Below are positions 1-64,000 of a stretch of 64,000 nucleotides of DNA, in pieces. Source of the stretch: a gamma proteobacterium HTCC2207 (GTDB taxonomy: Bacteria > Pseudomonadota > Gammaproteobacteria > Pseudomonadales > Porticoccaceae). Below the pieces are notes generated by a model. The model was not told the origin of the DNA, did not search any database, and saw only the letters and a program-made list of their open reading frames with translations. The stretch is from NCBI GenBank assembly GCA_000153445.1, contig CH672397.1, positions 292,930 to 356,929 of the forward strand. Direction: 5' to 3'. Numbering within the stretch: the first letter of the stretch is position 1; each line of letters begins with the position of its first letter. The translations under genes and the position numbers were made by a program.

Positions 1-1819
1 GCCGCGCTGTGCTCTTGGCTTTGAGTATCGGCGATAAGCGACAGCTCGCCAGTTGGTGGCAGGATCTAGCGCGCTTGGGCATAGTTCACCTGCTGGTTAT
101 CTCAGGCCTGCATATAGGTCTTGTGGCGTTATTTGGAGCTGCCTGCGGCAAGGGGCTGGCGCGGCTGATGATTCTTGCTATAGGCTTGTTGAGAAGTTTA
201 TTGAGAGCCTTATTGAGAGTCTTATTGGGTTCTCTATTCAATCGGCAACTAAGTCACTTTGCACTGCAGCTGCCTAGTCCATCGTTACACTGGCTACCGC
301 CAATTAGCGGTTTACTGGCCGCTGCCGCATACAGCCTTTTGGCCGGGTTCTCTCTGCCTACACAGCGCGCATTAATTGCTGTGGTAGTGGTGGTGTTAGC
401 AAAGCTCTGCTTTCGCCGAATTCAACCCTTTGTCTGCTTGGTATGGGCCTTGACCCTGATTGCGCTATTGCAGCCCTTGGCGGTATTGAGTGCAGGTTTC
501 TGGCTTTCATTTACTGCCGTGGCGATTTTGATTGCTTGGTTCTCCCCTTGGCAATCGACGGATCCTTGGTGGGCGAAAAAGCGTACTGTCACAGCCCAGT
601 TGGCTCTACTACTGGTTATGGCGGTGCCACTACTGCTTTTTATGGGCCGTCTGTCATGGTTGGCGCCGCTGGTAAATTTGGTTGCTGTGCCCTGGGTGTC
701 TCTGGTGACTGTGCCCACTGTGCTACTCGGTTGTCTTCTTTTGCCGATCTCAACTAATACTGCCGAAACGATTTGGAAAGTCTCCGATTGGTCCGTACAA
801 CTGCTGTGGCAGTTTTTGGATCTATTGCCGTCGAATCAGGGCTTTTTAGTTTCTCCTGCCGGCACATCCAGTTTGATTTTGCTCACTGGGTTGCTGGCTG
901 GGCTGTGTTTTATGTTGCCGTGGAAATTTTATGAGAGATGGCTCGGCATACTGCCTTTGGTGCTATTGCTAGTGCTCAGTGAGAAGCCCAAGTTTGGCTT
1001 AAGAGTAACGGTTCTGGATGTGGGGCAGGGGCTTGCCGTAGTGGTTGAAACCGATCAACGGAGTTTGCTCTACGACAGCGGCGCGCAATTTAGCCCTGCC
1101 TTCAGTGTCGGCAGTGGCATTATTGCGCCCTTTTTGTGGCAGCGGGGTTGGAGAGCTATTGATACCACCGTTATAAGCCACGAGGATGGCGATCACAGTG
1201 GTGGCTTTGCTGCTCTGCAGGAACTCGATGGCGCTGGGGTGAAGTGCTTTTCGAGGTGCTATCACCAGAGCCTGAAGTGGAACCGAATGCCTATGCAGAG
1301 GGTGCTAGTCAGGGTGGCTTCGCTGTCAGTGGTAATAATAGCTCCTGTGTTCTGCGAATACGCTGGCGGGATATTCAGGTGCTGTTGCCAGGAGATATCG
1401 AAAGCGCTGCAGAATATCAGCTGCTCCACTCAGGTAGGCTTAATAGTGCGCGGATGGATTTATTGATCGCACCCCATCACGGTAGCAAGACGTCCTCTAC
1501 GCCACGCTTTGTTCAGCAATTACGCCCCAAAAATGTGGTATTTTCGGCGGGATTCCAACACCAGTTTGGCCATCCTCATCCCTCGGTCACAAAACGTTAT
1601 GACGCTGTACAGAGTCAAATTTGGAATACTGCGGAGCAGGGTGCTATAACATTTGAGTGGTTAGATTCTAGTGAGGCTACTAGACAGCACTCTAGGCAGC
1701 ACTGTAGGCAATATTTTAAAGAGCACTCTATAGAGCATTCTAAAGAGCCCTGTAAAAAACTGGCTGGAGCGTTAAAAATCACCACAGCCCGCGGCCAAGC
1801 GCAGCGCTGGTGGCGCTAG
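1..1819 (+). pseudogene. comEC: comEC/rec2 DNA-uptake channel, 5' cut by window, internally frameshifted
   Basis: ComEC is the inner-membrane channel that carries single-stranded DNA during natural transformation. The gene enters from the left edge. The competence-domain signature HLLVISGLHIG is near residue 27 of the visible part, followed by many hydrophobic segments, and the metallo-hydrolase-like domain starts at LDVGQG with the metal motif SHEDGDHSGG. At about 1220-1229 the frame is lost. The C-terminal part (WRWGEVLFEVLSP, then LLPGDIE and APHHGSKTSS) continues in another frame from about 1229 to the stop at 1819. Around 35 residues normally found between DHSGG and the W-W motif are also missing, so this looks like a small deletion rather than a one-base slip. 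Either the gene is dead or the assembly has an error here. The tail is low-complexity (RQHSRQH, KEHSIEHSKEP). Confidence 0.8.
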
Positions 1820-1886
1820 GCATGGATTGTAGATTTTGCCCGATGACCTTTTATGGTAGAGTCTCGATTCCAATTTAATCGACTCA

Positions 1887-2516
1887 ATGGAAGACACTGT
1901 GTATCAAATTTTCCTCGCTGGTGGCTGGCTTATGTGGCCACTACTTATCTGCTCGATTATCGTTGTCGCAATTTCCATTGAACGCTTTATTACCCTCAAA
2001 GCCGATCGCATTGCGCCCAGTGGTCTACTGACCCGAGTCTGGCAGCAGTTGCGTGATCGCGAGTTAGCCGGCGAGAGTCTTCGTGAGCTCCGTGATACCT
2101 CACCACTTGGCTATATTCTCGCTGCCGGTATCAGCAACTCTGGTCATGGTCGGGAAATCATGAAAGACAGTATCGAAGAAGCCGCAGCTCAGGTTGTCCA
2201 TGAACTCGAACGCTTTCTTACACTGCTGAGCACCATTGCGAATATGGCTCCCCTAATTGGTTTGCTCGGCACAGTGCTTGGGATGATTCAGGTGTTTGCC
2301 GATATTATGCTGTTTGGTACAGGTAATGCCGCTGATCTCGCTGGGGGTATCTCTCAGGCGCTTATTACCACTGCTGCTGGTCTTACTATCGCGATTCCGG
2401 CAATGATCTCACACCGCTATTTTGAGCGTCATGTGGAGTCTCTGGTGGTGCAGTTAGAGGGTCAGGCAACTAAGCTGGTGGATGCAATGCACAGCGACCT
2501 GTTTAGGCAGTCATAG
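1887..2516 (+). CDS. exbB: MotA/TolQ/ExbB-family proton channel protein
   Basis: 209-residue inner-membrane protein of the ExbB/TolQ family, which forms the proton-conducting pentamer that energises a TonB- or TolA-like partner. There is an N-terminal membrane helix at about residues 10-30, a cytoplasmic stretch, then the family signature NMAPLIGLLGTVLGMIQVF and a third helix with ALITTAAGLTIAIPAM. The exbD gene follows after 57 bp. Neither tonB nor tolA is adjacent. This exbB-exbD pair upstream of msbA-lpxK is a common arrangement in pseudomonad-type genomes, where its physiological partner is not firmly known. The ATG at 1887 has no strong Shine-Dalgarno sequence. Confidence 0.9.
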   Translation: MEDTVYQIFLAGGWLMWPLLICSIIVVAISIERFITLKADRIAPSGLLTRVWQQLRDRELAGESLRELRDTSPLGYILAAGISNSGHGREIMKDSIEEAAAQVVHELERFLTLLSTIANMAPLIGLLGTVLGMIQVFADIMLFGTGNAADLAGGISQALITTAAGLTIAIPAMISHRYFERHVESLVVQLEGQATKLVDAMHSDLFRQS

Positions 2517-2573
2517 GTAACCTATGTCTAGATTGCCGCCGTCTTTTCCGCCGATATTAGCCGTGAAATCACC

Positions 2574-2993
2574 ATGAAATTTCCCCGCCGAGCGCAGCGA
2601 GATAACAGTATTAATCTAACCCCATTGATTGATGTAGTGTTTTTATTGCTGATTTTCTTTATGGTCACTACAACTTTTACCCGTGAGACAGGTATGCTGA
2701 TTAGTCTGCCTGAGGCACAGGCGGAGAGTCCATCCAGAGAGCCTGTCACATTAGAATTGGTGATCTCGAAAGAAGGCAATTACGCGGTTAACGGACAAAG
2801 TTTGATAAATCGTGATATCAAGACCATTATGGCTGCCTTGAAGGACGCTTCGGCGGGAGATAATCAGATGCCTTTGGTGATTACCGCCGATGCTCAGTCG
2901 ACTCACCAGGCTGTCATTACCGCCATGGATGCTGCGGGTAGGTTAGGGTTTGAAACATTAAATATTGCAACGCAACAGCCACAAGAGCCATAA
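2574..2993 (+). CDS. exbD: ExbD/TolR-family biopolymer transport protein
   Basis: 139-residue partner of the ExbB-type channel. The short basic N-terminus is followed by one membrane helix containing the family's essential aspartate in NLTPLIDVVFLLLIFFMV. The rest is a periplasmic domain ending in ADAQSTHQAVITAMDAAGRLGF, typical of ExbD/TolR. The stop lies 4 bp before the msbA start, so exbB-exbD-msbA is very likely one transcript. Confidence 0.92.
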   Translation: MKFPRRAQRDNSINLTPLIDVVFLLLIFFMVTTTFTRETGMLISLPEAQAESPSREPVTLELVISKEGNYAVNGQSLINRDIKTIMAALKDASAGDNQMPLVITADAQSTHQAVITAMDAAGRLGFETLNIATQQPQEP

Positions 2994-2997
2994 CAAT

Positions 2998-4848
2998 ATG
3001 AGCGACAAGATTGTCCCGACCGGTGCGTCCACTTATTTGCGCCTGTTAAAGTATGTTCGCCGTTACTGGCTGGCCTTTGTGGTCAGTATATTTGGCTTGG
3101 TACTGCACTCCTTTGCCGAGGTCGCGTTTGTCGACCTACTCGGTTACATCACCGATACCGTAGGCACTCTCACCAGTGCAGGGGCTGCCGAAACTCAACC
3201 TGTGGCTATGCCTCAGACTGGTATGACGGCCATGTTCGCCGAGGCATTACTCGGTGACTTACTGGTTGAAAAAACCTGGTTAGTGATTCCCTTTTTTCTG
3301 GTGGTTATCAGTGTTTTGCGCGGTGTGGGTTACCTTATTGGCAGCTATGGGCTCGCCTATGTCTCTAACTATCTGGTTCATGCACTGCGCGTAGATATCT
3401 TCGAGAAATATCTCCAGCTGCCCTTTGAGTTCTTTGATCGTTCGATGTCGGGGCATCTGGTTTCAGTAGTCACATTCAATGTTCAGCAGGTCACCCAAGC
3501 CAGTACCAAAGCACTAAAAACACTGCTCCAGCAGGGTAGTTTAGTCCTGGGCCTGATGTCTTATCTGTTTTACGTAAACTGGAAGTTAACTCTGTTCTTT
3601 CTCGCTGTAATGCCCTTTGTCGCTCTTGTGGTATCTGTGGTGAGCAAGCGTTTTAGAACGATTAGCACCAGGATTCAGAGCGCTATGGGAGATGTTACCC
3701 ATGTCACTCAAGAGGTTGTCAATGGCTACCAGGAAGTGCGCATGTTTGGTGGTATGGAGAGTGAGCGTGAGCGCATTCAGTTGGCCAGTCAGAGCAACCG
3801 TCGACAGAACATGAAGATGGCCCTGACCGAGGGCATTAGCAATCCGCTAGTGATGTTATTAGTGTCTTTGGCTTTCGCTGGCATTACTAGCTTTATGCTC
3901 AGCCCGGCAATTCTTGAGACTATGAGCACCGGCAGTTTCATTACCTTTCTGGTGGCCTCAGGTATGTTGATCAAGCCGATCCGTCAGATCACCGAAGTGA
4001 ATAGCGACATCCAGAAAGGCATAGCTGCAGCAGAGTCCATTTTCGACGTTCTCGATGCCACCCCAGAGCGTGATATTGGCACGGTTGAGCTGGAGTCGGT
4101 AACCGGTGGCGTCGAGTTTAAGGAGATCAATTTCCGCTACAACGATGACGGCCCATTGATCCTGGAGGATATTAACTTCAGCGTAAAGCCCGGTGAGACT
4201 ATTGCCCTAGTCGGATCGTCTGGCAGTGGTAAGACCACTTTGGCGAGTTTGATTACACGGTTTTATAACCATGGCGACGGCCAAATTTTTCTAGATGGGG
4301 TCGATGTTAATGATTTCAAACTTCCCAATCTGCGCCAGCACATAGCCCAAGTCAGTCAGAATGTAACCCTGTTTAATGATACGGTGCGCAACAATATCGC
4401 CTATGGCGAACTGGCCAGCTGCTCATTGGAGCAGGTCAAGGCCGCCGCCAAAATAGCCTATGCAGATAAATTTATTGAGCAGATGGCAGATGGCTACGAC
4501 ACTATGATCGGCGACGATGGTGTCATGCTTTCAGGTGGTCAGCGTCAGCGTTTAGCGATTGCTCGGGCGCTGTTAAAAGATGCTCGAGTGTTAATCCTCG
4601 ACGAGGCTACGTCGGCACTGGATACCGATTCCGAGCGCTATATTCAGGCAGCCCTCGAAGAGTTAATGAAATCTCGCACCACTTTTGTGATTGCTCACCG
4701 TCTCAGCACCATTGAGAAGGCAGATCGTATCTTGGTGATGGAGAGCGGTCGCATAATCGAGCAGGGCAGTCACAGTGATCTGCTGGCTTTGGAAGGGCGC
4801 TACTCCCAGCTCTATAGACAACAGTTCAATGAGTCAGAGGCGATTTAG
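2998..4848 (+). CDS. msbA: lipid A export ABC transporter MsbA
   Basis: 616-residue half-transporter that flips lipid A-core across the inner membrane using ATP. The N-terminal membrane domain has about six helices (residues ~20-330). The C-terminal nucleotide-binding domain has Walker A GSSGSGKTT at about 406-414, signature LSGGQRQR at about 511 and Walker B VLILDEATSALD near 531. The ATG at 2998 is preferred over an in-frame upstream start because it follows the exbD stop by 4 bp and gives the usual family N-terminus. A roughly 20-residue insertion-like loop (SAGAAETQPVAMPQTGM) lies between the first two helices. lpxK follows at once, the standard msbA-lpxK pairing for lipid A assembly and export. 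Confidence 0.95.
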   Translation: MSDKIVPTGASTYLRLLKYVRRYWLAFVVSIFGLVLHSFAEVAFVDLLGYITDTVGTLTSAGAAETQPVAMPQTGMTAMFAEALLGDLLVEKTWLVIPFFLVVISVLRGVGYLIGSYGLAYVSNYLVHALRVDIFEKYLQLPFEFFDRSMSGHLVSVVTFNVQQVTQASTKALKTLLQQGSLVLGLMSYLFYVNWKLTLFFLAVMPFVALVVSVVSKRFRTISTRIQSAMGDVTHVTQEVVNGYQEVRMFGGMESERERIQLASQSNRRQNMKMALTEGISNPLVMLLVSLAFAGITSFMLSPAILETMSTGSFITFLVASGMLIKPIRQITEVNSDIQKGIAAAESIFDVLDATPERDIGTVELESVTGGVEFKEINFRYNDDGPLILEDINFSVKPGETIALVGSSGSGKTTLASLITRFYNHGDGQIFLDGVDVNDFKLPNLRQHIAQVSQNVTLFNDTVRNNIAYGELASCSLEQVKAAAKIAYADKFIEQMADGYDTMIGDDGVMLSGGQRQRLAIARALLKDARVLILDEATSALDTDSERYIQAALEELMKSRTTFVIAHRLSTIEKADRILVMESGRIIEQGSHSDLLALEGRYSQLYRQQFNESEAI

Positions 4849-4850
4849 GG

Positions 4851-5891
4851 TTGTCTCTCGAGCAGCGTATTACCCAAGCCTGGCAGCAAAATAGCCTCTG
4901 GCTAAAATTGCTGATACCCCTGTCTTGGTTGTTTAGCGTTATCTCGGGTGTGCGCCGGCGTTATCTCCAGTCTCGCCATCAAGGTCAGGGCTTTGATGCG
5001 CCGGTGATCGTTGTGGGTAATATTTCAGTCGGTGGCAGTGGTAAGACCCCTTTAATTGTGGCCCTGGTAGCGGCGTTGAAGCAGCGCGGTTTTAAACCCG
5101 GTGTTGTCAGTCGGGGTTATGGCGGCAAGGCCGCAAACTACCCTCTGGGAGTCAATGTCGATACCGCTGTGGCGGCGAGCGGCGATGAACCTCTGCTGAT
5201 TGCTCAGTTGGCTGAATGTCCAGTGGTGGTGGATGCCGATCGCACTGCCGCAGTCAGCTATCTGCTCAGCCACAATGACTGCGATCTAGTGCTCAGTGAT
5301 GATGGTTTGCAGCACTACAGATTACATCGGGACATAGAAATAGTCGTTGTCGATGGCCAGCGTGGTTTTGGCAATGGTCGCTGTCTGCCCGCTGGGCCGC
5401 TACGTGAAAGCCCGGAGCGATTGCAGCAAGTGGATTTCGTTGTGCTCAATGGTGACCGAGGGCATGCTTCGGTCAGCGATAGGGTCTCAAGAGAGCCGAT
5501 GCAGATAGCGCCCCGTAGAATGTCTCAACTTTGCTCAGGTATCAGCCGACCGATTGAGGCGTGGCTTGCTGAGCATCAGGCCAAGCCCGTCCATGCAGTG
5601 GCGGCTATAGGCAATCCTCAGCGCTTTGCCGATACACTGGCATCCCTGGGTCTAGAGGCCCGGCTGCACAGCTTTGACGACCATCAGGCTCTGAGTGCAG
5701 AGGATCTTTGCTTCGGGGATGATTGGGCGGTGATTATTACGGCGAAAGATGCCGTTAAAGTGCTCGGTTCTGACCATAGCCATAACGCGATTGCCGATAA
5801 TATCTGGGTGCTAGAGATTGAGGCGCAGATCGAAGGCGACTTTATAGACAGGCTTGCAGCTCAGTTGCAGGCTCTCAAGGCAGACAAATGA
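4851..5891 (+). CDS. lpxK: tetraacyldisaccharide 4'-kinase LpxK
   Basis: 346-residue membrane-associated kinase that phosphorylates the 4' position of the lipid A disaccharide precursor. There is an N-terminal hydrophobic segment ([13 protein letters not shown]) and a P-loop [12 protein letters not shown] at about residues 56-67. Family motifs SRGYGGK, GDEP and [10 protein letters not shown] follow. The start is a TTG at 4851, two bases after the msbA stop, and no ATG fits better. It is translationally linked to msbA, and kdsB follows. Confidence 0.93.
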
Positions 5892-5925
5892 TAAGAAGAG
5901 TAAGAAAATTAGAAATAGAGGTTCT

Positions 5926-6693
5926 ATGCAGTTTACAGTGATTATTCCCGCCCGGTTTGGCTCCATGCGTCTGCCAGGCAAGCCCCTGCGAGATATTGCC
6001 GGCAAGCCAATGATTCAGCGGGTCTGGGAACAGGCTGGCAAAAGCGCTGCCCAGCGAGTGGTTATTGCCACCGACGATCCGCGCATTGAAGCGGCTGCGC
6101 TAGAGTTTGGTGCCGAAGTCTGTATGACCAGAGCCGACCATCCATCTGGCACTGATCGACTGCAAGAAGTTTCGGCGCTGTTGGGTTTGGCCGACGATGC
6201 CATAGTGGTCAATGTCCAGGGAGATGAACCGTTGATTCCACCTGCGGTGATTGATCAGGTAGCCAGTAATCTCGCAGCCAATCCTCAGGCTGGCGTAGCG
6301 ACACTTTCTGAGCCAATTCAGCGCTATGGCGATCTACGCAATCCCAATGTGGTCAAACTGGCGTGTAATCAGCAGTCTATAGCGCTGTATTTTAGCCGCG
6401 CGCCGATTCCCTGGCCGCGAGATTTAATCGACTCGGCGAACGCCGATGCGGCATTGCCTGAGGACTATGATTTTAGTCGTCATATCGGTATTTATGCCTA
6501 CAGAGTAAAAGAGTTAAATGACTTTGTTACTTGGCCGGTGGCACCGATTGAAGCCACAGAGAAGCTCGAGCAGCTGCGGTTTATGTGGCATGGCGTGGCT
6601 ATTCACGCAGCGCCGGCACTGCAGCCAGTGCCTGGTGGTATAGATACAGAAGAAGATTTACAGGTCGTTATAAGTATTTTAAAAGATCAATAA
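5926..6693 (+). CDS. kdsB: 3-deoxy-manno-octulosonate cytidylyltransferase KdsB
   Basis: 255-residue cytosolic enzyme that activates KDO with CTP to give CMP-KDO for lipopolysaccharide core synthesis. It starts with the nucleotidyltransferase motif [15 protein letters not shown] and carries TDDPRI, VQGDEP and HIGIYAYR, all typical of KdsB. The ATG at 5926 is chosen over an upstream in-frame start because the protein then begins directly with the conserved [10 protein letters not shown]. It lies 34 bp after lpxK and belongs to the same envelope cluster. Confidence 0.95.
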
Positions 6694-6781
6694 AACCATA
6701 TATTTCAAAATCTTGAAAGATTAACGTAAATAATAAATTAACTTTCAATTAAGCGTAATCTGTACAAATAGTGAGTCCAAA

Positions 6782-7303
6782 ATGGCGACTACAGCAGTTA
6801 AACTATCAGTCCTATTTGTCTGTCTGGGCAATATCTGCCGTTCACCCACAGCTCATGGCGTTTTTGCCACGCTGGTAGATCAGGCTGGCTATGGCGACCT
6901 GATTCAGGTGGACTCAGCGGGCACTGGCGACTGGCATCTGGACCATGCGCCAGATCAGCGCACAGCTCAGGTAGCGGCCTCCAAAGGCTACGATCTCAGT
7001 GAATTGCGAGCTCGATTGGTGACCAGTGCCGACTTTAATCAATTTGATTACATAATCGCTATGGATAATGCCAATCTCAAAGATCTGCGTGCTATGCAGC
7101 CGGAGGGATACGCCGGTCACTTGGGTTTGTTTCTGGATTTCTCCGAGCAGTCTGCAGTGCGAGAAGTTCCCGACCCCTATTATGGCGGCGAAGATGGGTT
7201 TGAACTGGTCTTCGGTTTGGTTGAAGATGCCTCTAAGGGTTTGTTGCGACATATTCACGCCAGTCATCTCCAAGGCACTAGTTACCCGGCTCCAGGTTCT
7301 TAA
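6782..7303 (+). CDS. low-molecular-weight protein-tyrosine phosphatase
   Basis: 173-residue cytosolic phosphatase of the LMW-PTP family (Wzb/Etp/Ptp type). The catalytic P-loop VCLGNICRSPTAHGVF lies at about residues 13-28, with the nucleophilic Cys and the CX5R arginine visible. The general-acid loop is VPDPYYGG near residue 130. An AT-rich 88-bp gap separates it from kdsB, so it may have its own promoter. Its stop overlaps the murB start by one base. In related genomes a ptp gene sits between kdsB and murB in the same way; its substrate is not evident from sequence. Confidence 0.9.
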   Translation: MATTAVKLSVLFVCLGNICRSPTAHGVFATLVDQAGYGDLIQVDSAGTGDWHLDHAPDQRTAQVAASKGYDLSELRARLVTSADFNQFDYIIAMDNANLKDLRAMQPEGYAGHLGLFLDFSEQSAVREVPDPYYGGEDGFELVFGLVEDASKGLLRHIHASHLQGTSYPAPGS

Positions 7304-8331
7304 TGCCGACTATTCTCGAAAAGGTTTCACTACAGCCCTACAACAGCTTGGCACTGCCAGCAGTAGCTGAGTTTTTCTGTGCAGTTCAGACCTCTGCTGA
7401 GCTATTGGCCGCATTGGAATTTGCTCGGTCCAGAGATTTACCCGTGATTCCGCTTGGTGGCGGCAGCAATATAGTTCTGGCAGGGGATATCACCGGCTTG
7501 GTGCTACGCATTGATATTAAAGCGGTAAGCCACCGAGTCTTGGGCGAGCTTGTTGAAGTCACCTTTGCCGCAGGTGAAAATTGGCATGATCAAGTGCTCC
7601 ATTGCCTAGAGCAGGGCTGGCACGGCTTGGAGAATCTATCGCTGATACCCGGCAATATGGGTGCGGCAGCGATTCAAAATATTGGTGCCTACGGGATTGA
7701 ACTGGCGGATCTATTTGTCTCGCTAACTGCCATCGACAAACAATCCGGAGACTGGCTTACATTCGATAAAGCAGCCTGTGAATTTGGCTATCGTGACAGT
7801 CTGTTTAAAAACGCGGGTCGCGATCGCTATATTATTGTCGATATCACACTGGCTCTTAGCAAACAGCCTGAAATCAATGTTCAGTATCCAGCTCTGCAGG
7901 CGGCGATTGATAAACATGCTGTCTTGGCTGGGGAAATCACCCCAGAGCTAGTCAGTGAAATAGTCTGTCAAATTCGTGCTTCAAAACTTCCTGATCCTAG
8001 CGTTATTCCCAATGCCGGCAGCTTTTTTAAAAACCCAATTGTTCCGCAGGTACAGGCTTCGGCGCTGTTTCAGCAGTATCCAAATATGCCTGGTTACCCA
8101 CAGTCCAATGGCGAGCTTAAAGTACCCGCCGGCTGGTTGATTGAGCAGTGCGGCTTTAAAGGTGTCGTGCGTGGCCCGGTAGGGGTGCATCAACAGCAGG
8201 CGCTGGTGCTGGTCAACGCTGGCGGTGGCAGCGGAGCTCAACTATTAGGACTGGCAGAGGAAGTGCGCGCTGCAGTGTCAAAACGCTTTGGGATTGAGCT
8301 TGAAATTGAACCACGGATTTATGGCGGCTGA
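7303..8331 (+). CDS. murB: UDP-N-acetylenolpyruvoylglucosamine reductase MurB
   Basis: 342-residue flavoenzyme that reduces UDP-GlcNAc-enolpyruvate to UDP-MurNAc in peptidoglycan synthesis. The FAD-binding part contains IPLGGGSNIVLAGD, then GWHGLENLSLIPGNMGAAAIQNIGAYG. The catalytic Ser region is NAGSFFKNP and the C-terminal part has PAGWLIEQCGFKG. Length and motifs fit the type I (E. coli-like) enzyme. The ATG overlaps the phosphatase stop (TAATG), indicating coupled translation. In many relatives rne follows murB; here the next genes are unrelated and rne is more than 37 kb away. Confidence 0.95.
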   Translation: MPTILEKVSLQPYNSLALPAVAEFFCAVQTSAELLAALEFARSRDLPVIPLGGGSNIVLAGDITGLVLRIDIKAVSHRVLGELVEVTFAAGENWHDQVLHCLEQGWHGLENLSLIPGNMGAAAIQNIGAYGIELADLFVSLTAIDKQSGDWLTFDKAACEFGYRDSLFKNAGRDRYIIVDITLALSKQPEINVQYPALQAAIDKHAVLAGEITPELVSEIVCQIRASKLPDPSVIPNAGSFFKNPIVPQVQASALFQQYPNMPGYPQSNGELKVPAGWLIEQCGFKGVVRGPVGVHQQQALVLVNAGGGSGAQLLGLAEEVRAAVSKRFGIELEIEPRIYGG

Positions 8332-8334
8332 CCT

Positions 8335-8943
8335 ATGGACTTATTTGATCATCAGCTAATACCGGTTCGATTGACCGAAGAGCGTCAAAGTCAGATTACT
8401 TTCTGGCCCAATTGGCTCGATGGAGAGAGGGCAGATAGATTAGTCAGTCAGTCTATAAATGATATTGATTGGCGCAGTGATGTCATTAGAATCGTTGGTA
8501 AGACAATCCCTATTCCTCGCTTACAACAGTGGTTTGGCAATCCCGAAACCAGCTATACCTACTCCAATATTCGACTTCAAGCCGTGGCTTTTCCCTGCTG
8601 GATAGATCAACTGCGTGAGCAGATCGAAATTCAGTCTGGGGAGCGCTTTAATCGCGCTCTGGTGAACTATTATCGCGATGGCTCAGATAGTGTTGACTGG
8701 CATGCGGATGACGAAGCGGAGCTGGGTTTTGAACCTCTGGTGGCATCCCTTAGTCTAGGTGCTGAACGGGTCTTCCAATTGCGCCATAATCTCACTAAAG
8801 AGCGTCTGGATATTGCGCTACCCCATGGCTCGCTGCTGCTAATGGGCGCCGGTATTCAGACATACTGGCAACATCGCATAGCAAAAACAAAAAAGGTCGA
8901 TAAGCCTCGAGTCAATTTTACCTTTCGCTATATGGCTGAGTAG
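8335..8943 (+). CDS. AlkB-like 2-oxoglutarate/Fe(II) dioxygenase
   Basis: 202-residue protein of the AlkB family, whose members repair alkylated bases or demethylate other substrates using Fe(II) and 2-oxoglutarate. The metal ligands are visible as HADDE (HxD) in SVDWHADDEAELG and a distal His in TYWQHRIAK. The 2-oxoglutarate-binding end is KPRVNFTFR. The length fits the short AlkB homologues (ALKBH2/3-like) rather than E. coli AlkB itself, so substrate is uncertain. It begins 3 bp after murB and may be co-transcribed with it. Confidence 0.85.
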   Translation: MDLFDHQLIPVRLTEERQSQITFWPNWLDGERADRLVSQSINDIDWRSDVIRIVGKTIPIPRLQQWFGNPETSYTYSNIRLQAVAFPCWIDQLREQIEIQSGERFNRALVNYYRDGSDSVDWHADDEAELGFEPLVASLSLGAERVFQLRHNLTKERLDIALPHGSLLLMGAGIQTYWQHRIAKTKKVDKPRVNFTFRYMAE

Positions 8944-8949
8944 ACTATA

Positions 8950-9024
8950 TAAGAGTGCTGTGTAAAAGAGTGCTTTATAAAACAGTGCTATCTAAAACAG
9001 TGCCAACTAAAAGAGTGCTATTTA
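8950..9024. repeat. five tandem 15-bp units
   Basis: Five consecutive degenerate 15-bp units with consensus AAAGAGTGCTNTNTA fill the gap after the AlkB-like gene (starts at 8950, 8965, 8980, 8995 and 9010). They contain no credible open frame. A similar degenerate-repeat style appears after holB and after mdh, so this may be a habit of this genome. Function unknown. Confidence 0.75.
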
Positions 9025-9106
9025 AACGAACTGTAAACAACAGTTAGCTCAGGTGGAGCTGCTGGTATAAGGCGTTTAGCCAATAAACCCCAAGGAGCAA
9101 CTGTCG

Positions 9107-10363
9107 GTGAAGTTATCAAAATTTGGTGAAAAGTTTTCAGGTCAGTCCGGCATAGTCGAACTTATGGATGATCTGGGTACGGCGCTAAATGAAAATCCCG
9201 AGATGATCTTTATGGGTGGCGGCAATCCAGGTCGTATCCCAGAAGTGGAGCAGATATTTAAGGCGCGTCTGGAAACCGTGCTGGCTGATCCAGCACAACT
9301 GCATACTCTGCTTGGTGTCTACCAGTCTCCCCAAGGGGATAAAGATTTTCGAGAGCAGATTGCCGGCCTGCTTAGACAGCAGTTTGGCTGGGATCTATCG
9401 GAGCGCAATATCGCCGTTTCCAATGGCAGCCAGTCAGCATTCTTTGTGCTCTACAATATGTTTGCCGGTGAGATGGCCGATGGCAGTCAGCGCTCGATTC
9501 ACCTGCCTCTGGCCCCTGAATATATTGGTTACCGTGATATAGGTCTAAGCGACAATTTATTTACTGCCACCCGACCAGAGATCGAACTTCTCGACGACAA
9601 TCTATTTAAATATCATGTGGATTTCTCGCGGCTGAATATAGATCAGCAGAGCGCGGCACTCTGCGTCTCGCGACCGACCAACCCCACTGGCAACGTACTT
9701 ACAGACGACGAGATTGAGCAGTTGGATACCATTGCTCTTGAGCAGGATATTCCCTTTATTCTCGATGGCGCCTACGGTTTGCCATTCCCGGGAATTATTT
9801 TTAATCAGGCCAAAGCGCATTGGAATAGCAATACCATTTTAGTCTTGAGCCTCTCTAAGCTGGGCCTTCCCGGCGTGCGCACCGGAATTATTGTTGCCAG
9901 TGAAGAGATCATTCAGGCCTATACCCGGGCCAATACGATTGTCAGTTTGGCCTGCGGTAATCTTGGCCCAGCGGTAGCCAGAGAGTTGGTCAGTAGTGGC
10001 GAGATTTTGGCGCTTAGTGAACAGCGTATTGCGCCGTTTTATCGCCAGCGCGCTCATCAGACAGTGCAGTGGTTTCGTGAGTCTCTGGGTGATCTGCCAT
10101 ATCGGATTCATCGGCCCGAGGGGGCGATCTTTTTGTGGCTTTGGTTTAAGGATTTGCCGATTACCAGTAAAGAGCTCTACCAACGACTTAAAGCGCGGGG
10201 CGTTTTAGTGGTGCCAGGACATGACTTTTTCCCTGGGATCACTGACGACTGGCGTCATCAGCAGGAGTGCATTCGCGTTTCCTACGCTCAAGATGATGCC
10301 GTGGTGAAAACCGGTGTGGAGATTATTGCCCAAGAGGTGGCTCGGGCCTATGAGACCAGCTAG
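9107..10363 (+). CDS. avtA: valine--pyruvate aminotransferase AvtA
   Basis: 418-residue PLP-dependent fold-type I aminotransferase that interconverts valine/2-ketoisovalerate and alanine/pyruvate. The N-terminus (KFGEKFSGQSGIVELMDDLG) and the motif FMGGGNPGRIPEVE are characteristic of AvtA. The PLP lysine is in LSLSKLGLPGVRTG, and the substrate-binding CVSRPTNPTGN is also clear. Translation starts at a GTG at 9107, preceded by AAGGAG about 10 bases upstream. It is convergent with pabB. Confidence 0.92.
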   Translation: MKLSKFGEKFSGQSGIVELMDDLGTALNENPEMIFMGGGNPGRIPEVEQIFKARLETVLADPAQLHTLLGVYQSPQGDKDFREQIAGLLRQQFGWDLSERNIAVSNGSQSAFFVLYNMFAGEMADGSQRSIHLPLAPEYIGYRDIGLSDNLFTATRPEIELLDDNLFKYHVDFSRLNIDQQSAALCVSRPTNPTGNVLTDDEIEQLDTIALEQDIPFILDGAYGLPFPGIIFNQAKAHWNSNTILVLSLSKLGLPGVRTGIIVASEEIIQAYTRANTIVSLACGNLGPAVARELVSSGEILALSEQRIAPFYRQRAHQTVQWFRESLGDLPYRIHRPEGAIFLWLWFKDLPITSKELYQRLKARGVLVVPGHDFFPGITDDWRHQQECIRVSYAQDDAVVKTGVEIIAQEVARAYETS

Positions 10364-10387
10364 GCGATAAACGCTGAGTAAAAACCG

Positions 10388-11761
10388 CTAGATAAAGCGC
10401 TCCAAGGCTTCCAGTAGCGCTTTAATCTTATCGATGGATTCCTGGTACTCCTGAGAGTCCTCTGAGTCTGCCACTATGCCGCCACCGCCCCAGCAATGCA
10501 GTTTGTCGCCGTCAGCTATCAGAGTGCGAATGGCGATATTGCTGTCCATATTTTGATTGGCGCTAATATAACCAATACTGCCGCAGTAAACCGAGCGCCG
10601 CACGGGTTCCAATTGCTCAATAATTTCCATGGCACGCTTTTTCGGTGCACCGGTAATCGAACCGCCGGGAAAACTGTCTCGAAGCATATCCAGTGGTGTT
10701 GAATTCTGTGCTAGCACCCCGGTGACGGTGCTCACCAGATGATGCACATTGGCAAAGCTTTCCAATTCAAATAGTTTGGGTACGCGGATGCTGCCGGGTT
10801 CAGAGTTTCTGCTTAAATCATTGCGCAGCAAATCCACAATCATCAAATTTTCCGCACGATCTTTGGTGCTGGCAACAAGCTGCTCGGCGCGCTGCTGATC
10901 CTGCTTAGGATCGCTGCCGCGCTTAATGGTGCCCTTGATCGGTTTAGTTTCAGCGTGCTTGTCCTTGAGGCGTATAAAACGCTCCGGTGAGACACAGAGC
11001 AGTGCCTGGTCGCGCCATTGCCAAAAGGCGGAGTAGGGCGAACCCACCGCCTCACGCAGGGCCAAGTAAGCGGGCCAGAGATCACCGGAGAACTGGGCTG
11101 AGAAGTGTTGGGTAAAGTTGGTTTGGTAGCAGTCTCCGGAGTCTATATAGCGTTTAATCGCGCGAATCGCCTCTTTGTACTCGGACTCTGAAAGGGTGGC
11201 GGCAAATTTCTGTCTAAGTGTAAATTTGTCAGTGCTCTCTTTTCCCTTCAAGTCGCTCAGTCGAGAGCGGATTAGCGCTCTTAATTCTTCCGAGCACTTA
11301 GCGTGAAAAATCAATTCGCTGCGCTGTTCCTGATGATCTACAACCAGAGCCCAGAGAAAGCGACCTACACGCATATCCGGCAGCTTTGTGATCTGTGCTG
11401 CGGTATTGGGAATATCGATTAAGCGGCGGCCTAGATCATAGCCAAAATAACCAATCAGGCCGCCTACAAAGGGGTAATCACTGCTGATAGTTTGGTCCAC
11501 CAGTGGCTCAAGAAGTTGCTCAGCAAGGGTAAATGGATCCTCCTCGCTACTGCGACTGCCATGCTGATCGACAATGGTGGAGATAGCACCTTGGGTCTCG
11601 ACAATCCCGTCAGGGCAGGCAGAGATAATATCAAACCGACCTTGAATACTGTGGGGCGTGCCACTGTCTAGCCAAACCGCATCCGGCAGATCACGGACGG
11701 CAGCAAATAGGCTTTCGCTGCTAGTCTGGTAGGGGATTTCTTGGATACTTAGAGTCGGCAT
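10388..11761 (-). CDS. pabB: aminodeoxychorismate synthase component I PabB
   Basis: 457-residue chorismate-utilising enzyme that, with the PabA amidotransferase, makes 4-amino-4-deoxychorismate for folate. The C-terminal catalytic domain shows SGDCYQTNFTQHF, KPIKGTIKRG, the conserved PGGSITGAPK and the end motif YCGSIGYIS. The tryptophan-site-like LDS near the N-terminus fits PabB better than TrpE. The ATG at 11761 is chosen; an in-frame GTG four codons upstream (11773) is possible. pabC, the next pathway step, is elsewhere in the window (55788). Confidence 0.9.
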   Translation of the reverse strand: MPTLSIQEIPYQTSSESLFAAVRDLPDAVWLDSGTPHSIQGRFDIISACPDGIVETQGAISTIVDQHGSRSSEEDPFTLAEQLLEPLVDQTISSDYPFVGGLIGYFGYDLGRRLIDIPNTAAQITKLPDMRVGRFLWALVVDHQEQRSELIFHAKCSEELRALIRSRLSDLKGKESTDKFTLRQKFAATLSESEYKEAIRAIKRYIDSGDCYQTNFTQHFSAQFSGDLWPAYLALREAVGSPYSAFWQWRDQALLCVSPERFIRLKDKHAETKPIKGTIKRGSDPKQDQQRAEQLVASTKDRAENLMIVDLLRNDLSRNSEPGSIRVPKLFELESFANVHHLVSTVTGVLAQNSTPLDMLRDSFPGGSITGAPKKRAMEIIEQLEPVRRSVYCGSIGYISANQNMDSNIAIRTLIADGDKLHCWGGGGIVADSEDSQEYQESIDKIKALLEALERFI

Positions 11762-11815
11762 AATGGGCCACACTTTAGGCGCTTTAATCAGCCCTGTCGA
11801 GAGACCTCAACAGGG

Positions 11816-13684
11816 TTAACCGGCGATACTCTGAACTATGACAAAGGTTAGCCAAGCTGCGCTATAGGCAAAGATACTGTAGCTGACAAACAACTGGGTT
11901 GGCAGCCTCCAGGAGCCGGTCTCGCGGCGCAATACCGCCAGTGTTGAGACGCACTGCAGGGCAATGGAGAAGAACACCAGCAAGGCAAAGCCGGCACCGA
12001 TTGGCAGACCGCTATTTTGGATATGCTCGACCAACGAGATCATATTCTCTTCACCTCCTTCAATACCAAAGAGGGTGCCCAGGGTACCGACGAAGACTTC
12101 ACGGGCTAAAAAGGATGTCAGTATGGCCACGCCATATTTCCAGTCGAGACCAAAGGGCGCAAAAGCAGGTTCAATGACCTTGCCCATATAACCCAGCCAG
12201 GATTCGCCGAGATCTGCACCCTGGTTGGGGAAATAACCCAGCACCCAGATCACTACAGTGACCATAAAGATAACCTTGCCGGCCTTGGTGACAAAGTGTT
12301 TGCTGCGATCCCAGGCATTGCGCAATAAGGGCTTCCAAGAGGGCAATCTATAGGGCGGCATCTCCAGAACAAATGGCAGGTCAGTTTGCAGTACCGCACT
12401 GCTGCGCGACACTAGAGCGGTGACTAGCAGACCGCAGAGAATGCCAAATAGATAGATACTGACCATGGCGAATCCCTGCCAGCCAACCAGACCGCCAAAA
12501 ACACCGGTGGCTGGAATAAATGCAGCGATCAAAAGACTGTATACCGGCAGCCGGGCAGAGCAGGGCATCAGCGGAATGGCGAGATAGGTGAGCCAGCGTT
12601 TGCGCGGTGAATCCACGGTGCGGGCAGCATAAATTCCCGGGATAGCGCAAGCGACACTGGAGAGCATAGGGATAAAGCTTTTACCCGTAAGGCCGAATAT
12701 ACGCAGTGGCTTGTGGCAGATCACCGCGGCGCGGGCCAAATAACCACTGTCTTCGAGCATGCCCACAACCAATGTCAGAATAAATATCTGTGGCACAAAT
12801 ACTAAGAATGCACCTATGCCCCCAAACAGGGCATCGGATACAAAGTCACTGACAGCGCCGGCGGGTAAAAGCGGAACAACCACATTGGCAGCGAACTGCA
12901 GTATGGATTCGACGCCATCCATAATCGGTGCAGCCCAGGTAAAGATGCTTTGGAACAGCAGAAACATAATCAGGATAAAGCTAATACCGCCAAACCAGGA
13001 GTGCAGGAAAAACTGGTCGAGACGGGTTTGAGAATTTATCAGTAGGTCGCCCTTGGGGCCAAAGCTGGCTGCTAGCTGCTGCGCCTGACGATGAACAATT
13101 GAATCATCGCTGGCAATAATATTGCCCTTGGCTGTGTCGTTACTGCCTAATGCGCTGGCATAGGCGCTTGGGCTATCCCGATGGCTGGCCATAAGTGCTT
13201 GCAGGTCGCCGAGCCCCAGGCCTGATTTCGCTGAGATTGCGACCACTGGGACTTTTAGCGCTGCGGCCAGACCCTCTAAATCCATGGTCATGCCGTGGTT
13301 ATTGAGTACATCGATCATATTGGCGGCAATCACCACCGGTTTGTTGTGCTCGGCACAGGCGTTGAGCACTTGAAGAGCAAAAATCAGTCCTTTCTCAAGT
13401 CTTGTGGTATCCACAACGCAAACAACGGAACTGACCTCCGGATCCTTAAGCCCAGCGTAAAAAGCCTCTACTGAAATCTTCTCTTCACCAGAAATCGCGT
13501 GCAGCGAATAGACACCAGGAAAATCCATCAACACCTGTTCCGGGTCGACGATACTTTTACCAGACTTGATATTGACGGTGATACCAGGGAAATTGGCGAC
13601 TTTTTGGTTGAGGCCAGTGAGCCGATTAAACAGCAGGCTTTTGCCTGAGTTAGGACTGCCGATAAGAATGGTTTTAGAGGTCAA
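11816..13684 (-). CDS. feoB: ferrous iron transporter FeoB
   Basis: 622-residue inner-membrane Fe(II) transporter. The N-terminal GTPase domain shows G1 GSPNSGKS, G3 DFPG and G4-like AANMID. The membrane domain carries two Gate motifs, including MLEDSGYLARAAVICHKPLRIFGLTGKS split over several helices, and CAIPGIYAARTV. It is shorter than the roughly 770 residues of E. coli FeoB, mainly through shorter linkers. The start is TTG at 13684, with no ATG available before the GTPase motif. It lies 12 bp after feoA and shares its Fur-like control region. Confidence 0.93.
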   Translation of the reverse strand: MTSKTILIGSPNSGKSLLFNRLTGLNQKVANFPGITVNIKSGKSIVDPEQVLMDFPGVYSLHAISGEEKISVEAFYAGLKDPEVSSVVCVVDTTRLEKGLIFALQVLNACAEHNKPVVIAANMIDVLNNHGMTMDLEGLAAALKVPVVAISAKSGLGLGDLQALMASHRDSPSAYASALGSNDTAKGNIIASDDSIVHRQAQQLAASFGPKGDLLINSQTRLDQFFLHSWFGGISFILIMFLLFQSIFTWAAPIMDGVESILQFAANVVVPLLPAGAVSDFVSDALFGGIGAFLVFVPQIFILTLVVGMLEDSGYLARAAVICHKPLRIFGLTGKSFIPMLSSVACAIPGIYAARTVDSPRKRWLTYLAIPLMPCSARLPVYSLLIAAFIPATGVFGGLVGWQGFAMVSIYLFGILCGLLVTALVSRSSAVLQTDLPFVLEMPPYRLPSWKPLLRNAWDRSKHFVTKAGKVIFMVTVVIWVLGYFPNQGADLGESWLGYMGKVIEPAFAPFGLDWKYGVAILTSFLAREVFVGTLGTLFGIEGGEENMISLVEHIQNSGLPIGAGFALLVFFSIALQCVSTLAVLRRETGSWRLPTQLFVSYSIFAYSAAWLTFVIVQSIAG

Positions 13685-13696
13685 TGGTATGGGGCC

Positions 13697-13921
13697 CTAG
13701 GCAACGGTAATCAGCGAGGCGACGCTGTCATCCAGAGAGTAAACCGTATTGTTAACACGGTAGAGTTTGGGTGCGCCGAGACTTGGGCTCAGTACACAGG
13801 CAATCTGCTCGCCTGGGTGGAAGCCCAGTTCGCTGAGGCGGGTACGATACTCACTTTGCAACGCTGTACAAAAGCTTTCAACAGTAGCCGAGGTGCCTTG
13901 TTTGAGATCCCAGAGTGTCAT
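13697..13921 (-). CDS. feoA: FeoA-family iron transport accessory protein
   Basis: 74-residue SH3-like protein of the FeoA family. LKQGTSATVESF and RLSELGFHPGEQIACV are the usual core. It is a cytosolic partner of FeoB and is needed for full iron uptake in several bacteria. It is the first gene of the feoAB operon. A Fur-type palindrome lies about 80 bp upstream. Confidence 0.9.
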   Translation of the reverse strand: MTLWDLKQGTSATVESFCTALQSEYRTRLSELGFHPGEQIACVLSPSLGAPKLYRVNNTVYSLDDSVASLITVA

Positions 13922-14003
13922 TACTTATTATGTTCCTAGAGTTGCTTAGATCTGTTAGCTGAGTGATTGACGTTAGTGTACGCGGATTTAAGCTGAATGT
14001 TAA

Positions 14004-14018
14004 TAAGAATCGTTATCA
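14004..14018 (-). promoter_or_regulatory. Fur box upstream of feoAB
   Basis: Read on the minus strand this is TGATAACGATTCTTA, matching the 7-1-7 Fur consensus TGATAATnATTATCA at 12 of 14 positions. It lies between the divergent feoA and ygiQ genes. Its neighbourhood and the iron-uptake operon beside it suggest iron-dependent repression of feoAB. Confidence 0.75.
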
Positions 14019-14176
14019 TTTACATCAAAATCGGACCTATTTTAATCTCAAGTAAAACACTCCTTAGAGTTGGCCTATGCGCAGATTTGCCGGGTTTAAA
14101 ATCAGAGGTTCTTGCGATTATAAATTCCGGTACAATGGCGGACATTAAAACCCTCATATAAAAGGCTATATACGCC

Positions 14177-16372
14177 ATGGCAGCAACTCCCAGACCACCT
14201 ACAGCACTTTATGACTACCCCAAATACTGGGCCGAATGCTTGCTGCCAACACCTTTTTTGCCGATGTCTCGGGAAGAGATGGATCAGCTGGGCTGGGACA
14301 GTTGCGATGTAATACTAGTCACTGGCGATGCCTATGTGGATCACCCGAGCTTTGGTATGGCGGTGATTGGCCGAGTACTTGAGGCTCAGGGATACCGAGT
14401 AGGTATTATTTCCCAGCCAGACTGGCGTGATGCAGAGAGCTTTAGAGCACTGGGCAAACCCAATCTCTATTTTGGTGTTACCGCCGGCAATATGGATTCG
14501 ATGATCAATCGCTATACCGCGGATCGACGCCTGCGCCATGACGATGCCTATACCGCTGGTGATCTGGGTGGCAAGCGGCCGGATCGTGCAGTTACGGTTT
14601 ACACACAGAAGTGCCGTGAAGCGTTTGCCGATGTGCCGGTGGTTGCCGGCGGTATCGAAGCCAGCCTGAGACGTCTGGCCCATTATGATTACTGGTCCGA
14701 ATCGGTTAAGCGCTCAGTATTGATTGATTCCACCGCCGATATTCTGCTCTACGGTAATGCCGAGCGCGCCATGGTCGAGCTGACACACAGGTTGGCCAAG
14801 GGCGAGAGTATTCGCGATATCACTGATCTCCGTGGTACCGCCTTTATGTGTCGCACTATTCCCGAGGGTTGGAGAGAGATCGATTCAACGTCAGTGGATC
14901 AGCCGGGTCGACTCAAGAAACAAAAAAATCCTTACGAGATGTCGAAGCCCTCGGACAATGCCGATGCCAAAGAGATTCGTATGCAGTCCCTCAAAGCTGA
15001 GACTTGCGCCAGTGCAGAATCTGCAGGTTCTGGCGGCGAAGAAAAGGTGCTGTCAATTATTCCCGACACTCAAGCAATCAAAACCGATCCCAACTCAACC
15101 TATATTCGCATGCCGTCCTTCGATGAAGTGACCGCAGACCCAGTGCTCTATGCTCATGCTGACCGTATCTTTCACCGAGAGACCAATCCGGGTAATGCTC
15201 GACCCTTGGTTCAGAGGCAGGGTCGCAACGATATTTGGGTCAATCCGCCACCGATTCCATTGGAAACTGAAGAGCTGGATTGGGTCTTTGATCAACCCTA
15301 CAAACGCGTTCCCCACCCGACTTATGGCGATGCGAAGATCCCTGCCTATGACATGATCCGTTTCTCGGTGAATATTATGCGCGGCTGTTTTGGTGGCTGT
15401 ACCTTCTGTTCGATAACCGAGCATGAGGGACGTATTATTCAGAGTCGCTCGGAAGAATCGATCTTGAACGAAGTCGAGAAAATCCGTGATCTGACTCCGG
15501 GCTTTACCGGCGTGATCTCCGATCTCGGCGGACCCACAGCTAATATGTATCGCCTCAACTGCAAAGATAAAAAGATTGAAGAGACCTGCAGACGTCCATC
15601 CTGTGTCTATCCATCGGTCTGTGTGAATTTGGAAACCGATCATAAGCACACCACTCAGCTGTATCGTAAAACTCGCGAGCTGCCCGGCGTAAAGAAAGTG
15701 GTTGTGGCCTCGGGTCTGAGGTATGACCTGGCCGTTCTGGATCCGGAGTATGTAAAAGAGCTGGTGACGCACCATGTGGGCGGTTACTTGAAAATTGCTC
15801 CAGAGCACTCCGAAGATGGGCCTCTGTCGAAAATGATGAAACCGGGTATGGGCAGCTACTACGAATTTAAAGAGATGTTTGAACGCTTCTCCAAAGAGGC
15901 GGGTAAAAAACAGTACTTGATTCCCTACTTTATCTCAGCTCATCCGGGTTCCACCAATGAGGATATGATGGCGCTGGGTCTGTGGCTCAAAGCCAATGGA
16001 TTCCGTGTTGATCAGGTTCAGAGTTTCTATCCCTCGCCGATGGCGTCGGCTACAACCATGTATTACACCGAGAAAAACCCGCTCAAGCCGCTGGGCAAGA
16101 ATAACAGCGAGCAGATATTTAGTGCCAAGACCCAAGAGCAGCGAACGTTGCACAAGGCTTTCCTGCGTTATCACGATGCAGAAAACTGGCCAATGTTGCG
16201 CAAAGCGCTGCGACGTATGGGTCGCTCTGATTTAATCGGTAGTGGCGATGGCTTTTTAGTGCAGGGTGAGTCCCGTCGTGAGAAGGAAGTGATTCGTCGC
16301 GAGAGTACTAAATCACGCCCGAACTTAAAAGCACAGCCGCGTTCATCTCGCACTAAACCCCGCCGGCGCTAG
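14177..16372 (+). CDS. ygiQ: YgiQ-family radical SAM protein
   Basis: 731-residue member of the YgiQ (UPF0313) family. The radical-SAM cluster motif is [19 protein letters not shown], with the CX3CX2C cysteines in the expected spacing, about residues 410-425. The N-terminal part ([19 protein letters not shown]) is the usual cobalamin-like Rossmann segment of the family. The C-terminal DUF region ends in a basic tail. The reaction is not established for the family. The extra acidic/Ser-rich stretch between about residues 245 and 300 is longer than I would expect. It ends overlapping rsmE by 4 bp on the opposite strand. Confidence 0.9.
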
Positions 16373-17079
16373 GCGGGGAATAGCCTCGATATCAGTGCAG
16401 GTACCGCGACCTCAACCCTGAGAATCCGCGGGCCTAAGTGCACGGACTGAAAGCCGATAGAGCTCAATAGCTCAATCTCATACGGAATAAATCCACCCTC
16501 AGGGCCAATGGCTAGGGTCACCGCTGAATCGCAGTTAATCGGGCAGGGCACTTCTGTGACTGGGTGCGCTACCAAGGCTTGACTGCCTTTCGCTATGTTT
16601 CCCAGCTCATCTTCAACAAAGGGCTTAAAGCGCTTGCGCAGATGCAGGTTGGGCATCTGGGTATCCCGTGCCTGTTCCAGTCCCAAAATCATTTGCTCTT
16701 CAAGGGCCTCGGGTTGCAAGAAAGGCGACTGCCAAAAGCTTTTCTCTACGCGACTGGAATTCACCAAGTAGATTTCTTTGACCCCCATAGCAGTAATGCT
16801 CTGTAGAGTCCTGCGCAGCATCTTCGGTCGCGGTAATGCCAGTATTAGGCGCAGTGGTATGGCTGGCGGTGGAGGACTATCTAGAGTGATTTCCAAGGTC
16901 GCCTGTTCGCTACCTAACGCTTTGATAATACCCTGGCCCATAGGGCCATCTATTACACCAATCCGCACTGAGTCACCGACTTGGGCGCGCTGAACGGTTA
17001 GTAAATGGTCGAACTGGCGCCCGCTGACAGTGGCGGACTGCTGAGTGATTTGGTCGGGCTTGAGCAGGAGAAGATTCAT
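16369..17079 (-). CDS. rsmE: 16S rRNA (uracil(1498)-N(3))-methyltransferase RsmE
   Basis: 236-residue SPOUT-class methyltransferase that modifies U1498 of 16S rRNA. It has an N-terminal PUA-like domain ([18 protein letters not shown]), then [28 protein letters not shown]. The SAM-binding trefoil-knot motifs are [17 protein letters not shown] and [11 protein letters not shown]. tRNA-Arg lies just upstream on the same strand. Confidence 0.92.
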
Positions 17080-17093
17080 GGCAAGAATTGTAA

Positions 17094-17169
17094 TGGTCTC
17101 CCCTTCAGGAGTCGAACCTGAAATTCAAGCTTAGGAGGCTAGCGTGATATCCAATTTCACCAAGGGGAG
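17094..17169 (-). tRNA. tRNA-Arg(CCU)
   Basis: A complete 76-nt cloverleaf on the minus strand with encoded CCA. The acceptor stem is CTCCCCT pairing with AGGGGAG, the discriminator is A, and the T-arm is TTCAGGTTCGACTCCTGAA. The anticodon loop contains CCT within CTCCTAA, matching bacterial tRNA-Arg(CCU), which reads AGG. Confidence 0.95.
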
Positions 17170-17401
17170 GCGGGGGCATTATAGCTAAAAGATTATGGAT
17201 TCAATACTAGAAGAACCTTAAATGAACAGCTTCTTGGAACATAGTATAGGTTACTTATTTTACGTAAAGCGGCTTAAGTCTGTATAAACAGACAAGGCTA
17301 ATCATATTTGAATCGTTAAAATGCAATATGTATTGGTTTTTAAGCGAAGCACTACCGGATATAGAACAAATAATAACAATCACTATTGAGGGGTACTTAG
17401 A

Positions 17402-18226
17402 ATGAAATTAATCACAGGATTAGCGGTAACAGCGTTGCTACTGGTTGGCTGCGGAGATAAAAATGCAGAGATGGACGTAGCGGCTGAAATGGATATGGCT
17501 GCGGCTCAACCGGCTGCTCCAGTATCTACGTTTGTAGAGTATATGTATTGCGATGGCGGAGCAGACTTTAGCCCCGAGAATTATGCCAAGCTGACGGCGG
17601 CGTGGAACCTGATCAGTGAGGAAAGCCCTGTGCCAGCACTCGGTGCCTTTGCGATTAGGCCGAAGGTCGAAACAGAGCTCTATGATGGCATGTGGGCCAA
17701 CATTTGGTCCTCAGTAGAAGCTCGTGAGGCAGGCTGGAAAGACTGGGTAGAAAATCATGCGGAAGCTTTCGGTGCTGAATTCGATAGCACACTCGCCTGC
17801 AATGCTGAGAAGCGATTTCTTTTCGAAACAATGCCGATAACCGCACCAGTACAGGAATGGGATCCTGCACAACAGTTTCAGGCGTCTTATAGCTTTTGCT
17901 CCTTTAAAGAAGGTAAGACTCAGGCAGATGGTGAAGCAGCTGGAGCGGCTTTTGCCGAGTGGATTGCAGATCAGCGCACCTTAGGTCGCGGCTTAAACTA
18001 TATGGCCTATTTGCAAATTCCTACCTTTGATCCAGAAACTGCTGGAGGCTCTATACAAGACTATACCTTCGTCAGAGCTGATTTCTGGGGTAGTGCTGAT
18101 GAACAGGCGGCCGATATGACAGCCTGCATGACTGAGGGCAATACTGCACGTGAGATGGCTGATGCTATTTACGACTGCCAGGATGTCGGTTTTGATCTCT
18201 ACTCGATAAAGCGTATGGAAAGCTAA
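17402..18226 (+). CDS. lipoprotein of unknown function with two similar halves
   Basis: 274 residues. The signal peptide MKLITGLAVTALLLVGC ends in a lipobox with Cys 17, so this is probably a membrane-anchored lipoprotein. A flexible Ala/Asp-rich linker follows. The mature part seems to have two related halves: residues ~40-140 (EYMYC, NIWSS, CNAEKRF) and ~155-270 (SYSFC, DFWGS, CMTEGNT, CQDVGFDLYSIK), each with conserved Cys and Trp positions. This suggests an internal duplication. I do not recognise the family. A hairpin terminator follows it. Confidence 0.75.
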   Translation: MKLITGLAVTALLLVGCGDKNAEMDVAAEMDMAAAQPAAPVSTFVEYMYCDGGADFSPENYAKLTAAWNLISEESPVPALGAFAIRPKVETELYDGMWANIWSSVEAREAGWKDWVENHAEAFGAEFDSTLACNAEKRFLFETMPITAPVQEWDPAQQFQASYSFCSFKEGKTQADGEAAGAAFAEWIADQRTLGRGLNYMAYLQIPTFDPETAGGSIQDYTFVRADFWGSADEQAADMTACMTEGNTAREMADAIYDCQDVGFDLYSIKRMES

Positions 18227-18249
18227 TAGCCCATTGAGTGTCAAAAAAA

Positions 18250-18273
18250 GGCTGCATCGGCAGTCTTTTTTTT
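18250..18273 (+). terminator. Rho-independent terminator after the lipoprotein gene
   Basis: GGCTGC-ATCG-GCAGTC hairpin followed by a run of T residues, 24 bp after the stop at 18226. Confidence 0.8.
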
Positions 18274-18291
18274 GTCTCGTTTTCTCTACCG

Positions 18292-18885
18292 CTAGTTAGG
18301 CTGCCAGGATTCTCCTGGGTGCAGGCTGCTACTTTTGGGCTTGGAGTAAGTGATATAGATATCGCCTAACTCTTTGGGAAAAGTCACCTTCAGTTGGCTT
18401 GATTCCTGCGCTGTAAGCAATTTAAAGTCAAAGGCGAGTACTTGAAAGAACCGACGGTCACTGTAGGTATAGAGCTTAGACGCCGGATTGGAAAACTGCG
18501 AATCCACAAGCTGGCCTTTCAGCAAGCTAAACATCTGTTGTGCTGTCGGATATCGTTTGTTCAATACCACTGCCTTGGTGCCCAGCATAACCTTAAGTTC
18601 ATTATCAAAAAGTTTGATTACCTCCTTATAGAGCAGAGCAAACTTTTCATCCGGAAGCGCGGCTACGACGGCCAGAGGATAAACCTTTGAACCGTGGTTA
18701 AGTAACTCAATAAAATCAAATTGAACCCTGAGCTCTACCAGGCGATTGGGCCTGACTTCAATCTTCGCCGAGGCTGATGCCAGGCCATGTCCCTCAACGG
18801 AGAGGACTGTAGTAGCCATCAGCATTAACAGGCAATGTCTCAGTGCCAGTATTACTCGATTGGACGCTAAGGTTCTAGTTGCCAA
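18292..18885 (-). CDS. exported protein of unknown function
   Basis: About 197 residues if started at the TTG at 18885, which overlaps the stop of the preceding YHYH gene by 11 bases and suggests coupled translation. An ATG at 18825 is another option. The N-terminal stretch VILALRHCLLMLMATTVLS followed by ASASA looks like a signal peptide, so the protein is probably periplasmic. The mature part (IEVRPNRLVELRVQFDFIELLNHG, later TYSDRRFFQVLAFDF and PKELGDIYITYSKP) resembles no family I know. Its link to the YHYH protein suggests a shared extracellular role, but that is inference. Confidence 0.6.
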   Translation of the reverse strand: MATRTLASNRVILALRHCLLMLMATTVLSVEGHGLASASAKIEVRPNRLVELRVQFDFIELLNHGSKVYPLAVVAALPDEKFALLYKEVIKLFDNELKVMLGTKAVVLNKRYPTAQQMFSLLKGQLVDSQFSNPASKLYTYSDRRFFQVLAFDFKLLTAQESSQLKVTFPKELGDIYITYSKPKSSSLHPGESWQPN

Positions 18886-21064
18886 AAGGGGTGAAGTCCA
18901 AGGTTGCATCGCCGACTGGCTTTTCTGTACAGATAGTTTCAGTCTCATCGCTATTAGTGATTGAACTGTTCGCGCGGTATCTGAATTCAAAGCAGGTAGT
19001 TGAGGCGTCATAGTTTGCATCGTCGCTATCGAGGATACGCCACAAAACCTGAGCCATAGTATTGGCCGTTAAAAAGCTCGGTACATTGCTGGTGCCTGGC
19101 ATGACCTCGGTAATGTTGTAGGTCTTGCCGTTATATAAACCGCTGTAATTGGCCATCACATCAACACTGATTGCCTGGCCTACCGACTGTCCTGTCCAGC
19201 CATTTCTTTCACTCAGTAGCTTGGTATTGGCCGCCGGGGCTTTGGTGTCGGAGTCCAAGACCTCTCCCATAAAGCAGCCAATCGAGTAAGGCGCGTCCTT
19301 GGTGGAGTAGTAAGCGTAGCCTGATATAGCACCATCTCCGTTGATATCGTAAGCATTACATTCATTGAGCGGGTTGCTGCCATCTTTGACATCAGATGGA
19401 CTGTAGTTAAGGTGCTCATAGAGGCCAGCACCAAAATTGGTATCAGTCACTGAGCGGGCAGTCTGTGCATGCAGAGTGTTCTCAATTGTGCCTCCGGCCT
19501 CACCATAGTAAAGCGGAATGCCGTCAGTCATATAGGCGACCGGTTTGCTCGGGTCATGGACATCCATAAGGCAGATCGGCGCGCCGTGGAGATGGTAACC
19601 TTCGCCATTGGGTGAATGTCCGTAACACTGATCGACTTCACCCAGCACAACTGTATCTCTACCCGCGTAGTCCTCTCCGTCTGATGGACCGCAAGTATCA
19701 CCTACACCAGAATTGTTGCTCTGTTTATAGTAGGGCAAAATGACCTGCCCATCGACGCTGAAGCCCAGTACGCCGGTGCCGTCGCAGGAGATATTATTGC
19801 TTGGCTCGCTTAAGTAGGAAGGCGTCAGACGCATAGTGCTACCTGATTGAGAAGGCAGCGATAAACGTCCAATCCAGCTGCTTATACCAACCTGAAGTTG
19901 CTGGTCAGCTCTTGCTGTTTTTAAGCCGTCCGCAATATGTGACACCACCGAAAACTGGTCGGTATTCGCGTTGCAGCTAATGGAGCTGTGCACTGCCGAA
20001 TACTCATTAAAGTGCGCAGTTTTTTCTGCACAACTAAAAGTACCGTCTTGAGGAACATGCAGGTTATTAGCCAGTGCCGTAGCATCAAATCTAACGCGTC
20101 TAGTGGTTATTGGCACAGCGCTTAAGGACTGCGTAATGAGGGCAGCTTGCACATCTGCATGTGTCGCCGAAGAGGATAATTCTAACTCTGAATCTAGCTC
20201 GTAAAGAGTAAACACATACAACGTCTCTAGGCCTGCGCCATCAGCACAGGGTGCTGCATAGGCAATGCCACCAGCTGCCGCGATTTCTGCCGAGGTCATA
20301 TCGCCCTCAGCTGCAGTACCAATTGAAAAGTCGCCCTCGTCTAGAGTCGTAATCGTGCCGGGAATATTGAATATGGAAAACTGAAAGGTAGAACTACCGT
20401 CGCTGTTAACGCTGTGCATAGTCAGCCCTAGATGGGTTGCTAATGCAGATGTACCTTTCCAAGACAGGGAAGGGGAAGTACCACCATTGACGCCGTCACA
20501 GGTGTAGGACAGTGGCAGGTTCACATAATCACTACCGGTTGCTTTAAAAGCATCACTGTTTATAACGGCATTCGACAATACTGGTTGCTGAGTTTTCAGC
20601 ATTAAAATTTCAATTTTTTCACCAATGTCGGCGGCATTAAATAGGGTTGCATTGGGTGCGATAACGTCCTTGATAAGCACGTCGTCTCTAAGACCAAATA
20701 GGTAGCGTAATATGACCAAACCATCTGTCAGTGCGTCAGCCGACCCATTACCATCGATATCGATACTATCGCCAAGGCCGTCTATTTCAGAGACTATTTG
20801 TGCGCCAGTTGTATAGGTGGCATCAGGTGCTAGGGCACTCTCTATCAGCGCAGTATCGGTTAGACCAAACATGCCTCTTAGTAGAAGTAGTCCATCAGTT
20901 AATGCGTCATATTGGCCATTTCCATCTATGTCTAGAGGACCTGCGGCGGTACTGTCATCGGCTGAACTTGTCGTTAAAAATCCTGAGAAGAGGAAAATTG
21001 ATAAGACTGATGCCAAATAGTAATTGTTACGTTTTAGGCGGCGATTGGTGAGCGCTTGAATCAT
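18875..21064 (-). CDS. secreted YHYH-domain/PEBP-like protein with two dockerin-like loops
   Basis: 729 residues with a signal peptide (ASVLSIFLFSGFL, then SSADD). Two calcium-loop repeats follow, DIDGNG-xxDALTDGLLLLR at ~45-63 and DIDGNG-xxDALTDGLVILR at ~102-120, resembling half-dockerin/EF-hand modules. Residues ~155-345 look like a phosphatidylethanolamine-binding-protein fold (LPLSYTCDGVNGG, PSLSWKG, FNIPG). The C-terminal half is a YHYH domain with GYHLHGAPICLMD at ~489 and conserved Cys pairs. YHYH proteins are exported and of unclear function. The ATG at 21064 is chosen over a TTG four codons upstream. The same DALTDGLLLLR module recurs in the collagen-like protein at 21620. Confidence 0.8.
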   Translation of the reverse strand: MIQALTNRRLKRNNYYLASVLSIFLFSGFLTTSSADDSTAAGPLDIDGNGQYDALTDGLLLLRGMFGLTDTALIESALAPDATYTTGAQIVSEIDGLGDSIDIDGNGSADALTDGLVILRYLFGLRDDVLIKDVIAPNATLFNAADIGEKIEILMLKTQQPVLSNAVINSDAFKATGSDYVNLPLSYTCDGVNGGTSPSLSWKGTSALATHLGLTMHSVNSDGSSTFQFSIFNIPGTITTLDEGDFSIGTAAEGDMTSAEIAAAGGIAYAAPCADGAGLETLYVFTLYELDSELELSSSATHADVQAALITQSLSAVPITTRRVRFDATALANNLHVPQDGTFSCAEKTAHFNEYSAVHSSISCNANTDQFSVVSHIADGLKTARADQQLQVGISSWIGRLSLPSQSGSTMRLTPSYLSEPSNNISCDGTGVLGFSVDGQVILPYYKQSNNSGVGDTCGPSDGEDYAGRDTVVLGEVDQCYGHSPNGEGYHLHGAPICLMDVHDPSKPVAYMTDGIPLYYGEAGGTIENTLHAQTARSVTDTNFGAGLYEHLNYSPSDVKDGSNPLNECNAYDINGDGAISGYAYYSTKDAPYSIGCFMGEVLDSDTKAPAANTKLLSERNGWTGQSVGQAISVDVMANYSGLYNGKTYNITEVMPGTSNVPSFLTANTMAQVLWRILDSDDANYDASTTCFEFRYRANSSITNSDETETICTEKPVGDATLDFTPFGN

Positions 21065-21180
21065 TTTTATAACCAATGTTATTTGGTTGTAGAGTATCTA
21101 AAGTTTTTTACTTTATCCACTTATGATTAAAGCTTTGATGCCATCTCTGTAACGCCAGAAAACGATTCTGCGTAAGGCAC

Positions 21181-21206
21181 AAAAAAGCCCCTGAAAAAAC
21201 AGAGGC
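21181..21206 (-). terminator. tRNA-type terminator beside the leftmost att copy
   Basis: On the minus strand GCCTCTG-TTTTTT-CAGGGGC followed by six T. It sits immediately downstream (leftward) of the att copy at 21218, as expected for the original terminator of tRNA-Ser displaced by island integration. Similar hairpins lie beside the copies at 38830 and 45571. Confidence 0.75.
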
Positions 21207-21217
21207 TTCTTTGATCT

Positions 21218-21235
21218 ATATGGCGGTGGGATAGA
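21218..21235. other. att core copy (left end of the island)
   Basis: ATATGGCGGTGGGATAGA, whose first 17 bases equal the bases at 45568-45584 across the tRNA-Ser(UGA) 3' end (TATCCCACCGCCA on the minus strand). A tRNA-type terminator is on its left and the island's 259-bp arm begins here. Confidence 0.85.
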
Positions 21236-21476
21236 ACCTCATCTCCTGCTTCCGGCTCCATTAGCCTTGTCAGCTAACGTGTTTGCTAGTGTTCCAGCAA
21301 GGTAGTTCGATGTCAACGGCCTTAAAATACCTACTGTTTTGTCTACTTAGCTTCAAAGGCTTGGCAGTCTTCAGAGACTTTATAGCCCCCCCCCCGCAGG
21401 TGACCATAGGGGGTACCCGTGTATATATAGGTGTGGTCGGAGGTTTTGAGGTGTAAGGGCTTTGTAAACTAGTTGG
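21218..21476. repeat. 259-bp inverted repeat, left arm
   Basis: Matches the reverse complement of 26046-26303 from end to end by eye. The only difference is a run of ten C here against nine G in the other arm. It starts with the att core. No open reading frame of interest lies inside it. The two arms bracket 4.6 kb carrying the fibre gene and two small genes. Confidence 0.95.
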
Positions 21477-21564
21477 ATTGGTTAACCTTAATTGCTCCCT
21501 AGATTTAGACGACAATAAGAATTGTCCATTTGAAGGCTGTGGAGTCGACTCGCTCTAGCTCTTA

Positions 21565-21593
21565 TTGGACTAGGCGGGCTATTCAGTTATGAT
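21565..21593 (+). promoter_or_regulatory. promoter of the collagen-like gene
   Basis: TTGGAC, 17-bp spacer, TATGAT. The spacer and -10 region (GGCTATTCAGTTATGATTA) are nearly identical to those of the promoter at 29856 in the neighbouring segment. It lies just inside the inverted repeat and 26 bp before the start codon, so it would move with the gene if the segment inverted. Confidence 0.6.
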
Positions 21594-21619
21594 TAGCCGA
21601 ATTATCTACGGTTAAGCTC

Positions 21620-24600
21620 ATGCTCACTCTATTAAATCGTTTGCCCAAATACTTCGTTGTTATCTTAGGCTGCTTAGCCATCTCTTTTTCATATGCTCAG
21701 GAATTTAGAGCGGACGATACATCCATTCTTGATATTGATGGTTCTGGTGAGGTTGATGCCTTAACAGATGGCCTTTTATTATTAAGATCAATGTTTGGAA
21801 TCAGTGATGAAGTCCTAATAAATGGAGTTGTATCACCTAATGCCTCTGTTACTGAATCCGCGGCTATTGATTCCTATATATCCGCGATTAGAGGCACGAC
21901 ATTTGGAGAATTAACTTCTGGTGGTGGCTCTCAAGGTGCCACAGGAACTGGATTAAATAATAAAGGAACGTGGGTAAGTTCAACCTATTCATCTGGTGAT
22001 TATGTTTTTTACAGTACAAGTGCTAGTGATACTACAAGTACTATGTGGATTTTGAAGGGTGATACAGACTATGTTTCTAATGTCGAGCCTTATGACGATC
22101 TAACGAATTGGATAATCTTCCAAGCTCCAAAAGGTGATAAGGGAGACACAGGAGCCACAGGTGCCGCTGGTGTAGCTGGTCCTCAGGGTATAGCAGGAGC
22201 TAAGGGTGATGCAGGAACTGATGGAGCCAAGGGAGATGCAGGTGCTGATGGTTCTGATGGAGCTAAAGGAGATACAGGAGCTAAAGGTGATACAGGTTCT
22301 CAAGGTGTAGCAGGAACTGATGGAACTGATGGCGCAAAGGGCGATCAAGGAATCCAAGGTGTCAAAGGTGATAAGGGAGACACAGGAGCCACAGGTGCCG
22401 CTGGTGTAGCTGGTCCTCAGGGTATAGCAGGAGCTAAGGGTGATGCAGGAACTGATGGAGCCAAGGGAGATGCAGGTGCTGATGGTTCTGATGGAGCTAA
22501 AGGAGATACAGGAGCTAAAGGTGATACAGGTTCTCAAGGTGTAGCAGGAACTGATGGAACTGATGGCGCAAAGGGCGATCAAGGAATCCAAGGTGTCAAA
22601 GGTGATAAGGGAGACACAGGAGCCACAGGTGCCGCTGGTGTAGCTGGTCCTCAGGGTATAGCAGGAGCTAAGGGTGATGCAGGAACTGATGGAGCCAAGG
22701 GAGATGCAGGTGCTGATGGTTCTGATGGAGCTAAAGGAGATACAGGAGCTAAAGGTGATACAGGTTCTCAAGGTGTAGCAGGAACTGATGGTTCTGATGG
22801 CGCAAAGGGCGATCAAGGAATCCAAGGCGTCAAAGGTGATACAGGCTCTCAGGGTGTAGCAGGAACTGATGGAGCCAAGGGAGATGCAGGTGCTGATGGT
22901 TCTGATGGAGCTAAAGGAGATACAGGAGCTAAAGGAGATACAGGTTCTCAAGGTGTAGCAGGAACTGATGGTTCTGATGGCGCAAAGGGCGATCAAGGAA
23001 TCCAAGGCGTCAAAGGTGATACAGGCTCTCAGGGTGTAGCAGGAACTGATGGAACTGATGGCGCAAAGGGCGATCAAGGAATCCAAGGCGTCAAAGGTGA
23101 TACAGGCTCTCAGGGTGTAGCTGGAACTAATGGTTCTGATGGCGCAAAGGGTGATCAAGGAATCCAAGGCGTCAAAGGTGATACAGGCTCTCAGGGTGTA
23201 GCAGGAACTGATGGAGCCACAGGAGCTAAAGGTGATGCAGGAACGAATGGTACAAATGGTGTTGATGGAGCCAAGGGAGATACAGGCTCTCAGGGTATAG
23301 CTGGAGTTAAGGGTGATGCAGGTGCTGATGGTTCTGATGGAGCTAAAGGAGATACAGGAGCCAAGGGAGATACTGGTTCTCAAGGTGTAGCTGGAACTGA
23401 TGGAGCCAAGGGAGATACAGGTGCCAGTGGAGCTAAGGGAGATACTGGTGCCACTGGCGCAACTGGCCCTCAAGGAGCAACTGGTATAGCAGGGGCAGAT
23501 GGTTCTGATGGAGCTGATGGAGCTGATGGAGCAACTGGCCCTCAAGGAGCAACTGGCCCTCAAGGAGCAACTGGCCCTCAAGGAGCAACTGGTATAGCAG
23601 GGGCAGATGGTTTGGATGGAGCAACAGGAGCATCGGGCGTTGCTGGCAGTGTCACAGAACTAACTGATGCATTGGTCGAAGATTACTCTGTGTATCTTGG
23701 AAATAACCCATCGGCAACGACCGATACTGCACAGTACAATGTTGCAATAGGAATGACTGCATTGGATGCAGTTACTACTGGAGATAGCAACGTTGCTGTT
23801 GGTCACGACGCTTTAACTTCAAATACCACAGGCAATTCGAACACCGCCTCTGGTTCCTTTGCTTTAAAATCGAACACTACAGGGATGCGCAATACGGCTT
23901 TAGGTGCTAACACCTTAGATGACAACACTACAGGTAGCTACAACACAGCCTCAGGCGCCTATGCTCTACAATCGAATACCACAGGCTATAACAACACTGC
24001 CTCGGGTGACTCCGCTTTATATTACAACACCGAAGGTATTGGAAATACTGCCTTCGGTAACGCTGTTTTAGTATCAAACACAACAGGTAGTCATAACACC
24101 GCCTCTGGTTCTTATGCTTCAAATAGAAACACTACAGGAGATTACAACACCGCCACAGGTACCTATGCGTTATACGGAAACATAACAGGTTCCAAGAATA
24201 CTGCTTCAGGTAATCGAGCTTTATACTCTAATACCACAGGTAACTACAACACAGCCAACGGTACTAATGCTCTCTACAGTAATACTGCGGGCTATGACAA
24301 CACCGCCACTGGAACTGATGCACTCTACTCCAGCACTACAGGCTACCAAAATACCGCTAGCGGAGTTCAATCACTTATGCGAAATACAACGGGCTGGGCT
24401 AATACCGCGGTCGGTGACCATGCGCTCTGGAGCGTCACGACGAGCAATTTCAATACTGCGACCGGCGGCTCTGCGCTCTTCAATAGCACCGGCAATCAAA
24501 ACACCGCTAACGGTTACTTTGCTCTATACAACAACACCACGGGCGACAACAATGTGGCGGTAGGCTATGCACTCTACACGAATACTACGGGTTCTCAGAA

Positions 24601-25093
24601 TACGGCCATTGGATATGGTGCTGATGTAGCTAGTGGTGATTTAACCAATGCTACTGCTATTGGTAATGGCGCAATAGTTACAGCCAGTAATACTATTCAG
24701 TTGGGAAATGCGTCTGTAACAAACGTAGTAACAAGCGGCCGTTTGTTAGCCGACATGTATTTGATTGCCTCAGACAGAAGGCTTAAAAAAGACATTGTGG
24801 ATACGCGTTATGGTTTAAATACAATTCTTGAATTACGCCCAGTAGACTATAAAGTGAAGTCTAATAATTTAGAGCGAATTGGTTTTATAGCCCAAGAGCT
24901 AAGGCCAATAGTGCCTGAAGTGGTAAAAGGTATTGAGGGTGATTTAGAAAAAGGTGAGACGCTGAGGGTCGCCTATACAAGCTTAATCCCTGTGCTGACT
25001 AAAGCGATCCAAGAACAGCAGTTGCTGATTGAAGCTCAAGACAAGGTGATACAGCAACTTCAAAAAGACGTGCTAATACTTAAGCAAAAATAG
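21620..25093 (+). CDS. secreted collagen-like/beta-roll fibre protein with C-terminal S74 chaperone domain
   Basis: 1157 residues. The signal peptide (residues 1-26) is followed by a dockerin-like calcium module (DIDGSGEVDALTDGLLLLR, ~34-52). A Trp/Tyr-rich segment at ~110-165 is perhaps a carbohydrate-binding type. A Gly-X-Y collagen-like region, mostly KGD/TGA/TGS triplets, spans ~170-677. About sixteen 17-residue repeats of the form NTAxGxxALxxNTTGxx (~706-1020) resemble the YadA-type trimeric beta-roll. SDRRLKKD at ~1051 starts an S74 auto-cleaving intramolecular chaperone domain, and a coiled coil ends the chain. This is the plan of a trimeric fibre, as in phage tail fibres or adhesins. 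Here it has a signal peptide and no phage genes beside it, so a cell-surface or secreted fibre is inferred. Codon use is AT-rich compared with the backbone. Confidence 0.9.
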   Translation: MLTLLNRLPKYFVVILGCLAISFSYAQEFRADDTSILDIDGSGEVDALTDGLLLLRSMFGISDEVLINGVVSPNASVTESAAIDSYISAIRGTTFGELTSGGGSQGATGTGLNNKGTWVSSTYSSGDYVFYSTSASDTTSTMWILKGDTDYVSNVEPYDDLTNWIIFQAPKGDKGDTGATGAAGVAGPQGIAGAKGDAGTDGAKGDAGADGSDGAKGDTGAKGDTGSQGVAGTDGTDGAKGDQGIQGVKGDKGDTGATGAAGVAGPQGIAGAKGDAGTDGAKGDAGADGSDGAKGDTGAKGDTGSQGVAGTDGTDGAKGDQGIQGVKGDKGDTGATGAAGVAGPQGIAGAKGDAGTDGAKGDAGADGSDGAKGDTGAKGDTGSQGVAGTDGSDGAKGDQGIQGVKGDTGSQGVAGTDGAKGDAGADGSDGAKGDTGAKGDTGSQGVAGTDGSDGAKGDQGIQGVKGDTGSQGVAGTDGTDGAKGDQGIQGVKGDTGSQGVAGTNGSDGAKGDQGIQGVKGDTGSQGVAGTDGATGAKGDAGTNGTNGVDGAKGDTGSQGIAGVKGDAGADGSDGAKGDTGAKGDTGSQGVAGTDGAKGDTGASGAKGDTGATGATGPQGATGIAGADGSDGADGADGATGPQGATGPQGATGPQGATGIAGADGLDGATGASGVAGSVTELTDALVEDYSVYLGNNPSATTDTAQYNVAIGMTALDAVTTGDSNVAVGHDALTSNTTGNSNTASGSFALKSNTTGMRNTALGANTLDDNTTGSYNTASGAYALQSNTTGYNNTASGDSALYYNTEGIGNTAFGNAVLVSNTTGSHNTASGSYASNRNTTGDYNTATGTYALYGNITGSKNTASGNRALYSNTTGNYNTANGTNALYSNTAGYDNTATGTDALYSSTTGYQNTASGVQSLMRNTTGWANTAVGDHALWSVTTSNFNTATGGSALFNSTGNQNTANGYFALYNNTTGDNNVAVGYALYTNTTGSQNTAIGYGADVASGDLTNATAIGNGAIVTASNTIQLGNASVTNVVTSGRLLADMYLIASDRRLKKDIVDTRYGLNTILELRPVDYKVKSNNLERIGFIAQELRPIVPEVVKGIEGDLEKGETLRVAYTSLIPVLTKAIQEQQLLIEAQDKVIQQLQKDVLILKQK
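22136..22837 (+). repeat. 234-bp tandem repeat in the collagen-like region
   Basis: Three consecutive 234-bp (78-codon) units start at 22136, 22370 and 22604. The first two appear identical and the third differs near its end. Shorter variants continue to about 23220. Such perfect repeats point to recent expansion and are likely to vary in copy number. Confidence 0.9.
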
Positions 25094-25101
25094 GTTAAGT
25101 A

Positions 25102-25428
25102 ATGAAGCGATTACTTTTGTTAATCCTATTAGCCTTCTCCATACCTACTTTAGCGGTTGACACTACCTTTGATTGGTCTGGTCTTGAGAGAAGTAAGATA
25201 AGCCTTGAAGCACCTTTACTAATCGTAAAAGGCTCCTTAGGTTTCCTAGGGTGCGGTTACATCAACACTGATTCCTGTATTGATGAAGCCTGTGCCATAG
25301 TATCTGGAGTTAATACTCATGATGGTATGCTCAAAGCATCAGTAAAGGCTGTGTCTAAGGATGCTACTGAACTTGGTATTGAGGTTGGTATGACAGGTGC
25401 TGAGGCTATAGAAGTAAAGGCTCAATAG
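25102..25428 (+). CDS. DUF1805-like small exported protein
   Basis: 108 residues. The first ~18 (MKRLLLLILLAFSIPTLA) form a signal peptide. The remainder, with GFLGCGYINTDSC, EACAIVSGVNTHDGML and LGIEVGMTGAEAI, matches the plan of the DUF1805 (YunC-like) family, normally a small cytosolic protein of unknown role. An exported version is unusual. It starts 8 bp after the fibre gene stop, so the two are probably one operon. Confidence 0.7.
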   Translation: MKRLLLLILLAFSIPTLAVDTTFDWSGLERSKISLEAPLLIVKGSLGFLGCGYINTDSCIDEACAIVSGVNTHDGMLKASVKAVSKDATELGIEVGMTGAEAIEVKAQ

Positions 25429-25435
25429 GAGGGCT

Positions 25436-25669
25436 ATGAAAACCTACCTCCTTACCCTCATCGGTGTAATAGTCTCTGGATACGTCAGCTTCTACGCAGC
25501 CCTTGGCTGTTTTCGTGTTCTGCTCTGGATCTTTGATTATGAGCTTACTGCAACTCAACGGATCTTTGTATCAGAGAACGGCTACTTAGCCTTTATTGCA
25601 GGGATGGTAGTTGGAATGGTTGTGTTCTGGAGGCTGTTTAGGGTGCAAAAGGTACAGCACTTTAATTAG
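25436..25669 (+). CDS. small membrane protein with two predicted helices
   Basis: 77 residues, starting 7 bp after the DUF1805-like gene with a good ribosome site (AGGAGG) just before the ATG. Helices are expected at about residues 4-33 (LLTLIGVIVSGYVSFYAALG) and 50-68 (YLAFIAGMVVGMVVFW), with a short basic tail. I know no family for it. Its position suggests a role with the fibre operon. Confidence 0.65.
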   Translation: MKTYLLTLIGVIVSGYVSFYAALGCFRVLLWIFDYELTATQRIFVSENGYLAFIAGMVVGMVVFWRLFRVQKVQHFN

Positions 25670-26045
25670 GTACAGGTAATGTAAGAGGGGCTAGTTTAGT
25701 TTTTACGTATAATGTAGTAACAAAACAAATTCTTATTAGTTACTTTAAAGTCCTTTTAAGTTAACGCTATATGCATTAATTAAGGGTTTAAAAGTAAACC
25801 CTTAAGATTTAGTTGAAGTCTTTTAAGCAACCTCCAATAACAACCCTTGTTCTTTTTTAAAAAAGCTTAAAAAAAGCATTTACATAAGGCTTATAGATAA
25901 AAGATAAAAGATATTTAAATGAAGAGTTGCCGTAAGAGATGCAGTTAAAAAATTTAGATATTTCAAAACTCTACATGCTACACAGTAGATACGAAGAAAC
26001 TCAGTCTTTTGGATCACTTTATTAGTGTTTATTTTATAAATTAAC
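25670..26045. other. AT-rich spacer without genes
   Basis: No credible open frame. A perfect 10-bp palindrome (TAAGGGTTTA / TAAACCCTTA, 25781-25804, 4-bp loop) may act as a weak transcript end after the fibre operon, though no T run follows it. The spacer ends at the right inverted-repeat arm. Confidence 0.5.
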
Positions 26046-26303
26046 CCAACTAGTTTACAAAGCCCTTACACCTCAAAACCTCCGACCACACCTATATATA
26101 CACGGGTACCCCCTATGGTCACCTGCGGGGGGGGGCTATAAAGTCTCTGAAGACTGCCAAGCCTTTGAAGCTAAGTAGACAAAACAGTAGGTATTTTAAG
26201 GCCGTTGACATCGAACTACCTTGCTGGAACACTAGCAAACACGTTAGCTGACAAGGCTAATGGAGCCGGAAGCAGGAGATGAGGTTCTATCCCACCGCCA
26301 TAT
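26046..26303. repeat. 259-bp inverted repeat, right arm (258 bp)
   Basis: Reverse complement of 21218-21476 with nine instead of ten bases in the homopolymer. Its outer end carries the att core in inverted orientation and runs straight into the 82-bp second inverted repeat, so both integration arms meet here. Confidence 0.95.
26286..26303. other. inverted att core flanked by both island arms (attP-like)
   Basis: TCTATCCCACCGCCATAT, the reverse complement of the core at 21218 and 28229. On one side is the left-end arm of the island (26046-26285) and on the other the integrase-side arm (26304-26367). That is the arrangement expected in the excised circular form or at a junction of two copies, but here it is in reverse orientation. 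Confidence 0.8.
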
Positions 26304-26367
26304 TTATGCTTCAAAAGCTCTACAGCCCTTGTTAGCTCTCGATTATTTCGAGACTAATGAGGAGCAG
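26286..26367. repeat. 82-bp inverted repeat, left copy
   Basis: Identical by eye to the reverse complement of 28165-28246. It includes the att core and the upstream region plus first codons of the integrase at 27006-28175. The two copies bracket the lipoprotein and the integrase. Confidence 0.93.
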
Positions 26368-26401
26368 ATTAAACTACGTCAAAATAGAAAAATTTAAGTC
26401 A

Positions 26402-26908
26402 CTAGTCTTTGTATTTTTGGAAGTAATTGTTACTAACATTTTGGAGCTTCCAAAGCCCCTGATCGAAAAATATTCCTCTTTTTGCTAAGAACTTGCCTAA
26501 GTTTCGAAACTCAATCTCATCCCTCATGCCTCCATTACCTACCATGCCTTCGTTTTGGCCCATGGTATACACGGATGTGAAACCTTTGACAGATTCAGTA
26601 GTTTGATTTACCAGACGATCGCTAGAATCGAATTTTAATTCATATCGCTCTACACGATGTGAATTTCCAGCTGCGACAAGATTAACAATTGGAACCCATA
26701 CCATATTACTGCTCTTCGATTTTCTAATATAGTAAATCATGGTAACTTGCGGCTCTCTGTCTACCACAGAAAATGGAGGACCATATTTATCCACTATGTC
26801 AGACATGGTCGACCCTTCAATAAATGTGGTTTGGGATGGGCTATTTATATCAACAGTTGAGCATGAAGCCATCAAAATGGTTAAAAAAATTAAAAGTAGC
26901 TTATTCAT
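26402..26908 (-). CDS. small lipoprotein, BamE/SmpA-like in style
   Basis: 168 residues. The signal peptide MNKLLLIFLTILMASC carries a lipobox ending at Cys 16. The segment IEGSTMSDIVDKYGPPFSVVDREPQVTMIYY resembles the start of the BamE/OmlA-type fold (a helix followed by strands). The overall match is weak and the function unknown. It lies between the two copies of the 82-bp inverted repeat, downstream of the integrase. Confidence 0.65.
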   Translation of the reverse strand: MNKLLLIFLTILMASCSTVDINSPSQTTFIEGSTMSDIVDKYGPPFSVVDREPQVTMIYYIRKSKSSNMVWVPIVNLVAAGNSHRVERYELKFDSSDRLVNQTTESVKGFTSVYTMGQNEGMVGNGGMRDEIEFRNLGKFLAKRGIFFDQGLWKLQNVSNNYFQKYKD

Positions 26909-27005
26909 CAGAGCTGGTCCTCTTGGAATTTAATTCTATCTTAGGTTACTTTAGTGATCTCCTAATCTTAACCGAATAGCCCATCCAGTCAAGTCAGGTG
27001 AAGGA

Positions 27006-28175
27006 TCATGCATCACTAAGCTTTCCTAAATATTTAACTAACAAAGCTAACTCATACCCATCACCATAGGTTTGCCCAACAGACTTTAAAGCCCAACCAC
27101 CTAACTGGTCGATCATATCTGTAGGTGCTTCCACTGCTCTTAGCCTGTCTCTAAAGCTATGACGCAAGCCATGAACAACATCATTTGGCCCTGCAACAGT
27201 CTTGATCCATTTGTTTATTGCGGCTGAAGCAGAGTTTGAATTGCAACGCTGAGAGTTTGTGTATCTAGGGAAGCAATACAGGCCCGTAGAGTGCTGTTTG
27301 AGACGCTTTGCGGCCCATAATGACAGACCGATAAGCGGTATTTTACGCTCGCTAGAGGCTGTTTTAAGGCGTCTGTGTGGGTGTGGAATTAAATGTATGT
27401 AAGGTATTTCTTCATCAAGACGCAAGTCACTCAACATAAGACCTGCGGCTTCAGATAAACGCATACCTGTATCGAAGATAATGGCGACTAACCATCTGAT
27501 GTCATCATCCAGTGCAATGCACTCTTTGTTGATCTTAGTCATATTAGCTGGCGTAACAGCATGACGCTTCTTGGCATCAGTGTTTGATGGGAGATACACC
27601 TTTGCAAACGCATTCTGGCACTCTAGAGCCTGCTCCAACGTGACAAAGTTGATTACAGCTTTGATACCTGAGAAGACACGCTGCAATGAACTGTTGCTTA
27701 AACCTTTCTCAATCAGCCACTCTCGCAATACCGTAGCGTCTTTTGATGTGTAGTTGTCTATCGGCTTATTGCCAAGACACTCAACCAGATAAGTAATGTA
27801 GCGCTGAGCTGTTGTGAAGAATAGTTTCTGCCTACCTTGGCCGATGACAGCAAAATAGGTCTCGAGAGCTTCCTCAATGGTAGGTAAGGATGAAAGTTTT
27901 GTGCTGGGATCAACTACCAGCAAGTGAGCGGCAGGGATATCTAGCCGCTTTAACCTCAAACCTAACCAGTAATCATCTAGTTTTGATGCAAAAACTTTAG
28001 ATGCAGTGGTTGCTCGCGACTGAGAATTAGTTCGGAGTGATTGGGTTATGCGTGGTTTTAAGTAGAAACATCTGAGATCAGCAGGAACCGACCTAGAGAA
28101 ATAATAGATGTTGCCTTTGGTGTAGGTATATCTAGGATGCTTTGAGTGTCTACTCATTTGTCTACTGCTCCTCAT
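27006..28175 (-). CDS. tyrosine-family site-specific integrase
   Basis: 389 residues. The N-terminal part (KGNIYYFSRSVPADLR) is a DNA-arm-binding-like domain and residues ~100-190 a SAM-like core-binding domain. The catalytic domain shows the first Arg in FDTGMRLSEAAGL, the box HGLRHSFR and the end GGWALKSVGQTYGDGY with the nucleophilic Tyr. The start codon is inside the 82-bp inverted repeat, so the promoter must lie in the arm next to the att core at 28229. This places it as the integrase of segment A and likely user of these att sites. Confidence 0.88.
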   Translation of the reverse strand: MRSSRQMSRHSKHPRYTYTKGNIYYFSRSVPADLRCFYLKPRITQSLRTNSQSRATTASKVFASKLDDYWLGLRLKRLDIPAAHLLVVDPSTKLSSLPTIEEALETYFAVIGQGRQKLFFTTAQRYITYLVECLGNKPIDNYTSKDATVLREWLIEKGLSNSSLQRVFSGIKAVINFVTLEQALECQNAFAKVYLPSNTDAKKRHAVTPANMTKINKECIALDDDIRWLVAIIFDTGMRLSEAAGLMLSDLRLDEEIPYIHLIPHPHRRLKTASSERKIPLIGLSLWAAKRLKQHSTGLYCFPRYTNSQRCNSNSASAAINKWIKTVAGPNDVVHGLRHSFRDRLRAVEAPTDMIDQLGGWALKSVGQTYGDGYELALLVKYLGKLSDA

Positions 28176-28246
28176 TAGTCTCGAAATAATCGAGAGCTAA
28201 CAAGGGCTGTAGAGCTTTTGAAGCATAAATATGGCGGTGGGATAGA
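28165..28246. repeat. 82-bp inverted repeat, right copy
   Basis: Partner of 26286-26367. It contains the integrase start codon (28175), its probable promoter and, at the outer end, the att core at 28229-28246. Confidence 0.93.
28229..28246. other. att core copy between segments A and B
   Basis: ATATGGCGGTGGGATAGA, the same 18 bases as at 21218. The integrase-side arm of segment A is on the left and segment B begins on the right. No tRNA-type terminator is on its left, unlike the other direct copies. Confidence 0.85.
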
Positions 28247-28374
28247 CCGACATACTATATAATTATACTTTATTCTAGAATACTGTAATAACCGCTACAA
28301 CTGGCTTATAGCCTAACTATAAACAACTACTATTCCGATACCGTCCTGCACTATACTGCTACATATTGACTTGT

Positions 28375-28434
28375 AACTGTAACTCTAACTGTAACTCTAA
28401 CTGTAACTCTAACTGTAACTCTAACTGTAACTCT
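28375..28434. repeat. five tandem 12-bp repeats, probable integrase arm sites
   Basis: Five exact copies of AACTGTAACTCT lie between the att core at 28229 and the P4-type integrase at 28540. Two more near-exact copies occur at 45482-45505, close to the tRNA. Direct repeats in these positions are typical arm-type binding sites for a tyrosine integrase or its accessory factor. Confidence 0.8.
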
Positions 28435-28539
28435 AATGCGATATAAACCCTTCCCTTCGAGATTAAGACTATTCGCCAAGTGTTGCATGAAGTCGCTTAG
28501 ATCGCGATTTAGAAGGTTTAAATGGGAGTGTAAAGCCTT

Positions 28540-29829
28540 ATGGCAAACAGAACCTCAAAGCTAGAATTAGATGCAATAATTAAAGGTAAAATACCCAAGC
28601 GTTATCCATTGGGGGATGGCCTGTATTTCACTATTAAGCACTCAGGGGCCATGAGTTTTGGTATTCGCTATCAGATCAACGGGAAGACTGACTACAAAGG
28701 CATGGGAGGCTACGACAAAGTTCACAACAATCTTGGGATAGCTAGGGCCAAGTGTGAGGCATACCGAGTTCAGATTAGACAAGGGATTGACCCTAAGATT
28801 GAAGAGCAGCAAGCGCTCAATCTAAAGCAATCAGCTAAAGCCGCAGAAGATCAATTAAAAGATCGCACATTCGCTAAATATGCCTATCAGCACATTAAGA
28901 GCCTTGAACCGTCTTGGACTAATGTAAAAACATTTGCTCAGTGGAGAAGCTCTCTTGAACAGTATGCATTCCCAGTTATAGGCGAAACTCCAGTATCTGA
29001 TGTTAGCAGGACTCAAGTGTTAGAAATCTTACAACCAATCTGGTTTGATAAGACTGAGACAGCCGATCGGGTCAGACGAAGAATTGCCGCTATTTTGGAT
29101 GCCGCTATTTCTGATGATCTTAGAACCGAGAGGAACCCTGCTATCTGGCGAGGCAGTCTTCACGGGAAGTTACCCAGTGTTGAAACCCTTAAAAAAGCAA
29201 AGGCACCCACTGAAGAGCGGGCTCATGCATCATTACACTATGCTCATCTTCCTATGTTTATGGAGTCTTTAAGAGCGCAGGACGGTATAGGCGCAAGAGC
29301 ATTGGAGTTTTGTATCCTAAATGCCAGTAGAACAACTGAGGTACTTGACGCCACTTGGGGTGAATTTGATCTAGAGGAAGGTATATGGTCGATTCCAGCA
29401 CGTCGCATGAAGGGCCGAGAGAGGCATAATATTCCCTTGAGCACACAGTCCATTGCCCTAATTAAGCAGTTGAAACAACTTAAAATGAGTGATTTCGTGT
29501 TCCCGAATAGATCGAATGGTAAGAGTCTGTCACAGGCAGGAATGTCCTCGGTTTTAAAGCGAATGAATAAGATCAATGATTGGAAAGATATACATGGCCA
29601 ATTGATAACCGTTCATGGCTTCAGAGGATGCTTCAAGACTTGGACTACGGAGAAAACTGACACTGATTGGTTAACAGGAGAGATGGCTCTGGCACATAAA
29701 ATTAAAGACAAATCATCTGCTACGTATCAAAAAGGTGATCTTATAGATAAAAGGCGCCGGCTAATGCAAAAGTACAGCGACTATGCCTGTACAACGCCAT
29801 CGGGAAAAGTCGTTCAACTCAGAGGATAG
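28540..29829 (+). CDS. P4-type tyrosine integrase (DUF4102 N-terminus)
   Basis: 429 residues. The N-terminal DUF4102-like domain (PLGDGLYFTIKHSG, ARAKCEAYRVQIRQGIDP) is typical of integrases of tRNA-borne islands. The catalytic domain shows LNASRTTEVLDATWGEFD, HGFRGCFKTW and EMALAHKIKDKSSATYQKGD, then KRRRLMQKYSDY; Tyr in SATYQ is the likely nucleophile. It sits 294 bp from the att copy at 28229 and points away from it. It differs strongly from the integrase of segment A, so at least two element types have used this tRNA. Confidence 0.9.
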   Translation: MANRTSKLELDAIIKGKIPKRYPLGDGLYFTIKHSGAMSFGIRYQINGKTDYKGMGGYDKVHNNLGIARAKCEAYRVQIRQGIDPKIEEQQALNLKQSAKAAEDQLKDRTFAKYAYQHIKSLEPSWTNVKTFAQWRSSLEQYAFPVIGETPVSDVSRTQVLEILQPIWFDKTETADRVRRRIAAILDAAISDDLRTERNPAIWRGSLHGKLPSVETLKKAKAPTEERAHASLHYAHLPMFMESLRAQDGIGARALEFCILNASRTTEVLDATWGEFDLEEGIWSIPARRMKGRERHNIPLSTQSIALIKQLKQLKMSDFVFPNRSNGKSLSQAGMSSVLKRMNKINDWKDIHGQLITVHGFRGCFKTWTTEKTDTDWLTGEMALAHKIKDKSSATYQKGDLIDKRRRLMQKYSDYACTTPSGKVVQLRG

Positions 29830-29855
29830 CAAATGAGCCTCGATCTAGCCCTGAT

Positions 29856-29883
29856 TTGACTGGATCGGCTATTCAGCTATGAT
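29856..29883 (+). promoter_or_regulatory. promoter of the small membrane protein gene
   Basis: TTGACT, 16-bp spacer, TATGAT, 27 bp after the integrase stop and 30 bp before the ATG at 29914. It shares GGCTATTCAGNTATGATTA with the fibre-gene promoter at 21565. Confidence 0.65.
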
Positions 29884-29913
29884 TATAGACTAAAAACTCA
29901 ATGGAACAGTCTC

Positions 29914-30063
29914 ATGGCCGCTCGACTTGGCAATTTCATCATCTTCTTGATTCTTACAGTTATTACTCTGGGTATCTACCCCCTTTACTTCTTTGTTACT
30001 CGACAGCAAGAGAACACTGAGTTGCTTAGAGAGATCAGAGACGAATTAAAAAGGAGCGATTAG
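29914..30063 (+). CDS. short membrane protein
   Basis: 49 residues: a hydrophobic stretch (NFIIFLILTVITLGIYPLYF) followed by a charged amphipathic tail (ENTELLREIRDELKRSD). The segment TVITLGIYPLYFF resembles the start of DUF4234-type membrane proteins. A strong promoter lies just upstream, which supports it being a real gene. Function unknown. Confidence 0.55.
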   Translation: MAARLGNFIIFLILTVITLGIYPLYFFVTRQQENTELLREIRDELKRSD

Positions 30064-30582
30064 CAAACGATAGGTGTTGTTTAAAACATTTTAAAAACAG
30101 GTGCTTATGAACTTTAGTGGGTCCATTAAAGTTAAGGGTATTTAAGTCCCTATTTCACAGCAAGCTGCAACTCTAGACAACCAATTAACACATATAAAAC
30201 ATGTAGTTATGGAAAAATATCTTTGTGCATTGATGTGGTTTGTTGTGGTAAAACGTAGCCTATTGTCCCAAGAGTGTCCCACGAGAATTTCATAAACCCT
30301 GTAACAAACCCCCAAATTCTCAGATACCTCGACCCTACCCCGGGGGTACCCACCCTTTTGTCAGATGGGACTCCTGCTGTTAGGCAGTATTACTGATACA
30401 CTTGAATGAATTGGTAACTATGGATTTGACGCTCATATTTTTCCTTTTAACTTTTAACCTATAACCTGCTAAATCACTAGTTATGTAAATCAGAGTCAGC
30501 GAACGGTTGATTGTTGTAACATCGCTTTTTCAAAATATTCAAACTACACTTCCGATATTATAATGCGACAAGAGGACCTGAA
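30064..30582. other. gene-free spacer
   Basis: 519 bp in which I see no credible open frame, RNA gene or strong repeat. It includes the palindromic ACCCCGGGGGT near 30338 and presumably the promoter of the peptidase gene at its right end. Confidence 0.5.
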
Positions 30583-31749
30583 ATGAAAGTCATATCAATT
30601 GTATTTATTGTCTTACTCCTTAGCTTTCCAGTTGCAGCTGAAAAGCCAAGAGCCAGAGATTTAGGTATTCCATTTGTGGGTGAAACTGGTTTATATAATG
30701 CAATAACGGATGTTCAGGGCGTTGAAGTAGGTTACAGCACCATCATTTCAGGTTCGGGTGAGAATATAGTGGGTACAGGACCAATACGCACCGGCGTAAC
30801 GGCCATATTTCCAAGGGGCAAAAAATTTAGTCCTGTTTACGCTAATTGGCACAGTCTCAATGGTAATGGTGAGATGACGGGAACTACTTGGGTCACTGAG
30901 TCTGGTTTTTTAGAAACGCCCATTATGATAACAAATACCAATAGTGTTGGTATTGTTCGAGATACTATTCTTAAGTGGTATGTGGATACTGATTGGTACA
31001 AAGGCGAGGATTGGTGGTATACATATCCTGTCGTTGGCGAGACATATGATGGTTTTTTGAATGATATATATGGCTTTCACGTAAAGGAGAAACACGTCCT
31101 TGAAGCCATAGCTAATACACAGATTGGAGCAATTGCAGAAGGCAATGTTGGTGGTGGTACTGGCATGATGTGTCTAGGTTTTAAGTGTGGAACAGGAACA
31201 TCATCCAGAGTCGTAACAATTAAAGATAAAACATATACCATTGGCGTGCTTGTTCAAGCTAACTTTGGTAGTAAGCGCAATCTAACCATTGCAGGTGTTC
31301 CCGTTGGTCGAGAATTAAAAGATACCAAAAGTGAGATTTTCAACGCGCCACCTAATTCTAGGCGCCAAGAGGGTGATGGTTCAATCATCGTAATTTTAGC
31401 AACGGACGCACCTCTTTTACCTCATCAATTAAAACGAATAGCACAACGAATTCCATTGGGTATTGCTATTACTGGTGGTCGCGGTAGTAACGGTTCAGGA
31501 GATATATTTCTAGCATTCTCTACGGCCAATGAAAACGCATTTAATCGTGATGCAAACACGAACGTTGAAATATTTCCTAATGACTTAATAACACCTTTAT
31601 TTGAAGCTACCGTCCAAGCGGTTGAGGAATCGATTATAAACGCGATGGTTGCAGCTGAAACGATGACTGGCAATAATGGAAATACGTCATATGCTATCCC
31701 GCATGACAAACTTGTCGATGCATTGAAGAAATATAAGGTTATTCACTAA
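30583..31749 (+). CDS. P1-family (S58, DmpA-like) aminopeptidase, exported
   Basis: 388 residues with a signal peptide (MKVISIVFIVLLLSFPVAA). The rest matches the DmpA/P1 N-terminal-nucleophile family: ARDLGIPFVGETGLYNAITDV, GVEVGYSTI, NTNSVG and EGNVGGGTGM. The auto-cleavage/catalytic Ser lies in CGTGTSSRVV at about residue 205. Family members are self-processing D- or beta-aminopeptidases. Export to the periplasm and the Gly-rich GGRGSNGSGDIFLAFST end fit. It is cargo of segment B with AT-rich codon use. Confidence 0.88.
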   Translation: MKVISIVFIVLLLSFPVAAEKPRARDLGIPFVGETGLYNAITDVQGVEVGYSTIISGSGENIVGTGPIRTGVTAIFPRGKKFSPVYANWHSLNGNGEMTGTTWVTESGFLETPIMITNTNSVGIVRDTILKWYVDTDWYKGEDWWYTYPVVGETYDGFLNDIYGFHVKEKHVLEAIANTQIGAIAEGNVGGGTGMMCLGFKCGTGTSSRVVTIKDKTYTIGVLVQANFGSKRNLTIAGVPVGRELKDTKSEIFNAPPNSRRQEGDGSIIVILATDAPLLPHQLKRIAQRIPLGIAITGGRGSNGSGDIFLAFSTANENAFNRDANTNVEIFPNDLITPLFEATVQAVEESIINAMVAAETMTGNNGNTSYAIPHDKLVDALKKYKVIH

Positions 31750-32082
31750 CTACACTGAAGCATAATAAGAGCGAGCCCAATGCTTGGCACACGCCCAAAT
31801 CTGCATTGCGACTCTTCGCTTATTTAGCAGATCGCCTCTTGGTGTCTAGCAAATCCTGGGAAGTCCAGGAGACGAAATTGGCAAACTCTCGATAGGTCCT
31901 AGCTGGGATAGCACAAGATACGATCCTAACGATATAAAATATACCTGTGACTGGGATTAATAATATTTGAAGTAAAAGTCAAAGATGATATTGAAGAGGT
32001 GTTGGCAAGCCCCTAGTTCAGTAGACACTTCACAGTCTCACGAGGAAACTTTGATGCTAGCCGCGACGGGTGCTTAATATGC
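31750..32082. other. spacer, possible short gene remnant
   Basis: 333 bp between convergent genes. Frame +1 at 31871-31960 would encode a short peptide ending in YDPNDIKYTCDWD before a stop, perhaps a fragment of a lost gene. I cannot assign it. No terminator is obvious. Confidence 0.35.
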
Positions 32083-32691
32083 TTAGAAGAACTCATCACA
32101 CTCAGATAACCAGGCATTAATATCCTTGTCTGATGTATTCCTTGCCGCTATAGGTGCACTTGGTATCGTTTTACCGTGTTTACTTATAACGTGGTTAATT
32201 TCACACGTAGTTAATATCTTCTCAAAGTCGCTCTCTGCCTGTATTTCATCACTTTTCTTATCGGGAGATAATATCGGGGCTTTATCGGACAGTTGTCGGA
32301 TGGATATCGGGTCTTTATCGGGCGACATTTTCCTCAAAGTGCTCTTAATGAGCCTCTTCCCATCTTTAGTTTCAGCATTAAACGTGAAGGCTTTTAGTTT
32401 ACCCATACAATCATGAAATGCCGTCAGCCCTTTTGAGGGAGCATCTAGACCACAGATTCTATGCCAAAAGCCAAAGAAGGCGTGTTTTTTCCTAACTGAA
32501 AATCGACCATCGGGCAGCTTTTCACCCTTTCTTGACCCACGAAGCCTCGACCGATCTACATTGTAAATAGCGTAGTAGTCACACCCAGTTTCCTCGCAAG
32601 AGAATTGAAGCGTTATTCCATCTGCCTTTGATTTACCATAAGAGCCAGTAGAATAACCCTCATATTTTAGATTAGTGATTAACAAATCCAT
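32083..32691 (-). CDS. island-module protein of unknown function (copy 1, full length)
   Basis: 202 residues from the ATG at 32691; a longer frame upstream only re-reads the neighbouring 76-residue gene. The N-terminal ~90 residues (LLITNLKYEGYSTGSYG, DGITLQFSCEE, IYNVDRSRLRGSRKG, DGRFSVRKKHAFFGFWHRICGL) match the truncated copy at 43529-43885. The C-terminal part is polar and basic. No known family is recognised. It is the last gene of the alpA - 76-residue gene - this gene set, all on the minus strand. Confidence 0.65.
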   Translation of the reverse strand: MDLLITNLKYEGYSTGSYGKSKADGITLQFSCEETGCDYYAIYNVDRSRLRGSRKGEKLPDGRFSVRKKHAFFGFWHRICGLDAPSKGLTAFHDCMGKLKAFTFNAETKDGKRLIKSTLRKMSPDKDPISIRQLSDKAPILSPDKKSDEIQAESDFEKILTTCEINHVISKHGKTIPSAPIAARNTSDKDINAWLSECDEFF

Positions 32692-32702
32692 ATGCAGATC
32701 CT

Positions 32703-32933
32703 TTATAGGTTCTGCACAGGCATTTTTTGGCCTTCCAGAGATTTTTCCCGCTGATAAGGCCGAAACCCATGCAATAGGCAGGAGTAGGAAGAGCAAGACG
32801 AAATAGACTCCTTAAAGCCCTTTTCTAGGTGGTCTGGTGTACAACCAAAGCACTCAGCGCATTTAGCGTTAATTGCCAATTTTCTTGAGCTAGGATTTTT
32901 CATGTACCTGAGAATAGGGTTGAACTTACTCAT
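32703..32933 (-). CDS. 76-residue Cys-rich island-module protein (copy 1)
   Basis: Starts at the ATG at 32933, overlapping the alpA stop by 8 bases. It carries AKCAECFGCTPDHLEKGFKESI, broken by charged residues, and SCSSYSCLLHGFRPYQ: five or six Cys placed as in a small zinc-binding fold. Similar short proteins of unknown role occur in gammaproteobacterial islands. The protein is identical to copy 2 at 43904, and the DNA matches over the whole gene. Confidence 0.7.
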   Translation of the reverse strand: MSKFNPILRYMKNPSSRKLAINAKCAECFGCTPDHLEKGFKESISSCSSYSCLLHGFRPYQREKSLEGQKMPVQNL

Positions 32934-33147
32934 GGCGAGAACCCTCAGCAGATTCCATAAGAGCGAGCATGTAATCATTGATGTCAGAAGCCCACCAACC
33001 AACAGCCTGTCCACCATGAACAAGTTTGTAACCTTTTGGGAATTTGCCCTGATTTATTAGGTCGTATACATAAGAGCGACTAAAGGGAATGATTTGGGAG
33101 ACTTCTTTCCAGCGAAGTAAGCGTGGGATTTCGTGTATATCTTTCAT
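32926..33147 (-). CDS. AlpA-family transcriptional regulator (copy 1)
   Basis: 73 residues with the AlpA/excisionase-like winged helix: RLLRWKEVSQIIPFSRSYVYDLINQGKFPKGYKL, then GWWASDINDYM. AlpA proteins activate integrase/excision functions of P4-like islands (cryptic prophage CP4-57 is the model). It is followed by an overlapping Cys-rich gene. Nine substitutions separate it from copy 2 at 44127 by eye. Confidence 0.85.
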   Translation of the reverse strand: MKDIHEIPRLLRWKEVSQIIPFSRSYVYDLINQGKFPKGYKLVHGGQAVGWWASDINDYMLALMESAEGSRHE

Positions 33148-33202
33148 TTTGTGCGCCTTTAAGTGAATAAAAACGCGAGCATATATGGTGGAATACTATG
33201 GC

Positions 33203-33223
33203 GACTAGTACATGAATTTAGTC
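33203..33223. promoter_or_regulatory. candidate operator upstream of alpA copy 1
   Basis: GACTAGTACATGAATTTAGTC has matching GACTA/TAGTC ends. Almost the same 21 bases occur at 44404-44424 upstream of alpA copy 2, in a stretch that is otherwise only moderately conserved. This suggests a binding site in the alpA promoter. Confidence 0.45.
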
Positions 33224-33266
33224 ACTTTTGACCCATTTTTTTCCAAGTTAACCTAGAGATCAGGCT

Positions 33267-34088
33267 TTACGGGTAATTGATCCATTTTGTAGCAAGAGGC
33301 TCTTCATTATCCTTTTTTGCGTATTTTTTTTGGATAGGTGAAACAGTGCGTCTATCAGGTTCAGGGAAGTGCTGAACTATCTTGGTTATTGCAATAATTG
33401 CTAAAGATGGAAAGCGACCCTTACCTTTGGTGCGCATAGTCAGATGACGCTCACTTAGCAAAGTGACTTCTTTTACCAGACACTCCAGTTTATTTTTGGG
33501 TTTATTTGACCTCAATAACTGAGTTTCTAATGGTTCTCCATGAGATAAATCCCAAAGGCTATGTTTAAAATCTCCAACCCATAACCTTTCGTCTCGGATT
33601 GCCTCGTTAAGTTTCTTTGCTAAGTTAGTCACTTTCTCACTGGGATACAGTTGCTTTAATGCTCCAGTATTCTTACCGTCCTCTTTGTAGACTTCAGGGA
33701 TATGGTAGGCGATTAAGGCGCCAGCAATGATATTGAGAACAATCAGTTCCAACTGACGCTCGTCGGTAATGAAATCAAGGCCAAGTGGCACTCGCTTTGG
33801 AGTGAAAGTCGAGCCATGAGTTTTATTAAGTAGGCTAAGGATGTACTTTACGCTGTGTCCGAAACGATCATTCAAAATCCTTTCAAAAGCTATCGTCTTA
33901 AAGGTTTCTTCTTCAGTTTTTTGATATGCATGAATTATCCCATTCAGTGTATCTTGGTCTGAAGTAACCGACGCTTGAACAAATAGATCTTCTAATGCCT
34001 CATACAATGGTGGGTATTCAAAAGCTAACTGCCATAGCTGACCGTCTTCTGCTGACGTTTCTTGGGGGTATGTTTCGGGTTCATCCAT
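33267..34088 (-). CDS. unknown island-module protein (copy 1)
   Basis: 273 residues, homologous along its length to the 284-residue protein at 44468. Shared blocks include LAFEYPPLYEAL, HGSTFTPKRVPLGLDFI, QLELIVLNIIAGALIAY and SPIQKKYAKKD-EEPLATKW. It is soluble, rich in helix-forming residues, with no signal peptide or known motif. Its constant place upstream of alpA in two islands suggests a role in island maintenance, replication or regulation; that is inference. Confidence 0.65.
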   Translation of the reverse strand: MDEPETYPQETSAEDGQLWQLAFEYPPLYEALEDLFVQASVTSDQDTLNGIIHAYQKTEEETFKTIAFERILNDRFGHSVKYILSLLNKTHGSTFTPKRVPLGLDFITDERQLELIVLNIIAGALIAYHIPEVYKEDGKNTGALKQLYPSEKVTNLAKKLNEAIRDERLWVGDFKHSLWDLSHGEPLETQLLRSNKPKNKLECLVKEVTLLSERHLTMRTKGKGRFPSLAIIAITKIVQHFPEPDRRTVSPIQKKYAKKDNEEPLATKWINYP

Positions 34089-34876
34089 AAAAGATCGATA
34101 ATTGTATAATGTCCTAAGAGTCTACTAATAAATACTTGTGGTGCCAAGAATCAATCTACCAGGCCTAGTTTTTTTTCAGTTGGGCATACAGATACTAGCA
34201 ACTGGGGTCTTTCGGGTGTGGGGTGGAGGGGAGGGGAGTTCTGATTCATGGACCTTTTACCCAAAGCTCATGCGATGGCATTTGTTGAAGCTACTTAGCC
34301 TCTTGGTAATCCCTTAAAGCATGGCCTGTAGCTCTAAAAATAGAGCGTGGGAGAATATTAAGAGACAAACGCAGTGTCCTTTCAGGGATTAGTAGGTAAT
34401 CGGGAGGGAGGGTACAATCGTAATATGGTCTCAGCGTTGATTCTCGCTAGTACCACCAGCTGATCAAAAGCGAACGTCTATAGATTCCGTTGCTGACAGC
34501 AAACTACACCCGGCTATAATATACTCCGCTTATGGACGGGCAAGAATAGAGATTGTGAACAATCCAGGCCCATACATACAAGCGGTTATACGCAATCTGC
34601 GAAGGGCCGATAGTAGGAACCACTCATAATTATTTGTGATTCCATACTAGAGCTCTACGTTTACATGCAGCAAAGGCCTCAGGCTAGTCTGATGGGGCCA
34701 ATGCTTTTTCTTTCGATCTTGTCAGCACAACCTCAGGGTATCCTTTTCAAGTTTACGGCCTTTATATGGTAATATAAGCACCATCAAGTGTTAATTATAT
34801 TAACACTTGCCAGCTTCTTTAATGAGCATGAATCACCGCGAGGCCACCGTTTACGTTCTAAATGGAGAACCCTGTA
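34089..34876. other. spacer with a conserved leader
   Basis: 788 bp with no credible gene. The first ~130 bp (34089-34217) resemble 45323-45449 upstream of copy 2: both have a T8 run, then a block AGATACTAG and GGTCTTTCGGG. The conserved stretch lies upstream of the unknown-protein gene on the minus strand and is probably its promoter/leader. The remainder up to the SulP gene shows nothing I can name. Confidence 0.5.
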
Positions 34877-36616
34877 ATGTCTCACCGAAAACATCTTTTT
34901 TCACTACAGGTGGGGTATGCGCTTCGGGAAGCATTCGATGCGGGCTATATGCGCCGGGATTTCATAAGAGATGTGATTGCTGGAATGACGGTAGGCGTTA
35001 TTGCCATACCCTTAGCCATGGCAATGGCTATAGCCAGTGGCGTGCCTCCACAGTACGGCTTATACACCGCCATTATTGCCGGCACCATCATTGCGCTAAC
35101 CGGTGGCAGCCGCTTTAGTATCTCCGGGCCGACAGCGGCATTTGTGGTTGTTCTCTATCCGATAACTCTCAAATTTGGCTTGGCTGGACTGCTGTTGGCT
35201 ACGGTCATGTCGGGTTGCATCCTCATTGCCATGGCCTATGCCCGTCTAGGCCGATTTATTGAGTACATTCCTGAATCCGTGACATTGGGGTTTATCGGCG
35301 GTATCGCGATTGTCATAGCAGTCATGCAGATCCCTGATTTTATGGGTTTAATGATCGACGGGATGCCGGAAGGCTTCATCGGCACAGTTATGGCGATAGG
35401 CAGCAACGTGCAAAACCCAGACATGGGAAGCACACTAATCGGGGTATTTACCCTCGCGGTAATGATTTTCTGGCCACGATTACGCACGCCGATTCCCCCA
35501 CACCTACCGGCATTAGTATTGGCAGGCGTATTTGCGCTTGCCTTAACAGGGGCCGGAATCGATGTGGATACCATAGGCTCACGCTTCCACTATCTACTTC
35601 CCGATGGCAGCCAAGCCGCTGGAATCCCTCCCTACCTCCCCAGCATCGACTGGCCTTGGAACCGAGCTGGCGCCGGTGGGCAACCACTGGAGCTATCGAT
35701 GAGCTTGGTGTCAGAACTACTGCCCGCGGCCTTTGCCATCGCGATACTTGGCGCCATCGAATCACTTTTGTGCGCAGTCGTGCTCGATGATATGTCGGGC
35801 AAACGTCATAGTGCTAACAGTGAATTGCTAGCTCAAGGGCTAGCCAATGTGGTGACACCTTTCTTCGGGGGGATAACGGCGACAGCTGCAATCGCACGCT
35901 CAGCAACAAATTACAAAGCTGGGGCGGTATCTCCAGTGGCCGCTTTAATTCACTCCGCGGTCGTGCTAATGGGGCTGTTGCTGTTCGCCAATGCGCTGGC
36001 CTATGTGCCCATGCCAGCAATGGCGGCTTTATTAATGGTCGTTGCCTGGAATATGAGTGAGGCGCATAAAACCGTAAAGCTGATTAAGCGGGCCCCCTTG
36101 GGTGACATCTTGGTTTTAATGACCTGTCTTTTGTTGACCGTGTTCTTCGATATGGTGATTGCTATCACCGCCGGAATTTTGTTGGCGTCAGTGTTATTTA
36201 TGAAGGAAATTGCCACACTGACCAAGGTGATTGACGTGACCGACAACCCTGACTTTGCACACCAAGCTCTGCCTGAGAACTGGAGGGTATTTAAGGTTGA
36301 TGGCCCGATGTTTTTCGCGGCTGCTGATCGAATTTTGGGGGAGCTGGTTCAAAATACCCAAGAGCTTGACGGCCTAATTCTACATATGCGCTACAGCCCT
36401 TATTTGGATGCGGGGGGACTTTCCTCCATCGATAAGCTCGTGACTCATTGCCAAGCACAGGGTATACGTATTCGATTTACTGACTGGCAATTCCAAGCGC
36501 TAAAAACCCTTGCCAAAGGGCGTAGCTCTGAGAGGACGAGCCTTTTGGATATGTCGTTTTCGAGTCTAGACGATGCTGTAAATGATGTTCTAACTGCGAG
36601 CAAGCGCCATGAATAG
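34877..36616 (+). CDS. SulP-family anion transporter with C-terminal STAS domain
   Basis: 579 residues from the ATG at 34877, which has GGAGA 8 bases upstream (an ATG at 34862 is possible). The membrane domain begins RDVIAGMTVGVIAIPLAMAM and has the SulP motifs PPQYGLYTAIIAGT and FSISGPTAAFVVVLYP, with 10 or more helices to residue ~440. The STAS domain follows (FKVDGPMFFAAADRIL, LILHMRYSPYLDAGGL). SulP proteins carry sulfate, bicarbonate or dicarboxylates; the substrate cannot be told. GC is clearly higher than in the surrounding island, so it may have a separate origin. Confidence 0.9.
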   Translation: MSHRKHLFSLQVGYALREAFDAGYMRRDFIRDVIAGMTVGVIAIPLAMAMAIASGVPPQYGLYTAIIAGTIIALTGGSRFSISGPTAAFVVVLYPITLKFGLAGLLLATVMSGCILIAMAYARLGRFIEYIPESVTLGFIGGIAIVIAVMQIPDFMGLMIDGMPEGFIGTVMAIGSNVQNPDMGSTLIGVFTLAVMIFWPRLRTPIPPHLPALVLAGVFALALTGAGIDVDTIGSRFHYLLPDGSQAAGIPPYLPSIDWPWNRAGAGGQPLELSMSLVSELLPAAFAIAILGAIESLLCAVVLDDMSGKRHSANSELLAQGLANVVTPFFGGITATAAIARSATNYKAGAVSPVAALIHSAVVLMGLLLFANALAYVPMPAMAALLMVVAWNMSEAHKTVKLIKRAPLGDILVLMTCLLLTVFFDMVIAITAGILLASVLFMKEIATLTKVIDVTDNPDFAHQALPENWRVFKVDGPMFFAAADRILGELVQNTQELDGLILHMRYSPYLDAGGLSSIDKLVTHCQAQGIRIRFTDWQFQALKTLAKGRSSERTSLLDMSFSSLDDAVNDVLTASKRHE

Positions 36617-36831
36617 AAGTGCCTGTTGACTATTCAAAGGCATTTGAGTGGTTTTCAATGGCAGCTATAAGATGCGCTGCTTTGTACAATACTTATCTCA
36701 CACTTGTTGAGTTAAATATGGATATAAAAAATGATAGATCGGCTCGTTAATAATTATTATGATTGCTGATAGGCTTTATAAATTTCTTGTTATGCTCGGT
36801 CAGACCCCATCCAAATATTAAAGTAAGGGTC

Positions 36832-37572
36832 ATGAGATCACTAAACAATAAAGTTGCTATCGTTACAGGCTCGTCGCGAGGAATAGGCGCTCAGATAGCA
36901 ATAACACTAGCGGAGGCTGGAGCAAGCGTAGTTGTAAATTACTCTAGAAATCATAAACCAGCAGATAAAGTTGTCTCTGATATTAAAGCTAATGGTGGCA
37001 GTGCCATTGCTATAAAGGCAGATATAAGTAGCCCTAAAGAAGTCAAGCTAATGTTTGATTCGGCGATTAGCCAATTCGGTAAAATAAATATTCTTATTAA
37101 TAATGCAGGTTCGATTTTGTATAAAACAATTCAAGATACAACGGATGATGATTTTGATAAGATATTCTCTGTTAATGTGAAAGGTACATTTAATACACTT
37201 CGTGAGGCCGCTTCACGGCTTGAGAATGACGGGCGTATTATTAATTTTTCTAGCTCTACGACCCGCCTAATGCTACCCACATATGGAGTATATTGTGCCA
37301 CTAAGGGGGCTGTAGAACAGCTCACAAGAGTTTTTTCAAAAGAGGTTGGTGCGCGGAATATCACGGTCAACTCCATTTCACCAGGCCCAATCAACACTGA
37401 ACTTTTTACTGCGGGAAAAAGCGAAGAGGTTATAAATAGACTTGCGAGCATGTCTGCATTTGGCCGCATTGGTGAACCAGTAGATGTTGCTCGTATAGTG
37501 TCATTCCTTGTTAGTGAGGAAGCATCATGGGTAACAGGTCAGAATATTGGTGCAAACGGAGGGTTCGCGTAA
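36832..37572 (+). CDS. short-chain dehydrogenase/reductase
   Basis: 246-residue classical SDR of the FabG type. It has cofactor loop VTGSSRGIGAQIA, NNAGS, catalytic Ser in INFSSSTT, the YGVYCATKG Tyr-Lys pair, and SPGPINTELF. The basic residue after GSS favours NADP. The ATG at 36832 has a ribosome site (TAAGGG) and gives the usual N-terminus; an in-frame extension to 36763 is unlikely. The substrate is unknown. It is AT-rich, unlike the SulP gene before it. Confidence 0.88.
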   Translation: MRSLNNKVAIVTGSSRGIGAQIAITLAEAGASVVVNYSRNHKPADKVVSDIKANGGSAIAIKADISSPKEVKLMFDSAISQFGKINILINNAGSILYKTIQDTTDDDFDKIFSVNVKGTFNTLREAASRLENDGRIINFSSSTTRLMLPTYGVYCATKGAVEQLTRVFSKEVGARNITVNSISPGPINTELFTAGKSEEVINRLASMSAFGRIGEPVDVARIVSFLVSEEASWVTGQNIGANGGFA

Positions 37573-38214
37573 CAAGGATGTCAACCGGACAGTTTTTTTG
37601 CTACGTGCTTTTGTGAAAAAATGGCGCGTAACAAACTGCATCAGGTTGACAACTTTGTTAAGTTTTTTTACGCACGCCCACGAATCTAGGTACTTGAGAT
37701 TTATACACACTAAAAACATTACCATACCTTACCTGCGTAGATACTTTGCACGTAGGTTTGGACTTACAGCAATTCTAACGCATAAAAAACCCTGCGTTAA
37801 CAGGGCTTTGTCATGGGACTTTACAGTGTGTTTTTTCTTGGGGGAAGAATCATGCACATTAAATAAGACAGCTATGAGCAGAGAAGTTCACATTTGATTG
37901 ATTTGTTAATGATTTAAATAAGCATTGACTGTCATATTGAGCTTTAGGTGACACTTAAAGAGGCCTAAGTATACTTACAGAGTAGAGTGTGAATATCCAT
38001 AATGGTGCCTATTAGAGCTATTTGGCATCCACTTTGACCCTTGTTATTTTATAAACTCAGGCGAGATGTTGCATAGTCTCCTGTTGATTGTCTGTTATTT
38101 TTTTACCACTCCTAATATTTTAAAACTTATACCTGAACATAATCCATATTCCTGTCATAGATCAGTAAGCACACTAGCATTGTATATTAAGCATCAATTA
38201 GTCTAATGACATAT
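37573..38214. other. gene-poor spacer
   Basis: 642 bp with short frames only. A CCCTG-CGTTAA-CAGGG hairpin at 37791-37806 followed by CTTTGT could end the SDR transcript. The remainder is AT-rich and I see no gene that I would defend. Confidence 0.45.
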
Positions 38215-38285
38215 GTATGTTTCATAAGAAAGAGGGATCATACTAGAGTATGTTTCATAAGAAAGAGGGAGCATACTAAAGTATG
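38215..38285. promoter_or_regulatory. 33-bp tandem repeat with two palindromic operators
   Basis: Two 33-bp copies (38215-38247 and 38248-38280; two differences) each contain a CATACT-NN-AGTATG palindrome, at 38239-38252 and 38272-38285. The second covers the ATG of the XRE repressor gene at 38283. The layout fits autorepression by that protein. Confidence 0.65.
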
Positions 38286-38555
38286 AACGATGACTTGAGC
38301 GGGTGTTTACGTAAATTAATGAGAGAGCGCAGAATTTCCCAGACTGCGCTTGCCCGCGCGACTGGCGTACCACAACCCACAATTAATCGGATTCTGAATG
38401 GAGTTACTCTGAATCCTCGCCATGACTCAGTAGTGCATCTAGCCACTTTCTTTCATGTGACGCCTGACTCCATGTATGGGTCGCCTTCCAAAGAGGCCTC
38501 TTGGGGAGTTAGGCTTGATGACAATAGCCCTTCGTTCCTCAGTTATATGATCTAA
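38283..38555 (+). CDS. XRE-family helix-turn-helix regulator
   Basis: 90 residues. The helix-turn-helix is clear: LRKLMRERRISQTALARATGVPQPTINRILNG, roughly residues 9-40, and TLNPRHDSVVHLATFFHVTPDSMYG is the usual Cro/CI-type continuation. The gene is preceded by two palindromes, one overlapping its start codon. It is probably the repressor of its own promoter, as in small phage or island switches. It is the last gene of segment B. Confidence 0.82.
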   Translation: MNDDLSGCLRKLMRERRISQTALARATGVPQPTINRILNGVTLNPRHDSVVHLATFFHVTPDSMYGSPSKEASWGVRLDDNSPSFLSYMI

Positions 38556-38790
38556 AATCTGCAGCGCCTTATTTTCTTTTAATTTTGCAAGGCCTTCTAG
38601 CCAGTTGCTTGGACATAGCCGTATTAAAACAACTAGGAGTGGTATGTAGGGTTGGACTTAGAGTCTAAGCGGGCAGCCATAAACACTCTGAATATATTTT
38701 AATGCTCAGAGGGCCGTTTGTAGTGGCATAGTTAATTAAGCCAGCCTGTACCCATTATTGTACCCATACAAATAAAAAACTAACGAATAT
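38556..38790. other. end of segment B without genes
   Basis: No credible gene. TGTACCCAT occurs twice (38747-38767), a possible arm-type site like those at the other island ends. It leads into the terminator and att copy at 38791-38843. Confidence 0.4.
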
Positions 38791-38815
38791 AAAAAACCCC
38801 CTGCAAAAACAGAGG
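38791..38815 (-). terminator. tRNA-type terminator beside the att copy at 38830
   Basis: On the minus strand CCTCTG-TTTTTG-CAGGGG then a T run. Position and form match the terminators at 21181 and 45531. Confidence 0.7.
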
Positions 38816-38829
38816 ATTAATTGTTATAG

Positions 38830-38843
38830 ATGGCGGTGGGATA
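38830..38843. other. att core copy between segments B and C
   Basis: ATGGCGGTGGGATA, the last bases of tRNA-Ser(UGA) read on the plus strand. A tRNA-type terminator lies on its left. The match with the other copies ends at both sides within a few bases. Confidence 0.8.
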
Positions 38844-38896
38844 TCCGTATCTATAGTTTCTAACGCATCCAATTAGCTGTGAGGCTTTTGTTGCAC

Positions 38897-41800
38897 TTAT
38901 CGCGAAAGTACCTGCTTGCCATGCAGCAAGGTGTAGACCACCGGTAGGGATAACAGTGACAGTAACGAGGTTATTGCCAATCCACCCATGATAGTGACGG
39001 CCATAGACTGGAAAAACACATCCGATAGCAGAGGTGCCATGCCTGCGACTGTGGTCATTGCGGCTAACATAATAGGTCTAAAGCGGGAAACACAGCTGGC
39101 GACGATGGTCGATCGGGCGAGGGTTCCTGCCGCTGTTCGGCGATCGATTTCGCCGATCATAACAATCGCATTTTTAAGCAGCATACCAATTAGGCCGATC
39201 AGACCAAGAAGTGCCGGAAAATTGAACGGCAGTTGGGTGATCAGCAGCGCGCCGAGAACACCCACAGGTAGCAATAGTAGGCAGCTCCAGGCAACGATGG
39301 TCTGTCTGATACGTCCAAAGATAACCAGTGTTACCATCACCATAACTAGTAGCGCTAGTGGGAATTTTGTACCGAGAGAATCATTGGCGACCTTATTGGC
39401 TTCGTATTCTCCGCCCCATTCCAGCGTATACCCGTCGGGCAGTTTAATGGCCTCAATGTCGGCGCGGACGAGGGTCAATGCGTTGGCCGCGGTGCTGCCG
39501 TGGGCTGGGTTTGCCTGTGCGGTCAGGGTGCGTATGCGGCTGCGGCGGATAATTGTTGCGTCCTCTGCAATCAGGCTAGGCTCGTCTATAACGTGACGTA
39601 GGGGCACGTATCTTTGCTGGTCTCGACTCCAGACATTGCCATCAATGAGCTGGTTTTGCGTGGGCATGGGTCGACTGCGAGCGATGATTGGTACCTGTTT
39701 GTCATTGTCTCGCAGTACGGCGACGGGTGAGCCCGTGGTTACAAAGGCTAGCGCCTCGGCAATGTCTTGTCGATCGACACCGCTGGCCTGTGCGCGCGCG
39801 GCATCGACCATTGGCGACAGTGCCAAGGTCGGTTGTCGCCAGTCGGAACGAGTATTCATCAAACCCGCTTCCTGAAAAATCGTCAGTGACTTCTGCGACA
39901 ATGAGCGCAGAATAGCCACATCATCGCCTGAGAATCGGGCTTCTAGTTTCCATGCGCCGCTCGGTGTCATTTCGGCGCGCCTTACCATGACATCAAGGTC
40001 CGGTTCGCCGGCTAACAGTTGTCGACTAAATAGCACCAGCTCGGCGACGTCATCCATATTAGCTGCGCGGATCGCAAATTGTGCATAGGCTTGGTTTGGC
40101 CGTTCTGGAATCGTGACGACGGTAAAGCGAGACGCGCCCCTGCCGATCCAAGCAGTAATGTCGGTAATCTTGGGATTTTTGGCCAGTCTTGATTCGAGCT
40201 GGGCGGCTTTCTGTTCAGTGGCGTGAAGATCGGTCCCTTCAGGAAAGTAGAGGTCGACATAAAATACTGGGGTCGGCAGGTTAGGAAAGAATCCCTGTTT
40301 CAGCGAGCCGAAGCCCATCAGTCCTGCGATGGCGATGGCTAACAGTCCAACAAAACACAGGCGGGCATTTTTTAGGGCCGCGGATAGGCACCTCGAATAG
40401 AGCTTATATAACCAACCGTTGTAGATCGTCGACTCATCTTGGGGAGATGTCGTTGGCTGCAACAGATGTATGCCCAGCGAGGGAATGAGGGTGACGGATA
40501 ACACCCAGCTAAGCAACAGTGAGCCGCCAGCCACATAAAATAGCGACCCCATAAACTGTCCCGTTGAGTCACTCGATAAGCCAATGGGTGAAAACGCGGC
40601 CATACCTACGATGGTTGCGCCGAGCAGAGGTAAGCGTGTGTTGACGACTGTTTGGATCGCGGCTTGCCGTGCCGTTTGGCCCCGTTGCATGCCGGTTACC
40701 ATGCCTTCGGCTACCACGATAGCATTGTCGACGAGCATACCCATCGAGATCATCAGTGCAGCCAAGGAAATTCGGTGTAGCTGTATGCCTATGGCTGCCA
40801 TGAATCCGATGGTGCCCAGCACAGTGACCAATAAGACTGCACCGACCAGCAGCCCAGCGCGCCAGCCAGTGAACAGGCAAAGCACGACAATGACCGTGAA
40901 AATCGACAGGGAGAGGTTGATCAAGAAGCTGCTGATGGTGCGATCGACCACCCGATGTTGCTCGTAGATTGGTTGAATATCCATACCAACCGGCAGTGAT
41001 TTTTTAAGTGCATAGATCCGCTGCTCAACGACTTTGCCCACATCGACAACATTGGCCGACGTTATGACAGACACGCCAAGGGTGAAAACCCGTTGGCTGT
41101 TGTGGCGAATGATAATTTTGGGCTGGTCGGTTTCGACTCTAGAGATATTAGCCAGAGCACTGATCGGCACCATAGCGGAGGAACCGCTTTGACCCACTAG
41201 GATTTTTCCGAGTTGGTCTATGTTGCCCTCTAGTGGGGCGGGTGCGATGCGCATCCTTCGATCGCCAAAGCGTAATGAAGAAGCGCCATTAAGGGCGGTT
41301 TGCGCACGGATTTTGTCAAAGATAGCGTCACGGGAAATACCAAGTTGCACCAATTGGGCATCAATAAAGTCGAGGTAAACTCGCTCTTCTGGCAACCCGT
41401 CAATCTGCACCTTGGCGACATATTTGATCATCTGTAATCGACTCTGCAATAGCCGCGCCGCATCGTGTAACTCCGCGATCGAATACCCCTCGGGCAGTGT
41501 CACTGCATACAGAATGCCATAGACATCTGAAAAATCATCTTCAATATGCGGTGTTTGTGCCTCGGGGGGCAGACGTTCTGCCGCCTCAGAAACGCGGCGT
41601 CGAAGCTCGTCCCAAATTTGCGGCGCCTGCTCTCCTGTAACCCAATGATGCAGCTCAACTTCAACCTCTGAATGTCCTGGGACAGAGCGCGATTCCATAC
41701 GAGATATCCAGGGTAGCTCTCGCAATGACAGCTCAATTTGTTCAGTGACCTCTTGTTCGACCTCAAGTGCTGAAGCGCCCGGATACGGGGTCAGAATAAA

Positions 41801-41929
41801 GGCCTGTTTGATGGGGAAAGGGGGGTCTTCGAGCCGTCCAATATTTTCTAAACCATACAAGCCACTGACCACGCAGATAAGCGTGAACAACCAAACATAG
41901 AGCGGGTTTTTCAGAACGAATTCAGTCAT
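38897..41929 (-). CDS. RND-family multidrug/solute efflux pump (AcrB type)
   Basis: 1010-residue inner-membrane transporter of the HAE1-like RND family. It has the N-terminal helix (MTEFVLKNPLYVWLFTLI), a porter domain with ELPWISRMESRSVPGHSEVEVEL, and the mid-membrane block SLAALMISMGMLVDNAIVVAEG. The second half repeats it, with KNAIVMIGEIDRRT and a C-terminal LPVVYTLLHG. It works with the MFP protein encoded directly upstream; no outer-membrane TolC-type gene is adjacent. GC is higher than in the neighbouring island module. Confidence 0.92.
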   Translation of the reverse strand: MTEFVLKNPLYVWLFTLICVVSGLYGLENIGRLEDPPFPIKQAFILTPYPGASALEVEQEVTEQIELSLRELPWISRMESRSVPGHSEVEVELHHWVTGEQAPQIWDELRRRVSEAAERLPPEAQTPHIEDDFSDVYGILYAVTLPEGYSIAELHDAARLLQSRLQMIKYVAKVQIDGLPEERVYLDFIDAQLVQLGISRDAIFDKIRAQTALNGASSLRFGDRRMRIAPAPLEGNIDQLGKILVGQSGSSAMVPISALANISRVETDQPKIIIRHNSQRVFTLGVSVITSANVVDVGKVVEQRIYALKKSLPVGMDIQPIYEQHRVVDRTISSFLINLSLSIFTVIVVLCLFTGWRAGLLVGAVLLVTVLGTIGFMAAIGIQLHRISLAALMISMGMLVDNAIVVAEGMVTGMQRGQTARQAAIQTVVNTRLPLLGATIVGMAAFSPIGLSSDSTGQFMGSLFYVAGGSLLLSWVLSVTLIPSLGIHLLQPTTSPQDESTIYNGWLYKLYSRCLSAALKNARLCFVGLLAIAIAGLMGFGSLKQGFFPNLPTPVFYVDLYFPEGTDLHATEQKAAQLESRLAKNPKITDITAWIGRGASRFTVVTIPERPNQAYAQFAIRAANMDDVAELVLFSRQLLAGEPDLDVMVRRAEMTPSGAWKLEARFSGDDVAILRSLSQKSLTIFQEAGLMNTRSDWRQPTLALSPMVDAARAQASGVDRQDIAEALAFVTTGSPVAVLRDNDKQVPIIARSRPMPTQNQLIDGNVWSRDQQRYVPLRHVIDEPSLIAEDATIIRRSRIRTLTAQANPAHGSTAANALTLVRADIEAIKLPDGYTLEWGGEYEANKVANDSLGTKFPLALLVMVMVTLVIFGRIRQTIVAWSCLLLLPVGVLGALLITQLPFNFPALLGLIGLIGMLLKNAIVMIGEIDRRTAAGTLARSTIVASCVSRFRPIMLAAMTTVAGMAPLLSDVFFQSMAVTIMGGLAITSLLSLLSLPVVYTLLHGKQVLSR

Positions 41930-41939
41930 GCTCGCTGAT

Positions 41940-42992
41940 TCACCTAACTGCTGGGCTGGTTAGTGGGATAATTTTGTCGCCCTCTCTCAGTGCGTTGCCC
42001 CCTGCCGCGATAACCGTTTCACCGGCAGCTAAGCCCGCAGTAATAGTCACCCAGTCGGGGGAGGGCCTACCTACGTCCACCGGCCTTTTGTTGACAGTGT
42101 AATTTGGGGCTGAGGTAATCCATACGAAAAATCTGCCATCTACGTCTGTTTGTAATGCGGCCGTCGGCACCTGCGTCTGTTGTAGCGTCGGCGCCAGCTG
42201 CAAGAAAATTTGTGCGGTCATACCCTGTAGGGGCTGCCAGTCTGGCATTTTTTTCAGGGCAAAACGTGTTTTAAAGGTTGGCGTTGCTTCGCTTACCTGT
42301 GCCTGCTGTTCGACCCATGACAGTGGCCAGATGAGGCTTGGATGTGCGGTGAAGCGCGCATAAACAGAGGTAATACCCTGTTGGTTGATCGCTGCGACTA
42401 GGGTTTCAGGAATGTCAGTGACCAACTCGACGATGTCTGAACGGGTCAGTCGAGCAACTACATCGCCGGCGATTATGGCGCTATGATTCTGTTTGAATCG
42501 CTCCAGAACAATGCCGTCATATGGCGCGAGGATTTGGCTGTCCCTGAGAATCTCTTTGGCCTGCCCAACTTCAATATGCAGGAGCCTTTGGCGCGTGCGA
42601 GTCTGGTCCAGTGTGGAGATGGAGACTACACCTTTGTCATGCAGTTTCTCCATCCTCGAGAGTTCTTGTGTGGCCAGGATGAGGGAGGTACTGGCATAAT
42701 CCAGCTCCAGCTTGTGTTCACGGGCATCGAGTGCCGCGATCAATTCACCTTTTTTAATCTTTTGACCGGCACGAATTGGCAAGGCCACGAGTTGGCCTGA
42801 CACTTCGAATTGCAGGTCGATGCTGTCGCGATTGTGGATGCGGGCAAAAAGCCGATGCACATCGGGTTCGGTGGTGTTTTCTACAGCATACAGTTTTGCC
42901 GGCCGAGCCATTCTCAAGCTCGCTTGTTCAGAGGGGGGCTCGCTACAGCCACCCAATAACAGGTATAGGAGCAACCCAAAAACTGTTTTCAT
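41940..42992 (-). CDS. RND efflux periplasmic adaptor (MFP), lipoprotein
   Basis: 350 residues. The signal peptide ends in LLLGGC (Cys 16), a lipobox anchoring it to the inner membrane. A lipoyl/barrel-sandwich segment (VSGQLVALPIRAGQKIKKGELIAALD) is followed by the alpha-hairpin and the returning strand (DSQILAPYDGIVLERF), as in AcrA-type adaptors. It lies 10 bp before the RND gene and overlaps the TetR gene by 4 bases. Confidence 0.92.
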   Translation of the reverse strand: MKTVFGLLLYLLLGGCSEPPSEQASLRMARPAKLYAVENTTEPDVHRLFARIHNRDSIDLQFEVSGQLVALPIRAGQKIKKGELIAALDAREHKLELDYASTSLILATQELSRMEKLHDKGVVSISTLDQTRTRQRLLHIEVGQAKEILRDSQILAPYDGIVLERFKQNHSAIIAGDVVARLTRSDIVELVTDIPETLVAAINQQGITSVYARFTAHPSLIWPLSWVEQQAQVSEATPTFKTRFALKKMPDWQPLQGMTAQIFLQLAPTLQQTQVPTAALQTDVDGRFFVWITSAPNYTVNKRPVDVGRPSPDWVTITAGLAAGETVIAAGGNALREGDKIIPLTSPAVR

Positions 42993-43519
42993 GATACCAA
43001 CGCTAAAAGGCGTTGCTGTAATCTGTCTTTTTCCGCTGGTTCAAATTGGTAGAGCCCCAGGGTGTCAAGGAGTTGCATGCCTTGCACTGCAAGCACGACG
43101 GTGGTGCCAAGAGCGGGATCGCTTGCTTCTTTAACTAGGTAGTCAAACAGCATTGAAAAATACTCCCGCGCAGGGTCTAACAGGTCAGGATTCTCGGCGC
43201 CGCCTGCCAGTATGGCATTGGCGGTAGCTCGCTCGGTCAGCGTCAGGGCGAATTCAGTGTTGATCAATGCCGTCAACTGGGCACTGCGACCCTGCTTGGC
43301 TGTGCTTGACAGGAATAATGCCTTTCTAGTCGACAGCAAGTCCTCAAGCATGGCCTCTAACAGCGCCTGTTTGTTGGCGTAGTGATAGAGCAGACCACCT
43401 TTTGATACACCTGCGTGCTGTGCGACAGAATCGAGCGTCAAGTTTCCAGCGCCATGCTCTGCAACCAACGCCTGTGCGGAGGCGCGAATACGTGTGCGTG
43501 TTTTTTCAGCGGTGCTCAT
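42989..43519 (-). CDS. TetR-family repressor of the efflux operon
   Basis: 176 residues. The N-terminal helix-turn-helix (LTLDSVAQHAGVSKGGLLYHYANKQALLEAML) is the canonical TetR type, and the C-terminal ligand-binding half is all-helical. It is first in a TetR-MFP-RND operon with overlapping genes (ATGA). A palindromic site lies just upstream, so ligand-controlled autorepression of the pump is likely. The ligand is unknown. Confidence 0.9.
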   Translation of the reverse strand: MSTAEKTRTRIRASAQALVAEHGAGNLTLDSVAQHAGVSKGGLLYHYANKQALLEAMLEDLLSTRKALFLSSTAKQGRSAQLTALINTEFALTLTERATANAILAGGAENPDLLDPAREYFSMLFDYLVKEASDPALGTTVVLAVQGMQLLDTLGLYQFEPAEKDRLQQRLLALVS

Positions 43520-43528
43520 AAGTGCTTC

Positions 43529-43885
43529 TTAACAGTAAACAGTCCAGACGGTACAGTATGCTATTCGTTTTTTTATTGCAACTGCACTTCGAGCTCTACA
43601 TTGGTAAGGTTTTTGTCGGTAGCCTTTGAAGATATACAGGGTTGGCAGTCCACAGGTGTGATGCCAAAACTTATAGGATGAATGCTTTTTCCTGACAGAA
43701 AACTGACCAGAAGGTCGTTTCGCTCCTTTGCTTGGTCCCCTTGACCGAGAGCAATCCACATTAAAAATAGTGTAGTCATCAATCTCTGCATCTTCGACCA
43801 TAAATTGCAAAGTTAATCCGTCTGCGTTTTTCTCACCATAGCAACCAGTTGAATAGCAATCCACTTTGAGGTTAGTGATCAACAT
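43529..43885 (-). pseudogene. truncated copy 2 of the 202-residue island-module protein
   Basis: The first ~85 residues (LITNLKVDCYSTGCYG, GRFS-like SGQFSVRKKHSS, FWHHTCGL) match the 202-residue protein at 32083. Similarity stops abruptly near 43635. A short unrelated tail (ending YCTVWTVYC) runs to a stop 10 bp before the TetR start. The efflux cassette and its insertion probably removed the rest of the gene. It may still be translated, but is unlikely to be functional. Confidence 0.7.
43539..43552. promoter_or_regulatory. candidate TetR-family operator
   Basis: ACAGTCCAGACGGT is an imperfect 14-bp palindrome (10 of 14 positions) 20 bp upstream of the TetR start codon. Such sites are the usual targets for autorepression in TetR-MFP-RND operons. 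Confidence 0.45.
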
Positions 43886-43903
43886 AATCTTAGACCAATC
43901 GCT

Positions 43904-44134
43904 TTATAGGTTCTGCACAGGCATTTTTTGGCCTTCCAGAGATTTTTCCCGCTGATAAGGCCGAAACCCATGCAATAGGCAGGAGTAGGAAGAGCAAGAC
44001 GAAATAGACTCCTTAAAGCCCTTTTCTAGGTGGTCTGGTGTACAACCAAAGCACTCAGCGCATTTAGCGTTAATTGCCAATTTTCTTGAGCTAGGATTTT
44101 TCATGTACCTGAGAATAGGGTTGAACTTACTCAT
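43904..44134 (-). CDS. 76-residue Cys-rich island-module protein (copy 2)
   Basis: Residue-for-residue identical to copy 1 at 32703-32933, with the same Cys pattern, and the DNA is identical along the gene by eye. It again overlaps the alpA stop by 8 bases (44127-44134). The downstream partner gene is truncated here. Confidence 0.7.
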   Translation of the reverse strand: MSKFNPILRYMKNPSSRKLAINAKCAECFGCTPDHLEKGFKESISSCSSYSCLLHGFRPYQREKSLEGQKMPVQNL

Positions 44135-44348
44135 GATCAGCACCCTCAGCAGATTCCATAAGAGCGAGCATGTAATCATTGATGTCAGACGCCCACCAAC
44201 CAACAGCCTGTCCACCTCTGACCATTTTCTGACCTCGCGGAAACTTACCTTGGTTTATTAGATCGTAAACGTAGGACCGACTAAATGGAATGATTTTTGC
44301 GACTTCTTTCCAGCGGAGTAACCTTGGGATTTCGTTAATATCTTTCAT
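44127..44348 (-). CDS. AlpA-family transcriptional regulator (copy 2)
   Basis: 73 residues, same family and length as copy 1 (RLLRWKEVAKIIPFSRSYVYDL and GWWASDINDYM). The 3' half of the gene is nearly identical to copy 1 in DNA. The 5' half differs more: KII for QII, and RGQKMVRGG for KGYKLVHGG. Confidence 0.85.
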   Translation of the reverse strand: MKDINEIPRLLRWKEVAKIIPFSRSYVYDLINQGKFPRGQKMVRGGQAVGWWASDINDYMLALMESAEGADHE

Positions 44349-44403
44349 GTTTTGCGCCTTTATGTGATTAAAAGCGCGAGAATATATGGTGGAATACTAT
44401 GGC

Positions 44404-44424
44404 GACTAGTACATGACTTTAGTC
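44404..44424. promoter_or_regulatory. candidate operator upstream of alpA copy 2
   Basis: GACTAGTACATGACTTTAGTC differs by one base from the site at 33203-33223 and has the same GACTA/TAGTC ends. Confidence 0.45.
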
Positions 44425-44467
44425 ATTTTTGATCTATTTTTTTCCAAGTTAGGCTGTAGCGCAGATG

Positions 44468-45322
44468 CTAGAAGTAGTTGTCCCATTTGGTGGCTAGTGG
44501 TTCTTCATCATCTTTTTTTGCATATTTTTTTTGAATAGGTGAAATAGTTCTTACATCCGGTGTTGGGAAGTGACCAACTATCCTTAAGATTTGAATAATT
44601 GCTTGAGACGGGAAGCGTCCAGCACCTTTGGTGCGCATTATTAGATGGCGTTCACTCAGGAGTGTGATCTCTTTTACCAGACGCTCTAGTTTGTCTTGTG
44701 GTTTATCTGAGGACTCCAGCTGAGTTTCTACTGGCTCTCCATGCGCCAAATCATAGAGTCCAAGGGTTAAATCACCAACCCACAGAGGTTGTTTCCGTAT
44801 TGCTTTACAAAGTTTTTCTGCCAGCTTTTTAACCTCTTGATTGGGATAGATCTGCTTCAATGCTCCAGCGGCCTCACCGTCTTTTTTGTAGACGTCAGGG
44901 ATGTCGTAGGCAATAACGGCCCCAGCAATTATGTTGAGAACAATCAATTCCAGTTGGCGGTCGTCAGAAATAAAATCGAGGCCAAGTGGCACTCGCTTGG
45001 GCGTGAAAGTCGAGCCATGAGTTGTCTTAAGAAGCCAAAGTATCGACTCTACATTAGACCCGAACCGATCATTTAGAATCTGTTCAAATTTAATCGTCTT
45101 AAAGTGTTTTTCTTCCACTTTGCGATAGGCCGAAATCGTCTCCTTTAACGTTTCTGGGTTTGGATTTCTAGATGATTCAATGAACATTTCTTCCAGTGCT
45201 TCATACAATGGAGGGTATTCAAAAGCTAACTCCCAAAGCTGAAGGTCTTCATCTGGCGTGAACTGGGGATGTTTTTCGTCGAGGGGTTGGTGATTATCGA
45301 ACTGACTGATGATCTCTTTCAA
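44468..45322 (-). CDS. unknown island-module protein (copy 2)
   Basis: 284 residues from a TTG at 45322, preceded by GGGAG five bases upstream. An upstream ATG (45373) lies in a stretch aligning with the non-coding promoter of copy 1, so it is not favoured. Similar over the whole length to the 273-residue protein at 33267 (about two thirds identical by eye), with the same blocks and C-terminal SPIQKKYAKKD. No known domain was recognised. Confidence 0.65.
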   Translation of the reverse strand: MKEIISQFDNHQPLDEKHPQFTPDEDLQLWELAFEYPPLYEALEEMFIESSRNPNPETLKETISAYRKVEEKHFKTIKFEQILNDRFGSNVESILWLLKTTHGSTFTPKRVPLGLDFISDDRQLELIVLNIIAGAVIAYDIPDVYKKDGEAAGALKQIYPNQEVKKLAEKLCKAIRKQPLWVGDLTLGLYDLAHGEPVETQLESSDKPQDKLERLVKEITLLSERHLIMRTKGAGRFPSQAIIQILRIVGHFPTPDVRTISPIQKKYAKKDDEEPLATKWDNYF

Positions 45323-45390
45323 AACTACTCCCGAGCATTGCTGTATTGGATGATACAGTCTACTGCTACACACTACTTAGTGCCAAACGG

Positions 45391-45449
45391 ATCTTAATTT
45401 TTTTTGAAGCGGGTATATAGATACTAGAAATAAGGTCTTTCGGGAGGGG
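45391..45449. promoter_or_regulatory. conserved leader of the unknown-protein gene (copy 2)
   Basis: A T8 run, then AGATACTAG and GGTCTTTCGGG, shared with 34158-34215 upstream of copy 1. Conservation of this non-coding stretch between two islands suggests a regulatory function such as promoter or binding site. The exact role is unknown. Confidence 0.45.
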
Positions 45450-45481
45450 GGGCCTATGATTTGGAGTACTTTTTTGATTAC

Positions 45482-45505
45482 AACTGTAACTCTAGCTGTA
45501 ACTCT
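45482..45505. repeat. two 12-bp repeats, probable integrase arm sites
   Basis: AACTGTAACTCT and AGCTGTAACTCT in tandem, matching the five-copy array at 28375-28434. Their position 66-89 bp from the tRNA end fits arm-type sites at the opposite island end. Confidence 0.65.
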
Positions 45506-45530
45506 ATCTAATTTATCTACACCAGAAACG

Positions 45531-45556
45531 AAAAAACCCCAGCATTTGCAAGGGTT
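45531..45556 (-). terminator. terminator of tRNA-Ser(UGA)
   Basis: On the minus strand ACCCTTGC-AAAT-GCTGGGGT (one mismatch) then a T run, about 15 bp after the tRNA 3' end. Confidence 0.75.
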
Positions 45557-45570
45557 TCAGCGATCTTATA

Positions 45571-45661
45571 TGGCGGTGGGATAGGGATTCGAACCCTAGT
45601 TAGGCTATTAACCTAAGCCAGTTTTCAAGACTGGTGCATTCAACCGCTCTGCCATCCCACC
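45571..45661 (-). tRNA. tRNA-Ser(UGA), island attachment gene
   Basis: 91-nt class II tRNA with a long variable arm. The acceptor stem is GGTGGGA with TCCCACC, the discriminator is G, and CCA is encoded. The anticodon loop CTTGAAA contains TGA. The T-arm is TAGGGTTCGAATCCCTA. The 3'-terminal TATCCCACCGCCA is repeated at the island boundaries, so the gene is intact and serves as integration site. Confidence 0.96.
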
Positions 45662-45709
45662 AATTGAAGGCGCGATTATACAGCGCCTTTTTGCTACGAC
45701 AAGTACCAA

Positions 45710-48700
45710 TTACGCTTGAGGACCTTTTTCCGTAGATTCTTTTGCTGAACCTGTGTCTGAAGGCGCGCTATCAGCCTTTGTGGCCTGGCTGGCTCGGTTT
45801 TTACGCGGGTCATTTGAGGCTCTGGCTACCGGTGCTTTTGGTGCTGCAGTCGGTGCTGGCTTGCTGGTGTCCAGCGCTACTGCCGCAGGCTTTTCGACGC
45901 GCGCAGTACTGACCTTAACGTCGCTCACTGGCTTTGGCTTAAAGCGTGGATCATTACTCGCTCTAGCCGTTGCTGCTCGAGCTGGTTTGGCAGTTGCTTT
46001 TGCTTCAGCCTTTGGCGCAGCTTTTTCTATAACCTCAACCACAGCAGCGGCCTTTTTAGGCGCTTTCGGCTTTTCGGCTGGTTTAGGAGCGTCAGCTTTA
46101 GTGGGTTTGGGAGCCTCAGCTTCAGTAGGTTTAGGAGCCTCAGCTTCAGTAGGTTTAGGAGCCTCCGCTTCAGTTGACTGAGGTGCCTCTGCTTTTTCTG
46201 GTGCGGCTGTTGCTTCGCTAGCTGCTGCAGAGGATGAGGCATCGGCTTCAACTTTCTTTGGCTTAGCCGGGGCTTTTCTGAGAGCTCTTGGCTTAGGTGC
46301 CGGCTTCTCTTCAGGGGCTGCAGCTGAGTCTTGAGTGTCAGCGACTACTGGTGCAGTTGGTGTCGCTTCAGTAGAGCCTGTCTCTGCGGTCTCGCCTGTC
46401 TCTACAACGTCAGCTTTTGGCTTGCGACGACGAGCAGGGCGTTTGCGTGCTGGCTTAGTCTCTGTTGCCTCAGCTGTTGTGTCCGTAGTCACTTGTGCTG
46501 CTGTTTCTGGAGCTGCTGTTTTGCTTTCCACTGATGGACTGCTGTCCGCGGCTACAGTTGATGTCTCAACGGCTATATCAGCAGAAAGCTGTTCTGTGAC
46601 ATTGGCTGGAACATCCTGACGCTGGCGGCGACGACGTGGTCCTCGACGCTTGTCATTTGGACGCTTCTTGAGTTCTCCGCCTTCACCTGTTTCAGGGCCC
46701 TTGTCAGCTGTTTGAGTTGCAGTGCTTGCGCTATCAACTTTTTGCTCACGTGTGTCTTGTTTGGCTGCAGGCCGAGATTGGTCATTGCGGCCTCTGCCCT
46801 GACCTTGCTTGTCAGCTGATTTAGCTTGAGTCTCTGTGCCTTCGGCATCGCGATTGCTATCGTTGCGTCCTTCATTGCGGTTGCGGTTACGATTGCGGTT
46901 GTTAGGTCGACGGTTACCCTGGCGATTGCGACTGTCTTGGTTCTGGCCTCCGCGACGACTGTTGGATCCTCTTGGGCGGGTTTTCTTTTCGTCTTCAGTT
47001 TTCTTGGCTTCAGTGCTGCTGCCACCGAAAATACTTTCCCAGATACGCTTGAGAAGGCCAGGCTTTTCAGTTTTAACCGCTGCTGCGGCAGTTGGGGCAG
47101 CTTTCTCTGGCATGATCGGGGCAGGTTTATGTGGAACCAATGTTTTGACTGCAGGCTCTGAGATTGGCAGTGGGGCGCTGGTGCGCTCAAGGTCCTGCTC
47201 CGGTTCTTTACTGCTCAGTTCATGGGCTAGTTTGTAGCTAAACTCACCGTCGCTGTCATCGTCATCTTGAGCGCGAATACGCACTACTTCAAAGTGCGGG
47301 GTTTCCATCTGAGTATTGGGCAGTACGACAACATTGATTTTGTTGCGGCTTTCAATGTCGGCGATTTCGCTGCGCTTTTCGTTGAGCAGAAAAGTGGCGA
47401 CAGACACTGGCACAATAGCGCGAATCTCTTTGCTAAATTCTTTCTGTGCCTCTTCTTCGATCAAACGCAGAATGGACAGCGCCAGTGACCGTGTTCCGCG
47501 AATTGTGCCTTGGCCTTTACAGCGCGGGCAGATCTTAGACATAGTCTCTTCAAGTGATGGACGCAGTCGCTGACGGGACATTTCCAGCAGACCAAAGCGT
47601 GAGATGCGGCCAACCTGTACACGGGCACGGTCAATTTTCAGCGCTTCACGAATCGTGTTTTCCACTTCTTTTTGGTGGCGCGTATTGAGCATATCGATAA
47701 AGTCGATCACGATCAGACCGCCAACGTCGCGCAGGCGCAGTTGACGGGCAACTTCTTCCGCAGCTTCTTTGTTGGTATTAAAGGCTGTCTCTTCAATATC
47801 TCCGCCCTTAGTGGCACGGGCTGAGTTAATGTCGATAGAGACCATGGCTTCAGTTATGTCAATAACAATTGAACCGCCAGAGGGGAGGCTGACTTCGCGT
47901 CGAAATGCGGTCTCGATCTGGTTTTCAATTTGATAGCGATTAAACAGTGGAATCTGTTCTTGGTAGAACTTCACTTTATTCGTGAAATCTGGCATCACGG
48001 TGCCAATAAAGGCGGCGGCCAGATTGTAGGCGTCTTGGCTGTCGACTATGACTTCGCCAACATCCTGACGCAGATAGTCGCGGATGGCACGAACAATAAC
48101 GTTACTTTCCTGGAACAGAAAGTGCGGTGCTTTCGCGCCCTCAGCTTCGGCTTCGATAGTGTTCCAGAGCTGCAGTAAGTAATCTAGATCCCACTGCAGT
48201 TCTTCAGTGGCTCGGCCTATACCTGCAGTGCGGACAATGGCGCCCATACCTTCAGGGATATCTAAACCGCGCATAGCTTCACGCAAATCAGCACGCTCTT
48301 CACCTTCGATACGGCGCGAGATGCCACCGGCCCGAGGATTGTTTGGCATCAGTACTAAATAGCGACCCGCTAGGCTAATGAAGGTTGTCAGTGCAGCGCC
48401 TTTGGAGCCGCGCTCTTCTTTTTCTACCTGGACAAAGATTTCCTGACCTTCGCGGATAGCATCTTTGATATTGACGCGGCCGCCATCGGAGGATTTGCCT
48501 TTAAAGTATTCGCGGGAGATTTCTTTTAGTGGGAGGAAGCCGTGACGATCGGCGCCATAATCAACAAATGCTGCTTCGAGGCTGGGCTCGACTCTTGTGA
48601 TCTTGCCTTTGTAAATGTTGGCTTTCTTTTGTTCTCTTGTTCGGTTTTCGATATCCAGATCGTAGAGCTTCTGACCGTCTACCATAGCAACGCGCACCTC

Positions 48701-48736
48701 TTCAGTGTGCGAAGCATTAATTAACATACGTTTCAT
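45710..48736 (-). CDS. rne: ribonuclease E
   Basis: 1008-residue endoribonuclease and degradosome scaffold. The N-terminal catalytic half has the S1 domain ([20 protein letters not shown]), DNase I-like metal residues in [12 protein letters not shown] and [11 protein letters not shown], and the Zn-link CPRCKGQG at ~403-410. The C-terminal half is disordered: an Arg-rich RNA-binding stretch (~580-700) and long Ala/Pro/Glu runs, including four repeats of the type EAPKPTEA. The start ATG at 48736 is followed directly by the conserved MKRMLINAS. Confidence 0.95.
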
Positions 48737-49295
48737 AATTCACCTTTGCTTGTTGTGTCGAGCAGCAGTAGTGAAAAGAGGTAAGAAGAGGTGTAATCAA
48801 GCAAGTAACTAGGTATAGATGAAGTGTAAACCAACGGCAGCCTGCACCTAACGCACGCTACCAAAGACTCCTTTTCCCCGGATTTGCTGGCTTTAAGCGC
48901 AGTTGCGGGGGATGCTATCCATTATTTAGTATCTTGTTCTCAGTCAACCGAACAGCGTTTTTATCTCTACACAAGCCCTACGAAAACGCCAGGCTTTAGG
49001 TGATTCAAACGCGTCTCTCTATGAGAAAGATAGGCCTCTAAGGGTAGGTCTTTCTCAATTGCGGTTAACTTCTGTAACCAAAATTATCTTGTCTTTTCTC
49101 TGCAGCCTACTCAGCTGTCATAAGGTGTCGGCTCCAACGGCCAGACCCTCTTGTATTCTTTTTCGCTTAGCCGTTTTAGGGCATTTGGCGATCTGTTCAA
49201 CCTCTGGGCAGCGCCATTTGTACGCTGGGCAGCAGGGAACTTGGCCGCAATGTAACAACAATGCCTAAGACTTTCAATCTAAACAGATAATTTAG
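48737..49295. other. rne leader and divergent rne/rluC control region
   Basis: 559 bp between the divergent rne and rluC genes. A possible rne promoter on the minus strand is TTGACT at 48942-48947, 17-bp spacer, TAATGG at 48919-48924, giving an rne leader of roughly 180 nt. Long rne leaders usually mediate autoregulation by RNase E in relatives. A short frame at 49059-49268 has no supporting features. Confidence 0.5.
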
Positions 49296-49324
49296 TTGGG
49301 AACGACGGGGCTGCTAGGTACAAT
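49296..49324 (+). promoter_or_regulatory. promoter of rluC
   Basis: TTGGGA, 17-bp spacer, TACAAT, 28 bp before the ATG at 49353. It also argues against the longer frame that would start at 49296. Confidence 0.6.
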
Positions 49325-49352
49325 GCGCGCCAAATCATCAGAAGCCGTGTCC

Positions 49353-50297
49353 ATGTCTACCGAATCGCAGTTCAGTCAAGTCTCTTACGTCGACATAGGT
49401 CCAGAACAAGCTGGTCAGCGTTTGGATAACTTTCTTATTAAAATCTTAAAAGGCGTTCCCAAATCGCGCATTTATAGACTGTTGCGCAAGGGCGAGGTGC
49501 GAGTTAATAAAGGCCGCGTTAAAGCCGAGAGTCGTCTTAAAGAGGGCGATATTGTGCGTCTGCCGCCGATCAGAGTGGCGGAGCGAGGCGAGATGCCTGC
49601 GGTGGGACGCCAGCTCAAGCAATACTTGGCTGACAATATATTGTTCGAGGACGACGGCCTACTGATTATCAATAAGCCCAGCGGGCTAGCAGTTCATGGT
49701 GGTAGCGGCGTTTCACTGGGAGCTATTGAAGCCCTTCGTGCGGAGCATCCGGAGCTGCGCTTTCTCGAGTTGGTGCATCGTCTTGACCGCGATACCTCTG
49801 GTTGTCTGATGCTGGCAAAAAAACGTGCTGTACTACTGGCACTGCAGCAGGATATGCAGCGAAACTATATTGAAAAGCGTTATACCGCCTTATCCAAAGG
49901 TCGTTGGCCCAAGGGCAAGAACACCATTAATGCGCCACTGCGTAAAAATACGCTGCAGTCTGGTGAGCGCATGGTACGTGTAGATGCCTCGGGAAAGGCT
50001 TCAGTGACACATTTCAAAAGTCTCCAGCAGTATCCTTCGGCAACACTTTTAGATATCAAGCTCGAGACTGGCAGAACCCATCAGATTCGTGTGCACTGCC
50101 AGTTTGCTGAGCAGCCAATCGCCGGCGATCCCAAGTATGGTGACGAACACTTTAATGAAAGCTTAAAACCCCTTGGATTGAAGCGTTTATTTTTACACGC
50201 ACGTTACCTTCGCTTTAAACATCCCCTATCTGGCGACTGGGTCGAGGTGGAAGCTCCGTTGCCTGCCGATTTAGAAAAGGTTTTGACCAAGCTGTGA
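49353..50297 (+). CDS. rluC: 23S rRNA pseudouridine synthase RluC
   Basis: 314 residues. The N-terminal S4 RNA-binding domain (QRLDNFLIKILKGVPKSRIYRLLRKGEVRVN) precedes the catalytic domain with the active-site HRLDRDTSGCLMLAKK. It pseudouridylates 23S rRNA positions 955/2504/2580 in E. coli. It lies next to rne on the opposite strand as in E. coli, and its stop overlaps the next gene by 4 bases. Confidence 0.93.
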   Translation: MSTESQFSQVSYVDIGPEQAGQRLDNFLIKILKGVPKSRIYRLLRKGEVRVNKGRVKAESRLKEGDIVRLPPIRVAERGEMPAVGRQLKQYLADNILFEDDGLLIINKPSGLAVHGGSGVSLGAIEALRAEHPELRFLELVHRLDRDTSGCLMLAKKRAVLLALQQDMQRNYIEKRYTALSKGRWPKGKNTINAPLRKNTLQSGERMVRVDASGKASVTHFKSLQQYPSATLLDIKLETGRTHQIRVHCQFAEQPIAGDPKYGDEHFNESLKPLGLKRLFLHARYLRFKHPLSGDWVEVEAPLPADLEKVLTKL

Positions 50298-50956
50298 GCA
50301 AGACTAATTTAAATTCTATCAAGCTGGTTATTTTCGACTGGGATGGCACTATTTCAGATTCGGTCGCGCGGATTGTCAGTTCTATGCAAAGCGCGGCAAC
50401 TGAACTCGCTATGCCTGTGCCGAGCTATCTTGAGGTTAAGGAAATTATTGGGCTGGGCCTCACTGAGGCAACGTTCCGGTTATTTCCCCAGGCAACCAGA
50501 GAGCAGGTGTTTCAACTTCAGACCCGTTATTCGCAGCATTATCGCAATGAAGATAGTGCGCCTTGCCCGTTTTTCCCAGGGGTCGAAGAAACATTGCAGG
50601 ACTTAAAGGCTGAGGGCTACCAATTAGCAGTTGCCACAGGGAAGAGCAGGGCAGGACTGGATCGCGTACTGCTTAGCCTGGGTATGGAGGATTTCTTTCA
50701 TAATAGTCGCTGTGCCGATGAAACTCTCTCTAAACCCCATCCGCTGATGCTCGAGGAGCTATTGGCAGAGTTTGGCCTGCCTGCAGAGGCTGCGGTGATG
50801 GTAGGCGATACAGAGTTTGATATGGAGATGGCGGTGAATGCGGGTATGCCGAGAATCGCTGTAAGCTATGGGGCGCATCATGCAGACCGTTTGCAGACTT
50901 TTAAACCTCTGGCTTGCGTAGACCTGTTTAGCGAGATCAAATCTTCCCTCTATTAA
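50294..50956 (+). CDS. HAD-superfamily hydrolase (phosphatase, IA subfamily)
   Basis: 220 residues with the nucleophile motif VIFDWDGTISDS, AVATGKSRAGLDRVL and GDTEFDMEMAVNAG, all typical of HAD-IA phosphatases. The GTG start overlaps the rluC stop (GTGA). A HAD gene in this place is conserved in pseudomonad-type genomes. Its substrate is unknown; annotation as a phosphoglycolate phosphatase would be a guess. Confidence 0.85.
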   Translation: MSKTNLNSIKLVIFDWDGTISDSVARIVSSMQSAATELAMPVPSYLEVKEIIGLGLTEATFRLFPQATREQVFQLQTRYSQHYRNEDSAPCPFFPGVEETLQDLKAEGYQLAVATGKSRAGLDRVLLSLGMEDFFHNSRCADETLSKPHPLMLEELLAEFGLPAEAAVMVGDTEFDMEMAVNAGMPRIAVSYGAHHADRLQTFKPLACVDLFSEIKSSLY

Positions 50957-50983
50957 TAGTCTGTTAGCAGAGGCTATTTCCTG

Positions 50984-51616
50984 TCAGTTTGTTTGGATAT
51001 CTCTATCTCGCAGAAGCTGTGACAGTTTAATCAGCGGCAGGCCGATAAGGGCTGATGGATCACTGCTGTTCACGGATTCAAACAGACTGATACCGAGAGA
51101 TTCAGCTTTAAAACTACCGGCACAGTTATAAGGTGTATCCGCCTTTAGGTATGACTCAATTTCTATGCTAGTGAGATCGCGAAATGTTACTTCGGTAATA
51201 TCGAGGGCGCTGCTTGATGCACCCTGAGCAAGTACTGTGACTGCGGTATAAAATTTAACCACCTGGCCGGACTGAGCGCTGAGCTGTTCCACTGCTCGCT
51301 GATGATTGCCCGGTTTACCCAGTATCCTTGAGCTCTGGTCTGAGCTTTGATTTAAGGTCGGCTTTAAGTGCGGGTCTTTTGGTCCAACAGTGCACAGTTC
51401 CGCGACCTGGTCAGAGCCAATAATCGTTGCCTCTGGATGTTTTAGTGCCACAGCCTGCGCTTTTTCACTGGCCAACCTAACAGCTTGAGCCTGGGCTGAT
51501 TCATTTTTATGAGCACGTTCATCGAGATCTGGTGAGACGCATGTGAAACTAATTCGTAGACGCTCTAACAGAGATTTTCGATAGCTAGAGGACGAGGCTA
51601 AAATAAGGTTCTGCAT
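50984..51616 (-). CDS. Maf/YceF-family nucleotide pyrophosphatase
   Basis: 210 residues. It starts LILASSSSYRKSLLERL and has SPDLDER, IIGSDQVAEL and KFYTAVTV; the family hydrolyses modified NTPs. The LASSSSYR and SDQVAE motifs fit the YceF (m7GTP) subfamily better than Maf itself. The ATG at 51616 is preferred over the upstream in-frame start at 51658 because it begins directly with the conserved strand. It faces the divergent yceD promoter region. Confidence 0.85.
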   Translation of the reverse strand: MQNLILASSSSYRKSLLERLRISFTCVSPDLDERAHKNESAQAQAVRLASEKAQAVALKHPEATIIGSDQVAELCTVGPKDPHLKPTLNQSSDQSSRILGKPGNHQRAVEQLSAQSGQVVKFYTAVTVLAQGASSSALDITEVTFRDLTSIEIESYLKADTPYNCAGSFKAESLGISLFESVNSSDPSALIGLPLIKLSQLLRDRDIQTN

Positions 51617-51696
51617 AAAAAAGCTTCTGGTTTGTTTAAGTCTGGACCTGAAGCTCAATTATACATGGTGGATCAGGGCTATTTGGTCAATTTTCT

Positions 51697-51725
51697 TTGA
51701 CAGAACAATATCTTGACCCTATCAT
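51697..51725 (+). promoter_or_regulatory. promoter of the yceD-rpmF-plsX operon
   Basis: TTGACA, 17-bp spacer, TATCAT, 29 bp before the yceD ATG. It is a near-consensus sigma-70 site. Confidence 0.75.
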
Positions 51726-51753
51726 GCGCGCCTAACTGAGTACCACCTTATTT

Positions 51754-52272
51754 ATGGCACTGCCGACACTAATAGATCCGCGAAAACTTGCGAACCAAGG
51801 AATTGTCCTCGAGGGACATTTTGAGGCGAAGCATCTTCCGCGTTTAGCGCTTGCAGTAGAGAGCATTGAGTCACCCTTAGCCGCTTTTATTAAGTTTGAA
51901 GTGGATGAGGTGAGGGCGAAAGTGGTCAATGGTACATTTGAGATAGCTGTGACGGCGACATGTCAGCGCTGTCTTGAGCCGGTGAGAGTGAATTTGGTTG
52001 CTGATATAGCGGCACAGATCATTTGGTCGGAAGATCAGATTGGCAAGGTGTCTGGTGATCGAGAACCTTGGATTGTCGGTGATAAAATGGCCGACCTAAG
52101 TGTGTTACTCGAAGATGAAGTTTTATTGGCTCTGCCTTTAGTCAACTACCATGAAGTAGGTAGCTGCACTGGAGACACCTTTATTTCTCAGGACGGGCCA
52201 AGTGGTAGCGAGAAAGACGATGAGGTTGTCGCTGACAATCCCTTTAATATTTTAGCGCAGTTGAAGAAATAA
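51754..52272 (+). CDS. yceD: YceD/DUF177 family protein
   Basis: 172 residues. The family Cys motif TATCQRCLEPV is at about residue 70, and the long acidic C-terminal half includes DLSVLLEDEVLLALPLVNYH. YceD is thought to act in 23S rRNA maturation or ribosome assembly in relatives. It lies directly upstream of rpmF, as is almost universal. Confidence 0.9.
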   Translation: MALPTLIDPRKLANQGIVLEGHFEAKHLPRLALAVESIESPLAAFIKFEVDEVRAKVVNGTFEIAVTATCQRCLEPVRVNLVADIAAQIIWSEDQIGKVSGDREPWIVGDKMADLSVLLEDEVLLALPLVNYHEVGSCTGDTFISQDGPSGSEKDDEVVADNPFNILAQLKK

Positions 52273-52308
52273 CTTCGGCTGCATCAGATTATTGCTTAGG
52301 AGTAATCT

Positions 52309-52488
52309 ATGGCTGTTCAGAAAAGTCGCAAGACACGTTCAAAGCGCGGTATGCGTCGTTCACATGATGCACTTACTGCTGCAACTATTTCAGTTGATCC
52401 GGTAAGCGGCGAGAAGCACCTGCGTCACAATGTGTCTGCTGATGGTTTTTACCGCGGCCGCAAAGTTGTCGAGACTGACGCCGAATAA
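52309..52488 (+). CDS. rpmF: 50S ribosomal protein L32
   Basis: 59 residues, [20 protein letters not shown] followed by [16 protein letters not shown]. The N-terminus and length match L32 without the usual zinc cysteines (the C-minus form). It lies 36 bp after yceD with a ribosome site (TAGGAG). Confidence 0.95.
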
Positions 52489-52504
52489 CTGAACAAATTA
52501 TTCT

Positions 52505-53539
52505 TTGGCAAATTCACTGCGAATTGCCGTTGATGCGATGGGCGGGGACCTAGGTCCTCGCACCACTGTGTCTGCGCTACTTGATTTCCTCAATAGCCAT
52601 CGCCAAGTGCATGCTTTGGTATTTGGTGACCAGACTCAGGTGGGCGAACAATTATCTCTCTCTCCCTACAAAGATCCGACACTTCTATCTCGCATAGAGG
52701 TTCGTCACAGCGACTCTCACGTTATTGACTCTGATAAGCCATCAGCCGTTATTCGCCACAAGCGCGATTCCTCTATGGGTCTGGCGCTGCAGGCGCTTGC
52801 TGCAGGCGAGGCACAGGCGTTTATCAGTGCCGGCAATACGGGTGCGATCATGGCGTTGGGTCTGTATTTTGTAAAGGCGCTTCCCGGTATCTCTAGGCCG
52901 GCTATCTGTACCACGGTACCAACCATATCTGGGCGTAGCTATGTGTTGGATTTGGGGGCCAACCCAGTATGCTCAGCAGCGCAGCTATATGAGTTTGCGC
53001 TGCTCGGCGCCCTAACTGCCAGTGAGCTGGAGTCGATTGAGTCGCCCAGTGTACGACTCCTAAATGTGGGTGAAGAATCGAATAAGGGTCGCGACGACAT
53101 ACAGCAAGCCGCCGCGCTCCTCGAGGCCGATACTGAGATTAACTACTGCGGGTATATAGAAGGCAACGGAATTTTTCAGGGTGGTACCGATGTGATTGTC
53201 TGTGATGGATTTGCCGGCAATGTCGCACTTAAAACTAGCGAAGGTCTGGCCACCATGGTTGGGGCGCGATTCCGTGAAGCAGTTGGCCGCGGTTGGTTGG
53301 CGCGTCTGGCACTGCTACTTTTGCGTGGCCCGCTGTTAAAACTCAAGGTACAGCTCGACCCGGCGCTCTATAATGGCGCTTATTTTCTCGGCTTAAATGG
53401 CGTTGTGGTGAAAAGCCATGGCAGTGCGACCCAAACAGCCTTTGTACGGGCGTTGGAAGTTGCCACCGCAGCGGCAGAACATAACTTGCCTGATGTTTTG
53501 TCGCCTATACTTAAGCACAAATTGAACCAACCTGGATAA
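52505..53539 (+). CDS. plsX: phosphate acyltransferase PlsX
   Basis: 344 residues; makes acyl-phosphate from acyl-ACP for glycerophospholipid synthesis. Typical motifs: IAVDAMGGDLGPR, SAGNTGAIMALG, LDLGANPVC, GYIEGNGIFQGGTDVIVCDGFAGN. It starts at a TTG at 52505; no ATG lies before the conserved start. It is the usual neighbour of rpmF and fabD. Confidence 0.95.
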   Translation: MANSLRIAVDAMGGDLGPRTTVSALLDFLNSHRQVHALVFGDQTQVGEQLSLSPYKDPTLLSRIEVRHSDSHVIDSDKPSAVIRHKRDSSMGLALQALAAGEAQAFISAGNTGAIMALGLYFVKALPGISRPAICTTVPTISGRSYVLDLGANPVCSAAQLYEFALLGALTASELESIESPSVRLLNVGEESNKGRDDIQQAAALLEADTEINYCGYIEGNGIFQGGTDVIVCDGFAGNVALKTSEGLATMVGARFREAVGRGWLARLALLLLRGPLLKLKVQLDPALYNGAYFLGLNGVVVKSHGSATQTAFVRALEVATAAAEHNLPDVLSPILKHKLNQPG

Positions 53540-53552
53540 AAGAAGACAGTCT

Positions 53553-54488
53553 ATGAACAATAATTTGGCATTTGTATTTCCCGGTCAGGGATCACAGAAA
53601 ATTGGAATGCTCGCCGGTTTGGCCGCAGCAAATACCTTGGTAGAGCAGACATTTGGTGAGGCATCTGAGGTTCTCGGATATGACTGCTGGGATCTGGTAC
53701 AGAACGGCGAAGATGACGCGATCAATCTGACTGAGCGAACTCAGCCTATTCTGCTCGCTGCCAGTGTTGCCATATGGCGTCTCTGGCAACAGCAGGGCGG
53801 CCCCAACCCAGCCGCAATGGCCGGCCACAGTCTCGGCGAATGGTCTGCATTAGTCTGTGCCGGTGCGGTTGAATTTGCCGATGCGGTAAATATTGTTCGC
53901 GCACGTGGTGCCTTTATGCAGCAGGCTGTGCCTGTGGGCGTTGGCGCGATGGCTGCGATTATGGGCATAGACGATCAGATAGTCATAGACGCTTGCTCAG
54001 AGGCCGCAGAGGGTCAGGTGGTTGCTGCAGTAAACTTTAATGCACCAGGTCAGGTTGTGATTGCTGGTGATGCGGATGCAGTGGCACGAGCCACAGCTAT
54101 CTGCAAGAATGGTGGCGCCAAGCGCGCGGTTGAATTGCCGGTAAGCGCACCTTTCCATACCTCGTTGATGCGTCCAGCGGCAGACAATCTTGCTGAGTTG
54201 GTTGAAGCAACGACGTTTAGTGCTCCGCAGATCAAAATTATTCACAATGTAAATGCTCAGTCAGAAGCGGATCCTCAAACCATCAAGGGCTTGATGCTTG
54301 AGCAAATTTACAAGCCGGTATTCTGGGTTGACTGTGTTAATGGCCTTGCCGCTGGCGGTGCTGAAATGCTTATTGAATGTGGCCCAGGGCGCGTGCTCAA
54401 CGGTCTTTCTAAGCGCATAGATCGCAATTTAAAGTCTCTGTCCACCGATGATGTGGACAGTTTAGAAAACGCTTTAACCTCAGTTTAA
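53553..54488 (+). CDS. fabD: malonyl-CoA-ACP transacylase FabD
   Basis: 311 residues. FPGQGSQKIGM opens the fold, catalytic Ser is in the motif GHSLGEWSAL at about residue 90, and His lies in APFHTSLM. It loads malonyl groups on ACP for fatty-acid elongation. It lies 13 bp after plsX. Confidence 0.95.
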   Translation: MNNNLAFVFPGQGSQKIGMLAGLAAANTLVEQTFGEASEVLGYDCWDLVQNGEDDAINLTERTQPILLAASVAIWRLWQQQGGPNPAAMAGHSLGEWSALVCAGAVEFADAVNIVRARGAFMQQAVPVGVGAMAAIMGIDDQIVIDACSEAAEGQVVAAVNFNAPGQVVIAGDADAVARATAICKNGGAKRAVELPVSAPFHTSLMRPAADNLAELVEATTFSAPQIKIIHNVNAQSEADPQTIKGLMLEQIYKPVFWVDCVNGLAAGGAEMLIECGPGRVLNGLSKRIDRNLKSLSTDDVDSLENALTSV

Positions 54489-54539
54489 TGACTAGTTTAA
54501 TTAATGGTTTAAATACTTCTTTTTAAATAGGAAAAATAC

Positions 54540-55283
54540 ATGAATCTCAATGATAAAGTAGCACTGGTTACTGGCGCCACCCGCGGCATTGGTGCTGCTA
54601 TAGCAGAAGCGCTGGGTAAAGCCGGAGCTACTGTAGTTGGCACAGCCACATCTGAGGCTGGCGCCGCATCAATCAGTCAGCGTTTTGCTGATAATGGCGT
54701 AAACGGCATAGGTATGGTGCTCAATGTCACCGATGCTGAGTCTGTCGCCAACGTGATCAAAGCCATTACTGAGCAGTTTGCGGCACCGACTATTCTGGTC
54801 AATAACGCCGGTATAACCAAAGACAATATCCTAATGCGCATGAAAGATGATGAGTGGATGGACGTCTTGGACACCAATCTGACTTCGGTATTTCGTCTGG
54901 CTAAAGGGTGTGTGCGCCCGATGACCAAAGCGCGCTGGGGTCGTATTATTAACATCAGCTCTGTCGTTGGTGCCATGGGCAATGCTGGGCAGAGTAATTA
55001 TTCAGCATCCAAAGCGGGTGTCGGTGGTTTTACCCGCGCTTTAGCCAAAGAGTTGGGTTCTCGAAACATTACCGTTAATACAGTAGCGCCGGGTTTTATT
55101 GATACTGACATGACCAAGGATCTGGCTGAAACAAGTAAGGAAGCTATGCTGACACAGATACCTCTGGCCCGTTTGGGAGCCCCAGAAGAGATCGCAGCAG
55201 TGGTCTGTTTTCTTGCTGGAGACGCCGCTGGCTACATCACAGGTGAGACAATTCACGTGAACGGCGGCATGTACATGTCGTAA
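54540..55283 (+). CDS. fabG: 3-oxoacyl-ACP reductase FabG
   Basis: 247-residue NADPH-dependent SDR. It has ALVTGATRGIGAAIA, NNAGITKDN, Ser in INISSVVG and the YSASKAG Tyr-Lys pair. The C-terminal YITGETIHVNGGMYMS matches FabG. Sits between fabD and acpP as usual. Confidence 0.95.
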   Translation: MNLNDKVALVTGATRGIGAAIAEALGKAGATVVGTATSEAGAASISQRFADNGVNGIGMVLNVTDAESVANVIKAITEQFAAPTILVNNAGITKDNILMRMKDDEWMDVLDTNLTSVFRLAKGCVRPMTKARWGRIINISSVVGAMGNAGQSNYSASKAGVGGFTRALAKELGSRNITVNTVAPGFIDTDMTKDLAETSKEAMLTQIPLARLGAPEEIAAVVCFLAGDAAGYITGETIHVNGGMYMS

Positions 55284-55447
55284 CCCTCTGATATTAATGG
55301 GGATTGTTGTTTTTTAAAATAGAGTTTAGCATTTGGTTGTTTGTAGGGTAGAATGCGCGCCTCGAAAACACAGATTATCGCTAACTGAGCTTTGACTGCT
55401 CGGTAGCAAAATTTATTTGCAATTCAGTTAACAGGAGTAGGTATACG

Positions 55448-55681
55448 ATGAGTAACATCGAAGAACGCGTCATCAAAATGGTAGCAGAGCAACTTGGTGT
55501 TAAAGAAGAAGACGTAAAAAGCACGTCCTCTTTCGTTGAAGACTTGGGTGCAGACTCCCTTGATACAGTAGAGCTGATTATGGCTTTAGAAGAGGAATTC
55601 GATGCTGAGATTCCTGATGAAGAAGCAGAGAAAATTGCTACTGTTCAAGATGCTGTCACTTACATTACAGCGCACGGCTAA
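55448..55681 (+). CDS. acpP: acyl carrier protein
   Basis: 77-residue acidic protein. The phosphopantetheine site is [20 protein letters not shown] with Ser 37 or so. It is preceded by a ribosome site (AGGAG) and followed by a strong terminator. In many relatives fabF comes next; here it does not. Confidence 0.96.
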
Positions 55682-55702
55682 TATTTGTTCCTTTTTAAAA
55701 AG

Positions 55703-55727
55703 ACCGCTCCATTGGGGCGGTTTTTTT
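55703..55727 (+). terminator. Rho-independent terminator after acpP
   Basis: ACCGCTCC-ATT-GGGGCGGT hairpin followed by seven T. Confidence 0.88.
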
Positions 55728-55787
55728 ATGGGCGAAATTTAGGTTTAATAGTGCTCTACTCATTCAAACCAAGAATTGATTATCACT

Positions 55788-56639
55788 ATGTCTAACTCCG
55801 TGATCAATAGTACTCCGGCTGACAGCTTACCGCTGACAGATCGGGGAGGCTCTTACGGTCATGGTCTGTTTGAAACCATGTTACTGCACGATGGTGCTCT
55901 GCCGCTGCTGCAACAGCATTTTAAGCGCTTGCTTAGGGATGCTCCCGTTCTGGGTGTCAATATTACAGCTGATCAGCTATCGAGCAATCTAGACAGTCTA
56001 TTGCGTGGCTTAACGCCAGAGCAGCGCCAGTCAGGCATTGTTAAGGTAATTGTTACTGCAGGTAGCGGAGGGCGCGGTTACGCCCTGCCAGTTTTGTCTG
56101 AGGTTAGTCCACGGATTATCGCTCAGTATTTTCCTCTACCAGATGATCTGCAAATCCAGAGACAGCAGGGTATAAGCCTTACTGAATGTGACTATCGCTT
56201 GCCGCTCAATTCGCGGCTCGCCGGGATTAAACATTTAAATCGTCTGGATCAGGTTATGGCTCGATCGGAATGGGCTGAGGAATACGATGATGGCATTATG
56301 TTTTCCGCTGATGACAGCCTTATCGAAACCACTAGAGCCAATCTCTTTATCAAACTGAGCAGTGGCTGGGTGACGCCTATCTTGGACCAGGCAGGCGTCC
56401 GCGGAGTGATGCGGGAGTTATTAATCCATGGGCTTTTTGCCAGAGCGGGTTTAAAACTACAGCAAGCTAGGGTTAGCCGAGAGCAGCTGTACAGCGCCAG
56501 CGAACTCTTTACCTGCAGCTCAGTGCGCGGAATCGTACCAGTGACATCAATGATGAATGTCGGTGCGCTGTCTGTGGGCAAAGACACCAGATTACTGCAG
56601 AGTACATTGCTGAATAATGTCCAAGGCTTTCCATGCTAA
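55788..56639 (+). CDS. pabC: aminodeoxychorismate lyase PabC
   Basis: 283-residue fold-type IV PLP enzyme that releases pyruvate to give 4-aminobenzoate for folate. DRGGSYGHGLFETM opens the domain, the PLP lysine is in LAGIKHLNRLDQVMA, and ETTRANLFIK follows. The ATG at 55788 is chosen over a TTG 4 codons upstream. It overlaps mltG by 7 bp. Confidence 0.92.
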   Translation: MSNSVINSTPADSLPLTDRGGSYGHGLFETMLLHDGALPLLQQHFKRLLRDAPVLGVNITADQLSSNLDSLLRGLTPEQRQSGIVKVIVTAGSGGRGYALPVLSEVSPRIIAQYFPLPDDLQIQRQQGISLTECDYRLPLNSRLAGIKHLNRLDQVMARSEWAEEYDDGIMFSADDSLIETTRANLFIKLSSGWVTPILDQAGVRGVMRELLIHGLFARAGLKLQQARVSREQLYSASELFTCSSVRGIVPVTSMMNVGALSVGKDTRLLQSTLLNNVQGFPC

Positions 56640-57676
56640 AGCGGCTACTCGGCAGTCTAGCGCTGCTCACAGTGATTCTGGCCTGTGCTTTGGGTGTTGC
56701 GCTGGTTGGCTATTACGAGCTTCATAAGCCGATTAATTTGCCCCAGGCGAAGACGTCTTTGGTCTGGCAAGTGAATAAAGGTAGCAGCCTGACTCAGGTA
56801 AATCGTCAGCTGCATCAACGGGAGATTCTGTCCCACCCAAAACTGCTTAGTCTCTATGGGCGGATATCCGGGAAAACGGCAATACAGGCTGGTCACTATC
56901 AGATTGAACCGGGTGAAACTGCGCTGCAGCTATTAGAAAAATTTAATCGGGGCTCAGTGATCAGCTACCAGATTACGTTTCCTGAAGGATGGAATTACCA
57001 GCAGTGGATCGCACAGCTAGCCACTGTTGAGCAATTTGCCGAGATTAGTCAGCTCAGCCAGATTCAGATAATGAGCGCGGCAAATATTAACAAGGTTCAC
57101 CCAGAGGGTTGGCTATTTCCCGATACCTACAGCTACACCCACGAGGATACTGGCGTCGATATAATCGCCAGAGCTCATCGGAAAATGCTACAAGTACTGG
57201 ATCAAGCTTGGCAGGGAAGGGCACAGGGCTTACCTTACGCCAATGCTTACGACGCATTGATTATGGCCTCTATTGTGGAAAAAGAGACGGGGCAGGTTTC
57301 AGAGCGACCTACCATCGCTGGTGTTTTTGTCCGTCGTCTCAAAAAATCTATGCGTTTGCAAACCGATCCAACTGTGATTTATGGGTTGGGTGACAGCTAC
57401 AGAGGAAATATCACTCGCAGGCATCTAAGGACGCTAACGCCCTACAATACCTATCGTATTAATGGTTTGCCGCCGACTCCTATTGCCATGCCCAGCGCTG
57501 CGGCCATCGAGGCTGCGCTGCATCCCAAGGCGGGCACAAGTCTGTATTTTGTCGCCCGCGGGGACGGTGCACATTACTTTTCCGACACCCTTGAAGAGCA
57601 TCAAAAGGCAGTGCGTCAATATCAGATAAACCAGCGCGCAGTGGATTATCAGTCTGCGCCAAAACCTGAAAACTAA
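56633..57676 (+). CDS. mltG: endolytic murein transglycosylase MltG
   Basis: 347 residues: a short N-terminal membrane helix (LLGSLALLTVILACALGVALVG), a LysM-like segment, then the YceG domain. FPEGW, HPEGWLFPDTY, MASIVEKETG (catalytic Glu) and LQTDPTVIYGLGD are all present. It cleaves nascent glycan strands to end their growth. It overlaps pabC (ATG within its stop), a frequent pabC-mltG arrangement. Confidence 0.95.
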   Translation: MLKRLLGSLALLTVILACALGVALVGYYELHKPINLPQAKTSLVWQVNKGSSLTQVNRQLHQREILSHPKLLSLYGRISGKTAIQAGHYQIEPGETALQLLEKFNRGSVISYQITFPEGWNYQQWIAQLATVEQFAEISQLSQIQIMSAANINKVHPEGWLFPDTYSYTHEDTGVDIIARAHRKMLQVLDQAWQGRAQGLPYANAYDALIMASIVEKETGQVSERPTIAGVFVRRLKKSMRLQTDPTVIYGLGDSYRGNITRRHLRTLTPYNTYRINGLPPTPIAMPSAAAIEAALHPKAGTSLYFVARGDGAHYFSDTLEEHQKAVRQYQINQRAVDYQSAPKPEN

Positions 57677-57770
57677 ATCTGAAAACCAAAAGCTAAAAAC
57701 AGGGCAGACAGTAGGCTCTCAAATCGTCACAATAGAGCGATCAAAAACTAGGTGCAGGGTTAGAAATCAA

Positions 57771-58397
57771 ATGCGTGGAAAATTTATTACCATTGAAGGC
57801 ACCGAAGGCGTCGGCAAGACCACTAATATTAAATTTATCCAGGACTGGATGGACAGCAAAAAACTCACCTATGGCTGCACCAGAGAACCTGGCGGCACGC
57901 CACTGGCTGAACAGGTTCGTGAGCTATTGTTGGCACCTCGGGAAGAGTCAGTGTGCAATACCGCCGAACTGCTGATGGTCTTTGCCGCCCGCGCACAACA
58001 TCTCAACCAAGTAATCGAACCTATGCTAGGTGAGGGTGCCTGGGTTCTCTGCGACCGTTTTACCGATGCCACTTACGCCTATCAGGGCGCCGGTCGGCAT
58101 ATGCGCGACGATCTGATTAGAGATCTTGAACTGATGGTTCAGGGCAGCCTACAGCCGGACCTAACCTTGATTCTCGATATTCCGGTGCAGATTGGCTTAG
58201 CGCGGGCCAGTGAACGCAGTACTCCGGACCGGTTTGAGCAAGAGCAAGTGGCGTTCTTTGAGCGCGTGCGCAATCGTTATCTACAGATCGCACAGGACAA
58301 TCCGCAGCGCTGTGTGGTAATTGACGCATCTCTGACCTTAGAGGGGGTTCAAGCCCAGATTACTCAGACGTTAGAGACTTTTTGGGAGACTGTTTAG
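57771..58397 (+). CDS. tmk: thymidylate kinase
   Basis: 208 residues. P-loop EGTEGVGKTT at residues 7-16, DRFTDATYAYQGAGR in the middle and a C-terminal LID with RASERST. It phosphorylates dTMP to dTDP. The stop shares a base with the GTG start of holB. Confidence 0.95.
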   Translation: MRGKFITIEGTEGVGKTTNIKFIQDWMDSKKLTYGCTREPGGTPLAEQVRELLLAPREESVCNTAELLMVFAARAQHLNQVIEPMLGEGAWVLCDRFTDATYAYQGAGRHMRDDLIRDLELMVQGSLQPDLTLILDIPVQIGLARASERSTPDRFEQEQVAFFERVRNRYLQIAQDNPQRCVVIDASLTLEGVQAQITQTLETFWETV

Positions 58398-59332
58398 TGT
58401 CAGCTCTGCCACTGCCCTGGCACGAGGATGCATGGGCTTCTTTAAATAGCAGTATCGATAGTGGTCGTCTGCCCCATGCGGTATTGATCAGTGGCGATCA
58501 GGGGATTGGCAAGTTGCGATTGGCGACGGCTCTGGCCCAACGTCTGATCTGTTCCGCAGAGATGGTCAAATATGCCTGTGGCACCTGCAAGACCTGCAAT
58601 CTTTTCAGCGCGGGTAGTCATCCGGATATCACCTATCTTGAGCCTGAAGAGAAAGGCAAGGCGATTAAGATTGATCCGGTGCGCAAGCTCTGTGAGTCCC
58701 TGAGTAAAACTGCCCAACAGGGTGGTTGGAAAGTGGCGATTATTGCACCTGCTGAAGCGATGAATATTAATGCGGCCAATGCACTGTTAAAAAATCTCGA
58801 AGAGCCTCAGAGCAAAACATTATTGATTTTGGTCTCCCATAGGCCCAGCAGGTTGTCTGCGACCATTCGCAGCCGCTGCCAGAAACTGAGTATGCCAACC
58901 CCAGAGGCTGATATTGCTCTGCAGTGGCTTACCGATGTCACCAACGACCGCATTGCTGCAGAGCAGGTTTTGCCCCTAGCGGGTGGGAGACCACTGTTGG
59001 CTCTGGATTATCTGCAAAGTGACAATTTGGAACAACGGCGGCAGTTTGAGACGTTGGTAGCTGAGGTTGCTGACGGTTCCCTGTCACCTTTGGTCGCTGC
59101 ACAGCAGTGTCAAAAGCTCGATGGCGAACAGTCTATAGATTGGTTTAGTCGGTATATTCATCGGTTGGCCACAACCGAACTGGCGGATAAACCCAATACT
59201 GCGCTATTTGGTTTTTCCGATAAGTTGCTGTTGGCGCGCAATTGGATACTCAGCGGTAACAATCCCAACCCGCAGATGCTTTGGGAAGAGCTGTTTATGG
59301 ACTGGGTGATGGTATTCAAGGCGCGCAGATAG
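58397..59332 (+). CDS. holB: DNA polymerase III subunit delta'
   Basis: 311 residues of the clamp-loader AAA+ family. The weak P-loop GDQGIGKLRLA is expected for delta', the zinc cluster shows CGTCKTCNLF, and NALLKNLEEPQ with a sensor SHRPSRLSATIRSRCQ follows. The GTG at 58397 overlaps tmk's stop; an in-frame TTG 5 codons upstream is less likely. Confidence 0.93.
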   Translation: MSALPLPWHEDAWASLNSSIDSGRLPHAVLISGDQGIGKLRLATALAQRLICSAEMVKYACGTCKTCNLFSAGSHPDITYLEPEEKGKAIKIDPVRKLCESLSKTAQQGGWKVAIIAPAEAMNINAANALLKNLEEPQSKTLLILVSHRPSRLSATIRSRCQKLSMPTPEADIALQWLTDVTNDRIAAEQVLPLAGGRPLLALDYLQSDNLEQRRQFETLVAEVADGSLSPLVAAQQCQKLDGEQSIDWFSRYIHRLATTELADKPNTALFGFSDKLLLARNWILSGNNPNPQMLWEELFMDWVMVFKARR

Positions 59333-59355
59333 GCTAACCTAGAGTGGCAGTTATT

Positions 59356-59578
59356 CTGATAGAGCCCTTTAATATGTAATCCCGATAGAACTCCCTAATA
59401 TGGCATCCCGATAGAACCTCTTAATATGTCATCCCGATAGACCCCCCTAATATGTCATCCCGACAGAGCGGGCGACGAGGGATCTCTCTGCTCAATTCTG
59501 AGATCTCTCACATGCGTTCGAGATGACAATTGGTAGGGTTCGAGATGACAATTGGTAGGGTTCGAGATGACAAGAGTC
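59356..59578. repeat. compound intergenic repeat: 26-bp tandems, palindromic element, 22-bp tandems
   Basis: Four 26-bp units (59356-59459, consensus CCGATAGANCNCCNTAATATG then GCATC or TCATC) run into a 76-bp element (59453-59528) whose ends TGTCATCCCGA and TCGAGATGACA are inverted copies. Its right end is in turn tandemly repeated as 22-bp units (starts 59516, 59538, 59560). No genes are in it. It resembles a dispersed palindromic element whose ends have been amplified. Confidence 0.8.
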
Positions 59579-59725
59579 GGCGCTCGGGCTTATGTGCTAA
59601 GGCTTTCGGTATGCCTTACAAGCCCAGTTTCAGCAACAGTACAAACCCACTCAAAGCCACATTATCAGTGCACCCAAGTTTTTCGTGCTAAGCTCAAAAC
59701 AGCACAGGGACCGGAGGTGATAAGG

Positions 59726-60070
59726 ATGTTTAAAGGTGGCAAGGGCGGTATTTTATCCGTCGAGATTCCAAATGAAGATGCACTGTATGAGCACTACATG
59801 GCCTTTGTTCAAGGCGGTGGTGTGTTTGTGCCAACGAAAAAAAGTTATGAATTGGGCGATGATATTTTCTTTCTGTTAAGTATCTATCTGCGTCCCGAAC
59901 CCATTCCCATGACCGGCAAAGTGGTCTGGGTAACCCACAAAGGTTCTGCGAGTTTTAAGCAAGAGGGTGTAGGGGTTCAATTGAGCGCCGACCAAGAAGA
60001 ATTGAAGGTTGATATTGAACAGGCTCTGACCGGTACGGTACACTCCCACAAGCCTAAACTAACCCTGTAG
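59726..60070 (+). CDS. PilZ-domain protein
   Basis: 114 residues from the ATG at 59726, with GGAGGTG about 7 bases upstream. The body (GGVFVPTKKSYELGDDIFFLLSI, PITGK-like PMTGKVVWVTHKG, GVGVQLS) fits the PilZ family, and the arrangement holB-pilZ-tatD is that of Pseudomonas. The canonical c-di-GMP-binding RXXXR at the start is not seen, as in the type IV pilus protein PilZ itself. It probably acts in pilus assembly; inferred from order. Confidence 0.85.
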   Translation: MFKGGKGGILSVEIPNEDALYEHYMAFVQGGGVFVPTKKSYELGDDIFFLLSIYLRPEPIPMTGKVVWVTHKGSASFKQEGVGVQLSADQEELKVDIEQALTGTVHSHKPKLTL

Positions 60071-60100
60071 TAATCAATCCTAAAAAAGACCTTTTACGCT

Positions 60101-60877
60101 ATGCTGGTAGACTCTCACTGTCATCTGGATCACTTGGATTTAAGCGATCGAGAGGGCGGCCTCAACGGCGTAATTGACGCGGCCCAGGCTCGCGGCATCA
60201 CCCACTTTCTCAGTGTCGCCGTGGATATGACTACCTCGCGATCGCTGATTGATCTCACTGCACAATTTGACAACGTCTACTCGTCTGTGGGCGTTCATCC
60301 CTTGCAGAAAACGCCACAGCCGGTGCCCAGTATCGAAGAGTTAGTCAGTTTGGCACAACAACCCCGCGTGGTTGCCATCGGAGAGACTGGGTTAGATAAC
60401 TTTTATAGCAGCGAGACTATCGACTGGCAGCGCCAGAGTTTCGTCAATCATTTGCAGGCCTGTCAGGAAATTGCCAAACCGGTGATTATTCACACCCGCG
60501 ATGCCCGCGATGAAACCATCGAGCTGATGCGCGAGTACACACCGTCTGCCGGTGGTGTAATGCACTGTTTTACCGAGACTTGGGAAATGGCTCAGCAAGC
60601 GTTGGAGCTGGGTTTTTATATTTCCTTTTCAGGCATTGTGACTTTTGCCAATGCCAAAGACTTGCGTGATGTAGCCGTAAAGGTTCCATTGGATCGCATC
60701 TTGGTTGAAACCGACTCACCTTGGCTGGCACCTGTACCTCACCGCGGCGCACAGAATGAGCCTCAGTATGTCCGCGAAGTGGCCCAGTTCATGGCCGATC
60801 TGCGCGGTATTAGCCTTGAGGAATTGGCCTGTGCCACAACAGATAACTTTAACCGTCTTTTTCAAATACCTGCTTAG
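60101..60877 (+). CDS. TatD-family metal-dependent hydrolase
   Basis: 258 residues, starting with the metal motif VDSHCHLDHLDL. It also has VGVHPLQ, AIGETGLD, VIIHTRDARDET, MHCFTETW and ETDSPWLAPVPHRGAQNEP, the TatD/YcfH signature. Family members are 3'-5' DNases or deoxyribonucleases. It lies 30 bp after the PilZ gene. Confidence 0.92.
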   Translation: MLVDSHCHLDHLDLSDREGGLNGVIDAAQARGITHFLSVAVDMTTSRSLIDLTAQFDNVYSSVGVHPLQKTPQPVPSIEELVSLAQQPRVVAIGETGLDNFYSSETIDWQRQSFVNHLQACQEIAKPVIIHTRDARDETIELMREYTPSAGGVMHCFTETWEMAQQALELGFYISFSGIVTFANAKDLRDVAVKVPLDRILVETDSPWLAPVPHRGAQNEPQYVREVAQFMADLRGISLEELACATTDNFNRLFQIPA

Positions 60878-60888
60878 AGATAGCCATT

Positions 60889-61551
60889 ATGACCGAAGCG
60901 ACCAATACAGCCCCAGAACAGTCCAATTTTATCATCCGCACCTTTCCCGTTGGTCCTTTGCAGTGCAACTGTTCAGTGATCGGCGATCGACTGAGTGGCA
61001 GGGCATTGGTGGTCGATCCCGGCGGCGATGCCGATAAGATCTTGGCCCTGCTAAAAGCGTTAAATCTCAAGGTGGTCGCGATTATTCACACCCATGCTCA
61101 CCTAGACCATATTTTAGCCGCAGGTGAAATCAAAAACGCCACTGGCGCGCCGATCTATCTGCATAAAGGCGATCAGTTTCTCTGGGATATGGTCGAGGAT
61201 CAGTGCGCTATGTTTGGTGTGCCCACTGTGTCTCTGCCGGAACCGGATCACTATATCAACGACGATCAGGCTTTTGATTGCTGCGGTGCCGTTGCCATAC
61301 ATACGCCCGGCCACACACCGGGCTCTGTGAGTTTCTGGTTTGACGAGTACAAAACGCTGATTGCGGGTGACACCCTATTTCAGGGCAGCATAGGCCGCAC
61401 CGATTTGCCTGGGGGAAATTTTGATGAGATCAAACAATCGATCAGCCAGCGACTCTACACATTGCACGATGATGCGGTTGTAATTACCGGTCACGGGGCC
61501 AGTACAACCATAGGTACAGAGAAGCAGAGCAACAGTTTTGTTCGCGCTTAA
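60889..61551 (+). CDS. MBL-fold hydrolase (YcbL/glyoxalase II-like)
   Basis: 220-residue metallo-beta-lactamase-fold enzyme. The zinc motif THAHLDH is followed by HTPGHTPGSVSFW and AGDTLFQGSIGRTDLPGG. The length without the glyoxalase C-terminal domain and the GSIGRTDL block fit the YcbL type, which hydrolyses thioesters. It lies 11 bp after tatD. Confidence 0.88.
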   Translation: MTEATNTAPEQSNFIIRTFPVGPLQCNCSVIGDRLSGRALVVDPGGDADKILALLKALNLKVVAIIHTHAHLDHILAAGEIKNATGAPIYLHKGDQFLWDMVEDQCAMFGVPTVSLPEPDHYINDDQAFDCCGAVAIHTPGHTPGSVSFWFDEYKTLIAGDTLFQGSIGRTDLPGGNFDEIKQSISQRLYTLHDDAVVITGHGASTTIGTEKQSNSFVRA

Positions 61552-61593
61552 AAAATGTAATCCACAGCAGCAACTTAGAACTAGGAACTACAG

Positions 61594-62217
61594 ATGAAAC
61601 AGCAACAGCTTTTAACCATGCTTGAACTGCAGAACGATATGAATACTAAGGTGCATGCCCAGTGGCAGACACAAAACTTTGAATGGTATCGAGCAATATG
61701 GGTGGAGTGTGCAGAATTACTCGATCATTGGGGCTGGAAATGGTGGAAAAAGCAGAATCCGGATATTGGCCAGATCGCTCTCGAGTTAGTGGATATTTGG
61801 CACTTTGGTCTCAGTATTATGCTGTTAAAAGGCGATTCACCAGAATCTATCGCCGAGCAGGTCACCGAAGCATTTGCAACGCCACAGGAAACCGGCGACT
61901 TCCGTATTGATCTCGAAGACTTTACTGAATACACCCTAGCCAGCAAAGGCTTTGACGCCGTGCGCTTTGCCAAGTTGATGCAGGGTATTGATATGGATTT
62001 TGAACAGCTCTATGTGGGTTATGTGGGCAAGAATGTACTCAATTTCTTCCGTCAGGATCATGGCTACCAGGATGGCAGCTATCAAAAGCAGTGGGGCGGA
62101 AAGGAAGATAATGAGCACTTGGTGGATATAGTGGCGCAGCTGGATACCTCAGCAAGCGATTTTAAAGACCAGCTCTATGCCCGGATGCTGGCCACCTATA
62201 AAGCGCTCTGCGCCTAA
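61594..62217 (+). CDS. dimeric all-alpha dUTP diphosphatase
   Basis: 207 residues with the dimeric dUTPase/MazG-like metal motifs WVECAELLDHWGWKWWKK and LELVDIWHFGLSIM. The all-helical form is used by some bacteria in place of the trimeric Dut; it prevents uracil incorporation into DNA. Alternative: a related dCTPase/dUTPase. The operon relation with the MBL gene is likely (42 bp gap). Confidence 0.85.
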   Translation: MKQQQLLTMLELQNDMNTKVHAQWQTQNFEWYRAIWVECAELLDHWGWKWWKKQNPDIGQIALELVDIWHFGLSIMLLKGDSPESIAEQVTEAFATPQETGDFRIDLEDFTEYTLASKGFDAVRFAKLMQGIDMDFEQLYVGYVGKNVLNFFRQDHGYQDGSYQKQWGGKEDNEHLVDIVAQLDTSASDFKDQLYARMLATYKALCA

Positions 62218-62295
62218 TTGCCTATAAGAGGGGAGTATTGTTCCTGAAAATGCTCCCCATTAGTCTGGCAATGATGCATTTTTGCTGTGCATCCT

Positions 62296-62301
62296 TATAA
62301 T
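62296..62301 (+). promoter_or_regulatory. candidate -10 box of mdh
   Basis: Exact TATAAT about 80 bp before the mdh start. No good -35 hexamer is seen at the right distance, so confidence is modest. Confidence 0.4.
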
Positions 62302-62381
62302 AGCGCCCCGCAATAGCGCCACAGGTTGTGGCCCTTATCCTTACTTATTTTTAGGCGTACTCACTTCTTCGGAGAACCATC

Positions 62382-63362
62382 TTGAAATCACCCGTTCGCG
62401 TTACCGTTACAGGGGCCGCAGGCCAAATTAGTTATTCTCTATTGTTCCGTATCGCCGCTGGCGAAATGCTTGGCACTGATCAGCCGGTTATTTTACAAAT
62501 GCTTGAAATCACTCCGGCATTGGAAGCACTGAAAGGTGTAGCTATGGAACTTGAAGACTGCGCTTTCCCGCTGCTTGCCGATATGGTTTGCACCGACGAC
62601 GCAGCAGTCGCTTTTAAGGATACTGATTACGCACTTCTCGTGGGCGCTCGTCCTCGTGGTCCCGGTATGGAGCGCAAAGACCTGCTTGAAGCCAATGCAG
62701 CGATTTTCTCTGCCCAGGGCAAAGCTATTGACGCCAACGCGTCAAAAGCGATTAAAGTCTTGGTTGTCGGCAACCCAGCCAACACTAACTCCTTGATTGC
62801 CCAGCGCAACGCGCCATCGATTAACCCGCGCCAATTCACCGCTATGACCCGACTGGATCACAACCGTGCTTTGAGCCAAATCGCCGCCAAGACTGGCACC
62901 ACGATCAATGATGTGACCCATATGACTATCTGGGGCAATCACTCAGCGACTCAGTATCCAGATATCCACCAGACTAAAGTCAATGGTCAAGCGGCCATCG
63001 ATATGGTCGATCAGGACTGGTACGAAAATGACTTTATTCCTGTTGTACAGCAGCGTGGCGCAGCGATTATTAAAGCGCGCGGCGCGTCTAGTGCCGCTTC
63101 AGCAGCCAATGCGGCGATTGCCCATATGCGCAGCTGGGCTCTGGGCACTGCCGATGGCGATTGGGTCAGCATGGGCGTCTACAGTGATGGCAGTTATGGC
63201 ATTACCGAAGGCCTGATCTACTCTTTCCCTTGTGTCTGTAAAGACGGCGACTGGGAGATTGTTCAGGGCGTTGAAATCAATGACTTCTCACGTGCCAAAA
63301 TGAGCGCGACCGAGCAAGAACTGACAGAAGAGCGCGATGCCGTTCAACACTTGCTGCCCTAA
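62382..63362 (+). CDS. mdh: malate dehydrogenase
   Basis: 326-residue cytosolic NAD-dependent enzyme of the TCA cycle. [22 protein letters not shown] binds [20 protein letters not shown] is the substrate loop and [14 protein letters not shown] and [12 protein letters not shown] hold the catalytic residues. The plan is that of the longer, LDH-like/plant cytosolic-type Mdh found in many proteobacteria. It starts at TTG (62382) with GGAG 10 bases before it. Confidence 0.94.
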
Positions 63363-63440
63363 TTAGAACGAGAGTTTGAATGAGAGCTTGAATAAGGGCT
63401 CAAGTAATAGCCCCACCTGTTAGCAAGCAATATTTAAGAG

Positions 63441-63473
63441 CCGTTTATTCTCCACTGAGTAAGCGGTTTTTTT
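63441..63473 (+). terminator. Rho-independent terminator after mdh
   Basis: A 10-bp stem (CCGTTTATTC with GAGTAAGCGG, two G-U pairs) and a run of seven T. Confidence 0.8.
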
Positions 63474-63597
63474 ATGCCTCAGGGTTTTGCTACTTTTAAC
63501 CCTAAAAAGCCTCTCGGTGACGCTTTTACTGGTTGCTGGGACAATAAATTTGCTACAGTAAGCAACCTTAAAAACAGCCTCTTATTGGGAGAAAACC

Positions 63598-64000
63598 ATG
63601 GCATTTTCTGAAGTTGGAACGCCGGCGAGCGATTTCTCGTTATTTAATCAGCGTGGCGAGAAGGTCAGTCTGGCGGACTTCCGCGGGGTTAAGAATGTGC
63701 TGTTGTATTTCTATCCCAAGGCAATGACTCCCGGCTGCACTGTACAAGCCTGTGGTATTCGCGATAGCAAAGATCAATTTGCCGAGCTCGACACTGTTGT
63801 TATGGCTGTTAGTCCAGACTCAGTTGACAGGCTGGTTAAGTTTGAAGATAAGCAGGAGCTGAACTTTACTCTGCTGTCCGATGAGGATCATCAGGTCACT
63901 GAGAGTTATGGTGCCTGGGATATGAAGAAATTTATGGGCCGCGAATATATGGGCGTGCTGCGCAGCACCTTCGTGATTGGCAAAGATGGCCTGATTAAAC
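63598..64000 (+). CDS. bcp: thioredoxin-dependent peroxiredoxin Bcp, cut by window edge
   Basis: The first 134 codons of a Bcp/PrxQ-type peroxidase. It has the peroxidatic motif FYPKAMTPGCTVQACGIRD with the Cys pair five residues apart, then VSPDS and TFVIGKDG. It reduces peroxides with thioredoxin. GGGAG lies just before the ATG. The 3' end is outside the window. Confidence 0.9.
   Translation, partial: MAFSEVGTPASDFSLFNQRGEKVSLADFRGVKNVLLYFYPKAMTPGCTVQACGIRDSKDQFAELDTVVMAVSPDSVDRLVKFEDKQELNFTLLSDEDHQVTESYGAWDMKKFMGREYMGVLRSTFVIGKDGLIK

Follow-up and report, generated by a model that had tools for sequence, protein, structure and literature searches.

A reversed spare attP may divide tRNA-targeting marine islands into two exchangeable modules

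Results

Two inverted repeats meet at a reversed att core in the HTCC2207 island

We analyzed a 64,000-nucleotide stretch of DNA from the gammaproteobacterium HTCC2207 (hereafter the window), which carries an island with the following features:

21219..21235 (+), far-end att core; an exact core copy that adjoins the chromosome
21218..21479 (+), outer P′ arm including the core; left arm of the cargo inverted repeat (repeat alignment)
21620..25093 (+), cargo; 1157-aa collagen-like protein with an S74 chaperone domain (Pfam Collagen, Peptidase_S74)
25102..25428 (+), cargo; 108-aa DUF1805 protein (family match)
25436..25669 (+), cargo; 77-aa ORF without a match in the family search
26043..26303 (−), inner P′ arm including the core; right arm of the cargo inverted repeat (repeat alignment)
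26286..26302 (−), inner att core, reversed; an exact core copy
26286..26367 (+), inner core and P arm; inner arm of the integrase inverted repeat (alignment)
26402..26908 (−), passenger; 168-aa ORF, lipoprotein-like by eye, without a match in the family search
27006..28175 (−), tyrosine integrase, 389 aa (DUF6538 and Phage_integrase)
28165..28246 (−), outer P arm and core (core on + at 28230-28246); tRNA-side arm of the integrase repeat
45571..45661 (−), tRNA-Ser(TGA), target of the island array; its 3′ end is the att core

The att core, TATGGCGGTGGGATAGA, was found as exact copies at 21219-21235 (+), 26286-26302 (−) and 28230-28246 (+). All but one of its bases match the 3′ end of tRNA-Ser(TGA) (45571-45661, −). 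The exact cores at 21219 and 28230 form the direct repeat of a tRNA-targeting integrative element, and the integrase gene lies 54 bp from the core at the target end. Allowing up to 3 mismatches, we observed five core-like sites in the window compared to a shuffle mean of 0.09. By eye, the left neighbor of the far-end core looks like a transcription terminator.

The cargo is enclosed by an inverted repeat (21218-21479 and 26043-26303; 262 alignment columns, 99.2%), the arms of which differ by one C in a homopolymer and one base near the inner end. The 259-bp inverted arms reported in the initial annotation are therefore real; the single C separates them, and the second difference lies beyond those 259 bp. 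That annotation described this one repeat and missed a second, perfect 82-bp repeat around the integrase (26286-26367 versus 28165-28246, no mismatch), so that there are two modules. A longer pairing of the integrase arms (26279-26367 with 28165-28253) gave 97%. The inner P-arm copy (26286..26367) ends just short of a TAGACA motif that is present in the outer copy. Both repeats meet at the reversed core, which gives three cores in the order +, −, +. At 26286, the left-end arm lies on one side of this middle, attP-like core and the integrase-side arm on the other; the exact core on the minus strand, joined to both arm types, bears out the reversed attP-like site proposed earlier. In searches of the arms for known RNAs, only tRNAs reached the gathering score; one sub-threshold match, FuFi-1 (E 0.89), was taken as chance.

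An alternative in-frame start is possible further inside the integrase gene (27006..28175), and the 168-aa passenger gene runs codirectionally with it. Replication-protein families had no match among the searched cargo ORFs of the island. The 1157-aa cargo protein had been called a fibre. PHROGs tail-fibre families are indeed among its collagen-like matches, but Pfam and NCBIfam favor a collagen-like adhesin (the NCBIfam adhesin matches fall below their cut-offs), and from its domain matches it is better described as an adhesin of this kind that carries an S74 chaperone at its C-terminus. Its N-terminus resembles a secretion signal by eye. In Mu/P1-type invertible fibre segments, serine invertases switch alternative fibre ends. 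The window island likewise has inverted sites around a fibre-like gene with a recombinase gene adjacent, but its cargo consists of whole genes and its recombinase matches Phage_integrase, the tyrosine class, rather than a serine invertase. We rejected phage-type tail-fibre switching as a classification because of the recombinase class.

The layout recurs in Alpha- and Gammaproteobacteria

We sampled the best 80 of 279 DUF6538 integrase loci, 75 of which had an uncut upstream side and were testable. The integrase inverted repeat was present in 53 of the 75 testable loci, with hosts in SAR116, Rhodobacteraceae, Porticoccaceae/SAR92 and others. It was found in 0 of 20 P4-type integrase controls from the same and related genomes and in 1 of 75 mismatched-pair controls. 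The repeat was undetected in 11 of the 32 loci with at least 2 kb of downstream sequence. We located the far end in eight islands; seven of these also had the cargo repeat, which was not detected in the remaining one (L108). The window island shows both hallmarks of the family, the integrase-side repeat and the cargo-side repeat with a third core. Of the two halves of the design, the integrase module is conserved more widely. Ten loci carry arm-like sequence where the inner core faces the cargo; in L200 it occurs at the inner and far sites alike. The P′ arm of the window matched closely at a single place, near the beginning of a contig in genome G016 (88%).

Both repeats are present in the finished megaplasmid of Ruegeria sp. 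TM1040 (85 and 1148 bp, 100%), and the same structure lies inside megabase contigs. The design is not a one-off: it recurs in two classes and in a finished megaplasmid. An assembly artefact or a one-off inverted duplication is extremely improbable. Many short-read contigs do stop at the repeat (contig ends lie ≤1.5 kb from the integrase match in 38/80 loci), but neither the finished and megabase records nor the recurrence against clean controls fits an artefact, and we rejected a one-off accident because of that recurrence and those controls. The finished record answers the artefact concern at the level of the family, and for the family only. The design itself would also account for the frequent short-read assembly breaks beside such integrases.

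We also considered whether the inner arm is retained chiefly as a promoter for passenger genes, with the att function of the copy incidental. Among the 32 loci whose slot exceeds 200 bp, 20 have a convergent gene that begins close to the edge of the inner arm, as this explanation would have it. However, roughly every second repeat directly adjoins the integrase stop and has no passenger (26/58 loci, gaps of 3-56 bp), the copy contains the tRNA end, and the passenger in the window points the opposite way. We consider a primarily promoter role very improbable.

Arms are nearly identical within islands and cargo is found in both orientations

The arms are nearly identical inside one island and diverged between islands; in 46 of 51 cases (arms chosen by similarity), the similarity inside an island exceeded that to other islands. 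In related modules at different targets, both cores had changed together, and replacements of cargo and passengers coincided with module borders. Two islands with integrase regions 69.5% alike share a 7.5-kb cargo block (96% identical) that has opposite orientations in the two. Between L202 and L200, the cargo is inverted as three blocks in reversed order, and a 1.1-kb block beside the inner arm is direct (75%; the L202 far end was not located). The pair L100 and L102 is no simple inversion, as one inverted block departs from the reversed order. A recurrent cargo gene is on the plus strand in seven islands and on the minus strand in five. The initial annotation had predicted that cargo behind such an integrase could turn, and relatives do carry cargo in both orientations, in different genomes. 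DUF1805 cargo was present in six of 193 genomes searched, besides HTCC2207 itself. Among the DUF1805 regions examined, none was a clean inverted copy of the whole window cargo, and in an older locus (L054) the orientation of DUF1805 agrees with that in the window.

Because all of these comparisons are across different genomes, the inversions could be old and made by RecA. RecA inversion and arm conversion might thus do all of the turning and swapping, with the integrase confined to integration and excision and with conversion preserving the reversed att site. We regard this as possible, though rather unlikely. Arms of up to 1148 bp at 100% are long enough for homologous recombination, and homogenization within islands requires conversion in any case. 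Against this, integrase arms are often as short as 70-100 bp, the P4-type controls described above lack the repeat (0/20), and the inner copy retains its tRNA-derived core at many different tRNAs, which conversion alone does not need.

The orientation of the integrase relative to the tRNA was 61:3, so the integrase module does not flip freely. In L071, the integrase module lies in the opposite orientation with the repeat present.

Discussion

Marine plankton genomes differ greatly in their tRNA-bordered islands, and cargo exchange at these sites is little understood. Our sequence comparisons suggest, with somewhat better than even confidence, a recurrent tRNA-targeting family in which a reversed spare attP creates two modules that invert and exchange there, mainly through the integrase. 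From the tRNA, the order is core (+), P arm, integrase (in some members with a passenger gene), reversed P arm and core (−). On the cargo side of this middle core follow the reversed P′ arm, the cargo, the P′ arm, a last core (+) and the chromosome. Each module is bounded by cores in opposite orientation and near-identical arms; either could invert with the outer ends retained, and different islands could swap modules. The main route would be recombination by the integrase between the reversed core and the outer cores, assisted by homologous recombination and by gene conversion of the arms. A tyrosine integrase, Int-pTN3, is reported to invert DNA between att sites (PMC5495485). The 5′ end of the integrase module may stay at the tRNA for reasons of expression. 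Alternatively, the return reaction may be favored, since part of the arm-site region is often missing from the inner P arm. If correct, this reversed spare att site would offer a mechanism, open to experimental test, by which cargo could turn over and change orientation in several marine groups.

tRNA-targeting islands and integrative elements with tyrosine integrases likewise have the integrase at the target end, a core copied from the target and arrays at one tRNA. In one example, SGI1, an internal attP is described in tandem arrays (PMC2297512). There it separates complete, equally oriented copies, whereas the internal attP of the present island is reversed, belongs to a single island and has inverted arms on its two sides. 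The marine host, tRNA borders, tyrosine recombinase and variable cargo are shared with tycheposons and similar islands (PMC10872708); the passages considered there mention no reversed att site. Our searches of published open-access papers found no description of a reversed internal attP in an island.

The CTX phage, like the window island, has two opposite attP-like sites per element, attP1 and attP2; as described, these are ~90 bp apart and act as a folded single strand with host XerCD (PMC3089051). By this precedent, the opposite attP copies with perfect arms could pair into a double-stranded attP for integration after single-strand transfer. This is very improbable for the window island: its copies are ~1.8 and ~4.6 kb apart rather than ~90 bp, it encodes its own integrase, and we saw no transfer gene or single-strand stage.

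In the yeast 2-micron circle, each of two inverted repeats carries a recombination site, and one half of the circle contains a gene for a tyrosine recombinase. The excised island circle would hold two attP sites in opposite orientation, and so is predicted to share this layout of two inverted site-bearing repeats with a tyrosine recombinase; the 2-micron element is a circle, whereas the island here is integrated. Flp1/FRT amplification is described for the yeast element (PMC7710549). By analogy, integrase-mediated inversion between two identical inverted attP repeats on the circle might be a working part of the life cycle, serving module shuffling or a switch in replication mode that makes concatemers. 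Some members would add an element-borne polymerase-like protein of the phrog_4756 family. We consider this extension of the two-module design unlikely.

A first scan of viral contigs confirmed no relative, a profile scan gave two, and phage records gave three partial and distant matches; with these counts, a viral origin was set aside. The phrog_4756 cargo protein matched neither a Pfam family nor a PDB sequence. Its structural model had a mean pLDDT of 80, and the top Foldseek matches were single-subunit RNA polymerases and family-A DNA polymerases (best match E 1.6e-3, TM-score 0.34 to the query), which is no more than suggestive of a polymerase-like protein.

Two inverted repeats meet at a reversed att core

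The island occupies 7.0 kb of the window (21.22-28.25 kb) and is part of an array behind tRNA-Ser(TGA), whose 3' end is the att core.

Copies of the att core and their tRNA in the window
21219, plus strand: att core, exact copy
26286, minus strand: att core, exact copy
28230, plus strand: att core, exact copy
38829: att core, inexact copy (3 mismatches)
45571-45661, minus strand: tRNA-Ser(TGA), with an inexact core copy (1 mismatch)

The 259-bp arms reported in the initial annotation were recovered as a 262-column inverted repeat around the cargo (99.2% identity; arms taken from the assembly). A second inverted repeat (26286-26367 versus 28165-28246; 82 bp, 100%) encloses the integrase and one passenger gene. 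Because the reversed core is common to both repeats, the middle site reads cargo-side (P') arm, core, integrase-side (P) arm. The reversed attP-like site that had been proposed was thus found, turned round within the integrated island. The inner P arm ends just short of a TAGACA motif present in the outer copy; by eye, several relatives have a comparable motif region in which their repeat terminates.

Within 28230-45661, behind the same tRNA-Ser, a P4-type integrase (28540-29829) marks at least one further island, to which the degenerate core at 38829 belongs. At 28374-28436, TAACTGTAACTC repeats are similar to a stretch near 45481 and are perhaps arm sites of that island. Dockerin-like repeats (DIDGxGxxDALTDGL) were seen by eye in both the adjacent chromosomal gene at 18875-21076 and the island adhesin at 21620-25093.

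The same genome has one other match to the window integrase (59%), on contig C2 at tRNA-Arg(TCG). Its island follows the same plan, with an integrase repeat of 80 bp (100%) and a cargo repeat of 247 bp (96%); the far core is degenerate, and a second direct core was not found at up to 3 mismatches.

The integrase repeat recurs among related integrases

A profile scan of GTDB genomes gave 279 relatives. We kept the best 80, with SAR116, Rhodobacteraceae, Porticoccaceae, SAR92, OM182 and Litoricola among the names in their record titles. The integrase inverted repeat was present in 53 of the 75 testable loci, those where over 120 bp of the locus precede the integrase match (criterion ≥26 bp, E 1e-3). 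Five loci cut upstream were left out of this count; two have the repeat. Where at least 2 kb lay downstream (32 of the 75), it was observed in 21 and not detected in 11. No such repeat was detected in 20 P4-type integrase controls picked from 55 matches, a set with two short ORFs (279 and 262 aa) and a nearby tRNA in only 5. At ≥90% identity, upstream and downstream sequences paired in 47/75 matched versus 1/75 mismatched combinations.

Among 44 repeat-bearing loci with an upstream tRNA, the repeat extends into the tRNA in 38, by 13-30 bases in 37 (mostly 14-17) and by 1 base in one; in the other six the detected match ends short of it. Target tRNAs of repeat-bearing loci were Ser, Arg, Leu, Phe, Thr, Gly and Asn. 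Islands of this design seem abundant in IMCC1909 (genome G202), which has 20 matches to the integrase, including the six long ones examined as L189-L194.

Most complete islands carry both repeats

The far, chromosome-side end was located in eight islands (the window, L014, L189, L190, L193, L200, L207 and L108) and not in the remaining loci examined; L189 is the same place as L125, and L200 the same as L076. Seven of the eight have both repeats. L108 has the integrase repeat only, and by eye its far core adjoins sequence similar to the arm of another island.

Lengths of the integrase and cargo repeats in individual islands
TM1040 megaplasmid (finished): integrase 85 bp (100%), cargo 1148 bp (100%)
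IMCC1909 L190: integrase 121 bp, cargo 745 bp
IMCC1909 L193: integrase 262 bp, cargo 438 bp
IMCC1909 L189: integrase 81 bp, cargo 347 bp
L200: integrase 80 bp (100%), cargo 293 bp (83%)

In TM1040 one BRO-family protein gene occurs twice by way of the cargo arm, and type I restriction genes are annotated within the cargo. In L200, 23 bases of the integrase-side arm reappear at both the inner and the far site, at a distance of 93-115 bases from the core. Ten loci (L076, L082, L083, L085, L091, L108, L109, L113, L114 and L132) have such pieces beside the inner core, on its cargo side, so that the inner site looks like a nearly whole attP.

Arms and cores change in pairs

With arms chosen by similarity, the two arms of an island resembled each other more than they did the nearest other island in 46 of 51 cases; the likeness was equal in 2 and lower in 3. 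Because of that choice, the telling case is L123/L125, where arms are 100% identical within each island and 91% between them, and the surrounding integrase region is 95% alike. By these comparisons, arms evolve together within an island. Against this trend, the arms of L108 are 100% identical to those of L119, although the flanks of the two loci are 76% alike. Both cores differ between modules at different targets (L014 at Arg versus L063 at Leu, modules 91% alike). L057, a close relative whose integrase region is 93% identical to the window's, appears by eye to occupy the end of a protein-coding gene (L057:9925-10015) and not a tRNA; its inner core matches this target.

Passengers and cargo are replaced, and cargo is found inverted

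At the same place between integrase stop and inner arm, L084 has a passenger and L094 has none; the passengers of L057 and the window differ. Among 32 loci with slots >200 bp, a convergent ORF starts no more than about 65 bases from the arm edge in 20 and further off in 4; in 7 (window included) the only ORF runs the same way as the integrase, and 1 has none.

No cargo protein matched between L123 and L125, although both ends are common to them. Between L202 and L200, three cargo blocks are inverted and in reversed order (7469 columns at 95.9%, 794 at 92.7% and 338 at 84.3%), whereas the integrase region (69.5%) and a 1.1-kb block beside the inner arm (75%) are direct; the L202 far end is outside the stretch compared. 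L100 and L102 share an inverted block (2668 columns, 73%) and a second one not in reversed order. Cargo is common in the direct sense to L117/L120 and to L102/L106. The gene for the PHROG 4756 cargo protein (phrog_4756) occurs in 15 loci (L123:6495-7856, L014:11424-12671, L071:135-1712 and 12 more), reading the same way as the integrase in 7 and the opposite way in 5; this count omits 3 loci where the integrase module is turned or the gene lies on the upstream side of the integrase. The PHROG lists its function as unknown; the protein model has weak likeness to single-subunit RNA polymerases and family-A DNA polymerases.

Across 84 loci, the tRNA lay on the 5' side of the integrase in 61 and the 3' side in 3, with none found nearby in 20. 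The three are L071 (repeat present; an exporter-like passenger adjoins tRNA-Phe), L078 (20-bp core repeat only) and L070 (contig cut). The 61:3 bias argues that the integrase module does not flip freely.

A two-module reading of the island

Arm co-evolution, paired core change, replacement of passengers and cargo, and cargo and integrase orientation are most simply accounted for if the reversed att site splits the island into two modules that may be inverted and exchanged. The integrase and homologous recombination are both candidate agents. The integrase is favoured, since at many targets the inner copy retains the tRNA-derived core, and arms as short as those around the integrase suit homologous recombination less well. 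The orientation bias might be explained if the tRNA-side end alone retains the full arm-site region, which would favour the return reaction. The excised circle is predicted to carry two inverted attP repeats. The 2-micron circle also has two inverted repeats; we draw the likeness in topology as an analogy only, without placing the island in that class. Our searches of published open-access papers found no description of this island design.

L107:6135-8757 holds a tandem pair of family integrase genes, and a separate inverted repeat accompanies each one; the contig end truncates the second. L048:7779-10699 holds a head-to-head pair of integrase fragments within a larger inverted repeat, resembling a collapsed pair of modules.
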